A stretch of 64,000 nt of DNA, taken from positions 7,689,649 through 7,753,648 of the forward strand of contig NC_081146.1 in NCBI RefSeq assembly GCF_958295425.1, given 5' to 3'. The notes under the pieces are model-generated. The model saw only the letters and a program-made list of their open reading frames with translations. It was not told the DNA's origin and ran no database searches. Of this stretch, positions 1 through 64,000 are shown in pieces (within the stretch, counting starts at the first letter, position 1; every line of letters starts with the position of its first letter). Origin of the DNA: Solea solea (taxonomy: Eukaryota; Chordata; Actinopteri; Pleuronectiformes; Soleidae). The position numbers and the translations under genes were made by a program.

Positions 1-12
1 CATGTCGGTTAC

Positions 13-90
13 CTGCAGAGAGAGTCACTCTTGTTGTCAGGTAAACAAGAATCAGAAGAACAGCTGGTGGCAGTGACAGCGCCATTCTAC
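13..90 (-). CDS. First coding exon (signal peptide) of an unidentified secretory or lysosomal gene, partial
   Basis: On the minus strand an acceptor (TTTGCAG at 91-97) opens an exon whose ATG lies at 85-83. It encodes 24 codons and one extra base before a GTAACC donor at 12-7. The peptide begins MALSLPPAVLLILVYL and ends TLSA: a short N-terminus, an uninterrupted hydrophobic core and small residues at the end, which is a textbook secretory signal peptide. The phase-1 intron directly after the signal peptide is typical of secreted and lysosomal proteins. The rest of the gene lies beyond the left edge. A CLEAR-type site in its promoter suggests a lysosomal product. gba1 is a candidate because it belongs to the same human 1q22 neighbourhood, but nothing in 24 residues proves this. 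Confidence 0.6.
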
Positions 91-229
91 CTGCAAACAA
101 TGATTAAATTAGTTCAACATGGGGTAAAACTGGCTGTAAACAATGACTCAGCTGCTGTTTATATATCTATTTATTTAGTTGACACACACACACACATAAA
201 CACTGCATTGTTATAGTAGATGACCTCAC

Positions 230-440
230 CTTGTAGGATCCTGACACAAACTCTGACATTTCCAGAGAGTTCATTTAAAGATAACTGCACTCAGCCATCA
301 CTTGTCTGCTCTCTGCTCCACTACTTCCTTGAACGGAACTTTTGGCTGTCATGTCATGTGACTTTGCACACTGTCACGTGACGTGAACTCCCATGCAACA
401 ACCAGTGCTGGCAGACAGAGGGCGCTGTCCCTTTAAACAG
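230..440 (-). promoter_or_regulatory. Promoter and 5' noncoding exon of the left-edge gene
   Basis: A good minus-strand donor (CAAG|GTGAGG) at 230/229 closes an exon that would feed the acceptor at 90. Upstream, 340-420 holds GTCACGTGAC at 373-382, a perfect 10-bp palindrome matching the CLEAR/E-box recognised by TFEB, MITF and USF factors. It overlaps a CRE-like TGACGTGA. The transcript would carry an upstream ATG with about 15 open codons before the splice; after splicing it runs out of frame past the signal-peptide ATG. The transcription start is not determined. Confidence 0.5.
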
Positions 441-1217
441 GTTGTGGAAAAACAATTCAAGAGAAAATAATTAATAACTGTTTATCGACGATTCCTGTTA
501 TTTTAAAAATATTACGGATATTTTATCAATATATTATTTCCTATGTGAATATGTAGTTTAGTATGTGTTTTTTTTTTTAACTTTACATTTGTGGTCCAAT
601 AAAAAAAAAAAAAAACATGGCTTGGGAAAATGTTATAGTTATATTGCATAATTTATCAGCTTCTTGCTTTGTGTTTCCTTTATGTCTCCCGGCTGTTTGA
701 GAATACAAATGCTAAGTAGAACATGTACATTTGCCAAGAAAATACAGTAGAGAATGCTGAGTCATCTCACCCTTTGTGTGTGTGTGTGTGTGTGTGCGCG
801 CCCGCATCTACCCTCTTAATTTATTAAACATTAAGAGTTCAAAAAGGGTTAGAAAATAATTGAAATAGTCATGGTAATGTCCTAAAAGAGTTGGACGTTT
901 TTGATTGAAATACATCACAGCGACATAAAAAAACCCCAGAAGAGAATATTATAAAGCAAACAGGAAAAAAGTTGGAAATGCTGACTCATTAGCATTCCCA
1001 ATTAATTACTTATCTACAAAAATCTCTCTCTCATGAATATTATGCAATATCACTGTCAAACAGAAAAGAAACATCCTTCACAGTTGTATTGACCTGACAA
1101 GAGAGTGAATCATTTTTAAAGAGCTTCTGTGGTTTCTTTAACATTTTATTATCAAAGTAAACACACATACATTATAATTTACACTTTGTAGACAAAGACA
1201 TTTGAATGTTTTTTGTG
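441..1217. other. AT-rich intergenic spacer
   Basis: No coding or RNA gene is seen. The stretch is AT-rich, with runs of T and A near 570-615 and a (TG)n microsatellite at 774-796. It separates the left-edge gene from the 3' end of dap3. Confidence 0.6.
774..796. repeat. (TG)n microsatellite
   Basis: About 11 tandem TG units followed by a GCGC-rich run. Confidence 0.9.
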
Positions 1218-1223
1218 TTTATT
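1218..1223 (-). terminator. Poly(A) signal of dap3
   Basis: AATAAA on the minus strand, 76 bases past the dap3 stop codon, gives a short 3' UTR. Confidence 0.5.
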
Positions 1224-1298
1224 ATTTGCAGGACATTGATATCCTCTGTGTGGCGTTTGTGTTTTTATGCGTGTGATGATTTAAGTCTTTCGGCAACT

Positions 1299-4200
1299 TC
1301 ATAGGGAAGAACAAATTCTTTCCATTACTTTGGGATTTCTGTTGCTCAAAAAGACGAGTTCTTTCTTTCCTTCCTCTGTTCGGCCTGATGAAAAAAAATT
1401 CCAGTTAGTTAATCAGAATCACTTGAATAATTTTGTTTCATTAGAGGATAAATGCCATTTTCACTTACACTGTGGATGCTGCAGCCATTGACGGTCCATA
1501 TAGTAAAGGTAACAGCTCTCAAACTCCTTCTCGCTATAGTTTGCAACGGACACCGGGATAAATGGGTCCATGTAGTCAAAACCCTTCTGATGAGCAAAAC
1601 ACAGACATGAGGTCAAAATACAGGAGGACATCAAACCTGTCAATGCATCATCACAAAGCTGCCTGGGTCACAATTAATTTAATTAAACATAACAATATGC
1701 TTACAGAAAAAACGCCACAACATACAAACTAATACAGATTATGCTTTTTTTATATAATCCAGACAGAGGACAGGAATCAGTATCATGTTTTTAGAAGTAG
1801 TAAAAAACAACAACAGGCTAAAGTAAAGCCATTCAGCTGCTGCTCATGAACAGACGTCTAAATGATTAATATTGTGCAATTACAACAGCGACATTTTTCA
1901 TTTTGTGAAATGTTATAAAACCCTTCTTTGAGTTTTATTGTTCAATCCATGTCGACCATAAATGGAAGAGGTGGTTGACAAGGAAGGATTTATTCTTCCA
2001 TTAGGAAATTGATCGAGTTACACGGAGCAGACGAATATGACTGCAATAAATAATACAATACAATAACGCAGTGCAACAAAAAAACAAAAAAATGATGCAG
2101 TGTCACACTGCCAGCAGGTGCAGCTTCCAGGCAAACAAACAGAACAACGCAGACAGGAAGGGGACAGTTCTGACACATTCTTGGAATCGGTATGTTTATG
2201 TTTCTCTTCCACAAAGCTTTTCTCACACTCACTCTCTCTTCTGTATAAAATAACCCACTAAGTAAAGAGGAAGGCCATATATAGGCTTAACAAAAGGAAG
2301 ACAAATTTAAATACTTTTCAAATACCAACAACATACCCTTCTATATTTAGATTTTAGAGGTCGACCAATTATTTGTCTTGTCTCTGACATGACATTATAC
2401 AACCTGTTGGTATTGGCAAACACTGGCTCTCATAGTCCTTGATGGGTGCTCTGCCTCAACCCGTCAGAGTGGAGTTAATGACTGTATTTGCTCATTAAAC
2501 GGCCACTTTTGCTTGAAATGTGTATCCATGATTTCTCCTGATGATTAATAACCAAAACCACTGTTTTAGGGCAATTCTTCACTCCAGGAAAACAAACAAC
2601 AACAAACCCCAGCGAATGAGAACTAGTGTGAGTAATGCAGGGTCCACAGTGTGTTGAGCTCAGAGTGTGAATGCAGTTCCGTTCAAATGCGAGCTTGCTG
2701 CTGCTGCCACCTTGCGGAAATACATGTACTTCTATTACTTAGGTAGCTACTTGGTCACTGGAGAAGAACGAAAAAATTTTTTTTCTATTAGATATTTTTC
2801 TTGGAATATCATGACACTGACTGAGCTTTTCTCCCATTTCTGATGGTTCTTTTCTTTGGAAATGGGGACTACAGGTAACGTAACAATGCACTCGGTCAAC
2901 CTCTACTAGTTTGCAACAGCTGTTGCCACTGACACCTGATAAACAGAATGGTCCAGTCTGAAGGTTAAAAATCACAATTTCCTGACAAATAATCAAATAG
3001 CCAGGCACAGAAAGACCAAGCTGCTATTAGAGCTGCTTTATGTTAAAGTAGTACAAATAAATAACCTCTGACCTCTCCAAGCAGCTCTTGAGGCAAATAG
3101 GCAGACTTTGACATGTAGAGAGACCCATTCTGAGCCACAGTGGTGATGATGGCTCCTCCAGTCTGAGACAAGAGATTGAGTGTTAAAAGGAAGAAATGTC
3201 TAAATCTCATGCAACTACGTTTGACATTGTTGGTTTGCTCTTCTCACCCAGTCGTTCTTCATCAGCTTCCTCATGTTATGAACTAAAGTGAGCTCATCTG
3301 GGTCCACCTGATGATGGCGAGAAAGAGAAACAGATAAGACTTACGTTCTGTGGAAAATGAGAAGTTAAGAAGACAAGCGTGACAAATGACAAGTCTGTGA
3401 GTGTATTTCCTTACAGTGCTCTTATCCTCCTTCTTGATGGTGGATCGTCCCCAAAGGGCGTTGACACCATCCACCGCCACAGCTAAGCGAAAGTTTGACT
3501 CTGGTTGCCCGCTTTGCAGCTTCAGTTCTTTCATCACGGCCCCCACTACATCGCTGCTGCTCTTCACACGGGATATACCCTACAGCACAGGACACACCAT
3601 TATAGAGGTAAACCAATTCATCTGTATGGCCAATTAATCAAACCACTTTTTATCAATAATTTATTACAATAGAAAAGATTAAAATCTCCTAAAAAAAAAA
3701 TGCTCATGGTAATATCAACAGAGATTAACTGACAGGCCATACACAGTACAGCAGTGCTTGGGTCCAATGATTAGTTAAACAGCAGCAGAGCAAAAAAGAG
3801 AAATTCCCAGGGCTGCACATACATTTACTGCTGGATTCTGCCTTTGATAGTTTATAGTACAAAAAAAACCCATTGTGCTGATCCATCACCATGCTCAGTT
3901 CATCGGCTATCGATCAGCACTAAGCACAGGCGAGGAGAAAGATGAAACTTTAATGACCCCTGTGGGGCAGTTGCTACGGCAGCAGGAAAAATAGCGGGTA
4001 ACTGATAGAAATAAAACAAAGAGATGAAAAAGTCTTTGTAGGTGAGAAAAACCACAACTCCAACACAGACAAATAAATACTAACCTGATCCACCAGCTGT
4101 CCTAATAGACTTCCCTCCTCAGTGAACTCCCTCTTTGTCCACACGTAGCGCTGCTTTGTCTTTATCTGAGAAAGAAGCACAACAATTTTACTGACTCTTT

Positions 4201-4768
4201 TATATTTTATATGGACATGCTTCTCACTGGAGTTCCTGCACAAGGCGTCAGATATTGTTTTTTGCGCAGAAAAGAAACATGGAAAGTAAGTAATATAAAG
4301 ATGTGAATTTTTATTTTGATTTAGTTCCATGATAACTGATATCACCACCCAGAATCATTTAGAAATTATCTCTGTAGATAGGAGTGTTTGTATGTTCAAG
4401 ATTGTGAACAACGTGCAAGTCTTTCAAAAGGCTTGAGTTAATGTTCTAAAAAGCTCTAAAAATATTATAAATGATATAGGATGCAAACCCATTTCACATA
4501 CATTCATGTTTACATGCAGGGCTTGACTTTTTACTGATTTCATTAAAACATCCGACTTTTCCCTCATGCCGTTGTTTCTATTGCACTGTGCAGAAAAACT
4601 GCATTTAACTCAGTTCATGGGCACATTCAGGTTGTATTATCAAGCAGTTAATCTGCTTTACATGGATCAGCATGTGATCTCAACTGCTGTGGAGAGGCAG
4701 TCAAGGCTCATTTACAGTCCGTTAATGCCAAAGCGCTTGTTAATGTGACAAATTTAGTCACATTATAC

Positions 4769-4803
<35 letters not shown>

Positions 4804-7184
4804 GCATGCTTTTTAGTATTAATATCCTTGCACATTAAATAATAGTTTAATTTCATGTTTGAGTGCACCTGAGGATTGCTACTAAATTTCTTTGTAGTTT
4901 TTTGTGCAGTGAAAATTAATCTATCCATTCCTCCCTGCCTTAATCTGATGGATGTATATTTAAATTCATCTTAAATTTATATTATCTGATGGCTGATTCT
5001 GATTCTTAAAAGGCCCTCTGCCTAAAAATTCCTTACCTTTGAAAGGAACGGCTCATTGGTAATCTTAAAATTGCGCAGCCATTCTGTAGCTTGTAATGGT
5101 TGGTCAAAGCGAGAGGTGTTAAACGACGATGGCAGCAGCTCCTTACAATTCTTTACCCAGCGAAAAGCTGTTTGAAAACAAACAAACACAGAAGATGTAG
5201 AAGAGTAACTACTGAAATGTTTATCAACCATCTGTCATGTGTGATTGCTTGTCTCACCGTCAGGAAGGTGCAGCACCAGCCAACCCTGCGTGTAGCAGTA
5301 GTGGACTGTGTGACAGAGGGACAAGGTCTTCCCACTCCCCCTCCCCCCATCTGAACAACTGGATAAGGCCAACAGCATTCAGCAAATCAAGATATTTAAG
5401 ACAATAGGAGCATGTTCATTGTTCTGCCTGTGTGTTTTGAAGGATACACAATACATATCGCATCACAGGTTTGCTGTAGTCTGTTTTCTTCAGATAAGAC
5501 ATGACCTCCAGAGCAGGCTGCCTCACCATCATACAGGCTTCACTGAACGTCTTCATCTATAAAACAACAATGTCAAATTTGTCTTAATTGCAGATATATT
5601 AGTATTTGAAATTGTCAAACAAATTCACCACAGGTTTTACCCAGTAAAATAAAACCGGTGTGCCCATGCAATGACACCAACAAGAGCTCACCTGTTGTTG
5701 ATAGCGCCAGGGGAGGCCATGAGGGAACACAGTGCGGATGTGTGCAGAAGGAAGAGTGTAATACTGCCCGATGTTTTTCTCAGACTGAATCGCCTGGAAA
5801 GATACAGTGAGCTTGTCAACTAAAAATCACAGTGACTATGAACACAAATCTGATTCAGCCAGACAGGTGAACAACATGTTCACTCTGTCTCTTGGTGCTA
5901 TATGAACACTTTGCTCACCGGATCGTTTTCCCGCGTTCTGAAAATGGAGAAAGGCTCAGGTTCTGACTCTGCAGCCAAAGACTCCTGCTGCTGCCTGCAT
6001 TTAGTGGTATGAAGGGTCCTGACATGTGTTACCTGCAAAAATTTGAATGAGACACACATTTTTTTTACAATATGATACATGAAGGAAGAAAACAAAACAG
6101 AACTATAATCCAATTCAAATTTTTAAAAAGTACAATACAATTATCAGCTAATAATGATCAAATCAAGCTACGGCATTGATGTAAACATAAAGTACACTGC
6201 AGAGGTGGGGGACTATTGTTATGCGACGTGAAATATTGAGGAGTTAACGCTGCAATTTTGCAGGCTTCTGTGAAAACCTGACAACCTACCAAAGGATGTA
6301 ACACCAGAGATGGATGAGAGAGAGACTACAGACATGGAAGGTGCTATTCCAAAAATAATAAGATTTATTCATAAAATAATAAGATAATGACAATAAGCCA
6401 GTGCCGTGTACCAGGACTACTTGGAGCTCTGGTCATGATATGAGAGCTAACATCAAGTGTGAATGTGATCATGTGATATTAGAACTGGCTTCAAATTGTT
6501 TTGAAATGATGTTATAATAATGTAATAATGTTAGCTTTAAGTTAACTTTAATTTTGGCTGGTTTTAATCTTTCTGGTGGGATAAGTGCTTCTGTATCGGA
6601 CTGTTGTGAATAATGTCCCAGCAATATGGTCTGCAGTTCCCAGGTTAACTCATGTTATTAATAATATCTAACATAGGTTGGTTTGATTTTGGTTGTCTTG
6701 GGTTTCTTGATAAATTGCAATGAAAATATGAGCAAAGTTTTATGTTGGTAGAGTGTGGACTATCTGGGAAATCATCTTCATCTTGCATCAAGCTATGATA
6801 CGACTTGATGTGCTTGATTCTCACAATGACTTCGGACTTGCATATGTGTGACTTACTCATCATCTCTAGTGTACTGTGTAATTATGCAAGGTCGTCAATA
6901 GGTCAATGATTATAACAGTAAATTGCTTTAAAGTCTACCACCTAAACATGCCCGTTAGTGTGCTGTATTTGTAGATGTTACAACACAGTAAAGATGCTGC
7001 ACTTGCAGTGTGGTAATAGCATATTTTGAATACTGATATTGAGCTGACTTGGTTGCAATTGGCCATTGAAATGGTTTTGATGCGCAGACCTGGCAACCCT
7101 GAAGCAGATTCTTCTACATTTCATTCCCTTTCATATTGACCTCACCGTTTGCCGTAGTCTGAAGGACAGTCTGTGGAGCGCCAT
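1299..7184 (-). CDS. dap3: DAP3 / mitochondrial small ribosomal subunit protein mS29
   Basis: DAP3 is a GTP-binding component of the mitochondrial 28S ribosomal subunit and was also described as a pro-apoptotic factor. Coding exons on the minus strand, in transcript order: 7146-7184, 5919-6032, 5692-5793, 5448-5556, 5258-5350, 5037-5167, 4085-4165, 3415-3579, 3248-3307, 3073-3162, 1469-1586, 1299-1384. They sum to 395 codons plus stop (human about 398) and every junction keeps phase. The P-loop GGRGSGKT is in exon 5258-5350, the first glycine codons being completed across the splice. Other family signatures are [60 protein letters not shown] and the C-terminal [12 protein letters not shown]. 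The ATG at 7184 begins [13 protein letters not shown], a basic start fitting a mitochondrial targeting peptide. Introns 1587-3072 and 6033-7145 are long and AT-rich with nothing else recognised. Confidence 0.96.
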
Positions 7185-7480
7185 GATCTAAAACACAGAG
7201 GACAAGGAGAGTTAAATTAATTTCAAGAATCCAAAACAGCAACTCGTGTGCTTTTTCACACAATTAGTCCTCTAACCTTGTGTAGTAAACTCTTAGCTAA
7301 CAGCTAACAGCGGCGCGGAGTGGTGAGAGCACATATAGCCGTTTACCTTCAGTTCACTTCATCAATGTTCACTGGCGATGACTTCGGCTACTGTTATGAA
7401 GAGACACGACCAGTGTTTAGAGTTTAAGCGATAGGACAAAGCGCACACCTGCCGGCGACGTCAATGTGCCAGACCAGCCA
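7185..7480 (-). promoter_or_regulatory. dap3 5' end and promoter
   Basis: The coding ATG sits three bases after an acceptor (TGTTTTAG at 7188-7195), so the first exon is noncoding. A fitting donor (CTGAAG|GTAAAC) lies near 7347-7349 on the minus strand. The surrounding 7300-7480 is locally CpG-richer than its flanks, as expected for a housekeeping promoter. No TATA box is evident. Confidence 0.5.
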
Positions 7481-7627
7481 TGGGCACCGCCATCATGCAG
7501 CTTACAGCAGGAAATGACGCAGCATTAGCACAATTCATTTCGGCCAATCAGGTGACAGGAGCCAGACGACGGCGACGACAACAACAACAGAGGAAAATGG
7601 AGTTTGGTCAGGTTGACAAATTCTTCA

Positions 7628-8188
7628 CACTCAGGACATTAAACCAGTACACGAACATTTGAAAATGTTAAAACCTACACCAAGAGTATCTATCACTGCC
7701 AACATGAGTCAGTTCCACTCTTTAACATCTTTTAAACAACCTAGTACACATTTAAACGAGGGTCCGCGTCAGTCTCCATGACAAGCCTTTTTTAACATTT
7801 AATCGCCAAGTTTGGATATTACCAGTGCAAATACATGTGACGTCGTTTTGACACGTCGTAATTTCATCGTGACTAGTAGGAATTGTATTTGTAGATATAT
7901 GTGACGTCGTTCTTCCTAGCCAAAACTACAGTTTAAGATATCTGCAATTCAGTTTTTACTTGTCAAAATGACGTCACACGTGCATTCATGTGTATGGAGT
8001 GTATCTCTAATTCCAGTTTCCAGTTAATTCCAGATATTTACAACGAAATTGTGACTATGTGAAACTTAATTGAAGATATCTAAAAAGGACAATGTAGATA
8101 TCTCCAAATGAGGATAATTAACGAAGTTCCATTACAGTATTGGCAATTTCTGACAAGGAGTTTGTACTCTGTTGTATGTCCTTGTATT
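7628..8188. repeat. Interspersed repeat, copy A, with an internal insertion
   Basis: The ends of this segment resemble 11441-11680. Shared words include ccaagagtatctatca, tgccaacat, tttaaca/tttacatctttt and ggcaatttct. Copy A carries about 320 extra bases (about 7790-8110) absent from copy B. That insert contains several TGACGTCG/TGACGTCA-like words and repeated AGATATCT motifs, resembling a small non-autonomous DNA transposon. Confidence 0.6.
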
Positions 8189-9175
8189 CTTATCTTTTCT
8201 TCTTACATCTTATTGTATATGGAACGTTTCACGTCCGTAATTGTAAATTGTTTAAAAAAATAAACACACTATAGATCAGTTTTCAAAATGAAATGAGACT
8301 TTATGTTTGAAACATTAAATGGAGAGTCAAATCCAATATCTATTTGGAACATGAATGTTAACGAGACATAAATCCTTCCATTTTTAACCTATTTTGAATT
8401 TACATATGCATTGTCTGTTCTCGTTGTTTGTTTGCTTATCAATTGTCATTGTGATGAAAGTGGTATAAAGAGGAAAAAACCTTTTCAGGTTTTAAAATAA
8501 CTGTTTTTAGGCACCAAATGTGGCTGTTTTGATGGGAACCCTCCGAGATTTTGCCCACTTTGACTTTTTAAATCAATATCAAGGACCAATAGGATGATTG
8601 TAGTAAGATCTATTTTCAGCTCTGTATTCCCAGCTGCTCCAGTTGGAAGGAGGATCAATAGAAAATAGTGTTGGGATTGCATAATATCCTACCCTCCTTT
8701 CACTTATCATCTGACTCTCTTAAAAACTGTTTACCTTTTTTTCCTTTTTCTTTTTTAGATTTTTTGTTTGCAGTAGTTGTTGTCTTTGCTGGAGTAGTGA
8801 TCTTTCCACTCAAGGGACCTGTTTGCAGGGTTGTAGTAGCCAAAAGGATCACTAATGCTCTCTGTGAACTGTCTTGTGATTGGTCATAACTGGATTCATA
8901 TTACATAAGCTGTAAACAGAGACCAGAGGAGGTGCAGTGGTGACATTATCTCTCTCAGATCATTTAATTTACATTACACTGTAAATTTATCTTATTGCCT
9001 CATGCAGCCCTTGTATTATTATGAGATTATTGATCTGTGACGTCTAAAACTCCACCAAGTGAAAATGTTTCAAGACCCTTTTACAAAAGTAAAGGAAAAA
9101 CAAATCAGGACAGTTGTAGCTGCACTAACATAAATCTAAGAACTACTTTATATTATATACTTATATAGATAGATC

Positions 9176-9207
<32 letters not shown>

Positions 9208-9560
9208 TCATTTTTAAAGTTGTGAAATAATTGTTTTGACCTGCTTTTGTTTAATGTCTAAAACATGGGCCTATGTTTAAAATACACATGAATACAACAT
9301 GTGTTAATCCTGCGGGATTAAAAACGTGTAGTTCTGATCAGTATTTCTTGTTAAACATGATCCCCCGTCCCTAAAATGAACTTTTGAATAAGTGTTAAGT
9401 GCTGCCTGCCACTCTCCTCCCTCTCTGACACACAAATGTAAAGTAAATCCGCGTTCACAGGACGCGCTGCAACTTTCTTTTCGAAGCTGCTCTTAAAATC
9501 ACTACCAACAACGGCCCATTTTAGCCAAGTCGTCGCCATTTTATTAAGCGTCTAAATAGC
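8189..9560. other. Intergenic spacer between dap3 and the ASH1L-like gene
   Basis: No gene is recognised. It contains a GATA tetranucleotide tract at 9165-9208. Near 9520-9541 the minus strand reads AAAATGGCGAC and AAAATGGGCC, which are YY1-like words. The start of the ASH1L-like CpG-richer promoter lies just beyond. Confidence 0.5.
9165..9208. repeat. (GATA)n microsatellite
   Basis: About ten tandem ATAG/GATA units with one interruption (ATCG). Confidence 0.9.
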
Positions 9561-10185
9561 CCTCCTCCTCCCCTATCGCCTATTAAGAACCACACAGAGA
9601 TCCAGTGCTGTGTTCACAGTTTTATCCCCTCCTCTCTGATCCTCTGACCACATGCAAATGGCCACGCAGTTGCATTCCCGCACATCCTCAACCTCTGCTC
9701 TGTAGCGCACACACACACACACACACTGCTGCAGCAGCCCTCAGTCCTCCTGACACGTTAACACAGCCTGTGCGTGCGCATATACGAGAGCAGCACACAG
9801 TCTGAGCCATTATTATTATCGCAGGCGGGAGCGACACAACTTTCCCCGAGAGAAGTGGGAGAAAAATCACATCCAGTGTAACCAGTCCGCCACCTAGCTG
9901 CGGAGACGCGCCGACGACGGAGATGTGTCGACTGTATGATTATGAAAACACCCGCGCCAATGTTGTTGCACAGCAGGCTCCGCGCTCGGATGGGACTGAA
10001 ACTCGGTGTTAGGAGGTGTTTTAACCTCCGCTGGCCTCAGTTATGTAATCAAAGCAACATCTAATGCACCAAAGACTGGATCGCTGTCGGTGTGAAGAAG
10101 AAGAAGGAGAAGAAGAAGAGGGGAGCAGGACAGCAACACCTTCACCTCCTGCCTAAACGCAGTTGGCTCCGGGACGCGCTCTCGG
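9560..10185 (+). promoter_or_regulatory. Promoter and first noncoding exon of the ASH1L-like gene
   Basis: The tract is CpG-rich compared with its flanks (for example 9895-10000). It ends in a strong donor, CTCGG|GTAAGT, at 10185/10186. There is no long open frame across it, so the exon is taken as 5' UTR. A short (AC)n tract lies at 9708-9726. The transcription start is not determined. Confidence 0.55.
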
Positions 10186-13100
10186 GTAAGTAGCCTACGT
10201 AGCCTTATTAGAGACTGTAATGGCAGTGTGTATTAATGTGCGCAGGCCTGTCATCAACAACCAGCTCAGATAACTGAGGGCTGGAGAGAATTTTGTGCAT
10301 CCGCTTTGCGCTAATTTTATCCCTTGTTGCTGAGTGTGTGTGTCCCCCCCCGCTCTGTTCTGTTCTCTCCGTGCGTGGTGATATTTCTTATTTCAATGTT
10401 GCTGACACCAGCAGAAGGGCCAGCAGAGGACACATAGAAGAGAAAAAAGGTATCTGGGGATTAATCCACAGCACAAACACCAGCAGCAAGCACATTTTCG
10501 TGCCATCCACTCACACATACGTATGTTGACTTTCAGCGTGCAACTGCGTGTTTTAGGAGCTTCGACCGATTTCATTATGGAAATGTGAGTGACGACACCA
10601 ACAACACGTGCATGTGTGTATCTTTTCTAAGTGCGACAGCGGCAGTTGGTGATTTTCAGGGGTGCGCAAAGTCATTGTCGAGAAGGAAGCTCCTGTTGAC
10701 GTCCTCAGTAAACCAGTGATAGGCTGCCGAGTGCGGTTAACACCCCCACTGCCCGTACTGTATCTACAGTAGCCACATCAGTCAGCCTACGCAGCTGCGA
10801 TCTGGGCGCACAATGTTTTAATACATCAGCTAATGTGTGTGTGTGGGAGGAGGAGGAGGTAGACTCACATAAGAAACTTCCCTGTTTATGTGGAGCAAGC
10901 ATCACCTAGTAGGGCCATAACCTTTAACCCCATAAAATGTTACCCAAATCCATTATTTACTTTTTTGGGGTATGCAGTTCCCAAACAGACAGACTAATGA
11001 TATGACTAGATACCAATTTTTTTGTTTCTGATATGATACCTATATCAGATGAGACAAATGTGTCCGTCCCAAAGGACAATTCAATTAAAACATACACAAA
11101 CATATACATGCAGGAGTAGTCGGACTATGAATAGCATTGACCAGGTATGTTAGTCCGACTAAGACTAGCTTGATTTTGACTAATGCGTTTACATGACATT
11201 AAGAAAACTGAATTACTGTTTTAGTCCAACTAAATAAAGGTGCTTGGTTTAACACTCGGATGGCCACTAGGATGAAGGATTTAAGGATTTTAGTGGTTAG
11301 TTCTTGTGGGTGGAGCTATAAAACGCCAACCTGAAGGCATCATTTTAAATTTGGTGGTTAGGATGTGGTCGTGTTGGTCAATGATGCTTTTCTGGATTGC
11401 GATAATTTTGGAACAACGCTGTTAGGCTCATCCTAACCTTAACACTCAGACCGGAAAACCAACGCATTAACGAAAATGTTCAAACCTAGACCAAGAGTAT
11501 CTATCAATGCCAACATTAGTCAGATCCAGTCTTTTACATCTTTTGAACAACCCAGCTCATATTTAAAAGAGTGTCTTTGTCAGTCTAGCATTGCACACAA
11601 ACATGCTTGATCTCACATTCCATTCCAGGAGTGGCAATTTCTCACCAGGAGTTTTCCCTCTTTTGTGTGTCCTTGTATACGTTGAGTGCTGAGTTGTACA
11701 TGCGTGGGTACCACCAAACCTTCTGGCTTAATGTTTGTGATTACCATCTTCTTCCTTGACTAAATCAAGAGTGTGCCACCAACTGTGCTGGAAAGTGTAG
11801 TGCCACATGGAGCATGCAAGGTTGCCCCATATGGTCCGCACCGACTCAAACTGGACACGATCATCCATGAAGGGTCCGCATAGACCTTGGCAGAAATGGC
11901 CATATTACAAAATTTACGTCACGCATAGCTTAGTTGACCTCTGCAGCTGCAACCAGGCGTTTCAAAAACATAATGTTCCAACTGTGTACCAGACATTAGC
12001 TGCTCTCATTTAGGTCCATTCATATTTAGGGTTTATGAATAGCAGCAAATTTTACTTTTTTCTTATTCCAATACACAGTACAATCCAGTGATTTTGGCCA
12101 GTATCAAAACTGAGAATGATGCAGACTATCATATAGACTCATCCCTATGACAAAGCTAGAAACATAACCTCTTTATCGTAACCAGAGCTTACCTAGACCA
12201 AGACAAAAGGACCAAAACCAAGTCTAGACCTATACCAAAATGGTGCTTGACAGATTCTAAACCAAAACCAGTGCACCATATAAATTTGGGTTAATTCCCC
12301 GGTGTGGGGTCAGTTAAATCAAATCTAATATAATGTAATCTAATATAAAATTAACAATTTTTTGCTTCCCAAGATCAGAATTGGCAGTAGCTGCAAAGTT
12401 GTGGATCATTCAGGCTCAGTTAACAAATGAACAGTAAATGTCATGCAAAAAGTTACTACACACATTTTTATACATACTTTTCTGTAAAAACCACAATGAT
12501 TTTGCATCATCTGATTTCAGACATCAAACATTCTAACTTAACTACTTATGTTACTGATTTCATTTGATGATTGAAATTTTCCATCCAATAATTGTCATGA
12601 TTCATACAAATAAGTTAGTTGTGGTCTCAAACAGCCTTGTTTAGTGACATCTGGACAGTTCTCAATGCAACTGTTTCCATTCTCTGGCAAATTCTTTTTT
12701 GACTGTGACAAGACTGAGTAAAAATGTGTCAGAGTTTGAGACGGGATGAGACCAAGACATTCGAAAAATGGTTTTGAGACCAAGACTAGTCTTGAGTACC
12801 ACAACACTACTTCACGGTTCAATATACAATATGTTAGATGCCGATACACTACAGGATCCCAATTTCCTGGGGGCAGCACTGCTGCTGTGCTCATGCTGTT
12901 GTCAGGCAGATGGCATCGGTATTGTAGTAATTGATGATAATGCCATCATGGGATGTTGATGGTAGCTGGAAGTATGGGTGGCCATTATTGTGATTTAATC
13001 GTCGCCTCGGCACAGCCAAGGAACCACACTGACTACAGTGTCAAGTCCACTCATCATCCTGTCACTGGGAATAGCTTGTGGTCTAATGTTAGAATAATCT

Positions 13101-14387
13101 TGAGTTATGTTTGAGAGGTATAGCTCTGGAGATTATAAAAAGCTATAAATATGTACTTTGTCTCTAGTTGAATGGAATTGTCCCTTTTATGTTTGAAAAT
13201 CTACCTCTTGTTCTCTGCTTACACTTTGCACAAACTCCTCTTCTTCCTCCAGCTCTGGCTTCTTGGAGTAGAATAGAGAATCATAATAGAAGTGTCTGGT
13301 GTGATTTAAAAGAACCACTGTCCATCGCTGTGCTCATTTTATTTTATTCTGAGGAGGTTTTGTCCTTGGAAATGCTTTCCAATATGGTTGCATAACAGCA
13401 GTTACTGGAACAGATGTTGATTTGAGCTCGGTATGACTCAAGAAAAGAGTTTGGGTGTGGAGGGACCAAGAGGCAGGAGAGATGGCCCACTGAGGTCCTG
13501 AGTAAAATATTATCTTAGATGCATTTGTAAGTTTAAGGGGGCAGTTCATTGTGTTGAGAGACAAATAAGCTATTTCATAAGAGGCTCTCCGGAGAAAGCA
13601 GGGTGTGTTTTATTAGAAAACTGACGAGTGTCTCTTTTAATGAGGCAGAGGGAGTCTAATGAAAGAAGCATGACAGAAGATGCGATGCGTTAGGTTGAAA
13701 AGTGGGCTGAGCATGGAACGAGTGAGAGTGAAAGTTTTTCTGCTAAGGGGAATGTTATTTTAGGGTGTGTTGCTTTGCTGTAATGTCACATTAAAAGTCC
13801 ATTTACAATGGGGTCAATGAAAAGCTTACTTAACTTGGAGGAAGCAATGGGAGGAGGAGGAATTTGCACTCCTTTCCAAAAATAAGTTTTACCCTTTCCT
13901 ACGGATTTGTGTTACCACTACTGAAAGGGGAGGAGGGGAATGGTAGGACTGTGAATGGAGGGATTTAGGTTGGAGAGGAGAAAAGAACGAAGTGGAGGAG
14001 GAAATATGGTTCTGATTAACTTGGATGTAGTGTATGAGTTGACCATTTTACTGTGTGGTCTACAGAGAGAGAGGGAGAGAGGGAAAGAGAAAGAGAGTGG
14101 ATGGGGCTAATAGAGAATGCATGCAAAAGCTTTCTGCCAAACATGAAAAGGGGAGTTTCGGAGAGAAAAGACAGTACAGCAGAGGGAAGGGTGGGAGGAG
14201 AAGTGCTTGTGGGAGTAGCTGAGAACAGAAGGCGCAAAGACAGTGGGGAGAGGAGGAGACTGGATCAAGTGTTTGAATTAGTCAGGAGCTGATTGATTGA
14301 TATATTGATTTTGGAAAGAGGAGGCAGAGCAAGGATTAAAACATAAGCAAATGTGTCCAGGTTTAAAGAGTATTTTATGTCTTTCAG
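10186..14387 (+). other. Long first intron of the ASH1L-like gene, repeat-bearing
   Basis: No convincing coding exon is seen. It holds a mosaic of old repeats at about 10985-11440 (including a TTAGTCCGACTAA palindrome-like segment), repeat copy B at 11441-11680 and another degraded element around 12060-12250. A purine-rich GA tract lies at 14064-14100. A weakly supported noncoding exon follows at its 3' end. Confidence 0.6.
11441..11680. repeat. Interspersed repeat, copy B (without the insertion)
   Basis: This matches both ends of 7628-8188 in the same order and orientation, but without the roughly 320-base insert. It is probably the ancestral, uninterrupted form of the family. Confidence 0.6.
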
Positions 14388-14444
14388 GGCTGCTGTTATT
14401 TACAGATTGTCACTGAAAAGTAGCTGGTCGTGTTTTTGAAGAAT
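14388..14444 (+). other. Possible noncoding 5' exon of the ASH1L-like gene
   Basis: A pyrimidine-rich acceptor (TATGTCTTTCAG) precedes 14388 and a consensus donor (GAAT|GTGAGT) follows 14444. There is no open frame with a start. It may be an alternative 5' UTR exon. Confidence 0.3.
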
Positions 14445-14946
14445 GTGAGTAGGTCTTTCTTCCAGTTACTTGCGACATTCTGGGAATCGGCAGCATGGAT
14501 TGGCCCCCTGGGTTTTCTGTATGATGAGATCATCTCTGTGGACACAGACGTTAGCACCTCTCTACGGCTGCCTGCAGGAAGGGGACTTTCCCTTCAATTC
14601 CTGTGCCGCTGCTGCTCTGCATCTGAGCTCACTGAAATGACTAATCACTGGCCTCTCTATCTTTCTGTCTGTCTTTGTTTGTCTGTCTTTCCCTTCCCTC
14701 TCTCTCTCTCTTTCTCTTTCTGTCTCTGCTTAAATCCCCTTTCAGATTGAGCCGAAAAGAGAAGAGAGAGACCTTGACTGAATGAAGGCACCAAACTGCG
14801 GCTGTTATTATAGGATATTCTTTTGGAAATCGTCTGACCTAGACCTGCATTCAGCTCATTGTCCTTGACCCCATTACCACCACCAGGTACATTTGAAAGT
14901 CTTATACTGGGCATCCCACAGCATCCTGCGTCTCCCCCTGTCTCTG

Positions 14947-17900
14947 ATGGACCAGAGAGTGAAGGGGGGGACCCCTCCGGCCACAAACTCCACTCTGAGC
15001 CCCACAGCTGCACTGGAGGACTCAGAACAGGACCAAGTGGCAGAGAAGAAGAGACGGTGTGATGGGGAGAACACAGATGTGGGGAAAAAGGAGCAGGAGA
15101 AAAAAGGAACAGGAAGGAAGAGAGAAGGAGACAAGGGGGCAGTACTGGAGTTGCTCATAGAGGGGCGCTGTGGAAGCTCAGGGCAGCAACAGCTTCAGAT
15201 CTCTGGCAAAGAGACCAGTTGCCCTGAGGGCAATGTACGACTCCGGATGGGAATTCAAGCAAAACGCACCAAGAAACCACCCAAGATCTTGGAGAGCTAT
15301 GTCTGCAAGCCCACCATTAGGACCTATCAGAGACAGGGCAGGGGAGGGCTGCTGAGGGGGGACACTGAAGGATTGGGGCAGCAGAGTAAAAGCAGCTCTA
15401 TTCCAGATGAGACAACCAGAGAGCAACACTCAGGCTTGGATGTTATTTCATCACTATCATCTTCGTCGTCGTCACAGCAACTGCCATTACCATCCACCCC
15501 AGCCTCAGTCCCCACCATAGCCAACCAAGGGTCAAAGTCTGCCAAACAGGTAAGTTAAGGACAATCCTCACCAACATACAGATTATTTCATGTGAGCTGC
15601 CAATATTAAACTTCTTATTACTTTATTATCTTAAAGTAAAAAGTAAAACCGTCACAGTGACTGAAGTTATTCAGATGTACAGTAATCAATAGGGATATTT
15701 CAATACCACTTATTTGCGTCAAATACAATGCAAATATTGCAACTTTCAATATCTACTGCTACTGATGCAGACGTTTTACATATTTTAAAATACTAAACTG
15801 TAAATAACACATTTGATAGATCTACTACTTAGCCACACCGTGACTCCTTAAAAATCTGTTGCTGCTTTTGGTTTACATTTTTACAGTCTGTGCTTAATCC
15901 AGTGAATCAGATGTAATGTTTTTCTTTTTCCAGTATCGCGTCAGCTCTTACCTTGTAACCAATAGGGTATCAGTGCTATAGCTTTGATTTGTTTCTGCAG
16001 GCAAACATCCACCAGAAAGGGATATGTGGAGCAAAATTTCATGACTTTGTGCTCAGTTGTAATAAGATCAAATAAGGTATTGTCTCAATGCTGAAGCTTA
16101 AGCAGCACTTTTAAATAAACACACCTATAAATAGGACAATGTCACTGCAATCCTTTGGAGCAATTACAGACATTGGTCCATCGGTCCTTAAGACAATCAC
16201 CTAAGGGGGATCTTATTGCTTTAGCTGCTCAAACACCACTCAAGCTGCAGCGTACCAAAATTACAGGACAAGTATGAAATGTCAAGCCTTCTCATCTGTA
16301 TTAGTGGCAATTTATAGCTACCAATAGCACAGCTTTCGCTCTCTCTTTCTGTCTCTGCCAGGCACACTATATCTGTCCCTCTCTTCTATTTTTACATCCC
16401 CTCTTCTCTACCTGCTCACATTTATCTTTCACTGCCCCTCTTTCTTTGTCCCACTCCCGCTTCTCTGTTTCTTTGCCTTTGTAGCCTTTGTATTTCTCTA
16501 TTCTGTGTCAACCCCATTCGTGTTTTCATCACTTCACTCTCTTCTTCTCCACACTGTGCCCTCTTTTTCTGCCTGATTGAGTAATTTACTCCTCACACTC
16601 TGTTTTATTGTTCAGACAAAAACAAAAGCATTTTAGTTATTGTTACTTCCCCATTGAGAGACTGTTGTCAAGTGCAAACTATAGATGTCACAGCCTTTGC
16701 TGTTTATGACAAACATTATGTGCTTGCATTCCTCAGGTTCCTGTCAAGCTGGCCGATAAAACAGAGGTGAATTCAAATGGTTCATCTGAGAGAGCGAAGA
16801 AAGAGAGGCTTCCTAGTATCAATGGTCAGCCCGTTCCTGCAGGACACAAATCCTGCTCACCCACAACAGACCAGGCTGCTTCAACTACTCCTTCCACACC
16901 ATGCATCCAGTCTGCATCTGAGACCAGAAATGAAAGAAACACCACCAAGAAACATAACGGTTTGGTACGGACAGCGAGACAGAAGGGACTATCAAATGGA
17001 AAAGTCTGTGCCAACAATCTTGGCACCTCCTCGAAAATCAAAGTTGGAAAAAACAGCAGTTCTTCCTCTATTTCTTCCATGGACTCCTCGTCAAGACCTC
17101 CAGTCTCCACCAGCTCCCATAGAGAACTTAGCCTGTCCAATAAGAGTAATCCAGACTCGCCTTCCTCTCCCTCAGCCACCCCTAAACCACAGTCTGCCCC
17201 CTCTGTGGATCTCTCTGCCCAATCTCAAGATCAGAATCCCTCTGTACAGACCTCACTGGAGAAAAAGAGAGAGAAAGAGAGGAAGACAAAGAAAGAGAAA
17301 CGGAAAGACAAAAAATCTAAACGAGATAGGTTGGAAGCTGAAAGAGCAAAGAGTGGTGACGAGGAGGGCAAGAAGAAGAAAAAGGAGAATGGGAAAGATG
17401 GAAAACCAAGGCATGGTAAACAAAAAGCTGAAAGACAAAGGACTGACGATAGGTGGAGAGATAATCTGAAGACTGAAAGAGGAAAGGCTGAGAAAAAGAG
17501 GGACAAACTTAGTCCAGACAGACAAAGAACAGAAGACAATAATCAGAAATGTGGTGAAACATTTGATTGTGGTAAACTAGATAAAACCTGTAAAGTACTG
17601 AATCCAGGCAGACCAGAAGAGAAGAATGAGACAGATGACAGTTGCGGGTCAGTTAAACTAGCTGAGCCAATAACAACAGGTGAAACTAGTAAATCAAAAG
17701 AACAAGACAGCTCAAGACATTCAGCTGTGCCTCTAAGCCATCCCTCTTGTTCTGCTCCTCCCACTCTGCCAACTCTGTCTGCCCGTGCCCCAGTTTCTCC
17801 CCCCTCTTTCCCCCAAGAGCAAGACAGCCGCCCACTAAAGAAACGTAAAGCGAGAAGGCCCAGCTGGACCAAGCTGGTGCACCGCGCTCATAGAGCAGAA

Positions 17901-20900
17901 AATCATGAAAACCCTTCAGATTCCCAACATAATCCTTTACTAAGTTTTCCCCAGAACCCCAAGATTTCTCTTCCTGCCAAGGCCAGTTTTCAGCATACAG
18001 ACGACACACATACGGTAACTAGCGCATTAAGCAGCAACTTATCCGCACTCTCCTCTGCAACCAAACCTCCATCCCCAAAGCAACCCATGTCAGACCCTAG
18101 TCCCCCTGTGTCCAGATGCCCCATAACTCCTACTCGAAAAAGGGGCCGCCCTCAATCCCACAGCTCTAGTTTAAATGGGCCTCCACCTAGACTTTCAGCA
18201 AATGCTGTTCCAGCTGAGGAGCCTCTTCTTGGGTGTAACGACATTCAGAAAGCCCCTGTGCTGGAGCCAAGTCCGGTACTTGCAGCTCAGTCTAAATCCA
18301 GCCCCAAGAAGCGTGGCCGTCCTCCCAAGCGACCCCTCCCCGAGGACCAGAGTGAAGATGCACTGAATCATGCTGATAATACAGACAGGAGTAAAGATTT
18401 TCATACTTCTGACAAGGGGAACAGGCAGCTTAAGATCAGGAGGATTATTAACGAGATGAAGAAAAGAAAGAAGAGGAGACTTCACAAAGTAATGCTGTCC
18501 AGTTATGTGGGAAAGGAGGGAAGGGGTGTTGAGGCAGCAGATGGTGAGACCACTTTAAGAATGTGTAAATCAATAGAGTCTACAACAGTACAGACACTCT
18601 CAGCCCTGTCCTCCTCTTTTGGGAGTAAGCTGGGCCCACAGATCAATGTGAGCAAGAGAGGGACCATCTACATGGGCAAGAGGCGAGGACGCAAGCCTAA
18701 AGTCCAAACAGCGAATGTAAATTCCAATGCCCAGAGCTCCACTCAGTCGTCTCTGTTTACCAATCCCACTGAAACATCTCTCTTCTCATCTACCCAACCT
18801 CAGCCTCCTCCTCCCTCTCACCCTTTTCCGTCCCCATCTCTTACACACTCCAGTGGGGCTCAGAGTCCCTACAGTGAGGGAAGCGTCACCGAACCAACAT
18901 CTACCCTACATTTTCCTCACCACTTCTCCCTCCCTTCCCCATCATCATCCTGTACCTCCCCGCGTCCTCCCTCCTCCTGTTCTATCTCTCCATTTGTGAA
19001 GAAGTGTTGTCCATGCCAGGGAAGGCACCACTTCCCCTTTCACCAGTCATCATGTAAGCTCTCCTTTCCCACCACTCCACTACACCACACACCTGGCTCT
19101 CCTGGCCACATCAAAGATGCCACCCCCTCCCCAAGGAGTGAATCACATAGTGAGGAAACACTGCCTAGTGATAGCGGAATTGGAACAGATAACAACAGTG
19201 TGTCTGAGCGAGGGGAGATGAGGAGAGCACGAGGCATTCTCACACTGGGCCAGGGGTCAGGAGTGATGCTTGGGAGTCAGAGACACCCCTCTCTTGTTGA
19301 CCGTCCCTCTCCGGTTTCCTCACCTCCCTCTCATATCCCCAGGCACACAAACCTAATCAGTAACTCAAGTAATGTGGAGCGGCACAGAGACAGACATCGG
19401 CACAGGAGGAGGGATTACGACTGTTCCTCTCCTTGTACTTGCTTGTGCCCCTGCCCAGGACACAATAAGTGCACTCATTCAGACTTTTATCCTTGCCTTG
19501 GGCACAATGCACTGAAGAGACAGAAAAACAAACATAAAAAGAAGCACCAGCAGCTACACACACAGGATCCAGACTTTCTGGCTGAACTTGAAGATCTGAT
19601 TGTTCAATTCAGTGAGGTCCATATCGGAAGACGAAGTTGGATGAGGACAGAATTGGGACAAGGTTTTGATGGGAGTGGGTCTGCAGCTGGAGGAAGGCGC
19701 CATCACCCCTCCTCCCATCCGCACCGCTCCAACATCTTCAGGATCAATCTGAATGGTTTCTACTCACCTCATCCTTCATCTTACCCCACTAATCCTTCCT
19801 TCTCCCCGCAGCCTTTCTACCCCTGCCAGCCAGTGCATTGTAACAGAAAGCCAGACCGCAGGCAGTGTGGCTGCCCCTCAAAGTTCCAGGAGACCATTGA
19901 AAATATGGGCTTTTACAGCAGCTATCCCCCAGCCACCGCACTTTACCATCACCTCCCCAGCTCCTACTCACTTCCATCTCCCCACCAGTTTGGCCCCCAT
20001 CAGCTCCATCATGCCCATTTCCTCCTCAACCCCGCCAGATTCCACAGACGCAGGAGCAGGTTGCTGAGAGAGGGAGCATTGGGCGGAGAGGTTGATGGAG
20101 ATGTAGGAGGAGGCAGTGGAGGAGGCCCACATCTCAGCTCAGGGTTCACATCCAGCCTTTCCTGTGGCTGTGGGAGGAGCGAACACAAACACAAACATAA
20201 ACACCGTCACCGGCACTGCGAGCGAGACATGGATGATGATGAGGAGTTGCATGGGGACGAGGAGGAAGACAGCATGGAGAGGGAGAGATTGACCAGCTCA
20301 AAGCACAGGCCTGGGTTCATTTTGGGGCAAGGAGATGAAGGAAGGAAAGGGACAAGAGGAATGGGGAACATGCTGTCCAAAGAATCGCCTTGGTTACGTG
20401 AGAATGAAAATAATTCTTTCTCTGCTGCTGCTGCTGCCACGTCATCATCATCATCATCACTGTCCACTGCTGAGAGGTACAAACACATGTCTCTCACCTC
20501 ACTGGGGCTGGGTTCCTCTCACCTGTCTTCATTTGGAGGAGGCTGGGGTGGGCTGGACCAGAGCCGGATGAAATTTGGCAGCCTGGGGGGCTTGGCGTTT
20601 GGAAACCCAAACCCCAGCTGGAGAGGCTTCACTGGGGAGCAACAAACAGGCAGACTGGTTGCATCAGACATCAGATCTTCAGAGGACGAAGATGGCGACG
20701 ACGCTGAAGAGTCACACCTGTACAGGACATCACCGTCCCCAACACATACTAACCTGTTCACATCTGCTGCCATGGCAACAGGAGGGAGGGGTCCAAGGAG
20801 TGGATTGTCCAGGAGAATTTCAGGAAATGAAGATAGGTCATGGAGGAGAGATGAGCCAGCTTGGAGAGAGAGGAGAGATTCAGGTGAGGATGCATGGACG

Positions 20901-23900
20901 ACTCAAATCTATAAATATGTGGGTAAAACAATCAGCAACATCTGTGCTTCTGCCTGATGGCACAAGATTATGTTATGTTGGCATTAGAGCTAAAATTGCA
21001 TCAAATACTTGAAACACAGTAGCATTTGTTTGTATTTCACTGTGCTGATAAATGCGTCTTAAGTTATCTGACAGCCCAGTTGTATGATGTTATTATTTTT
21101 TCCAGAAAACATGAATATGTAGATTGCCAGTAGTAATCTAGACGCAACGGTGCCTTCAAACTGAAATTTAACTACAGTAATAGGATTTATTTCAAGGGCA
21201 TCTTTTCATGTGCCCATTTTGACAGATCTTTATATTTGCACAATGTAGCAAAGAGACTGTGGCGTTGAGAGTTTGCCCAACATAGTGGCAGACTGGCAGC
21301 ACTGCTTTTTCTCAGGTGGTGTTGAGCTTCACATCAAAGCCTGTAGGGTGTGTAAGACGAAACAAGACTCTGTTCTTTTTACAGCCAATTTTAGACTCCT
21401 TCTGCTGTGCAGGAGGCGCACCTGACACACGCACACAGACAAATGCAACCACTCAGCAACCACCACTCTCTGATAGAATTTTTATGTAGTGTTATAACAG
21501 AGAGGCAGCATCTTGGTGGGAATCTGCCAGAAAATCTTTGAAATCTTCCCAGTCTGAAGTGAACCACACACTGTTACTGCCTAGGGCAACCAAGTGAACA
21601 CAATCATTAGTTAACCACCAAATTGGCTATTTAAAGCCTGGCCTATCCCTCACTGCTGGCCAACAGAACCTGTTTGACTTGGAAAAATCCAATCAGGAAA
21701 GAGTGGTCATAGTTGTCAGGGAGTGTGGAAATTTGACCAAAAAGATAGATGACCACTGGATTGATTGATGGTGGAACAGCATGAGGGTCAGACAAAGGAA
21801 ACATGAGTTCATCATCCAGCTAAACACACACACGTTTAAAATACAGTATGCTAGTAGAGGGACTTTTCTTTTTCTGTCTGCTCAGCCCTTTGAGATTGTG
21901 TGTCACATTAACTAACTGTATACAAAAATGCATACGTGTGCAGGCTCACAACAAAGAATTATACATGTCGCTGCATAGTGTTGTGGTCTATTGTGCGTGT
22001 GTGTGTGTGTGTGTGTGTGCGCGTGTGTGTGCATACATAAATCACTTGTTAATGCATTTCCCAGAAGTGATCTGGTCAGAGGAAATGTTGTGACTCACAT
22101 AATCTGTGGCCCATCCACATGACTCAGCCCAAACGGGCCTCACCTCACACCTCAATCACTGATCCACATCTGTCTCATTTCCTCTTCACCACTTACACCC
22201 CACCAACCCCCACCTCAACCCCTCCTTCCCTGTTTCTGTTTCAACAACTGCAGGTTTACAAGGTGACTCAAGAAGCCGGGGGCAGCAGAAAAGTGTGCCA
22301 GCGCCTGACAGTGTGACGGTGAAAAGCAAAAGGCGGCCAGGACGGCCCAGGAAGAACCCACTGCCCTTCACTGCATCCTCCCCCACACACTTATCCACAG
22401 CTCCCTCCATGTCATCGCTCGACCTCGTGCCGGGACAAAACCACAACACAGACGCAAGAGAGGTGGGCGGGAGAAAAGAGGAAAGAGCGTTAGAGAGAGA
22501 TGGAGGAGGTGTCACGATGCAGCAGGTGACAGAGTTGGAGCTGCAGGCCAGGAAGAAGAGAGGGAGGAAAAGAAAACATGGTGACTCTCCCTGTCATCAG
22601 AGGTAAACACTCCCAGTTGCATTAAAAAGCACCTGAGCTGGTTGATTTGAAAATTCAATACAACCACTCACTACTGCCATATTAACCTATTGTTTTCAGC
22701 ACTGTGTGCTAAACCAGTGCCTTTTCTTCCTTTCTCCTTTTCCCTCTCTATCATTCTATCTCTCTCTCTTCATGCTTTACTTTTAGTGTTGCTGTGGATT
22801 TGCCCGAGTGTGACACCCTCCCTGAATGTTTTAGCCAACCGGATGTGGATCAGGCTCCGTCCCAACCAGTAACCATCCAAGAAGAGGAGAGAGCTGACAG
22901 TCATCCCAAGAAGAGGTTTTTGAGGGCTGGTCTTTACTCCGATGATTACAAAACCACAGAGTGAGTCGAGCGGTTCCATAAACAAGCAGTGATAACAGTT
23001 TGACTGTTTTCAGTTTTTGTGTTCATCAATAGTTGTTCTTGTCTTTCCTAGCCCTCCCGCTAAAGCCAAGCAGAAGTGCAGAGAGAGTTTGGAGTATACA
23101 CCAGGGGAGCACGAGTACACACTTTTACCTGCTCCCATACATGTTGGTGAGTGGATTAAAAAAAACAATATTGTTTAATATTTCACTGTAGTTTTTTTGT
23201 GGTTGTGACTGTGTATAAACTGCCTTTGTGTCCACTAGGGAAATACCTGAGGCTGAAGCGGATTCATTTCCAATTACCTTATGATGTTATGTGGCTGTGG
23301 CAGCACAACCAGGTATAGTAGTGCTTCATGGCACAGAGAGAAAAGACTTACAAACATTCAGGGATGTAATTAATTCTCATCTTCTTTGCTTACAGCTTCA
23401 GAGACAGCCCGCTGTTCCACTGAAGAGGAAGCGTCGTTACTGTGAGTTGCCACTATTAGATGTGCTTTCTTGTTTTTTTAATTTTTAACATCATGTGAAA
23501 AAAATTTTAAAAGAAAGTTTTCTTTCCCAGAATTGAAACAGCTAAAAGTAGCAGTTGCCAATTCACCACAAAAAGAACTGGAAGTTCTGTTTATCAGCGT
23601 TTTCTCCAATCCATGGTTTTTGAAATGACATTTTTTTCTGATGGCTCACATTTGTGCTGTCTCCTGTTTTGAGAGGCTCTGTTCTTCTTGGCAAGCATTT
23701 GATTTTATTTCTTACCACTGTTCCACTCAATTTAGATAAATGTCTCTGGAACTGCCACATTGACTTTGGAAATATGATCCGTTAGCTATTGTCTCAAGAA
23801 ATTTAGTTGGAAAAGAATATTGCAGTTATCGATACTATCAGAATCGCAATGTTAAGGAATGGTGACAAAAACGTCTGGTTCAGTTGAAGGTCTTGATCAG

Positions 23901-25257
23901 TGTAAAATGTCTCTGTGTCTGTTTTCCCAGGCCGACTGAAGGAAAGGACCATATCTCCTCACCAGACAACAGTGAGTTTATTAGGACGAGTAAAGAACCT
24001 AACTTTGCATCTTTTGTTCTCTAAAACTTACCACCATCCCTCCATTTTCTGTTTCCTGTGCAGGAGGAGAGTTCCAGTGACATTACCAGTCTGTTCCCTC
24101 ATCTTGACATGGATCCTCTGACCAGCAGCGAGAGGTATGGACAGACCGCAGGATAAACTGCTTGTTACTCCGGCGCAGACAGCTAACTTTTCTGTGCATG
24201 TGTGTGTGTGTGTGTGTTGGGCCAGGAGCTTTGTGGTGAAGCACCACGTGTTCCTCGTGAGGAACTGGGAGCTCATGAGAGACAGACAGATCCGACTGAG
24301 GATACAGAGGGACAGAGAGAGAGACGCAGAGGGGGAGGAGAGGGACTCAATAGCTCCGTCCTGTGATGGAGCCAATGGGGACGACAGCCACATCAAGTCA
24401 GGTCCATGAAGCAAGTGTGTGTGTTAGTTTTTGTTTCTGTAGGTGTCTGTGTATGCATTTGTGTTTGTGGTCAAACTCATTTGTACTGTGTAACCATCTT
24501 TTGTGTCCCGTGTATGTCTTTAACTTTGTGTGAGTGTGTGTGTAGGTGTGTGTGTGTGTGTGTTTGTGTGTGCTCTGCTTACAGCTCGTCATCTTCATAT
24601 TTGGCTTGTGTCTCCATATCGTACTCAGCAGCACAAACTAAGCAGTTTTCCAACCACAGAATTTCAGCCTGCAGAAATGTTTCCCCATTTCTGTCATCCA
24701 CTGCTGGTGTCCAAAAACCCAGCAGGCATCAACTTTCCCCATTAGCAGTGAAACCACACAGTTTCCATCAAAAGCTCCCTGACTGATTCAGGATAAGAAC
24801 CAAGGAGGACATTAGCATAAACACAGATAAATATCTGTTAAAAAGCAATGTGCTTTTTTTTTTTTTTCCTTTTCTTTCTTTAAAGCCGTCACTGACATAC
24901 TGTACTGTTTGACGTCTGACCCTCAGATCAGCAAGTGGGGGTGGAGGTGACGGTTATCAGCAGTGACCCCCTCCATCAGAGTCAGGACACCTCCAGCTTG
25001 CACACTGCCAGCCCCTTTGTGAGTTAATACCACTTCCCACGTTAAAACAAAACTTTTCTTTTCGGAATGCAAATTTCCCCATGAATAAAAATCTGTTTTT
25101 GCAATTACTCCTGCATGTTGGTTCACCACAGCCCACCAGAACCCAGAGCAGAGAGGAGGAGAGAGAGAATGAAAAACCAGGGGAAGAAGAGGCCTGCAGC
25201 AGAGAACAGAGGAGGAGGCGGCTTAATGATTTACTTTTGACCCTGCAGCACTCATAA
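14947..25257 (+). CDS. ash1l: ASH1L-family protein lacking SET, bromodomain, PHD and BAH (1,997 aa)
   Basis: ASH1L is normally a trithorax-group H3K36 dimethyltransferase of about 2,970 aa. Coding exons: 14947-15549, 16737-20883, 22254-22602, 22787-22960, 23052-23146, 23239-23312, 23396-23441, 23931-23971, 24064-24134, 24226-24401, 24927-25018, 25132-25257. The frame is open and every junction keeps phase. The ATG at 14947 gives MDQR, like human MDPR. Conserved blocks include [62 protein letters not shown] and [13 protein letters not shown]-hooks are at 18301-18340 and 22330-22360. [20 protein letters not shown] is followed by FQLP (about residue 1800). After PLKRKRRY the protein jumps to the post-SET linker ([18 protein letters not shown]), then after HIKS to an arginine-rich tail, [12 protein letters not shown]. 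The AWS-SET, bromodomain, PHD and BAH exons are absent from the DNA in between. It is probably a duplicate of a full-length ash1l elsewhere. The donor at 24401 (CAG|GTCC) is weak. Confidence 0.9.
16737..20883 (+). CDS. ash1l: Giant N-terminal exon of the ASH1L-like gene
   Basis: A 4,147-bp exon, open throughout, entered at CCTCAG|GTTCC and left at ATTCAG|GTGAGG (phase 1). It encodes the low-complexity, basic N-terminal half: a Lys/Arg/Glu-rich stretch (17260-17530), AT-hook-like [10 protein letters not shown] and [21 protein letters not shown], the conserved [14 protein letters not shown], the [10 protein letters not shown] block, and a His-Lys run around 20178-20220. The final residues include [11 protein letters not shown], a human ASH1L landmark. 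Opposite-strand and shifted open frames over this exon are shadows of its biased composition. Confidence 0.93.
21993..22031. repeat. (GT)n microsatellite
   Basis: GT/GC dinucleotide tract within the intron 20884-22253 of the ASH1L-like gene. The rest of that intron shows no recognisable feature. Confidence 0.85.
23239..23312 (+). CDS. ash1l: Exon carrying the FxLP (MRG15-docking) motif of the ASH1L-like protein
   Basis: This 74-bp exon encodes [15 protein letters not shown] followed by a tryptophan-containing helix (MWLWQHNQ). FQLP is at 23268-23279. FxLP is the known docking motif for the MRG domain of MRG15 (MORF4L1), and in ASH1L it lies just before the AWS-SET module. The motif survives here although the catalytic exons that should follow are missing. 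Confidence 0.85.
23442..23930 (+). other. Intron standing where the AWS-SET-postSET exons should be
   Basis: This 489-bp intron joins codon-phase-1 exons ending PLKRKRRY and beginning [10 protein letters not shown]. The AWS-SET-postSET module of ASH1L needs roughly 250 residues in several exons. No open segment, cysteine-rich AWS-like stretch or SET signature (such as NHSCDPN) appears in any frame here, even in degraded form. Confidence 0.85.
24402..24926 (+). other. Intron standing where bromodomain, PHD and BAH exons should be
   Basis: A 525-bp interval between the exon ending HIKS and the exon starting DQQVGVEV. It contains (GT)n tracts (about 24533-24570) and a T-rich run (24847-24868) but no bromodomain, PHD or BAH coding sequence, which would need about 400-500 residues. 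If the weak donor at 24401 is not used, translation ends four codons later with SGP and a TGA at 24407-24409. Confidence 0.8.
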
Positions 25258-25299
25258 GCTAACACAGAGAGGTAAGTAGATCATCAGGTACAGACAAAG

Positions 25300-25746
25300 A
25301 GCATGTTCAGACTTGGTATTAACATCCGTTCTTAGTGATCCGTTCACATCCAGATCACGCTAGTCTGAATCTGAATCCATACTCAAATTTAAGTAGACAA
25401 ACCACATTCAGAGTTGATTTGAGGACGTATGTGTTCCACATTTTTCCGCTGCATGAACACAGTCTGTCCTCTGACCAGCGGTAGCTTCATACATTCATTT
25501 ATTTGCAGCCACACTTGATCGTCCTGTAATTAATTTTTTCTCGCAGCGTGAATACAGCTTTGGTTTTACTCAAGCTCCTCATCTCTCTCTGGCACACACA
25601 CACACGCACACACACAGATGCACAGACTCTAGATCTGTTCATATTTGGTCACTGAAAACGCATCTAGGATGCATTTTAATGCCAGGTGTGAGTACTTGGT
25701 ACTGCCTGCATATGACGGATGTTGACACCAGGTGTGAATGAGGCCA
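25300..25746. mobile_element. Non-autonomous DNA transposon (MITE-like) with imperfect terminal inverted repeats
   Basis: The left end (about 25300-25330) reads GCATGTTCAGACTTGG then TATTAACATCCG. The right end (about 25714-25746), read in reverse complement, gives CATTCACACCTGGTG then TCAACATCCG. These are matching inverted ends about 450 bp apart, with no open frame between. It lies directly after the ASH1L-like stop codon, in the 3' UTR or a 3' UTR intron. The target-site duplication is not clear. Confidence 0.55.
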
Positions 25747-27798
25747 GTGAGGTTCATGTATTGTTTTGTTTACAGTATTTCACCTTCATGTAGGTGGGAG
25801 CACTCTGAAAAGGGACCAGGCCCACCACTGGACATATGGACACAAACTGATGTCACACAGCACTGCTATTAACAGTAGCAGTGCCGCAGAGAACAAGCGA
25901 GAAAAAAAGATGCAGAATTATAGAGGCTAAAACTGCAAGAAAGACATCTCACACACTGACAGACGAGTGTGTTGAACCCAGCACTCTGAAGGGCATCACA
26001 CCAAGGATGAAACCATGGCAACGCACCTTTTGTCCAAGCGGCGAGGGATGAAAGAATCAGATAGACTGTCCCAGATGGAAGACAGAAACAGACCAGCTGA
26101 AATGAATTTGCACTAGTGCTGGATGAACAAGCACACTAAAGACTGTATGTATGCTGAGTGGACACACTATAAATGCACACACATACACTTTGACTGCTCT
26201 TACTTCAGCACCTTAAGCAAACTGGGAAAGACAGAGTTTGAAAGTGGATGTACATAATACTCTTTGAGCATTTGGGTTCTGAAGTTTCCATGAGACAAGG
26301 AGCTCACAAACTGCCTGGAGGAACAAAAATGTAGCCCAGGCCCTAAGTAGGTCAAATTTGAACCCTAATTTCCTTGTAAGACTTTCAAAGTCACACTGCA
26401 CCTTTGGGAAAATGGCACACGGGGAAAGTAAGCCAGTAAAAAAAAAAAAATCTGTTGAGATAGTGTTAGGGTTTTTCTTCACATAGTGTCTGCTATGTAC
26501 CAGTGAAAAGGCAGGGGGAGGGGGCTGGGCTTAGTGATAGGAATTTTGGCAACGCTGCAAGAGAATTTCTAATGAGGTTTTAAGAAAGAAGTTATTTTTG
26601 AAAAAAAACAAAAAAAAACAGGCAGCTTGAGTACTGTCTGCTAAAGAAATGGACAAAATATGTTCACGATAGGAATGTTTATTGTTGACTGTTTTCAGTA
26701 TTGCTTCCTTTGGAAGGGAGGGAGGGTGTAAAAAAAAAAAAGTGTTTCTGTTTACTTCAGGCTGCCTTTGAGAATGTTACGCTCTTTGCTCCGGAGCATT
26801 GACAATCAGAATGCTGTCAGAAGGGGAGAAAGACACAAGAGAGGAAAGGGAATGAAAAGTGATTTGCCCCAAATGCTCTGTAGAAGTGCCATGTTGTCTT
26901 GTGTACCTTACTAAGCGCTCTCATGCAGTCTTTAAAAAGCAATATCTCCTCTGGTAACAACTATATAAGGACTTCCTTTGTTGTTTTGATTACTATTTTC
27001 TTTTTTAAAGTTGTGAATATTTGCGGTTTGGACGTCATTTTCTTCTGTACAGATGCAGAGTAGTTTGTGCTTGGGCTAATCCACTTTGTGGAAGTCACCG
27101 TAAGCATTTAGTTTCATGTGAATGTACATAGAGAGAGAGAGAGAGAGAGACCTGTTTTCCTTCTATCAGCAGTAGCGTGTAAATCTATTATCATACATGA
27201 CAATATTATTGGGATTATACATAAAGGATAATAACTATATCTTTCATTTACTAAGATGTTTTTAACCAGATATACAGCTGACCAATATATCACACATTTC
27301 TCCTTAAAATTGATGATGATTGTATGTAATTTTTGTAGAATTATATTATTTGTCTCTTTTTTAGATGAACGTAATCCCTTTTTTTTTTTTTTTTCTTAAA
27401 TTGGTCAGACAATCAGTGACAGTGAATTAGTTTGTTTGCAGTGTTACATTTTTGCTCTCTTTCAGTAGTGTGGCTTCTAATACCAAGCCAAGAAAGTGCA
27501 ATTTCTTTGACTGTTTACATACTGTACGTATATTTTTCCTCTTTTCTTTTCTCTCTTTTTTTTTTTTAACTAAGAGCACTATGTTTTTGCCAGTGGATGA
27601 TTACGTTTATAGCAAAGGTACCCATTAAGAGTTATTCACTAGTTTGCATGACATGTATCCTTCGCCTGTTGCCTCTAAAGATGTGCATCTGCAAACAAAA
27701 CATCAAATGCTGTTGAAACTCATTGCCATAGAATGTCTGCTCAGATGTTTTGCCTCTATATCCATAATAATAACAACAACAATAGTAATAATAATAAT

Positions 27799-27804
27799 AA
27801 TAAA
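27799..27804 (+). terminator. Candidate poly(A) signal of the ASH1L-like gene
   Basis: AATAAA at the end of an (ATA)n run, followed about 70 bases later by a long (GT)n tract (27872-27892) that would serve as a GU-rich downstream element. Confidence 0.45.
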
Positions 27805-27830
27805 AAAAGCATTTTATGTCCACTAGTACT

Positions 27831-28368
27831 AAACTCCGAAAACTGCGTCAGTTACAAAGCCTTCTGCTTAAAGTGTGTGTGTGTGTGTGTGTGTTTGTGA
27901 GAGTGCTGCAGTGATGCTAATCAGCTTGAGCTAACAGTGCTATCTAGTGGTGTTATATTGTACATCTCACCCTGTGTTGTCCTCCATAATGACCCACAAT
28001 GGAGGACACTATCAAAAGAACATGGTAACAAGATGGGGGAGGGCTGCGGCTCACACTGGAGATTTATTCTCCTCTTTTTGCCCTTCGTGCGACTCATCCC
28101 AGGGCGTCCTGAAATATTTGGATCAAGCGAAGCAGAAGTGAGAGGAATCTCCTGAAGTGTTCCCACTGAAACGTAGTAGGGTCAGCAGTGTGTGGACAGG
28201 TCTTTACAGGGAAATCGTCTGGAACACTCAGGGGAAGTCCTGTCACATTTAAGAGGATACGTACTTCATGTGGTGAACACTCTCTCGACCTTTCTCTTAA
28301 GTCGTTTTACCCATCAGTGCAAATAGATGAGTCACACAGCGGAACAAGATTGGTTTATACTGATCCTT
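27831..28368. other. Spacer between convergent gene ends
   Basis: About 540 bases separate the inferred 3' ends of the ASH1L-like gene (plus) and rusc1 (minus). Apart from (GT)n there is nothing recognisable. Confidence 0.5.
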
Positions 28369-28374
28369 TTTATT
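28369..28374 (-). terminator. Candidate poly(A) signal of rusc1
   Basis: AATAAA on the minus strand (AAATAAAAAGG context), giving rusc1 a 3' UTR of about 2.4 kb. Usage is not proven. Confidence 0.4.
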
Positions 28375-30780
28375 TGGTGTATTTACAAACAAGCACATGC
28401 AGGAGGTGGACAGTGACTGACACTAGGGGGGCACTCAACTAAATGCAATAGTGGGATACTGGGGGCCGTCTACAGGCTACATGACACCAGTGAGATAAAA
28501 AGGAGAACACACACACACACACACACACAAGTTGAAGTGCAGAATGTGCAGATACTCATTTGTGCTCACACTCGTCACTGCTTTCACTGCCTCATATGTG
28601 CATAAACACACACTCAACCCAGATAGAGAGAGAGAGACATTAGATGGGACATTTAGTTATTCCTCTCCAAAACCTCAAGATCAATAAATACATCTAATAA
28701 ATTAAGAGCTTTTCAAAACAAAATGCATTTAGAATATAATCTCACATTATAAAAAAAAATGAATCAACACCATGTGTCAAAGAGTGAACTGATTTTATAT
28801 CACTTCAGTTTTCTATTATGTCTTGATTTCTTGTAAAACACCTAGGTAATATCCATTTGATGGCATTTTGCTATGATCATTCGTTACACATTATGAGCAC
28901 TGGCTGAGTTTTATGCTACTGGACTTTTGCTGTAGTGACGGTGAACTCATGCTACATGGCATCAACACAAAAAAGATGGAGAAACTTTGAAGGACTGAAC
29001 TTTTCCCTGATTGACATCACTGAAATGTTCCTGCTGAATTACGATGAGGTCATTTGGAGGCAGGTCCTTTCTTTATTTCTTTTTTATTTCTTTATTTTGG
29101 ACCAGCTTTTTTTTTTTTTTTTTTTTTTAACTTGTAACCATTTAAGCGAGTACTTTTATCTTCACGTGCACAGTAACATTAAAATTATAATTATGACTTT
29201 GTACATTGAACTATTATGCATAGTCATAAATACAGAATCTAGAGAATAATTATGACACAAAAGCAACATATTTCAGGTGAGCAACTTTAGGGTCAACATA
29301 TCATTTCCACCACGACCACTTCTACTACCACTATCATTAATAATATCAATGATTATGAAATATGGCAGGAAGTTAAATATGAAAGCTGAGGTACAAGGTG
29401 AAAACCAGCCACCAAACCTTGCAGACTTCACTGTAGCTGTTGGGATTTACATGAATCAACGGGCTTCTTCATATTTTTAAGTCTAGATAGAGAGGAACAA
29501 GAGCTGAGCATAGTTTAGTGAGGTGTTCGCTCACGTTGGCCCTGTGAGGTTTTCCATGGATGGAGAGAGAGAAGCTACAGACTGCTGTTGTATGATATTA
29601 TTAACTTAAATGTCTGGGACCGATGGTTATTCTTCTGGCATTATTCCAAAGCATTCATGGCACACTACAATGCATACGTGTTTGTTTTTTTGTTTGTTTT
29701 TTTTAAGTTATGAATAATATTACATGTCTAATTATTTCATTAATATGACATTATAACAAGACAGTGGTGATACATAAAAGTGGGGAAGTCGCTGCATTTC
29801 ATACCTAAAGGAAACACACACACTGTTCTTTTTTCTCCAGTGCGACTGGCGGCCATCGGATGTGTGTGAAAAGTCACAGATGTTAAGATAAAGAATGAAT
29901 CCATCCATTATTAATCATCGCCCTCCTCGGCGAGGCCACCGCATCGAGCTGCTCATGTTTCGCTGCCTTTCTCTTGTTCATCTATCTTCCCATCTACCTC
30001 GGTAATAATCTGAATTTATATACCTATATATATTTATATATCTATTTATATATATTTTTATGTATATTTTACAGTCGCATATAGTCTCGGAAACATGACA
30101 AACTCACATGAAACCAGGCGATAGAGGTGAGAGGTCAATCGAACACGGATGTACACGGCTACAATTCACGACATTACTACGCAGTATGCATCAGGAGCTT
30201 TGGGCCCCGGTGCTTTCTCCACTCAACAACCTGTGAACCACGGCTCTGCACCGCTGATGAACACAGGTACATACGTGGCTAACACCAAGCTGCTGACTGT
30301 CGCCTCCTCACAGCAGAAGCCACTGATCTGAAAACGCACAAACGGTTTCGACAGCACTGAACGTCCGCTGTGGTCGTTTTCAGACCAGCGGCTAAGAGCG
30401 AGTAAAGCAGAGACTGAGAGAGAGATACTTCACTCTTAAGATCCAAAAGGCTTCCAGTATGAAGTGGTCAAAATTTGATTTGAGTGATTATTTCACACCA
30501 TCTGCTGCATTACTGCTGCTAAAACCCATTAGTTGCATGCTGCCAAACTGGATGAATTGTTATGGGGAAAAACCCTTATGCTCATAAAGGAAGAGAGCTG
30601 CAGACGGCTCACAGTGAACGCAAAGCAGAACAGATGGTGTTGTGCACTCAACTCAAACTCTAACCAAGCAAGTGTGAAATATCCCTTTCAGAGTAGAGGG
30701 GGCCTCACCATAACGTTTCCATAACTGCCTAAAATATATATATTTTTTTTTTATGTAGTGCAGCAGTTATGGCGCCAAAG
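28375..30780 (-). other. Putative 3' UTR of rusc1
   Basis: No coding exon is seen on either strand. It contains (AC)n at 28506-28529, a T-run at 29107-29128 (a poly(A) tract on the transcript strand, perhaps a retroposon tail) and an extremely AT-rich TATA-type tract at 30015-30073. Confidence 0.45.
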
Positions 30781-33700
30781 TCACATGATCAGGGACGTGT
30801 ATCCGATAGGTACCAGTCCCTCTTTGTCTCCCTGACGACAACGGATCCAGTCTTGATCGACGCCTCCCAACACCTGGAGCTCCTCACCTTTGCAGAAGCT
30901 GAGCTCCGAACCTGTTCCGTTGTGGTCGCACAGTGTTCGCACTGACCTGAGAACACACAGCAGAGACCGCCTGAGCCAAAATGGCCGACAATAAACAACA
31001 ACAACCACCACCATCACCACCACAAACCAGAACATCATGTGTCCCAGTCTCGCATGAGTCACAGTGGCAGGATGAAGTCACACTGGTGAGTCACTAATTA
31101 TATTACATCAAGAGAAGATGACTTTATGCATCGCAGGACAGAGAAAGTCTGATCTATCACTTCCCAACCAATGTCATGACTCACACGTCCTCATACCTGA
31201 GTGGTCGGGGTTTGTCCTTCATCTCCAGTGACTCAGTCTCTCTCTCTGACTTTGGCTCGCTTTCTCGCTGAGGCTCCGGGGCCCTCTTTAACATCGGAGC
31301 GGAGGTGCTGCTCACCATTCGGGTCAGTGCCGTGACACCAGGAGCCAACCACTGAGAGGGACGCCTGAAGAGAGACAGAAGAGTCACTTACAGACCTAAA
31401 CCAAAGACAGTTGCATAGTCATGCAGTTTATTTGTGAGGTGTAAGTCCTGAGACACACCGGGTACAACCCACATCGACGACAGCCAATGAGCAACCAGCG
31501 CGTATGTTTGCCATAGCGATGGGACGATACCACTTATTTGTGTCCGATAACGACACAATATCATTTTAGACCATTTATGAACGTATGAAGCTGTTAACAG
31601 CACATGTGTGCTGAGTCATGTCAAAGACATCATTCTCCAGATGCCTAACAAATATTGCTGTCCCAAAAAGAAGACATAAACAGCCCAAAACATGACTCAG
31701 CCAAAACGTTTTTGCTGATTTAAAGTGAAGCATGCAATATATAGGATTTTTGGATTGTATCGGATTCTACATTTTTATCTGTCCGATATCTGATCCAGTG
31801 ATTTTAACCAGTATCGGACCAATACTGACCCATACCGATTCTTTAATTAAATAAAGAGGATATGGTATAATGTATCGGATATGAGCCTTTGTTGTGTGTC
31901 CCTTTGGCTGCAAGTCCTTTGCTTGCGTCTTCATTACTCATCTTTGTATTGACTGGAACAATCAGCCAATCACAGCGATCTCTCTCATCAACAGTGATGC
32001 CGACTCCAACAAGGGTCAGTGGCGTTGCATACACTGTCCTGACAAGGTCAATGAGCGTCAGGGCAGTGTGACCCAGACTTAACAATGACATCAGCAGCAG
32101 CTGCAGTCGCTGATGTCATTTATTCATTTATTATGTATTCAATGTCTCAAGACAAAAGGCAAACCTGGTTGGCAGTGAGTGATTTGTGGGGCTGCTGGGG
32201 CTTTTCGAAGCTCCAAACAGCCGGCCCAGACCCCAGGGAACCTGAGCACCGCTGCTGACCGGAGCGTAGTCACTTCCTGGCTGAGTGTGGAGGTCCGGCA
32301 AGTCTGCCCTCATTTCCTCCCTTCTACCTGCGGACAGGCTCAGCTCATTCAGGTTCTGGCTCAGTCGGCCTCCCCAGCGCATTACAGCACCCCATCCCTG
32401 CTGGATCACCTACGATTAAAAGAAATGTCAGTCCTGCGTGACCTCACCCTCATTAATGATTGAAATATATTGAACAGTTACAAAAGAAGAAAGCTACCTG
32501 TCCTGCCTGCTGAGCAAGGCTGTCGTCCTCCATGTTTGGAGGAGGTAACGCTTCAATTTCCTTCTCCTGTACCCACAAAAGCTGTGGACTTGTTTGACTG
32601 ACAGTGTTCGAAACGTTTAAAGTCGCAGCACTGAAATCGGTCGCCTCGCCTGAACTCTTTGGATCAGTCACTGGTGACCATTTTTCTTTAGCTGCCTGAT
32701 GCTCTGGGCTTCCAAAGTCTACTTCTGACAGGCTTCTAATATATTTGCTGCTTGGGATTTTGGATTGAGACTCCTTCGTCGACAGCTGGACCCCTGCACC
32801 CGGACCGGGCGGATGAGGGATCTCTGGGACGTGACTGTCTGGCTCTAAGTGGTGGTGCTGGAAGAGCAGGTCAAGGTTGAAGGTGAGGAGACTGAGAGGC
32901 TGCAACACAAGGAGCAGCTCCTCAAACAGAGGCTGGCAGGTGGTCAGAGACAGAAGCATGAAGGAGGAGGGATGGTAGAATGTTTCCAACACATCTGGGA
33001 AAAGACAAAAGACTGTCACACGCGTCTGCATGTTTTAAGAAGAGGAGACATGGACACGCAAGTGATGGAAACTTACCACAACACGACTGAAGGTGAGACA
33101 GCCAGAAATCCAGAAGCTTGGTACTTAAAGGGAAAAACAGAGAGGAGAAGAAAAGTGAATATACACAGGGAACATGTGCAGAACCAATTTAGACTAAATA
33201 GAAATACTTACTTCAAGAGACCAAGGAGGAATGCATTGAACCGGTGTTTGTTACGCCTAAGCTGGCCCAGCTCCCCGACTCGAACGTGTAGGTTGAACAA
33301 AGCTTGTGTTTTAGGACCTGGAAAAGTGGGTTGATGAGGAGAAAAGAAAGCGCACATAAATACACTTAAAGAGAGTCAGACAGAGAAAGGGATTCAGTGA
33401 AAAACTGCAGTGAAGCTTGCTCTTAGAGGCAAATCAATATCTGCATCCTGCTGTTCACTTTATTCAGTATTTTTGGCATGAAAATCAACACGCATTGACA
33501 AGCGCGTATGTGTGGGAAAATACGAGACAGACAAATCCGCAGCTTTATGATTGTATCCTACGGGGAATAAAACCCAAATAAATACCAGCCTATAAATCAA
33601 AATCCTAAAAAAAACAACTCTAAACAGGTCATTTTCTGGTACCCTACCTGGTTTGGTTGAGGCCTGCACTAAGCCCCAGGCAGAGTTTGGCCTCCTGCCT

Positions 33701-36700
33701 GCAATCAGGTCACTCTGGTGGGGTTTCAAGCCATCGGTCAGCAAGCTGTGCAGCGCAGGGCAGAGGCACTGCAGCACCAGACGGCCCAGAGATGGATTTA
33801 CAGAGCTGTCTCCTGATAAGGCCTGAGAGGAGAGAGGAGAGGAGAGGAGAGGAGAGGAGAGGAGAGGAGAGGAGAGGAGAGGAGAGGAGAGGAGAGGAGA
33901 GGAGAGGAGAGGAATGAGGAGTGTGAGAGGAACATGTGGTGGGAGTAAAGGGGTAAACGGAAGAGGAAACGATGCTCAGTGATCAGGAGAGACAGGGGAA
34001 GAAATCAGACAGGGTGAATCAAGCCAGGGAGGGGCGGCGGGATGGGTGGAGTAAACAGGATGATGAGGGTGAGCGATGATTTGGGCCAGAGGTTTGGGGG
34101 AGTCAGATTAAAAAGATATATTGCAACTATGAATCTGGGTTATCTAAGAATATTCTAGTACCTTGTTAACTGAGAGAGACTGAGGAGAGATGGAACCAAA
34201 TGTGTAGAGTCAGAACAAGAAGAAAGGGAGGGAAATCATTTTCAGACAAACAATGCATTTATCACTTTTCTATATTGACAGAAGGAGACTGATCATGTTT
34301 TTTTTATCTGTTGGGAGAAATAACATTAGGGCTGAATGATTAACTGGTCTCAGGAGACCACAAACTTGGTAATTAGGCCACAAATAAATGACACAACTAC
34401 TTTAAAGTGAGATTACTTTCAGTAAAGTCCTGTTATTATATTATTGGACGTTTAATTTATTATTCATTTAACATAAGCACAACTTTTGTGAAACAAAGAT
34501 TTTTCATACATTAATGGTGTGTCTTGTGCTAATGCTCCATCATGTTTTAAATCCATTAACACGGTGTATACTGAATGACAATGTATACATCATATTGAAT
34601 CGCAATTTCAATATCTATCTGAAAAACTAACAATTAGGTATTTTCCACCAAATCATTCAGCTCTAAAGAAGTGTGCGTACGTGTGTGTGTGTTTGTGTGT
34701 GTGTGTGAAACAAACAACTACTACTCTAAGGGAAATAATAATGATGTACATTAAGCAATGACTGACCTTCTGAACCACAGTCCGAGATGAACTGAAATGG
34801 GCCAAAATGGTTTCCACTGCCACATTGACTGCACTGACCAGAGCTGGAGGGACAACAATGGTCTGTAGTTAAACACAGAAAGTCACTGACGCACAGCTGT
34901 GCAGGAGACAAACGCTCACCTTTCTTCTCCTGCAGGCACAGCGAGGACAGACCAAGACCTCTCATTGAAAACTTCACATCTTCGCCCATCCAGGATGAGT
35001 CTCCCCTCTGTACGGAGCCAGCGTATGAGACACTACGAACAGCTGACAAAAGAAAAGTGCAATTACTCACGGCACAAGTACGAAAAAAAAAAAAAAGACA
35101 AACTCAACAAAAGCAAAATGAATCACCAGACAAAAAAACTGAAATATCCGTGTTAGTAAGAGCAATTAAGCGATGGTGAAGCATCGGATAAAGGAAGTTA
35201 GAAGCAGATGGTGCTACTGACAATAATTAGTGTGCGAGTACATTCTGTAAATACTGCTTCAAAGTGGCGAGCATTCAGCATCTGGAACTACGACAATAAC
35301 TTCTTGTCTGCATCAGGGATTAACCGGATCCTGTGCATAAACCTTGACTCACACAGACCTAATGAGAGTAGAATCATACACAGGAGTGAAACTGCGTGAC
35401 CTACCACAGGATTCATTAAAGTTAAATTAACACACGTGTGAAGGGTTGTTTAGACGTTTACATTTACCAGAAATGACGAATGGGACACTGTGGGCCTTTA
35501 GTTTGCCTTATTGCACGCACTAATAAAAAGCTAGGACTTTAACAGTATAACAACAACAATGTGTGCTTTGCATGAAATGCATGTGTCCATTTTAATACAG
35601 TGTGCACAAACAACAAGAACAAAACAAACATGGAGACGGACAAGACAATACCAACACGAATACAGACGGACAGAGGAGGACACAGAGAGAGGGGGAGTGA
35701 TTAGAGTGGCCCTTGACACCCACTGACAGGAGCAGCTGTTATTCTTCTGGATGCCTTTTGCAGATTTGAAAGGACAGTGTAGATAAGAGGTTATCAGATG
35801 ACCTGCAGGAAGCTGCCTCATGATACATAAAAACAGCTCCCCCCGTTGACCCCGTTCTTCCAAATCTGCAAAATCTTCTGGGATTGAAAAAAGTGGCACA
35901 AAAAAGGGTGAGGGCCACCGTGTCCAGAGCCAGGTACAAAGACAGGAGAAGACAGACGTACATGAAAGCAAGATGTCAGAGACCCACAGAGAAAGAGAGA
36001 GAGAGAGGAAGTGTGTAGAGTGTGGGGGAAGGGAAGAGAAGAGAGAAAGAAATCTTACTCGCCAAACGTGACTGCGGAGGAGCCTGGTAGAGTTTTGGGG
36101 GTAGGGGGGGAGCCCTGGTTGGTATAGGAGGGTAGAGGTTTGGATAGTAGAGGGGAGCAGCGAGGGCAGGCAAGGTGTGCGAGCGGGGAAAAAGCGGGGA
36201 GCTGAGGCCTGAGGAGCCCGGAGGGGGAGCTCCAGGGCGCTGGGGAGGAGACAAGGCTCCAATGGGGGAGAGGCGAGGAGGTGCACCCCTGTGCAGAGGG
36301 CAGTTCTTAGGGTGGTATAGGTAGTAGGTAGGCAGCGGAGGAAGTTCTTTGAATTTCCTGGCCTTATTGCTGCTGCTGCTGCTGCTGCGGATGTCTACGT
36401 GTGAGTGCGAGTGCTTTTCTACACACAGTGAATCCATTGCATTAATGCTGTTTGAATACGTCATCATGACATCTATGTTCTTATATGGAGTAGTGCAACC
36501 TGGTGCCTCAGTGGTGCCACTAAGTGGCGAGTCCGACTCAGTGTGTGTGTCATTATTCTTCTCTGACTCACTGCAGTAAAGAGAGTCAGACACAAACTTC
36601 CTGTCATTAGCGCGTGTGGTTTGCTTTAAGACGTTCTCATAATCGGGAGGGAAATCTACACCTGCATCAGCCAGAGAATCGTAATTAAAGCCAGAACTTA

Positions 36701-37081
36701 TATCAGTGGTGGAATCGTCTCTGTAGATGCAGGAGGAGCTGGCTGCAGAAAGCCGCTCTGTGTTGCAGTGTTTGTCTGTGGACTCTCTGCCTACATGGGT
36801 GTGGGGCCTTGGATCTGCATGGTGCTGTGAGTTAGAGTAGCCTGGGCGATAGGAAGGCAGGGCAGCATGGAGGAAGTAAGGTTGGGGAGACTGGGCAAGG
36901 GAGAGTGGGGGTGAGGAAACTTCTTATGAAGAACGCAAAATTGTAAGGTGCAGGAGACCAGATGGAGAGGAGCAATAGCATGAGCATAGGGAGCAAAGCA
37001 GAGCCATGGACAGACAATGAAAACAACACAACGCCATGGGAAGTTGGAAAAACAGGAAAGAAATCAGGTAACGAAATTGGA

Positions 37082-37116
<35 letters not shown>

Positions 37117-40100
37117 AGAAAATGTTAGTGTCAGTTGAGAGAAAAATGCACATTAATGCATGCTCTCCAGCAGATATTGTCATCATGTAACATCATGCAG
37201 TAATGCAGCATCTTAAGAAGTCTAATAGTTGATTGACAGGTACAAACTAACAGTGTGTGAGCGTCAATGGAGCTGATTTATGAAGGGCAATAATGACACT
37301 CTTCCACTTAGAACAGTTTGACACAACAGGAAATGATAACATCTGGTGAACAGCCCGTCTCTCGGCTACATGTTTAAAATACACGATCGACCCTTGATCC
37401 ATACCTAAAACGTCACCATCAGTCATAAAGATTGATCACATTTTTATACACAGTTTCACTTTTTCTTTCACATTTTCCTTCACAGATACGAGTATTAAGT
37501 ACGAATGCCAGTCTTGAAGCCAAAGCTTTCGTACTTCACTGCAGATCTTGGACAGATCACCTCTGGATCACCTTCTCTCCTGTCTCTCCCTGCTGTTCTC
37601 TGCCTTTGTTTTCTGTCTCTGCCTCCCCTCCCCTTACCAGCAGCACAGCAGCAGTACAGTGTAATGCTGAGTCAGTCAACAGACTCTTGTCTTCTGTCCG
37701 CTCGCGCTCAATCACTCTGACTGTCTAAAACTTTGGCAACAATGTCCATTAGACCCAATGACTTACTGATAAGCTGTGATCTACAAAATGAGCTGGAAAG
37801 CAACCATACCGTGGTCTGACTGTGCAGTCTCCGACAGGGGAACCAACACATGACACTTCCTATTTTTCCTACACTGGCTCTCAGCCATTGGCCAATAAAC
37901 TGAGCGCCACCTCTTGAGATCTTAAAGGTGTACACACCTTCTAACTCCACGGCCACTGAACCTTCTTGCACTGAAACACACACAGCACATACCATAAATA
38001 GAGTGCTCAAACTCATTTTCATGATTACAAAGCCAGTGTAAACGTGTGAAATAACGCGTAAGTTATGATATAATTTTTAATATAAATGGTTAAACTGAGA
38101 AATTAGAGGCAGATGGCGACTGGGAGAAGTCGAACCATTTTTTTTTTTAAACGAAGTTACACACTGCTGTAGCTGGACATTGTCAATCTAATGTTCAGTT
38201 TCGGTGCGGCCTACTGCAGCACTGCGTGCGATGAGTAACTTGATCTGAGCTGTCTGTGCCACTCCAGGGAGCATGGATGAGGGTGAGGAGGCAGGAGAGA
38301 CAGCGAGAGCAGAAAAGCACACAAGCATCCTAAGCTGATGAGATTTAGCACTAATAAAGGAGGGAAGTAAAAAAATTACAGAGAGAAGAACAAAATAAAA
38401 GAGGTGTAAGCTGAGAGTTTAAGGGAGAGAAAGAGGTAGAAAAAGGTGGTGAACTCAGTGGGCCCTCCATTATCCTTCACTCCTCAGTCTGAAAAGTGGA
38501 TGAATAATTGAATAAGGCAGTGGTGACATCACGCTGAGATAAACAGAGGAGGAAATACTGGCTGGAAAGTTTCCAGCCTCCAATTTCTCTCCACATTATC
38601 TCCACTACTCCCTCTGTCTTTATCCCTCTATCCCTCACTTTCCCTCATCTTCTCTTTCCAGCTCTTTCTGTCATGTTTCTGTCCTCCTCCAACCGAAATC
38701 ACCAAAATCTTCATCGTCATAATGTATCCATCATCATCCTTTTCTGTGACTCATGCTCACAATCTGTCTCTGCTCTCTTTCCATCTCCCTCGGTTTATTG
38801 TTCAGTCCAAGGATATTATTTGTGCAATACTGAGAAACCAGCCGACCGTTAGTCTATCATTCTCCATCTGTTTCTCTCCATCATCGCCCCAGCTCAGATT
38901 TGTTACGTCGCCCAATTTACGCTGAGCTACTGTGTCGTGTTAATTTTCTACACAAATACTCATACACACACTCCTCTATCATTGCTAAATGATCATGAAA
39001 TCCATACTCACCTGTAGTTCTTGATTGCAAACTCCGCCCTCCATCTGCTTGTCCTCTCACCTCCACCTCCTCCTTTTTTTCTTCCTCCTTTCCTTCTTTT
39101 TCCTCCCTCTGAACTTCCTCGCTCTGCCACTCTCTGCCCACGGTCCACAGACTGTTTTCGCTGACGGAGCAGCCCATCTTCTGTGATGGGCACAGCTCTG
39201 GCTGTCCACCCTCCTCGTCAGCCCTCTGGAGCATCTCCTTCAGAGCAGCCATGGAGGTGAGAGCAGGTGGTGGCGGCATGAACAGCGCCTGAGCCTGAGA
39301 GGTGTATTCCCACTGGATACCATCGCTTCCGACCTTCTCCCTTCTCCACTTCAGGTTGTACAGTATATCTGGATCCGGGGTGATGACTGTGGGGTCAGGC
39401 TCTGGGTCAGTGATCACCCTCGTCAGTGGGTAGTTGCTCTTGTTACGGAAGCGCAGCTCTTTGAAGGTTGTGACGTTTGGAGCTGAACCGGATGAACCAG
39501 TCTTCTTTTGACTCTCCAGAGGAGATTTTCTCATTTCAGGGGGCGGAGGTTGTGGTGGGGCGTCGTTTTCGGGTGTGAATGCTATTAGCCAGTCAAAGCG
39601 ATCGGGTTGTGCAGAGTTGGCAGAAAGAGTGCTGACTTTAGGGTGTGACAAAGATGGCGGGATCGGTGGTAAGGGGCGAGGAGGAGGAGGAGGAGGTGAC
39701 TCTAGCAACTCAGTGGAGTAATGGAAAGTCTCAAAGCTCATGTCATTTGCTTTGGTATCATGTGTATTGCTAAGACCAGTGCCACTGTTCCTCTTCCTTC
39801 TTCTTGCCATCTCGGTGAATGTGGTGGTCTTTTGTGTGTCTTTGCTCTCCTCTTTTCTTTTAACTTCTTCAACTATAGCTACCCTTTCATCTCCGATGCT
39901 GCTGCATCCGTCTTTATCTATGAATTGGGAGTCACACTCCTTCTCCTCCTCCCTGTCTTTTAGTCTAAACTCATGTGATTCCACGGATCTGGATGGAGGA
40001 AGATCTACTCCATCTACCTCATCGTCTAGCCCTCCGACACAGACGCCAAGCTCTGGACTGAGTTTGAGTAGTTCAGCCTGAGTCAATCCTGCAAGCATTA

Positions 40101-42177
40101 GAAGCTTGCGGATCTCGACATCCAGTGCATGGAAGGAGGGTGGAGGAGGCAGGGCAGGTGGTACGGCAGGAGGAGATGAGGAGGATATGGAGATAACAGG
40201 TGGAGGGGGAAGAGGTGGTGGACGCGACGTAGGAGGTGGGAGAGACAGCGGGGTCTTTTCTTCCTCAGCTTTAAGAGCAGCAAGTCGCTGTGCCTCCTTC
40301 CTGGCAAGGTGGCGTTTCCGAGGGGGGGGAATGGGGGGAGTTGGGGTGGGGATGGGTCTCGGTGGAGAGGGAGTAGTATAGAGGGTGAGGTAAGGGACTG
40401 CTTTAGAGGCAGGGAGAGGAGGAACTGATGGTGGAGATGGAGGAAGAGGTTTCTCGCATCTAAAAGTGGTGAATGTTGGGGATGATGAGTTCGGGGAGAA
40501 AGTAGACAATGTGGGAGAGGTGGAGACGGCCATGGAGGTGGTCTCTCTGCTGATATTGATGTAGTCATGGAGGTAAGAGTTGACACTGGCGTGTCGGGCA
40601 GGAGGTTTAGGGGGTCTTGGTGGTGGCTCAACAGGGGAAGGAGTGAGTGAATCTGGAACAAGAGGATCATCGCAGTCTGATGGAGCAGTGAGGTCGACCC
40701 CAGCATCTGAAAACTCCTGAGAGTCTCCCATTGATTCCCCGGGGCATTTATACAACTTCCAGGGAATGTCAATGTTGCCCATTTCATCCATGATGTCCGA
40801 GAGATCGTGCTCCTCCAGATCTCCAAGATCAAATCCCTTCTCGTGGAGTCTGGCGATGTAAGCCAGTTTTACCTCCCTGTTCACCTTCTCCAAGCGATCA
40901 AGGTGATCTAACCGATCCCTTAAAACATCCCAGTGCTGTTCCCCCTCCAGATCCCAACGAGCTACTTGGATCACCTGGCTGAATCGCTCCATTTTCCCGA
41001 ACTCACCCACTGATTCTAGAAAGTCAAGCAAACCTAGTTTGGTGACCTCAGAATCATCCTTGTCTCCTAAATAATCAGGGGACGGGGAGTCGAGGGCCGA
41101 GGGGTAGCCTTCATCTGGGGAACATGGGGAAACAGGGGTATGTGATGGCAAGAAAAAGGGATTACGGCTAAGAGAAAGGGATGGCGGTGCAGACGGCTGG
41201 CATTCAAGGGCTTCAGGAAGAAAACGCTCTTTTGGGGACAGAGCGACAGAAACACGATCTTGGTCATGAGAAGAGCAGATGGAGGCACATTGATCTGTGC
41301 AGTCAGACTCCAGATCAGAGCAGGAGCTGATGGAAGTGGAGGACGAAGAGGTAGATGAGGTGAGAGAGAACTCCAGGAGAGATGGGGGACCGTCACAGCA
41401 CGAAGGGACAAGAGTGTCGTCATCATCGTCGTCATCGTCGTCATCGTCGTCGTCATCAATTTCCCCACTGCTCTCATCTTCGTCATCTTCTTCCTCTATC
41501 TTTACATTTTTCTTGTTGTCCAGATCAGAGTTTTTATCTCCGCTCTTGTCTTTGTTCTCCGCGCTGGCAGCGGGGCAAACAGGTAATTCCACCTGGGACT
41601 GAGCTTGCGATGGAGGTTGAGGTTGCTCTTTTGGCCCTGTCCCATTCTGCCTCTGGGGCAACGGGCCCGGAGGAGGAGGAAGCCGGAGCTGCTGTCTGAG
41701 AGAGATGGTGTTGTTGTTGTTGTGGTTATGGTTGAACATACTGTTGTTGTCTTGTGGGGAGCGTCCATCACAGCATAGGCACGGGAGGCTCGGCTCATTG
41801 CAGTTTGGGTCAAGAGGGAGAACAGATGGAAGAGGAGGAGAAGGAACGGCTGCAGGTGCAATTTTGGTTGCTGCTGATGCACGCAAAATCTTGGGCTTGG
41901 GCTTAACTGGTTTGGAGATGGTGGAAGCCTGTTTTTGAGGGCCAAACCTGGATGGGTTGACTGGAACTCGTGGTTGCACCCCCACCCTGGTCCTGGTGGG
42001 AGCAGGGGTAACTTTAACAACCCGGCGTGGGGATGATGTCTTGATTTTGTTCATGTTTTTATCCTCTTTCTGAGCACCAGGACCGTGAGACTTTGGTCCA
42101 GCTAAGGTACTGGTCCGTCTGCTGACGTCAAAGCGCCGTGGCTTTGAAGCCTGGGAGGAGCAGCTAGAGGACTGCAT
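30781..42177 (-). CDS. rusc1: RUSC1 (RUN and SH3 domain-containing protein 1)
   Basis: RUSC proteins are adaptors linked to AP-4 vesicle transport and neurotrophin/TRAF6 signalling. Coding exons on the minus strand, in order: 39012-42177, 37810-37970, 36059-36890, 34920-35042, 34767-34843, 33648-33822, 33212-33317, 33077-33123, 32498-32994, 32165-32409, 31197-31364, 30781-30946, in total 1,920 codons plus stop, all in phase. The RUN domain begins KKALVSAVNVAVETILAHFS and runs through DSSVNPSLGRLVLQCLCPAL, RFNAFLLGLL, LLDFWLSHLQ and LTFNLDLLFQHH. A C-terminal SH3 domain spans VRTLCDHN to DWIRCR and ends GLVPIGYTSLIM, very close to human RUSC1. The N-terminal exon has DWLIAFTPEND and VTTFKELRFR. 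Synteny with fdps and the ASH1L-like gene favours RUSC1 over RUSC2. It is twice the length of human RUSC1 (about 902 aa). Exon 37810-37970 is the least certain, but it is needed to link phases 1 and 0. Confidence 0.92.
31520..31860. repeat. Degenerate interspersed repeat in a rusc1 intron
   Basis: Contains GATGGGACGATACCACTT, TCCGATATCTGATCCAGTGA and CCAGTATCGGACC, typical words of a family widespread in fish. A shorter related piece (atccagtgattttggccagtatc) occurs near 12084-12106. No open frame. It lies in intron 31365-32164. Confidence 0.5.
33832..33912. repeat. (GGAGA)n pentanucleotide tandem array at a splice acceptor
   Basis: About 16 near-perfect copies of a 5-base unit. On the rusc1 strand it reads (TCTCC)n and ends nine bases before the AG acceptor of exon 33648-33822, so it forms the polypyrimidine tract. 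The rest of intron 33823-34766 holds AT-rich sequence and a (GT)n at 34680-34707. Confidence 0.95.
37084..37113. repeat. (GA)n microsatellite
   Basis: GA dinucleotide array in the rusc1 intron 36891-37809. Nothing else is recognised in that intron. Confidence 0.9.
39012..42177 (-). CDS. rusc1: Large N-terminal exon of rusc1
   Basis: A 3,166-bp exon whose ATG at 42177 begins MQSSSCSSQ. It encodes mostly disordered, Pro/Ser-rich sequence with an acidic tract of 15 consecutive Asp codons (41410-41460) after SSGEI. A compact helical block of about 105 residues (about 40740-41050; GLLDFLESVGEFGKMERFSQ to IDIPWKLYKCPGE) follows, then polyproline SH3-ligand runs and the family block DWLIAFTPEND...VTTFKELRFR. 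The donor ACAG|GTGAGT is at 39012/39011. Reading on without splicing adds about 30 residues to a stop at 38917. Confidence 0.88.
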
Positions 42178-44530
42178 TGTAGGGATAGGACTTTTTAGGA
42201 TAAAATGATATTTCTGTTGCTATAGAAACAAGAGTTGCTAAGGCTGGAGCGATCCAAACAATGACGCTCCGTGACGGTCACATTTTGGCTTCACTTCCGT
42301 CCTGGAACATCAAAAGAAAACACAGTGAATAAGACTACGGGCAAACTCTGCAACAGCAAAGACTATTTCCCCGCTCTGCATCACTGCAGGTTTAGACTAT
42401 AACAAAATCACACTCATCTGGATCATCTATGAAAACCCACTTTTTGGGCTTTATATAATCTAATTATCACAGCAATGATATTAACACAGAACACACACAC
42501 ACACAGCCTCAAACATAGTCTTGCTACAAGAAAAGAAACAAAACCCCACAGTATCAAATATCAGCACTTAAGGGAAATAATTATATAATTAATAAATTAT
42601 AATAAATATAAATTATTAATCAAGGTGTAAACTGCCTTTTCACCCAGTGTCACTGTCGACTAGGACTACTCCAGCTCGTCCCTGAGGTCGATCATCAAAG
42701 GAGATGCAGAAGCATTTTGATCATCGATTTATTCACTAAGTGAATGTGAATTTTCTTAGCGTTTTTATGATTGTAAATTCAATTTCTTGCTGGGATTTTG
42801 ACTGCTATGTTGTCGAGATGAACTTAAAAGAAAGAAACTGAAATGAAGATTTAGTTGCAGCTCTCAAAAATGTTGTGTCGAGCAATAAACCTTAGACGAA
42901 AAAACTATTTTTGCATCTTGAATATCACTTTTGTTGGGGGAGAAAATATGAACATTATGATGATTTAACATTTTAGGGAGTCTGTCAACAAACAAAACAT
43001 ATTTTCTAGAAAAATCTTCCAGCCAAATGCAGCTGATTCAGATGCCTCTCAGCTTGAAAACAACAAACTTTCACAAAAAAGGAAGAGGACTGGAGCACAC
43101 TGATAAATATTCCACCTTAATTACCTGCCTCAAGCCTTTGTTTGCTCTGACTCTGATAAAGACACAGCAGAGTCAAGACATTAGTCAGATTGCACTATAA
43201 AAGGCTGAAGATTTATTAGTGTGCTTTGGTCATCTTCTTTTTCTCTGACTACATATTTTATAATCTCAAGAGCAGGAATTTAGGATCGGTGGATTCCTGC
43301 AGCCCTGCAGCATTTCATCAGCTGCTTTGTCACACACTTTTATCTTTACCCAAAACATTGCGGTGTCTTTTGATTTGCAGCCCGAGCAAAGAAGTGGCTT
43401 AAAATGCTCCCCAAATGCTTCCCCATTTGAATTTTTAATGTTGTCCCAGAATTAAAATAATAACCAAGCACCCACCCACACACATAGGCCTATCTCAGCT
43501 AACGGTCCTTTATGATAATCACTGTCAGCTAATTTGTTGCCTAACTTGTCACTCATCATATTCATCTGTTCAGCTTCACTGAGCTCTCCATCTGTGCAAG
43601 TCCTTTTATTTTTTTTACCCACCAGATAAGCAGCAGCAAGGTCCAGATTGAAAGTAAAATGACATTAAAAACATCTTAGCTCCAGGGAGAAATGACTGAA
43701 CATTTAACTGGAGCGTGAAATAATCACACAGCAGCACTGGACAATACAAACTCTATCTTTATCTTTTTTTTTTTTGTACATCCCATCCACCGAAAGGCTG
43801 CTGCTGCTCATATATTCCTCCACAGTGCCCTTCACATCACTGAGGAATATAAATCACATCAAGTGCTTGACTACAGCAGGCCTTTGTCACAATAACCATT
43901 TAAGACAAGGAAGCCATGGAATAAAACACACACAGAAAAAATGGCATCACATGTAATTTAACCCGTCCTGAGTACAGTATTATTTACCCCTGCATTTATT
44001 GATCCACTGAGCTGATGTAGACGGGGAGGATGGGAGGAGGAGGAGAGGAGGAGGGGGTACCACCTCCAACCGCATCGCCTGATACACAGGCCCATCCACC
44101 CTGATTGCCCTATTACACTAACCTTATACTCACATCTCCATACAGTAATGATGATAAGTATGATTAAATGTCATTTAAAGACAAACAGCGTTTAAATATA
44201 ATCAGTGTGAGGAGAGGAATTTCATATGTCTCTACGTCGACGCAGAGATTTCTGCTGGACCTCGCCGAGCACGTCCATTCACACCAATCAAAACTGAAAC
44301 ACGTACAAAATAAACAGCCTGTGAAATAACAACTCGACTCACGATCGGGTTCAGGTAAAGATGGATGAAGGTCTCCATCGTGCAGGTCTGTCTCTCTCAC
44401 ATCCTCTGTCCGTGTGAAAGCACAGAGACTCTCTGACGTTTGCAGCCTCAGCGCCGTCCTCTCGCGAGCGTCCGACCAACCCGAGCAAACCACACCCCTT
44501 TTCTCTTCCCTTATCATCACGCTACAATAT
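42178..44530 (-). promoter_or_regulatory. rusc1 5' UTR, first intron and promoter
   Basis: An acceptor (TTTTGATGTTCCAG) ends at about 42301, so the ATG exon has a 5' UTR of about 125 bases. A likely noncoding first exon ends at CCCGATC|GTGAGT (about 44345/44344), with CpG-rich sequence at 44420-44490. The intron between (about 2 kb) is AT-rich with (AC)n near 42491 and no other gene. A short upstream reading frame beginning METFIHLYLNPI would end 9 codons past this splice. Confidence 0.45.
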
Positions 44531-45218
44531 CAGCTTAACCTCATTTTCTTTAAAAAAAAAAATAAATAAAAAAAAAAATGAAAGCGTCAAGGAGTCTGAT
44601 TTCCGGTGATTTCTCTCACATAATGAATGTCCTCTTATCAGTCTTCAGGGAAATGAACATAAACTTTGCTCAGTGATTAATCTGCTGGTTACTTTTTTGA
44701 CACCACCAATTGATTTAGTCAATTACAAGTTGGGAAATACACCAAATGGACACTATAAGTACTTATTTGTAAGTCCTCAAACATAAACATACGTTCAACA
44801 AACCTTCATATCACCATCAAGCCTAATTTTAAGAATTAAAATATGAATATATGCACTTCATTTGTGCCGTTTGTGACTCTTGTACATGTTGTAGTGTAAT
44901 GAAATTCCCTTCACACACCAATAATCCAATACTAGTGTCACTTGGTGAGTCATAATATATTTTGTTGAATTTTAATGATCTTTATTGGCTTTCTGTTGGA
45001 TATTATGTTCAATAACTAACCTCGTATGCATGAATGAATTGTGTCCCCTTTGTTATATTATAGCAATTAGATTACAAGTCTGTTTTATTATCATATATTA
45101 ATCATACATATTTTTAGTATTGGAATATTCCTTCTGTACTTCAAACCAAGCATCAGAATGGGGAAGGTGATGTGTTTACACGCACACACAAAAAAACCTA
45201 AACAGTATCATAACAATT
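44531..45218. other. Intergenic spacer between rusc1 and fdps
   Basis: AT-rich, with an A-run at 44551-44579 and no gene recognised. The two genes are tandem on the minus strand. Confidence 0.5.
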
Positions 45219-45224
45219 TTTATT
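45219..45224 (-). terminator. Candidate poly(A) signal of fdps
   Basis: AATAAA on the minus strand about 420 bases past the fdps stop codon. Confidence 0.45.
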
Positions 45225-45646
45225 TGTAATTAACACAACTAATTGGGTTTGACCATCTATCCTCAGGAATCTTACACAATCTCCCTTTAATGTATTAAAA
45301 ATGAATGAAGCTATTCTCACAAAACTAAAATCATTTTAGATGAATCTTCACCCTGCCTTACGGCAGATAAAAATGAAAAAGCTAGATCATCCTTCACAGA
45401 GTACTGGTTACACGGTACAGTGTTGCGCTGGGTTCAAAAAATAGAACTGAAGAGACTTGTAATGCATCGTCATCCACAACCAAATATTTACAAATCACTG
45501 AAAAGTTCAGAAACTGCCGCCAGGATTTAGAAAAATACATCACACTCTGGTTTGGGTCATGCTGCTGGAGTGAGAGCTCTGCGTCTGCCAGAGGAGCTGG
45601 ATGATGCACCTGATATTCCTGCACAGATCACATCGTCATTCCCCTC

Positions 45647-48600
45647 TCACTTGTTCCTCTTGTAGATTTTCTTGGCGAAGTTGAGGAAGACCGAGTGAGG
45701 AAGGTTTTGTGCGTGACAAGCGATGAGTTTCTGTAGCCGCTGGTAGCTCTCCTCCTCATAGTTCTGGTACAGTGTTGACATTTGCAGGGTGTTGTACAGT
45801 GTTTTGACCTCCTCTATACTTGCTTCATCGTGGCGTCCGTAACATGCCTGAGGACGGAATGAAAATGGAATCAGCATTTGCTGACATACCAGTGAGTGAA
45901 GCTGAACATTTCTTCATTTTCAAATCACATCATCGCACTTTGAAACAGAGCAATTTACTCACTCTATTCTTTTATTAGTCCACTGTATGTTCTTTGTGCA
46001 ATACATAAATGTTGAAAACTGTTCTTATCTGTACGTTTTCATTCTTGCATTTGAGTACAGTAACTGATATTTGGATGGTATCTCATGTGGTGTTAAATTC
46101 TATAACATAATAAATATTGGACTAAAGCTTATTGAACAAAGTTTGACCACAAGAATAAGATAATATATTTTACCCAAATCCCTTAACTCTACCTGACAGT
46201 GTTCTTTCCCTAAAGTGGGATTAGATTACAGGGTAGTGACAACAAATCTAAGGATTATGAGAAAGGGCAGCACGTTTTCATAGAATTCTGCACTTCCACC
46301 AGTGGTGCAATTGTAAAAACGTAAGTACAGTATATTGGACACTATACCCACTCTTCTTGAGCCAAATTTGAATGTAATAACCTTTGCATACAACCCTGTG
46401 TTGCAGCCACATTTTCAAAGTATATTACAGTGTTTAAGTGGAAGGGATTGTTAGTCTCACCTCCAGCTCTGCTCTCTGTTCAGGCGTCATGACCTCCAGA
46501 GCCTTCACGACCAGCCAGCTACATTTGTTATCCTGGATGTCTGTGCCAATCTTTCCTGTAACAGCAGGGTCACCGTAACAGTCCAAATAGTCGTCCTGCA
46601 AGTGACATTCATTGATTATTAACACCATAAAATCTGCAGCACATTATTACCCAATATTTAGCATGGAATTGGACATGGTGTGTATGACGTAATTACCTGT
46701 ATTTGGAAGAATTCTCCCATCTCAAGTAAGATGTGTTTGGCATTATTGTGCTCCTCTTCACTTTCGATTCCAGCCTAAAAAAAGGCACAGTAAAATCATT
46801 ATGAGGTATACAGTTGCACCTTAAATGTTCTCATTCTGACAAAGTTTTTATATTTGGCACACACTAATAAGTGATAGTGAATGTAACTTATTACTTATAT
46901 CCTTATTAGACACCATTAGTGAACACGCACACAGCACAAATCTGCACTCTGGGAGGAAAGGGGGTTCAGTACCTAGCCTGGCATCAGCTGATAACTACTA
47001 ATTTATGTGATTTACACATTTTTGTTTGATGAAAATTTATATAAATACTGCAAAGTCACAAAAAGTGGACTGCAGTGCAGACACAAAATCCAGATTGCAG
47101 AGACAGTTATGCATTAAGTTAAATTTAGTTTTGTGTATCATTTTGTTATTATTATATATAGTAAAATAGGCAAAGATAATCAGCATCATAAATCTACCAT
47201 AAACCCAGTTTGTGAACTTATTTTTACAGTTTCATCGCCATCATGTCTATGATTTCTTTCTGTGATGTGTTGGCAACACACTCACCATGTACATTGCAGC
47301 TGCCACAGGAAGGTAAAAAGAGTAGTAGGCGGTCTTGTATTTTACAATAGCTTTATATCTGTGAGACAAGGTGGGGGGAAAAAACATTACAGTTATTTGC
47401 TGTGGTAAACAAAACTCTCCTTTGCAAATTATTTTACATATTTCCCTTCATTACCTCTCCATGGTGAATCTGTTGAGGTCAATCTGACCCGGGGGGGCTG
47501 TCATGAGGTCCAGAGCCTGGCCAAGCATTGTCTGGAAAGATGTCTGAAATACACAGAGGTGCATTATGAATCCTAAGCTAATGTATGTCTTCCTGCGTGG
47601 TCAATCAGGACTTATAATGATACCTCAGTAAACAGCTCCAGTAGATGGATGTAGTGCGGCTGATCCCTGCAATGTTTGCGAAGAAGTCTGTAGATTGATG
47701 CTTCCAACAGAAAAGAATCATTGATGGCGTCCAGACCTATTCCATCCTTAAAAACAAACAGACACATTTACATAAAAACCTGGAAGCACTGTGAAGAGAC
47801 TAGCACACTATAGAGAATCCATTTCAGTCTCACCTTCTTGTACCAGCAGGGCTGTCCTCTCCGAGTCACAGACGAATCCATGATATCATCTGCCACAAGG
47901 AAAAATGCCTGAAGCTGAAAGCAACAGAGGCACAGTTGTTTGACTTAATGACTGAGAGAAGGTAACACCCTCGCTGAAGTGCCACAACAGCCAGTCACTC
48001 AAAAAAACTGTGAAACAAGTTGGTAACCTGTGAAGGTCTGAGTAAAATGTTTGTAAATAAGTTTTAAATTAAAATCCGAACCTGTCGTGTTTGTTATTTT
48101 AGAAGAGTCCTTTATATTACATATAACTGTCACCATCATGTGACCATCATGTAAAGTAGCTCAACAATGAAACACTGGTTAGAGGGAAGGAGTTTCACGT
48201 TATATGATCCATCAAGACCACCATAGTTTCTCACATACACCATCAGACAAAAGGTATTCAGTTGGTTGCAGGTAGACATTGTTTTTATAAAATGTCATAA
48301 AAAAAAAGGTTGATCAGTGTTTCCCAAAATGTCAAAATGATGACATCCTCTTAACAGATTTTTTTTTGAGGAGCAAAACATTTTGGAAAATATTCACATT
48401 TAAGAAAGTAGAAAGAAAAAAGAAAGTAGAAAGAAAAAAACAACAATATCGACAGATTTGAAAATGTGATTTAAAAAGTATCATGATAACATTTTCAAAT
48501 CTGTCAATATTGATAATTATCACAACAAATGTCAGACAAATAAAGACTGAATTTCGCTCATGACGGAGGGTTAAAGAAAACAGATAAGGGAGGACCAATT

Positions 48601-49874
48601 GCAACTTTATCATATGGTAATTTTCAATTTTCATGTAAAGACATGACCCTGATGCTAGCCTGTAGCAATTCTCATTATATAATATGGATATTACTTTGGA
48701 AATAACATGGTATTACTTCTATGATATTACTATCTCTTTATTACTAAACCAATAGCATTGTTATTAACAATGCCAGAACCTGGATAAGAAATGACATGAT
48801 ATTTTCAGGCATTCTATTATAAAATGATTACCATAACATAACCTTGTTGTGAGTCATATATGTTACATTGTTGGATGGGCAAAGTGTATAGAGGTTAAAA
48901 TGATGAATACAGTGTTGACTGAAAGTGAATAAATAGTGTTGCACTGTGTAATGAACATACACCTAAGTGAGTTCATATTGTAATACCTGGGAAAGGTGAG
49001 GGTGCTTGTGAAGGTGTGACAACATCTACTCACCAACTCAATGCACCATCCCACAATGAGAGCCCTCTGCACAGTGTCCTGTGTGAGCTGAGAGGGAGGG
49101 AGAAGTTCCCTCAGTGAGCCAATCACAGAGAGGCCTCGGTTCTTCTTGCCTCCAGGAGCATTGTACTCTAAAACCTACATGCAAAAAAAGGGTGCACAGC
49201 ACACTTACATGTAAGAACAGTTAAGCTGGAAACTGAGCAAAAAAACAAGCATACACAGTGTTCATATTTACCTCTTTGAGCCTCCTCAGGGCATCAGCCA
49301 GCGCAGGATCAGTGAGGTCTCTCTCTGTGAGCTCCGCCACCAGCTCCTCAAACTGAACATCAAACAGCTGAGGGTCGGACAGCAGAGCCTTTTTGCCGTG
49401 AGTCCCATTGCAGATACTGTCTCCCTGGAGAGACGAGGTGCACAGCAGAAGACATGTGTTTTTTAACTTAACCTGACCCACTGTCGGCCACGTCTTTGGG
49501 ACATTAATGACCAAACTAAGCAGGCGTTTCATCCTCAAACAGCAGCGTGAGTGTCTTCCACACCGGCAACAAGCATCTGCGTTACTACTCGGACTGTACA
49601 CACCAGGTAAACACGTCACCTTAGCAATGTATTCCGGGTGAGACAAAACGCCAAGCTAACCACGTTAGCCCCATTGGTACACAATGCTTCATGTAAACAC
49701 GAAGCAAAGACGGGGTCAAGAGAATTATCGTCCGTAAGTTCCGTTGACATGAGGAAGCGCTAGTTGATGTTTAGTCTTCGTGAATATCGAGTTTCCAGTC
49801 AAAAACATAGGGTAGCTATCGCATAGCGTAACAACATGTATATATTTATTCGTACAAAAACATTTACATACCAT
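45647..49874 (-). CDS. fdps: Farnesyl diphosphate synthase, with an apparent 1-bp frameshift in exon 3
   Basis: FDPS condenses IPP with DMAPP and then GPP to make farnesyl diphosphate in the mevalonate pathway. Exons on the minus strand, in order: 49872-49874 (ATG only), 49272-49424, 49034-49175, 47834-47914, 47624-47746, 47455-47543, 47286-47358, 46697-46774, 46461-46595, 45647-45847. They encode about 358 aa (human short form 353). The first Asp-rich motif is [18 protein letters not shown]; the second is [32 protein letters not shown] and the C-terminal KIYKRNK are also diagnostic. All junctions keep phase except inside exon 3: VLEYNAPGG and [14 protein letters not shown] lie in different frames, because AAGAAGAAACCG (49136-49147) has one base too many. 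A sequencing indel is likely; a true null allele or pseudogene is possible. Using an alternative acceptor 7 bases inside the exon would restore the frame. Confidence 0.93.
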
Positions 49875-49899
49875 AGTGTCAGCGTTCTTGTCACAAACT

Positions 49900-50170
49900 G
49901 TTGGGTTTAATTCAGCAAACTAAAGTCTGTAATTCCCAAACCCAGGATGTGTAGATTGTAGTTCGTGTTCGCGCCGCAGTGCTTTTTATTATATAGCAGC
50001 AGAACTAAGTTTCCCAGAACACCTTGCGAGAGGCACGCGTGGGCGTGGTTTTTAAAGGCTCCATTTGACATTAAGTGTTTTCATTGGCTGGTGACATCGA
50101 ACCAGGATGGGCTTTCATATGGAATGGCCAATAGAATTTGAGAAGAGGCGGGGTTTAAAGTGGAGTGGTG
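49900..50170 (-). promoter_or_regulatory. fdps promoter
   Basis: Read on the minus strand, the region upstream of the ATG holds CCCCGCC (a GC box, near 50148-50154), ATTGGCC (an inverted CCAAT box, about 50127), AGCCAAT (a direct CCAAT box, about 50084), CCACGCCCACGCG (KLF/Sp1 and EGR-like, about 50036-50048) and a TATATAATAAAA tract at 49986-49997. Paired CCAAT boxes with GC boxes fit sterol-pathway promoters that use NF-Y and Sp1 with SREBP. A clear SRE was not identified. Confidence 0.55.
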
Positions 50171-52044
50171 AGTCTGGTGAGTCTGGTGCTTGATAACCCG
50201 TTTTACTGACTGAGAGGAAGAAAAAACAAAAAAAAAACAGGTTGAGAGGCTTCAAAACTTTTTTCATAAAATAAAAATAAATTAACTAATTAAATCACAG
50301 CCACATAAAGGCAAATTAACGTTTCACTTCTTATAGTATAATATAATAAAATTTGAGTCAGAAACACATTTTGAAGAATATTATACATATAAATAAATAA
50401 ATCCTTGAGAAGAGAAATACAAGTGAGGCAAAACTTTTCTAGGCCCAAACAGTTAAACAAACAAATGTCTATGTGAACACGTGTATACAGTATGTATACA
50501 ATGTAACTTTTCTTTTTTGTATGATATATTTTAAATAATTTTCTCCTACGTTGTTTTTCTATTTTAAATCATCTATATTAATTATGCTGTTCATGTTTAT
50601 ACCCTCCCCCCTTAAGCTAAAAACAATTAAGACTACTATTTCAAAGTTACATGTAAATTTAGTCCACAGAAGCAGCTGTTTGTGACTCCCATTTTTCCTA
50701 TCACTCTGCTACATTTAAGTTCAACAGCCCCGCCCTGTAGTCACATACATCTTGTTCAATAATTTTGTTTCCAGTAGAAAATATAAAGCTTAAACAATGC
50801 AAGAGAGAGAAAAAGGAAGATCAGCTTAACCGTAGTTCATATTCATATTATCCATGTTTGTTATGCATAAAACATCAACAAAAGTGTTTATTTTTTATTT
50901 TAGTACTATCATTTATTTCATATGCTGAAATACATAACTTGCATTTGAAGTTTTCATTTAAAATCTGGAATCGGTGTCGTATTTAGATACATTTATAATT
51001 CTGCTTTCAAGGCTACGTCCTGTTAAGCCTGCCATACAGATATGCATTTCTTCAAATAAATAATGTTTTATGCAAGACAGGAGGTAGAAACACCACAGCT
51101 CAGTGCCTTGATAAGAGAGCATGAGAGCATGTATGTGTATGTGTGTACATTTTTAAAAGTAGTTACATAATTATGAATGCCTCAGAAATGAGTCCTTACT
51201 GATATGGAGTCAATATCGTGACACCAAAAAGACTTTCCAAAAAAACAACTGACATACATATCAACAGAATCCGGTTGTCCACACTCACCGTATGTTCACT
51301 GTCTGTGGTGTGTCCGCAGCCAAAAGAGGCTTCTTTTTTTGTCCTCATTTGACTACACACTCACGACCCTTTGCAAGTGGAAACCATGCTGAGACATAGT
51401 GTGAAACCCAACCTCATACAGAATGTCTGTATATTTATTGCAAGAGACTCGTTTAATCCGAGTCACAGTGCACTTTACACCTCTTTATCTTACAGGATCA
51501 GGCTGCCTTTGCCTATTATCATAGATATATGTCTCCCCAAAATAAAATTAGGATGCAGTGACATGTCTGGAGTCATCTGACTGAAAACTCTGGAAACACT
51601 GCACTCCTTTGACTCTGACCTTTGCCCTCAGCTACCTATCACCACAAACACATTTCAAATATATCTAATATCATAGGTCTTGGGTGCAAGAGGAAGAAAA
51701 AAAGTAATAAACATTTTCCAAACATGCAGATAAAGACATTCTGAGGACATGTTACTGAGTTACACAGACAGTCAGGATCTGATGCACAAGGTTTCCTGCT
51801 GTATGCTTTAGCAAAACATGCACATATGCAAATCAAACCACAGTGTCCAGGGGCTATGCACAGTAAATACATTTGAAAGGCTGAAGTGTGTCTGTGTTAG
51901 AAATGCTAGTTGCTTTTCTTTTGAAGGCCAGTGCAGAGCTGTGAGAGTTTGGGGGGAAATTAGGAACCTGAATTTTGAAAAAATATTTTCACATTAGAGC
52001 ATTTGTCCTCATCTGTTAATCTTACTCTAAACAAGCTAATTATA
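50171..52044. other. Intergenic spacer between fdps and entrep3
   Basis: AT-rich sequence with no recognised gene on either strand. Short open frames here lack splice logic or homology. Confidence 0.55.
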
Positions 52045-52050
52045 TTTATT
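52045..52050 (-). terminator. Candidate poly(A) signal of entrep3
   Basis: AATAAA on the minus strand about 570 bases past the stop codon. Other AATAAA copies lie further left (for example 51434-51439). Confidence 0.35.
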
Positions 52051-52620
52051 GAGATGGGTTTTTAAAAAACAATTGAAGTCAATGGAAGACAAAGTAAGAA
52101 TAATTCCATGATCACTTTACATAAGTGATTCTGTGGCTATATATAGCAATGTACAAAAGGGCCAGATGCATATTGCAACCCATAATTATGTAATAGACTG
52201 TCTGTACATGTGAGTAAGTGGTTGTTGTAGCATTGGTGTTTGTTGAGTTCTGTCTCCATTGTTGAGGAAAAGACGTTTCCAGTTGACTATAGTGAGGGAG
52301 TAAGAATTCAGCAGGACAGATGCTTCTGGTTGGTCTCAGTAAGTTAGAAGACCACAGCAGCCAGACACGAGCTGTTTCACTGATGTTGAATGTGTGAGCT
52401 CTGGGTCAATGTTCTGGGTGATGAAGAGCACCACTGAATAAGGCCATTTGCTCAGATGACTTCACGAATACAGTAGTGACAGGAACAAACAGGAGAACAG
52501 ACTTTTAAAAGTTGCAAAACCACTTTTGTCTTGGTTAAATATTAGTTTAAACCTGCCGTCCACTCCTTGTGTCATTCCGGGGTTTTCCTCATCAATCCCT
52601 CCTCCAGCCTTCTCCTGTCT

Positions 52621-55600
52621 TCACATTGCAGACTCTGAGTAGAGAGCTCCCGATGACCCATGGGGTGGACAAGGCGTCACCAGTCGATGAAGTGACGCCG
52701 AGGAGGAGGAGCTTAAATCTCCACAGCTGCGCAGGTGGATCCCCTCTGGCACCCGTCCACTGTAGCGTCGGTTGTGTCGACTGTCACTGTGGGAGTGGTG
52801 GTGTCCACGGTGATGAGGTGGATGGTGAGCATTGCGGCTGGGCTGCCCTCGGCCTGTGTTCCAAGGTGTAAGCAAAACCTGAAAAGGAATTAATCAAGAT
52901 AACTGGAGATGCACATGGCTCCTTGAAAGAAGGTAGAGGAAGAATATCCATCCATCCATCCATCCATCCATCCATCCATCCATCCATCCATCCATCTTCT
53001 ACCATTTTATCCTCCACACAGTGACACATACAAACAACCATTCACTTTCACACCTACAGTCAATTTAGAGTGTCCAATTTGCCTAATCTGGATGTTTTTG
53101 GACTGTGGAGGGAAACCAGAGAACCTGGAGAATCTGGAGATAACCCACGCACACATGGGGAGAACATGCAAACCCCATGCAGAAAGTACATGAAATTATG
53201 AGGTGAATCATTGTCATACATGCTCCAGCGGCAGGTGGTTGGTGGCAGCACCCTCAGCTCCAGTCCGCCTCTTAGGTCCCTGCCCTGTGCTCCCAGCATG
53301 CTCAGAGGAAGGAGCTAGGTTGCGTTTGGAGCGTTGCAGGAAACGAGCCATGAGAACCCGTGTCACCTGAAGAAAAAAACCAAAAACATCAGTTAGGATA
53401 AGACAAGAAGTAACACAGCTTGTATGAGAATTTTCAATGTTATTTTTTCAGACTTGCCTTAAGGTCTCCGAGGGAACGGTGGCAATCTTTAGGTAAACGT
53501 AGTGGGGATGTGGGTGGAGGTTTGGCGGGCACCTGCACCCCTACAGCCGCTGATTTAATGCTGCCTTTGCTCGGTAAGGCTGCCGCTGGAGGCAGAGAAG
53601 TGCGGGGCAACAGACACACATCAGAGGACTGACCTATTGAGTCAGAAAAAATGTGAAAAAGAAAACAGTTATAAGTCAGTTCATTCATTTTGTCAGTATT
53701 TAATAAAACCCAAGGGAGACTTGAACAGAAATGCCATACCATTTCTATATTTGTCACAGCTGTGTATTTATCTGAATATTCCCACAGTGTGCACAGAATC
53801 AAACTCTTTTTCAGCCAATGATATCGTGTAATAAATCTATGCGAAGTTAGAAGGCACCAACCCCCGATGGGTTTCCTGCCAGTTTTTACAAGGATTTGCT
53901 CAGAAATTCACACCACACATATGCATAGTGATATTACACATAATGACAGATCAGATAATCAGAGATTTGTAGTGCGTTTCCCGTAGCGCAGCCCAGTTGT
54001 CATGGCTTATCTTCAGTTATGTCCTCTAATTACTGCGTGTCACATCGCGTACGCAGCCTTCGCTTTGTGATCTTTTCCATGATTTGTGTCGACAGTCATA
54101 AATAATAAAGTGTATCATCTGAAAATATTGTTAATGAGAAGCTGGTGAACCACATGATAGTTTCCACACCGGAATCTAATATATCAAGCTGTAATCACAT
54201 CACTGTTAATTTAAATGTCGTGGACGAGTTTCATAAATCACTTTCACATGGGGATAGTTTTGCATATCGGTCTCCTCTGGCCTAAGAGAGTTTGATTAAT
54301 GACGCTTGTTAGCTGCTGAGTTTTATCAGAATTTCATCAGAATGACTTAAATGTGTTTTCTTTTGGGCTTTTCCCACTTTAATTTGAACGTAAATGCTGA
54401 CAGCAAAGAAAAGAGAGGCAGTGGCAGCTTGCAGTGGAGGTTCTGAGTCACATTTCAATAACACATGTTAATCTTTAGACCAGGGAGACACCTAAAGATC
54501 ACATTTCTCCTTTAGAAACAAAGGTCTAACCTGTATCTATAGATGCCTTGCTGTCTCCAGAGTCCTCCAGAGCTCTGCTTCCAAAGTCAACTGCAGAAAA
54601 CAGAACAGGTTATAGAAACTATAAAACCAGCAAAGCAAAAGTGCTCGTGTTAGTGTTTAAATCACCTGTATCAGTCGAGGAGCCAAGTCCTGGCTCGCTG
54701 TGTGACCTCACGAGGGGAGTCAGCCCCTCAGTTTCCCTCCTTCCTCTCTCTCCATCCTTCTCAGTCCTCCCCGCCCTACGTCGCAGATACAGCGGTTGGT
54801 GAGGGAGTGGTGCCCCATTACTGCCCGGTGCACCGGCAACCGAGGGGGATGGAACTAAGGAGGCCACAGCAGCTCCTTGTGCGGAGTGTACTCGAATCTC
54901 TGGGATGGAAGATTGCTGTTGACAGCTGGAGCCTCGTATTGTTTCCAGGTGGGAGCAGCTACTTGCTAGCATTGCCTGACGACGCAGCACTGGAGACCTA
55001 GAGGACAACACAGGACAATTCCTGTTTCTAAATGCAGGCTTCACTCTGGATTTGAACATTACATTACATTACATTCACACACTTTTATCCAAAGCGACTT
55101 ACAATGAACAACAATTCAATTATAATAACCATCATTTGGTACTGAAACTGTGTGTATGTCTTCACCTGTATGTGGTGGTGGCAGTGCTGGGAGATGAGCA
55201 GGAGTTGGACCTCTCTCCTCTGAGGAAGCGTCTGGCTCTCGGTCCTCCTGCCAGAGGACTCTCTGGTGTTTGAGATGGAGGACCACGGTAGCTGAAGAGC
55301 TCCCCTCCGTCTCCCACCTCACTGGCGGTCCTGTTCCCTCTCTCCCCCTGGTGCCTCAGTCCAACCTCCATCAGGCAGGAGTCCTCTGATGGGGAGGAAT
55401 CGTCAGGGATGTCCACAATCTCTGACATCAACAGAGATCCACTGTCCATCGACACTTGAAAATAAAGTAAAAACAAATAAGATCTTTTAATAACAAGACT
55501 AGAATCTATGTGGGAACTTGTTATCAAGAATATATTCCACTGAATAGCTGGTAAACTAAATGTTTCCTTAAGTAAGTTTCTATATTCCTTTCACATTAAA

Positions 55601-58600
55601 TATCTAATAGTATTATTTGTTTAAATCTACAGAATTAATGATGCACTTAGTCCTCCCTTTAGTAAGTGCTTCAAGGAACTATGGCCTCCACATATTATTG
55701 TCTGTTTGTGTATTAAGCTCTGGCTGGTTTGTCTGTTTGGTCTGCAGTAGGAATGGCAGTGCGCGATGGAGGCCTTTTTATTTTAGCAATTGTTATTTAA
55801 AATGTATACCTACTTGTGTGTAGTATATTCAAATTATTGTCTTTCTTTTTTTTAACAACACTTGAAAACTATACTTACCATTAATGAACAAAAAAGGAGC
55901 AGGAATAATACAAATGTCATAACACATGCCCCATCTTACTTTGTAACCTAAATGTAAATGTACATTTCTGCCAATAAACACAGATTGGACCTTTAACTAA
56001 CAGTTCATCTCTTATTAGTGATACTACTTTCAACTAGCACAGGTGAATTTGTCATTGATGTAATGTTTTCTCACCTTCTCCACTGAAGGCAGTAGAAGTT
56101 CCTCTCTCTCCAGACAGCTCAGTGCCGTGGGGGTCAAACACTGTCGCCTTTAACAGTGACAACAGAGACTAATCAGCATGGGCACACACACATGCGTGCA
56201 CACACACACACACTCGTACTTACTTGGCTGCCAGCTCTCTGTCCCATCACTGCTTCATAAGGAGGGGGACAGTCAGTGGGATACAGGGGAACAGGACTCT
56301 CCATGGAGCCATTGTAGGTGATGCTAAGTGTGAATACAAAATGTCAAATAATCATTTTCATACATCACGTACATGAAAAACTGCACACCATTCAGTTGAT
56401 GTAGAGTAAACCATTGAATGTCCTTGTTACCTCTGAGCGTCTGTCTCAGAGCTGCAGGTGTATTCAGGAGGATAGTACGGAGGTGGAGGGATGGGTGGCA
56501 CAAACTCCTCAAAGTCCATGATGTTGGTCAGGAACGCGTCCTGAGGAGTGGTGCACTCTGGGTTGACTGAACGGGAGCGATGGGGAGCCAGCTGGACACA
56601 CAGAGGCAGAGTTATACAACAAAAAGACGATTATAGGTTATTTGTATAGTCTAATTAATTTTTTTTTTTTTTCAGATATTGCACAGTGCTTGTCATTGTA
56701 AGTGTGAGGTTCCTGTAATACTGGAGGCTGCACATTCAGGGGACATACCTTATGTTAGTTTTATTTGTTTGACGACAATTAAACAATTATGTCGTCCTGA
56801 ATTTCACCACAAAGTCAACAATTAGCTGGTCTATTTTTGTGAAAAAAAGGAGGGTTAGGAAAGAGAGAAGAAAGAAAGTGTCCTCACCAAACCAACCAAA
56901 CTCCACTTTTTTGTAAAAATGCATTTCATTCAAAGTCTTATGTGATGAATTACTGGTGATTGTTGAAACAGTGGTGGAAAAACGAGCCAGAATTGTTAGG
57001 AAAAAGCACTCTTCTTACTCTTCTACAACCCAACTTCTTTGTAACACAATGTCCATGAAATACACAAATTGTCCAACATGCAACTTGAATTGTGAGACAG
57101 AAAGTGGTGCATTAGATCAAGTAATATTCCGATGGAATAACTGTTTAAAAAGAATTAGTTCGATAAATATTTAGATGTAATGGCAATTTAAACTATGCTT
57201 AGACAAATTAGTATCTAGATTAACCCTATGCATTTGGGTGGAATAACCTCTTCGGTCCAAGAAGTTCAGTTCTTGAAGTGCAGCTCCTGGTTTTGCAGGA
57301 ACATCATTTGGGACATTGGTAAAACAAAAGCGAGTCTGATAAATGAAAAATGTGCTGCGTTTGCACTTACCAGGTGCACAAGGTCCAGGGAGAATATGTG
57401 AATACTGCAGGTCACAGTGGACAAAGTACAGATGATGGTGGAGAGAATGCTGAGACCGCAGGCACTGAACAAAAGGTCCTGCAGACAAATGTACATTAAG
57501 GAAAACCAAAAATATAAAATAAACTGGCTTTTTATTTGTAGAAGGTCATATTTAATAGATAACCTGGGCATAAATACTCACCTTCAACTGGTGTCTGACT
57601 GAATGGCAGTCAGCATTCAGGTACAGAACCAGGGTCTCCTCCTCTGTGATGGAGCAGGAGTGAGTGGGTGCACAACACACACACAGGCCGTTCTCCACCT
57701 ACAAACAATTACACACACAGAGGATTTTTGTGAAAAACTTATTTCCACACTGAAAATAACATCCATATTTTGACGCTTTCCACATGCAGCTGGTTTGAAG
57801 GGTATTACAGCATGAAAGCAGAAAGCAATGCTGTGTACCTGGCAGGTGAGCATGGACTTGACCATCTGTGCGTTCTGACAGGAGAGCATTGAACCAGCCA
57901 GACTGAGGATCACACACACTGCAGACAGCAGCATGAACAGTGACACCTGTGGACAAGCACACAGCCAAGTGCAGGGCGTTAGAACGAGTGCCACACAGTG
58001 CCAAGAGTTTTACTCTCAACAAACTAAACCCTCTGTTTTCACAGCTATGCATAGATAAAAGATAGACAGACAGATGTGGTTTATTGTGTCAAAAACATGA
58101 CACATTTCACTTAAAATGGCATTAAAAACACATTACAAGGATTATTAATAATGAAGGACCTCTAGAATCAAATAAGACTAAGACAAATCCTTCTGCCGAT
58201 GAAGATAAGCTACTAAACGGAATTTGTGGTGACCACAAACACCATTAAGACAACAAAGTTTCATAACTGGATCACAACCATAATCTAATCAGTTCTACAT
58301 CACCAGAAAATCTAAATCTACTCTTCTCTTTCTGAGTTATGCTGCTCACAGCAAAACTAGAACCCACTAGGCCGAGGTAATCATTGGTGAATGTGTCAAA
58401 TCATCACAGCTTTATAGAAACACAGTGAACCTGGACTGTTTGTTGGGAAGTCTTTGCCCTCCTGCTAATACACTCTTCCTCTGTGGCACATTGTCCTACA
58501 TTTATAACTTGAAATGTCATGTTATTTAGGGCTGTATTGAAATATTGATAAACTGAAATGTTACAGTACGTCAGTGTGGTACTGTATTGATCCTTTGAGA

Positions 58601-59254
58601 TACTGTATTGATATGGAAATATTATTGACAGTGGTTTAATTCTCCTGTGGCTGAATGACAGCAGACTGTCAGCCATTTAACTCTCCCCCCTTTTCCTCCC
58701 CTCTCACTAGATAATCTGTATATTGTTTATACATATTACAGTTTTTAATGAAATAGAATATCTTTGCAAGTTGCATATTGCCTTGCTCATCCCTGTATTG
58801 GTCTAAGCACCAGATTATTTGTGATAAACAACCTTAATGTTATAAGATAATGTTATACACATACCACCAGTGTCAAAGGTCTCTTCCAGGAGATTATCCC
58901 AACTATTCCAGATGCCACCACCTGGTAACAGAAAGCACATATAATATAACACAGGTAATTACCAATATTTACTGTTTCATTTTTAAAGGTGCAATTTTCT
59001 TTGGTCAGATTTACACTTACAAAGAAACCAGCCCAAAATGGACAGGACTGCCTCACACGAGCTGAAGAGGTGAAGGCCATGCTGGTAAAAGAGAAGGCCA
59101 GGACCATGGCCCCTAGACCCAGGTGGCACAACCCCAGGTAGAGGAGCAGCCGTGCTCCTCCGGGCCCCCGGCCTGACATCCCTCTACGGCTGTCTGACCA
59201 GCCCCGAGACCCGGAGGCCGAAGCCACACTGCTGGAGTCCGACGGTGAAGGCAT
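52621..59254 (-). CDS. entrep3: ENTREP3 / FAM189B, four-pass membrane protein with PPxY motifs
   Basis: ENTREP proteins are endosomal membrane adaptors that recruit the HECT ligase ITCH through PPxY motifs. Exons on the minus strand, in order: 59021-59254, 58865-58921, 57839-57946, 57582-57698, 57371-57478, 56431-56591, 56224-56323, 56075-56147, 55166-55454, 54666-54997, 54531-54590, 53458-53633, 53220-53366, 52621-52878. They give 739 aa (human about 668), all in phase. Four hydrophobic segments form a CD20-like tetraspan: [49 protein letters not shown] and [19 protein letters not shown]. The cysteine-rich loop with VENGLCVCC lies between TM3 and TM4. PPxY motifs are [10 protein letters not shown] (exon 56431-56591) and CPPPYEAV (exon 56224-56323). 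The cytoplasmic tail is Ser-rich and ends in a His-rich region. The intron after exon 53458-53633 begins with GC (AAG|GCAAGT). Long introns at 53634-54530 and 57947-58864 show no other gene. Confidence 0.93.
52946..53215. repeat. Teleost interspersed repeat with (ATCC)n tail
   Basis: A (CCAT)n tract (52946-52996, about 12 units) runs into TTCTACCATTTTATCC, CAATTTAGAGTGTCCAATT, GGATGTTTTTGGACTGTGG and GGGGAGAACATGCAAAC. These are hallmark words of a very common fish repeat, probably a LINE or SINE 3' end. It sits in the entrep3 intron 52879-53219 and nearly touches the donor of the upstream exon. Confidence 0.75.
55057..55110. repeat. Fragment of a common fish repeat, (ATTAC)n end
   Basis: ATTACATTACATTACATT is followed by CTTTTATCCAAAGCGACTT, a widespread teleost repeat terminus. 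It lies in the entrep3 intron 54998-55165. Confidence 0.7.
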
Positions 59255-60720
59255 GGCAGGCTCATCCGTGAGTGCAGGGGGAGGCTGGGAAACAGTTCAC
59301 ACTCACTCTGGTTTGATAAAGCAATGTTCAGTTGTTGTGGTGTAGGCGCAAGAGCGTTGAAGAGGGAGACACCAATGCTGGCTTCAGAGCTCCACTCTCA
59401 CAATTATGCACCAAAATCTCCACTGGCAGGTGCCATAGGTGCTGCGCAGTGCCCCACGGTGGTGCACACTACAGTCCAGTCAGTGAGTCCAAGAACTTTG
59501 TCAGCAGAAAGTTGAGAATTGAGCAGCCACTACACACTCGCAGCCCCCTTATTTGTCTGATTTTGACATTTCAGCCATGATACTGAGGTTGATTCAGTCA
59601 ATGCAGTTTACAGTCTATTATGACCACTAGTCTATTCACTGCACAGCATATATATATCTGCATCCTATCAAGTCATTCTGACGTATTCACACAAAACTGC
59701 ACTAGTTTACTTGCAATTTTCTTAATAGTGTTTTAATCATATGCTTTTTGCTGCTCGCTCCTGTCATCAGGACAGCCTTCCACCTCTCCCTCCTCTCGCC
59801 AGTGGCATTGCGGTAACTGGAGACCAGAGCAGGCCGCAAATTCTCAAGCATCCAATAGAACACCAGCTGATTTTTCACCAGCAGCAGCAGCAGCAACGAT
59901 GAGGACAGGAGCCGGCGCTAGTGTCCACTCAGTGTCCGAGCCAAACCCCAACATGTGCTGCCCCTCGCACCTCCTCCTCCTCCTCCTTATGTCAGGTCCA
60001 TCCTGTCACGGCGTGGAGATCAAACCCCCGTCAATATCACATCGGTGCGTGTCGAAAAAACACGAGACTAATTACACCGAGAAAAAGAAAGAAAGAAAAA
60101 TCCTCTATCGATTATCAAACTGCACCAAAAATATCACAGCCCTTCTGCAATAAAACCTCTCCCCCCTGGGTTTCGATCTTTGACAGCTCCAACTCAGCGG
60201 GGGTTTGTGGTGGTCCACACGCACCTAAACCCCCCGCGCCACCATCACCACCAGCAGCATCATACCCTCCTCCTCCTCCTCCTCCTTCTCCTCTTCCTCC
60301 GCCTCGTTCCTCCCTGCAGTCACGCGGGCATCCCGCTCAGACCGTGTGTTTGCGTGTGTGCATCCCGGATGCTGCTTACCTCACTGCCTTCCATCAAACG
60401 TCACATGAGCAAAACAACACGGTCGACATACGCCGTGTGCCCGCGGTGACATGCTGAAATCCCTCAAGGATGATGAATGAATGATTGAATGAATCCTTCT
60501 CCTTTCCTCGCCCCTCCCTTCTGCTGCTCCCACGCCTCGTCTCCGTTCCTCAGCTCTGACTCTGGCAGAGAGAGCCGAGTATCATGTTTGCAAAAAGCGA
60601 AAACTGCCCTGCTACGTGATGACAAAGCACGCAGAACGTGCGGGCAACATGGAGGTTGCGGCAGAGCGTGTGCACACCGTCGCGGTGCTGATGCTGGGAA
60701 GGAGGGACGGTTGCCTAGCG
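59255..60720 (-). promoter_or_regulatory. entrep3 5' UTR, first intron and CpG-rich promoter
   Basis: An acceptor (TGTTTCCCAG) near 59290 opens the ATG exon, with about 35 bases of leader. A noncoding first exon ends with GCAGTGAG|GTAAGCAG at about 60380/60379. The surrounding 60180-60720 is CpG-rich and includes a (TCC)n-rich stretch at 60261-60305. Near 60709-60724 the plus strand reads GGTTGCCTAGCGACGG, one base off a canonical RFX X-box. Confidence 0.5.
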
Positions 60721-61009
60721 ACGGATTCCAGCCCCTGCTGCGGCAACAATTAAACTAAGCAAATAACCAGATTTGTATTTATATATGACCCTGTTTAACA
60801 CGAGTTACACAGTTATCAGCTCAAAACACATGAAGTGTGAGAAACTGAGAAACTTGGATTCACTGATGCAGTGTTTTGGCGACATAAGTTACACACTGGA
60901 GCTTTAAGATCTTTTTGAATCATTCATCTCCTTTGTAAGAGGGAGAAAATGACCGATTAGCAAAGACACTTGTCTTATTTTGGTTCTGAGCTTTGTATCA
61001 GTCTTGTAT

Positions 61010-61465
61010 AAAATACCTAAAAGGGATGCTTCAGTAAAAGTACAAGCATCGTCACTTTTTTTAATATTACTAAGTAAAAGTTTATGACATTTACTGTATT
61101 TAAGTATCAAAAGAAGACATTTTCTGATATAACATGTACTTTTAGTTTAAGCTAGTCTATATGTGTCCTTGAGCAAGACACTTAACCCCATGAATGAATG
61201 AATATGAAAAATGCGTGAACGGGTGAAAACTGTAGTGTAAAGCAGCTCATCAAGACCAGAAAAACTCTATATAAATACAGACCATAATACCAACTCTTCT
61301 TCTGATTTTATTTTGTAGTAACAAAGATAATTAGAGGAAATGTAGCGGTGTAAAAGTAAAAGTTGCTATAAATATAAATAACAAAGTAAAGCACAGATAC
61401 GTGAATATTGTACTTAAGAACAGTAACAAAGTATTTGTACTTTGTTACATTACAGCACTGCTTTG
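61010..61465. mobile_element. Teleost DNA-transposon fragment split by a SINE-like insertion
   Basis: The left part (about 61010-61150) has AGTAAAAGTACAAGCAT and ACTAAGTAAAAGTTTATGAC. The right part (about 61335-61465) has AAAGTAAAGCACAGATACGTG, TACTTAAGAACAGTAACAAA and GTATTTGTACTTTGTTACAT followed by TACAGCACTG. These are the words of a very common fish MITE whose ends resemble CAGTGGTG/CACCACTG. Confidence 0.6.
61162..61280. mobile_element. SINE-like insertion
   Basis: GTCCTTGAGCAAGACACTTA near the left end and TGTAAAGCAGCTC...CTCTATATAAATACAG at the right end match the common fish repeat whose tail reads AAAGCGCTATATAAAT. It interrupts the transposon fragment at 61010-61465. Confidence 0.6.
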
Positions 61466-64000
61466 TGCAGTATAGCAAGTCTTTGGGCCGTGAACTTGAT
61501 CAGGAACATTAGACGTAACCAGTGTAGTGCGTCAGAAACAGGAGATATGTGGAAACTCCTCCTAGTTCCTGTTAATAATGGCAGATTATTATGATAGAAA
61601 TGAGAGAAAAAATGTGACTGACTGCTGCACTGAGAGGAGAGTCGTTAAAACACGGTGACCTGTGGACCTAAATGTGGAAGTGTGTGTCTCACACATGCCT
61701 GTAATCTTATTACAGTATATTGACTCTGTCAACAGACATACTGGAACAACTAGCATAAGGGCTTATAGGCTTCTGTAATTATATGGCTGTATTATGAGCC
61801 AATACATAATTTATCACTGCTTTAAGGATCAATTTTCAGCCGAGTGCAAATGAAAACTCCTCTTGTTGTATAACATTTCTGCAATCTTTGGTTTTAATTC
61901 ATTAGCTCGTGCCTTTCAATGGATAAAACATGACCACTTATCTTCCAGTCAGCAGGACATCAAACGATAACCAGCCTCTTTTCACATTCATGTAGAGACC
62001 TTTATGAATATTCTATTAATAGTCACAGAATATGACTTTCTTTATCTCACTCATTAAATGAGAACCTCTGTCACCCTCCACACGTGGCTTGAACTGAACA
62101 GCCAACTAAGAAGACTTTCCAAAAAAGTAGTATAAAAGTTTTTTCTAATACAGATCAGAGTGATAAGCAAATATTTGTTCATTATAAACACATCTGTCAT
62201 GCAGTCTTGAGTTCTTCATCCTTTGTTTCAAATTAGATTGTATGTGTAATTGGTGCATGTCAGGTTGTCCTGGATGATTAACCCCCTCTCTGTTACAGGT
62301 TTTATCCTTTTCACGTAGATATTAAGAGAATTATATGACTAAACCTTAACAAGTGACATAGTCTGGGCATACACACCAATTATATCATTGTGTCAACATG
62401 TGTTTTCAAATGTCATCAGACTTTCCATGGTCTACAATTTTGCATTTTAATTCAGCAAGCAGCACGTCTGCAGTCTCCATACAAAGTCTAATGGCAGAGT
62501 TAAAAAGACACAGAATGTGAGAGTAACAGCGTGTCGGAGCAGAAACTGTCAGGATTAGAGGAGCACAAGTAATCACAGTCGTCGCCAGTGCCCTGAAAAA
62601 CATAAAACAACAATGCCTGAACACAGGGACACTGTCAAGTCAGATGTTGTGCGGTGGTGTTTAGTAAGAGATATAACAGGCACTTCAGATAAAAGGCAAG
62701 AGCCACTAAATCAATTCAAAATGAGGGACATGGGAGCAGTGCCGCCTCCCAGGCCCCCACATCCTGTCCATTCACTTGCTTTGTCCATCATTCTTTTATC
62801 TCTCCACTCACCCTCTCCTATTGCACTTATCTCACTGACCATCGTCCACATTGTCAATCATCCATCTATTAAAAGGAAACGCCTGTTTGTTTCGGTTTGA
62901 GCAAACAGCAAGTCATTAACACAAAGAGCAGGTTTCCATTTTCTCATATTCGGCACAAAGGGAATGTTTATGTCATGGTGGTAATATACATCACGGTATC
63001 TAATGTATATTCTGTGGAATGCATTTTGATGACGCACACTATTAAAACATATACAGTATGATCGGTTTTCACAGGGATACATTTAATGGAGAAAGTTATG
63101 TCTATTGACATATGACCTCTCTGTGACGTTGCACAGAAACCCCTGTTTGTTATGTGTCACTGCAGGAAAAAGGATGCTAATTAGTTTGAAATGATTAAAT
63201 GAACTGACAAAGAAATGAGAGTGCGTTCCTCACCAAAACACGTAATGACTCGTAATTCAATCACTTCAGAATTTCCAATGAATTCCCCATCTACTGAATC
63301 ACTGCGCTGTACAAAGCCTCTTGAAATTAGAAAGAACTGAACTGACATGTTGGGTCAAGGACTTCAACCGGGAGCATAATTAATCTGAAATGTTTTTTGT
63401 ATGACAACCTCTTCCTCTATTATACTATTATACTGCAAATGCTCACACATTAGAAATGCCTGGAACGGCTCTACTATAAGCGGAGGTGTGATTTTCTACA
63501 AAGGTTCTATAAAAAACGCTAGACAGTGCTGCTGCAGGGTTTATACTGTGGTGATAAGCCGGAGTAATACAAACTATACTGTGGATTTCTATCAGGACTC
63601 TGCATTGAGTCATGCAAAACTCCACCTGACCAGCTCTTGTAACATTAATGCGAACACAGTAGATGTTGCAGAAAACATATTCATTGTGAAATACACTATC
63701 CCACAAGAATAACCCATAAATTATATTTTCTTGGGAAACAAAAGTGTCAACACTTAAGATATAACACTTGTTTTTTTTTTTTTTTGTTTTTTTTGCAGAT
63801 GCATGTATTTGACACTGAGCCCACCAGATGGAGACAGAAACCATGTTGTAATGTGTTCCTCCTGCAATGCTGATGTTCTCTTAAATCGGTGTTGCACTTT
63901 GCTCTGTGTATGCACCAGTGTCACATCTAGAGGAGAGCACACTTGGAAGACTTCTTCTCTGTACTGCTGGTGATTTTCACTTCTCGGCCCGTGGGTCCCT

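Follow-up and report, generated by a model that had tools for sequence, protein, structure and literature searches.

ASH1L (KMT2H), the vertebrate H3K36 methyltransferase, is a human autism and cancer gene. According to a 2025 paper (PMC11883000), there is no information on its N-terminal 2,000 residues. Several noncatalytic proteins, namely, PALB2, MSL1, Pf1, and MRGBP, are described as occupying the MRG surface that ASH1L also uses by means of an FxLP motif, and the partners of this surface are thought to be mutually exclusive (PMC8701324). Engineered forms of Drosophila Ash1 have been made with catalytic or reader parts removed, and some of these fly forms are reported to remain on interphase chromatin (PMC6829142, PMC8426247). 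Those forms are laboratory alleles with one or two modules taken out, whereas the loss that we describe here is natural and covers all modules. A natural SET-less protein of the trithorax type is also known in Drosophila, where Lpt is the SET-less half of MLL3/4, produced by gene fission, and the SET half is still supplied as a partner.

Within the 64-kb stretch of DNA that we analyzed (the window), a gene on the forward strand at 14947 to 25257 derives from ASH1L and retains an open, spliceable frame, but it is without SET, bromodomain, PHD, and BAH. It shares with human and vertebrate ASH1L the locus neighbors, the N-terminal blocks, the AT-hook-like motifs, the MRG15-docking segment, and an 11-residue linker block. 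In contrast to ASH1L, it lacks the AWS-SET-postSET module, the bromodomain, PHD, and BAH, and its C terminus is shortened. Unlike the situation of Lpt, the catalytic half is absent from the window; unlike PALB2, MSL1, Pf1, and MRGBP, which have other tethers, the protein descends from a histone methyltransferase. What is new here is that a SET-less ASH1L copy keeps the MRG15-docking segment together with AT-hook-like motifs. The features of the gene are collected in Table 1.

Table 1. Features of the ASH1L-like gene (positions in the window)
Feature	Position	Strand	Basis
Coding exon 1: start ATG and N-terminal ASH1L block (23 residues)	14947..15549	+	gene model; match to human N terminus
Coding exon 2, 4,147 bp: long basic/low-complexity region, three AT-hook-like motifs, ASH1L blocks	16737..20883	+	gene model, motif matches, similarity to reconstructed human letters
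AT-hook-like core RGRP, residue 670	18141..18152	+	motif match
AT-hook-like core RGRP, residue 727	18312..18323	+	motif match
AT-hook-like core RGRK, residue 851	18684..18695	+	motif match
Coding exon 3: AT-hook-like PGRPR (residue 1612) and RGRK (residue 1686)	22254..22602	+	gene model, motifs
Coding exon 4: 11-residue block	22787..22960	+	gene model, similarity to reconstructed human letters
Coding exon 5: 18-residue block, first part of MRG15-interacting region	23052..23146	+	gene model, PDB match, tblastn
Coding exon 6: MRG15-docking core, KYLR (23241-23252) and FQLP (23268-23279)	23239..23312	+	PDB match; motifs as described in PMC5696344, PMC5963871
Coding exon 7: QPAVP; end of ASH1L similarity, before AWS	23396..23441	+	gene model, PDB match, tblastn
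Intron, 489 bp, in place of AWS-SET-postSET; no domain trace	23442..23930	+	Pfam, tblastn
Coding exon 8: short, weak similarity	23931..23971	+	gene model
Coding exon 9: post-SET linker	24064..24134	+	gene model, tblastn
Coding exon 10: 11-residue block of SET-bromodomain linker; lowest-scoring donor	24226..24401	+	tblastn 3.5e-6 against reconstructed human letters
Intron, 525 bp, in place of bromodomain-PHD-BAH; TG repeats and T run; no domain trace	24402..24926	+	Pfam, tblastn
Coding exon 11, weakly supported	24927..25018	+	gene model; no tblastn match
Coding exon 12, stop TAA 25255-25257; weakly supported similarity to ASH1L tail	25132..25257	+	gene model; blastp E 0.079

The domain loss stated in the original prediction is borne out by tblastn, in which ASH1L similarity halts just before AWS, restarts past the post-SET linker, and ends before the bromodomain. 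With the human ASH1L C terminus as the query, matches of 3.8e-8 and 7.4e-8 precede the first gap and one of 3.5e-6 follows it, the last of these, like the N-terminal similarity, being measured against a reconstructed human sequence that was written out after the window had been read. In Pfam, the 1,997-residue protein matched no family at E<=10, the AT-hook family included. Nine further open reading frames, eight in or across the two gaps and one over the last two coding exons, contained no lost domain, and their only two matches, DUF2827 (0.044) and Transposase_21 (0.19), fell below threshold. Searches of the whole 64 kb by tblastn with seven queries did not find AWS-SET-postSET (best E 0.81, at 13309), the bromodomain (0.11, at 57766), BAH (0.86, at 47195), or PHD (0.019, at 53065, about 28 kb past the gene); these best matches fall in unrelated frames or beyond the gene altogether. 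A six-frame scan of the 64 kb with 13 protein motifs likewise revealed no SET, bromodomain, PHD, or BAH beyond chance, its three matches comprising two in retained exons of the gene and a SET-like match at 58135 that is attributable to chance. Relocated SET, bromodomain, PHD, or BAH exons elsewhere in the window were thus rejected, since both motif scan and tblastn gave only chance-level matches. The domain set of an ASH1-type H3K36 methyltransferase (AWS, SET, post-SET, bromodomain, PHD, and BAH) is therefore missing from this gene.

The 12 coding exons join in phase through 11 GT-AG introns into a coding sequence of 5,994 nucleotides whose sole stop is its end, at the same exon coordinates and with the same stop-free span of about 6 kb as first predicted. 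Recomputation also reproduced the gap sizes of 489 and 525 bp, and both gaps are introns. An in-frame TGA lies upstream of the start ATG, at 14866. A first-order Markov model of the same coding sequence predicts 75 in-frame stops (minimum of 49 in 500 simulations) compared with the 0 internal stops seen, and the alternative frames contain 55 and 120. The usual marks of a pseudogene (intron loss, frameshifts, and internal stops) were not found in this gene, with the early stop at 25255 as the one candidate lesion. The original prediction had reasoned that an open frame of about 6 kb would not survive random decay. The argument is sound against an old pseudogene, but a double deletion of very recent date would escape it.

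The strongest competitor to a functional protein is an early-stage pseudogene, in which two recent deletions stripped the catalytic and reader blocks from one duplicate and too little time has passed for the frame to close. We regard this as somewhat unlikely, but the C-terminal end speaks for it. The donor of exon 10 (after 24401) is the lowest of the 11, at 1.87 compared with 3.23 to 9.87 for the others in a leave-one-out matrix, and if it were unused, the reading frame would end at 24409 as ...HIKSGP. The last two coding exons gave no tblastn match to the human ASH1L tail, and exon 12 reached a blastp E of only 0.079. A GAG|GTAAGT donor, apparently ancestral, begins at 25272, 14 nucleotides past the TAA. 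The stop at 25255 to 25257 looks premature, yet its position is predicted to let the transcript escape decay. Overall, the seemingly eroded end (early stop, weak donor, and weak exons 11 and 12) is as compatible with decay as with function. Against a pseudogene stand the absence of internal stops and the GT-AG boundaries kept in 11 of 11 introns. There is also no recognizable relic of the lost domains, though none would be expected after a clean deletion. A search from 25240 to 31000 for a remnant of the last human ASH1L exon gave best scores of 29 and 28 with unconvincing alignments and was rejected.

The retained part best anchored to known structures is the MRG15-docking segment. The match to the ASH1L entry 6INE_A in the PDB (E 2.6e-17) covers exactly the MRG15-binding piece and ends before AWS, 6AGO_A also matches (6.5e-12), and 33 of 48 residues are identical to human ASH1L. 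KYLR, FxLP, and both activation prolines are intact. The QPAVP of exon 7 preserves the positions that correspond to human P2064 and P2067, on a numbering anchored at Ile2051. KYLR is described as invariable, and an Arg substitution in its region as strongly weakening MRG15 binding (PMC5696344); a change of FxLP to RxRP is reported to have abolished copurification (PMC5963871). FQLPYDV conforms to the MRG-binding signature given in PMC8701324, FxLP(x)2-3 followed by a hydrophobic residue. The ASH1L-specific arrangement of KYLR and FxLP just before AWS is present, which places the gene in the ASH1/ASH1L family. The Nurf55 region, mapped to human residues 2065 to 2964 in PMC5696344, is mostly missing.

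The claim that all reader domains were lost needs narrowing: it stands for the bromodomain, PHD, and BAH. The gene does keep, along with the docking segment, five AT-hook-like motifs, a family feature recovered here as motif matches. In flies, BAH is reported to assist the AT hooks in mitotic binding (PMC8426247), and since BAH is gone here, DNA tethering of the protein may be weak. Further upstream, the N-terminal block of exon 1 is identical to the human N terminus at 26 of 39 residues (E 1e-12) and a 12-residue block of exon 3 at 11 of 12, both against reconstructed human letters. A helix-like human segment preceding RRPGRPRK, also reconstructed, was not matched anywhere from 14900 to 25300, the best E being 1.6; as a lead, it could be a third lost block.

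The gene sits at the ancestral ASH1L position. Its neighbors are dap3 (2.4e-14), fdps (1.1e-11), a gene with SH3 and a weak RUN call (0.0031, below the cutoff), and a CD20-like gene. We take the latter two to be rusc1-like and fam189b-like, going by the identities and places of RUSC1 and FAM189B. This neighborhood indicates the ancestral locus rather than a dispersed copy, and the adjacency of FDPS and DAP3 agrees with the family; the human 1q22 order is given as FDPS-ASH1L-YY1AP1-DAP3 (PMC7273683). Surveys list one ash1l in zebrafish (by SET; chromosome 19, with setdb1 copies on 16 and 19) and one in tilapia (by bromodomain), but such surveys are blind to the present copy because it is without both domains. 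In the portions of the literature covered, including PMC2200798, PMC7686559, PMC9454494, and PMC8106495, no SET-less ash1l copy is described, by gene-name searches that could miss an "ASH1L-like" annotation.

Because the docking segment and five AT-hook-like motifs are kept, we propose a noncatalytic, chromatin-tethered MRG15 binder. We tentatively put forward, as quite possible, that this is a real protein-coding ASH1L homolog at the ancestral locus that has turned into such a nonenzymatic binder. As for its origin, selection, and mechanism, we infer, assuming a full-length second copy, that the gene and that copy go back to the teleost genome duplication. Two intron-to-intron deletions would have removed phase 1-1 blocks, so that the frame survived. 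AT hooks would then hold the protein on DNA while it bound the MRG domain of MRG15, as its motifs predict, and so competed for MRG15 with full-length Ash1l as well as with other FxLP proteins. Alternatively, it could bring MRG15 to chromatin without H3K36 methylation. Either way, Ash1l activity would be lowered or redirected. The docking segment, which went unnamed in the original prediction, makes its "regulator of the full-length copy" concrete and testable. In its boldest form, the proposal is of a natural anti-Ash1l: a duplicate that shed its catalytic and reader half, kept the activator-docking site, and was selected as a chromatin-bound decoy that draws MRG15 off full-length Ash1l and tunes the H3K36me2/Polycomb balance, overlooked by SET and bromodomain surveys. 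This version we consider rather doubtful. By analogy, a point against the MRG15-binder model is that fly Ash1 without SET, PHD, or BAH is reported to fail to replace Ash1 (PMC6829142).

If kept by selection, the gene would be a natural separation-of-function allele in which the N-terminal 2,000 residues work without the enzyme. Conserved noncatalytic ASH1L functions would become directly testable, as would MRG15 supply as a limit on ASH1L activity in a living vertebrate, and gene surveys based on domains would be seen to overlook pseudo-enzymes in which nothing but the docking site for a regulator persists. Should the gene instead prove to be a young pseudogene or an assembly error, it would be of little significance.

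A functional noncatalytic protein might also act other than by MRG15 competition, as an AT-hook/basic scaffold or in a mixed multimer with full-length Ash1l, a reading that we judge unlikely. Fly genetics suggests that Ash1 works as a multimer, with trans complementation between its modules (PMC6829142), and outside the docking site the gene keeps other conserved blocks, of unknown function, as judged against reconstructed human letters. However, the complementation reported in that source is between SET-less and BAH-less or PHD-less proteins, with no protein lacking both modules described in what it reports, and the best PDB-anchored conservation is the MRG15 site. An assembly error, in which a normal full-length ash1l had two of its segments skipped or collapsed, is quite improbable: there is a single assembly, both deletions lie within introns, and the TG repeats and T run of the 525-bp intron can trouble assemblers, but two independent skips would be needed, each running from intron to intron and each of phase 1-1, in a window whose N count is 0. 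Identity to ASH1L is higher over the docking part (36 of 44 residues) than in the 13 residues that lead up to the lost SET (6 of 13; Fisher p 0.027, one comparison with few residues), and this lowered identity by the first gap, together with the C-terminal stop, suggests that divergence from the enzyme has already taken place in this protein.

The original prediction described an ASH1L homolog whose 12 coding exons join in an open frame, and the spliced gene model bears out both this and the coordinates given: all 11 introns are bounded by GT-AG with consistent phases, and the spliced coding sequence of 5,994 nt specifies 1,997 amino acids with a single, terminal stop. An in-frame stop lies 5' of the start codon. 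Sequences of the same composition are expected to carry 75 in-frame stops, with a minimum of 49 across 500 first-order Markov simulations. The predicted loss of AWS-SET-postSET, bromodomain, PHD, and BAH also held up under Pfam, tblastn, and a motif scan. Pfam returned no family at E ≤ 10 in the protein. In nine ORFs, including eight in or across the two introns (gaps) where these domains are absent, it likewise recovered none of them. tblastn with the human ASH1L C terminus matched before the first gap (3.8e-8 and 7.4e-8) and, for a provisional human sequence, after it (3.5e-6), while the best values for AWS-SET-postSET (0.81), bromodomain (0.11), BAH (0.86), and PHD (0.019) across the 64 kb are at chance level, with none in the gaps. 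The matches of the 13-motif scan were two retained ASH1L pieces and one SET-like motif. An ASH1L gene lacking these domains is thereby confirmed, and it is unusual.

Features of the ASH1L copy and its surroundings, numbered within the window
Feature	Position	Strand	Evidence or reading
dap3	upstream of the copy		Pfam 5.7e-10; PDB mS29 2.4e-14
ASH1L copy	14947-25257	+	12 coding exons
Intron, 1,370 bp	20884-22253		human segment before RRPGRPRK (provisional sequence) without counterpart; may mark a third lost exon
MRG15-docking exons	23052-23146, 23239-23312, 23396-23441	+	just before the place of AWS
First gap	23442-23930		489 bp; place of AWS-SET-postSET
Second gap	24402-24926		525 bp; place of bromodomain-PHD-BAH
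Terminal exons	24927-25018, 25132-25257	+	in phase, weakly supported
Stop codon	25255-25257	+	14 nt before the donor at 25272
Donor GAG/GTAAGT	25272	+	strong-looking
Tandem CTCTCCTCTC-type repeat	33463-33982		long open frames on both strands
SH3 exon	downstream	-	1.9e-8; read as rusc1
RUN match	downstream	-	weak, 0.0031, below cut-off; read as rusc1
1,100-aa open frame	38920-42219	-	between SH3/RUN exons and fdps; without Pfam match at E ≤ 1; probably a large exon of rusc1
fdps exon	downstream	-	1.1e-11
CD20-like exon	downstream	-	8.8e-8; read as fam189b
PHD-like match	53065-53133		weak, six-frame tblastn, lowest of the four lost-domain values, in a set of 7 queries, ~28 kb past the gene; as a relocated domain, taken as chance
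SET-like motif	58135		taken as chance

The segment that docks MRG15 is retained. A PDB phmmer search with the last 298 residues recovered ASH1L structures 6INE_A (2.6e-17) and 6AGO_A (6.5e-12), the three remaining matches having E values of 0.6 to 0.8. The match spans the MRG15-binding piece (33/48 residues identical), includes both KYLR and FQLPYDV, and stops at the expected AWS start. Excerpts of earlier work term KYLR invariable and report that a single Arg substitution in the region greatly weakens MRG15 binding (PMC5696344), that altering FxLP abolishes co-purification (PMC5963871), and that the signature also takes in a hydrophobic residue after FxLP(x)2-3, where Ile2051 is placed (PMC8701324). 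The QPAVP prolines of the copy align with human P2064 and P2067 (numbered via that Ile2051), proposed to relay activation to SET (PMC8106495). Identity to human is 42 over 57 residues, 36/44 up to HNQL and 6/13 beyond (Fisher p 0.027), a small, single comparison with human as sole reference, in which the drop is perhaps not copy specific.

We tentatively read the copy as a non-catalytic MRG15 binder. Fly and human MRG15 binds the retained segment and activates SET (excerpts of PMC5963871, PMC8106495, and PMC5696344), and proteins that bind the MRG surface are believed to exclude one another (PMC8701324). Since the docking segment and AT hooks persist without SET, the copy would hold MRG15 without H3K36 methylation, leaving MRG15 occupied. 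On chromatin, it could bring MRG15, along with the acetyltransferases or deacetylases that partner it, to Ash1l targets; alternatively, it could lower the MRG15 supply available to Ash1l. The motifs are present; we infer binding, competition, and a full-length partner. Against this reading, Mrg15 peaks far outnumber Ash1 peaks in fly cells (3,678 versus 562; PMC5696344), so MRG15 supply may not be limiting.

The terminal exons bear on whether the gene is decaying. The human ASH1L tail found no tblastn match in either, and the last reached a blastp E value of 0.079. The donor preceding them is the weakest of 11 (1.87 versus 3.23 to 9.87), and the frame terminates at 24409 if it is skipped. The ancestral penultimate exon probably ended at the downstream GAG/GTAAGT donor and seems to have been shortened by the early stop, which, if that donor is used, lies too near the exon junction to trigger nonsense-mediated decay. 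This stop may reflect either a shortening that is tolerated or the onset of erosion; the latter would suit a young pseudogene, which we consider unlikely for a frame free of internal stops.

The protein carries five AT-hook-like cores, and blastp against a provisional human N terminus gave six blocks (1e-17 to 7e-5). In this alignment, one human AT-hook-like stretch faces an altered RRQCGCPSK, so some hooks are not retained. In flies, Ash1 that lacks BAH and carries mutated AT hooks associates poorly with mitotic chromatin but still binds in interphase (PMC8426247), a further point against the proposed MRG15 mechanism. Some other non-catalytic role, which the N-terminal blocks would suit, appears rather improbable.

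The gap introns exceed the other seven introns after 22602 (83 to 184 bp), which fits deletion scars, and because both lost blocks start and finish in phase 1, the frame survives their removal; an assembly error that deleted them is the least probable explanation. Excerpted surveys name one ash1l each in zebrafish (SET genes; chromosome 19, with setdb1 copies on 16 and 19) and tilapia (bromodomain genes), and are silent on such a copy since they choose genes by the domains it lacks. The literature searched contains no description of a SET-less ash1l copy, which may already be annotated in a fish genome database as an ASH1L-like gene model. Downstream, we take the SH3/RUN exons to be rusc1 and the CD20-like exon to be fam189b. 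Gene content and compact introns point to a teleost. Judged by its neighbors, the locus is the ancestral ASH1L neighborhood and no dispersed copy. Human 1q22 has the order FDPS, ASH1L, YY1AP1, DAP3 (PMC7273683).
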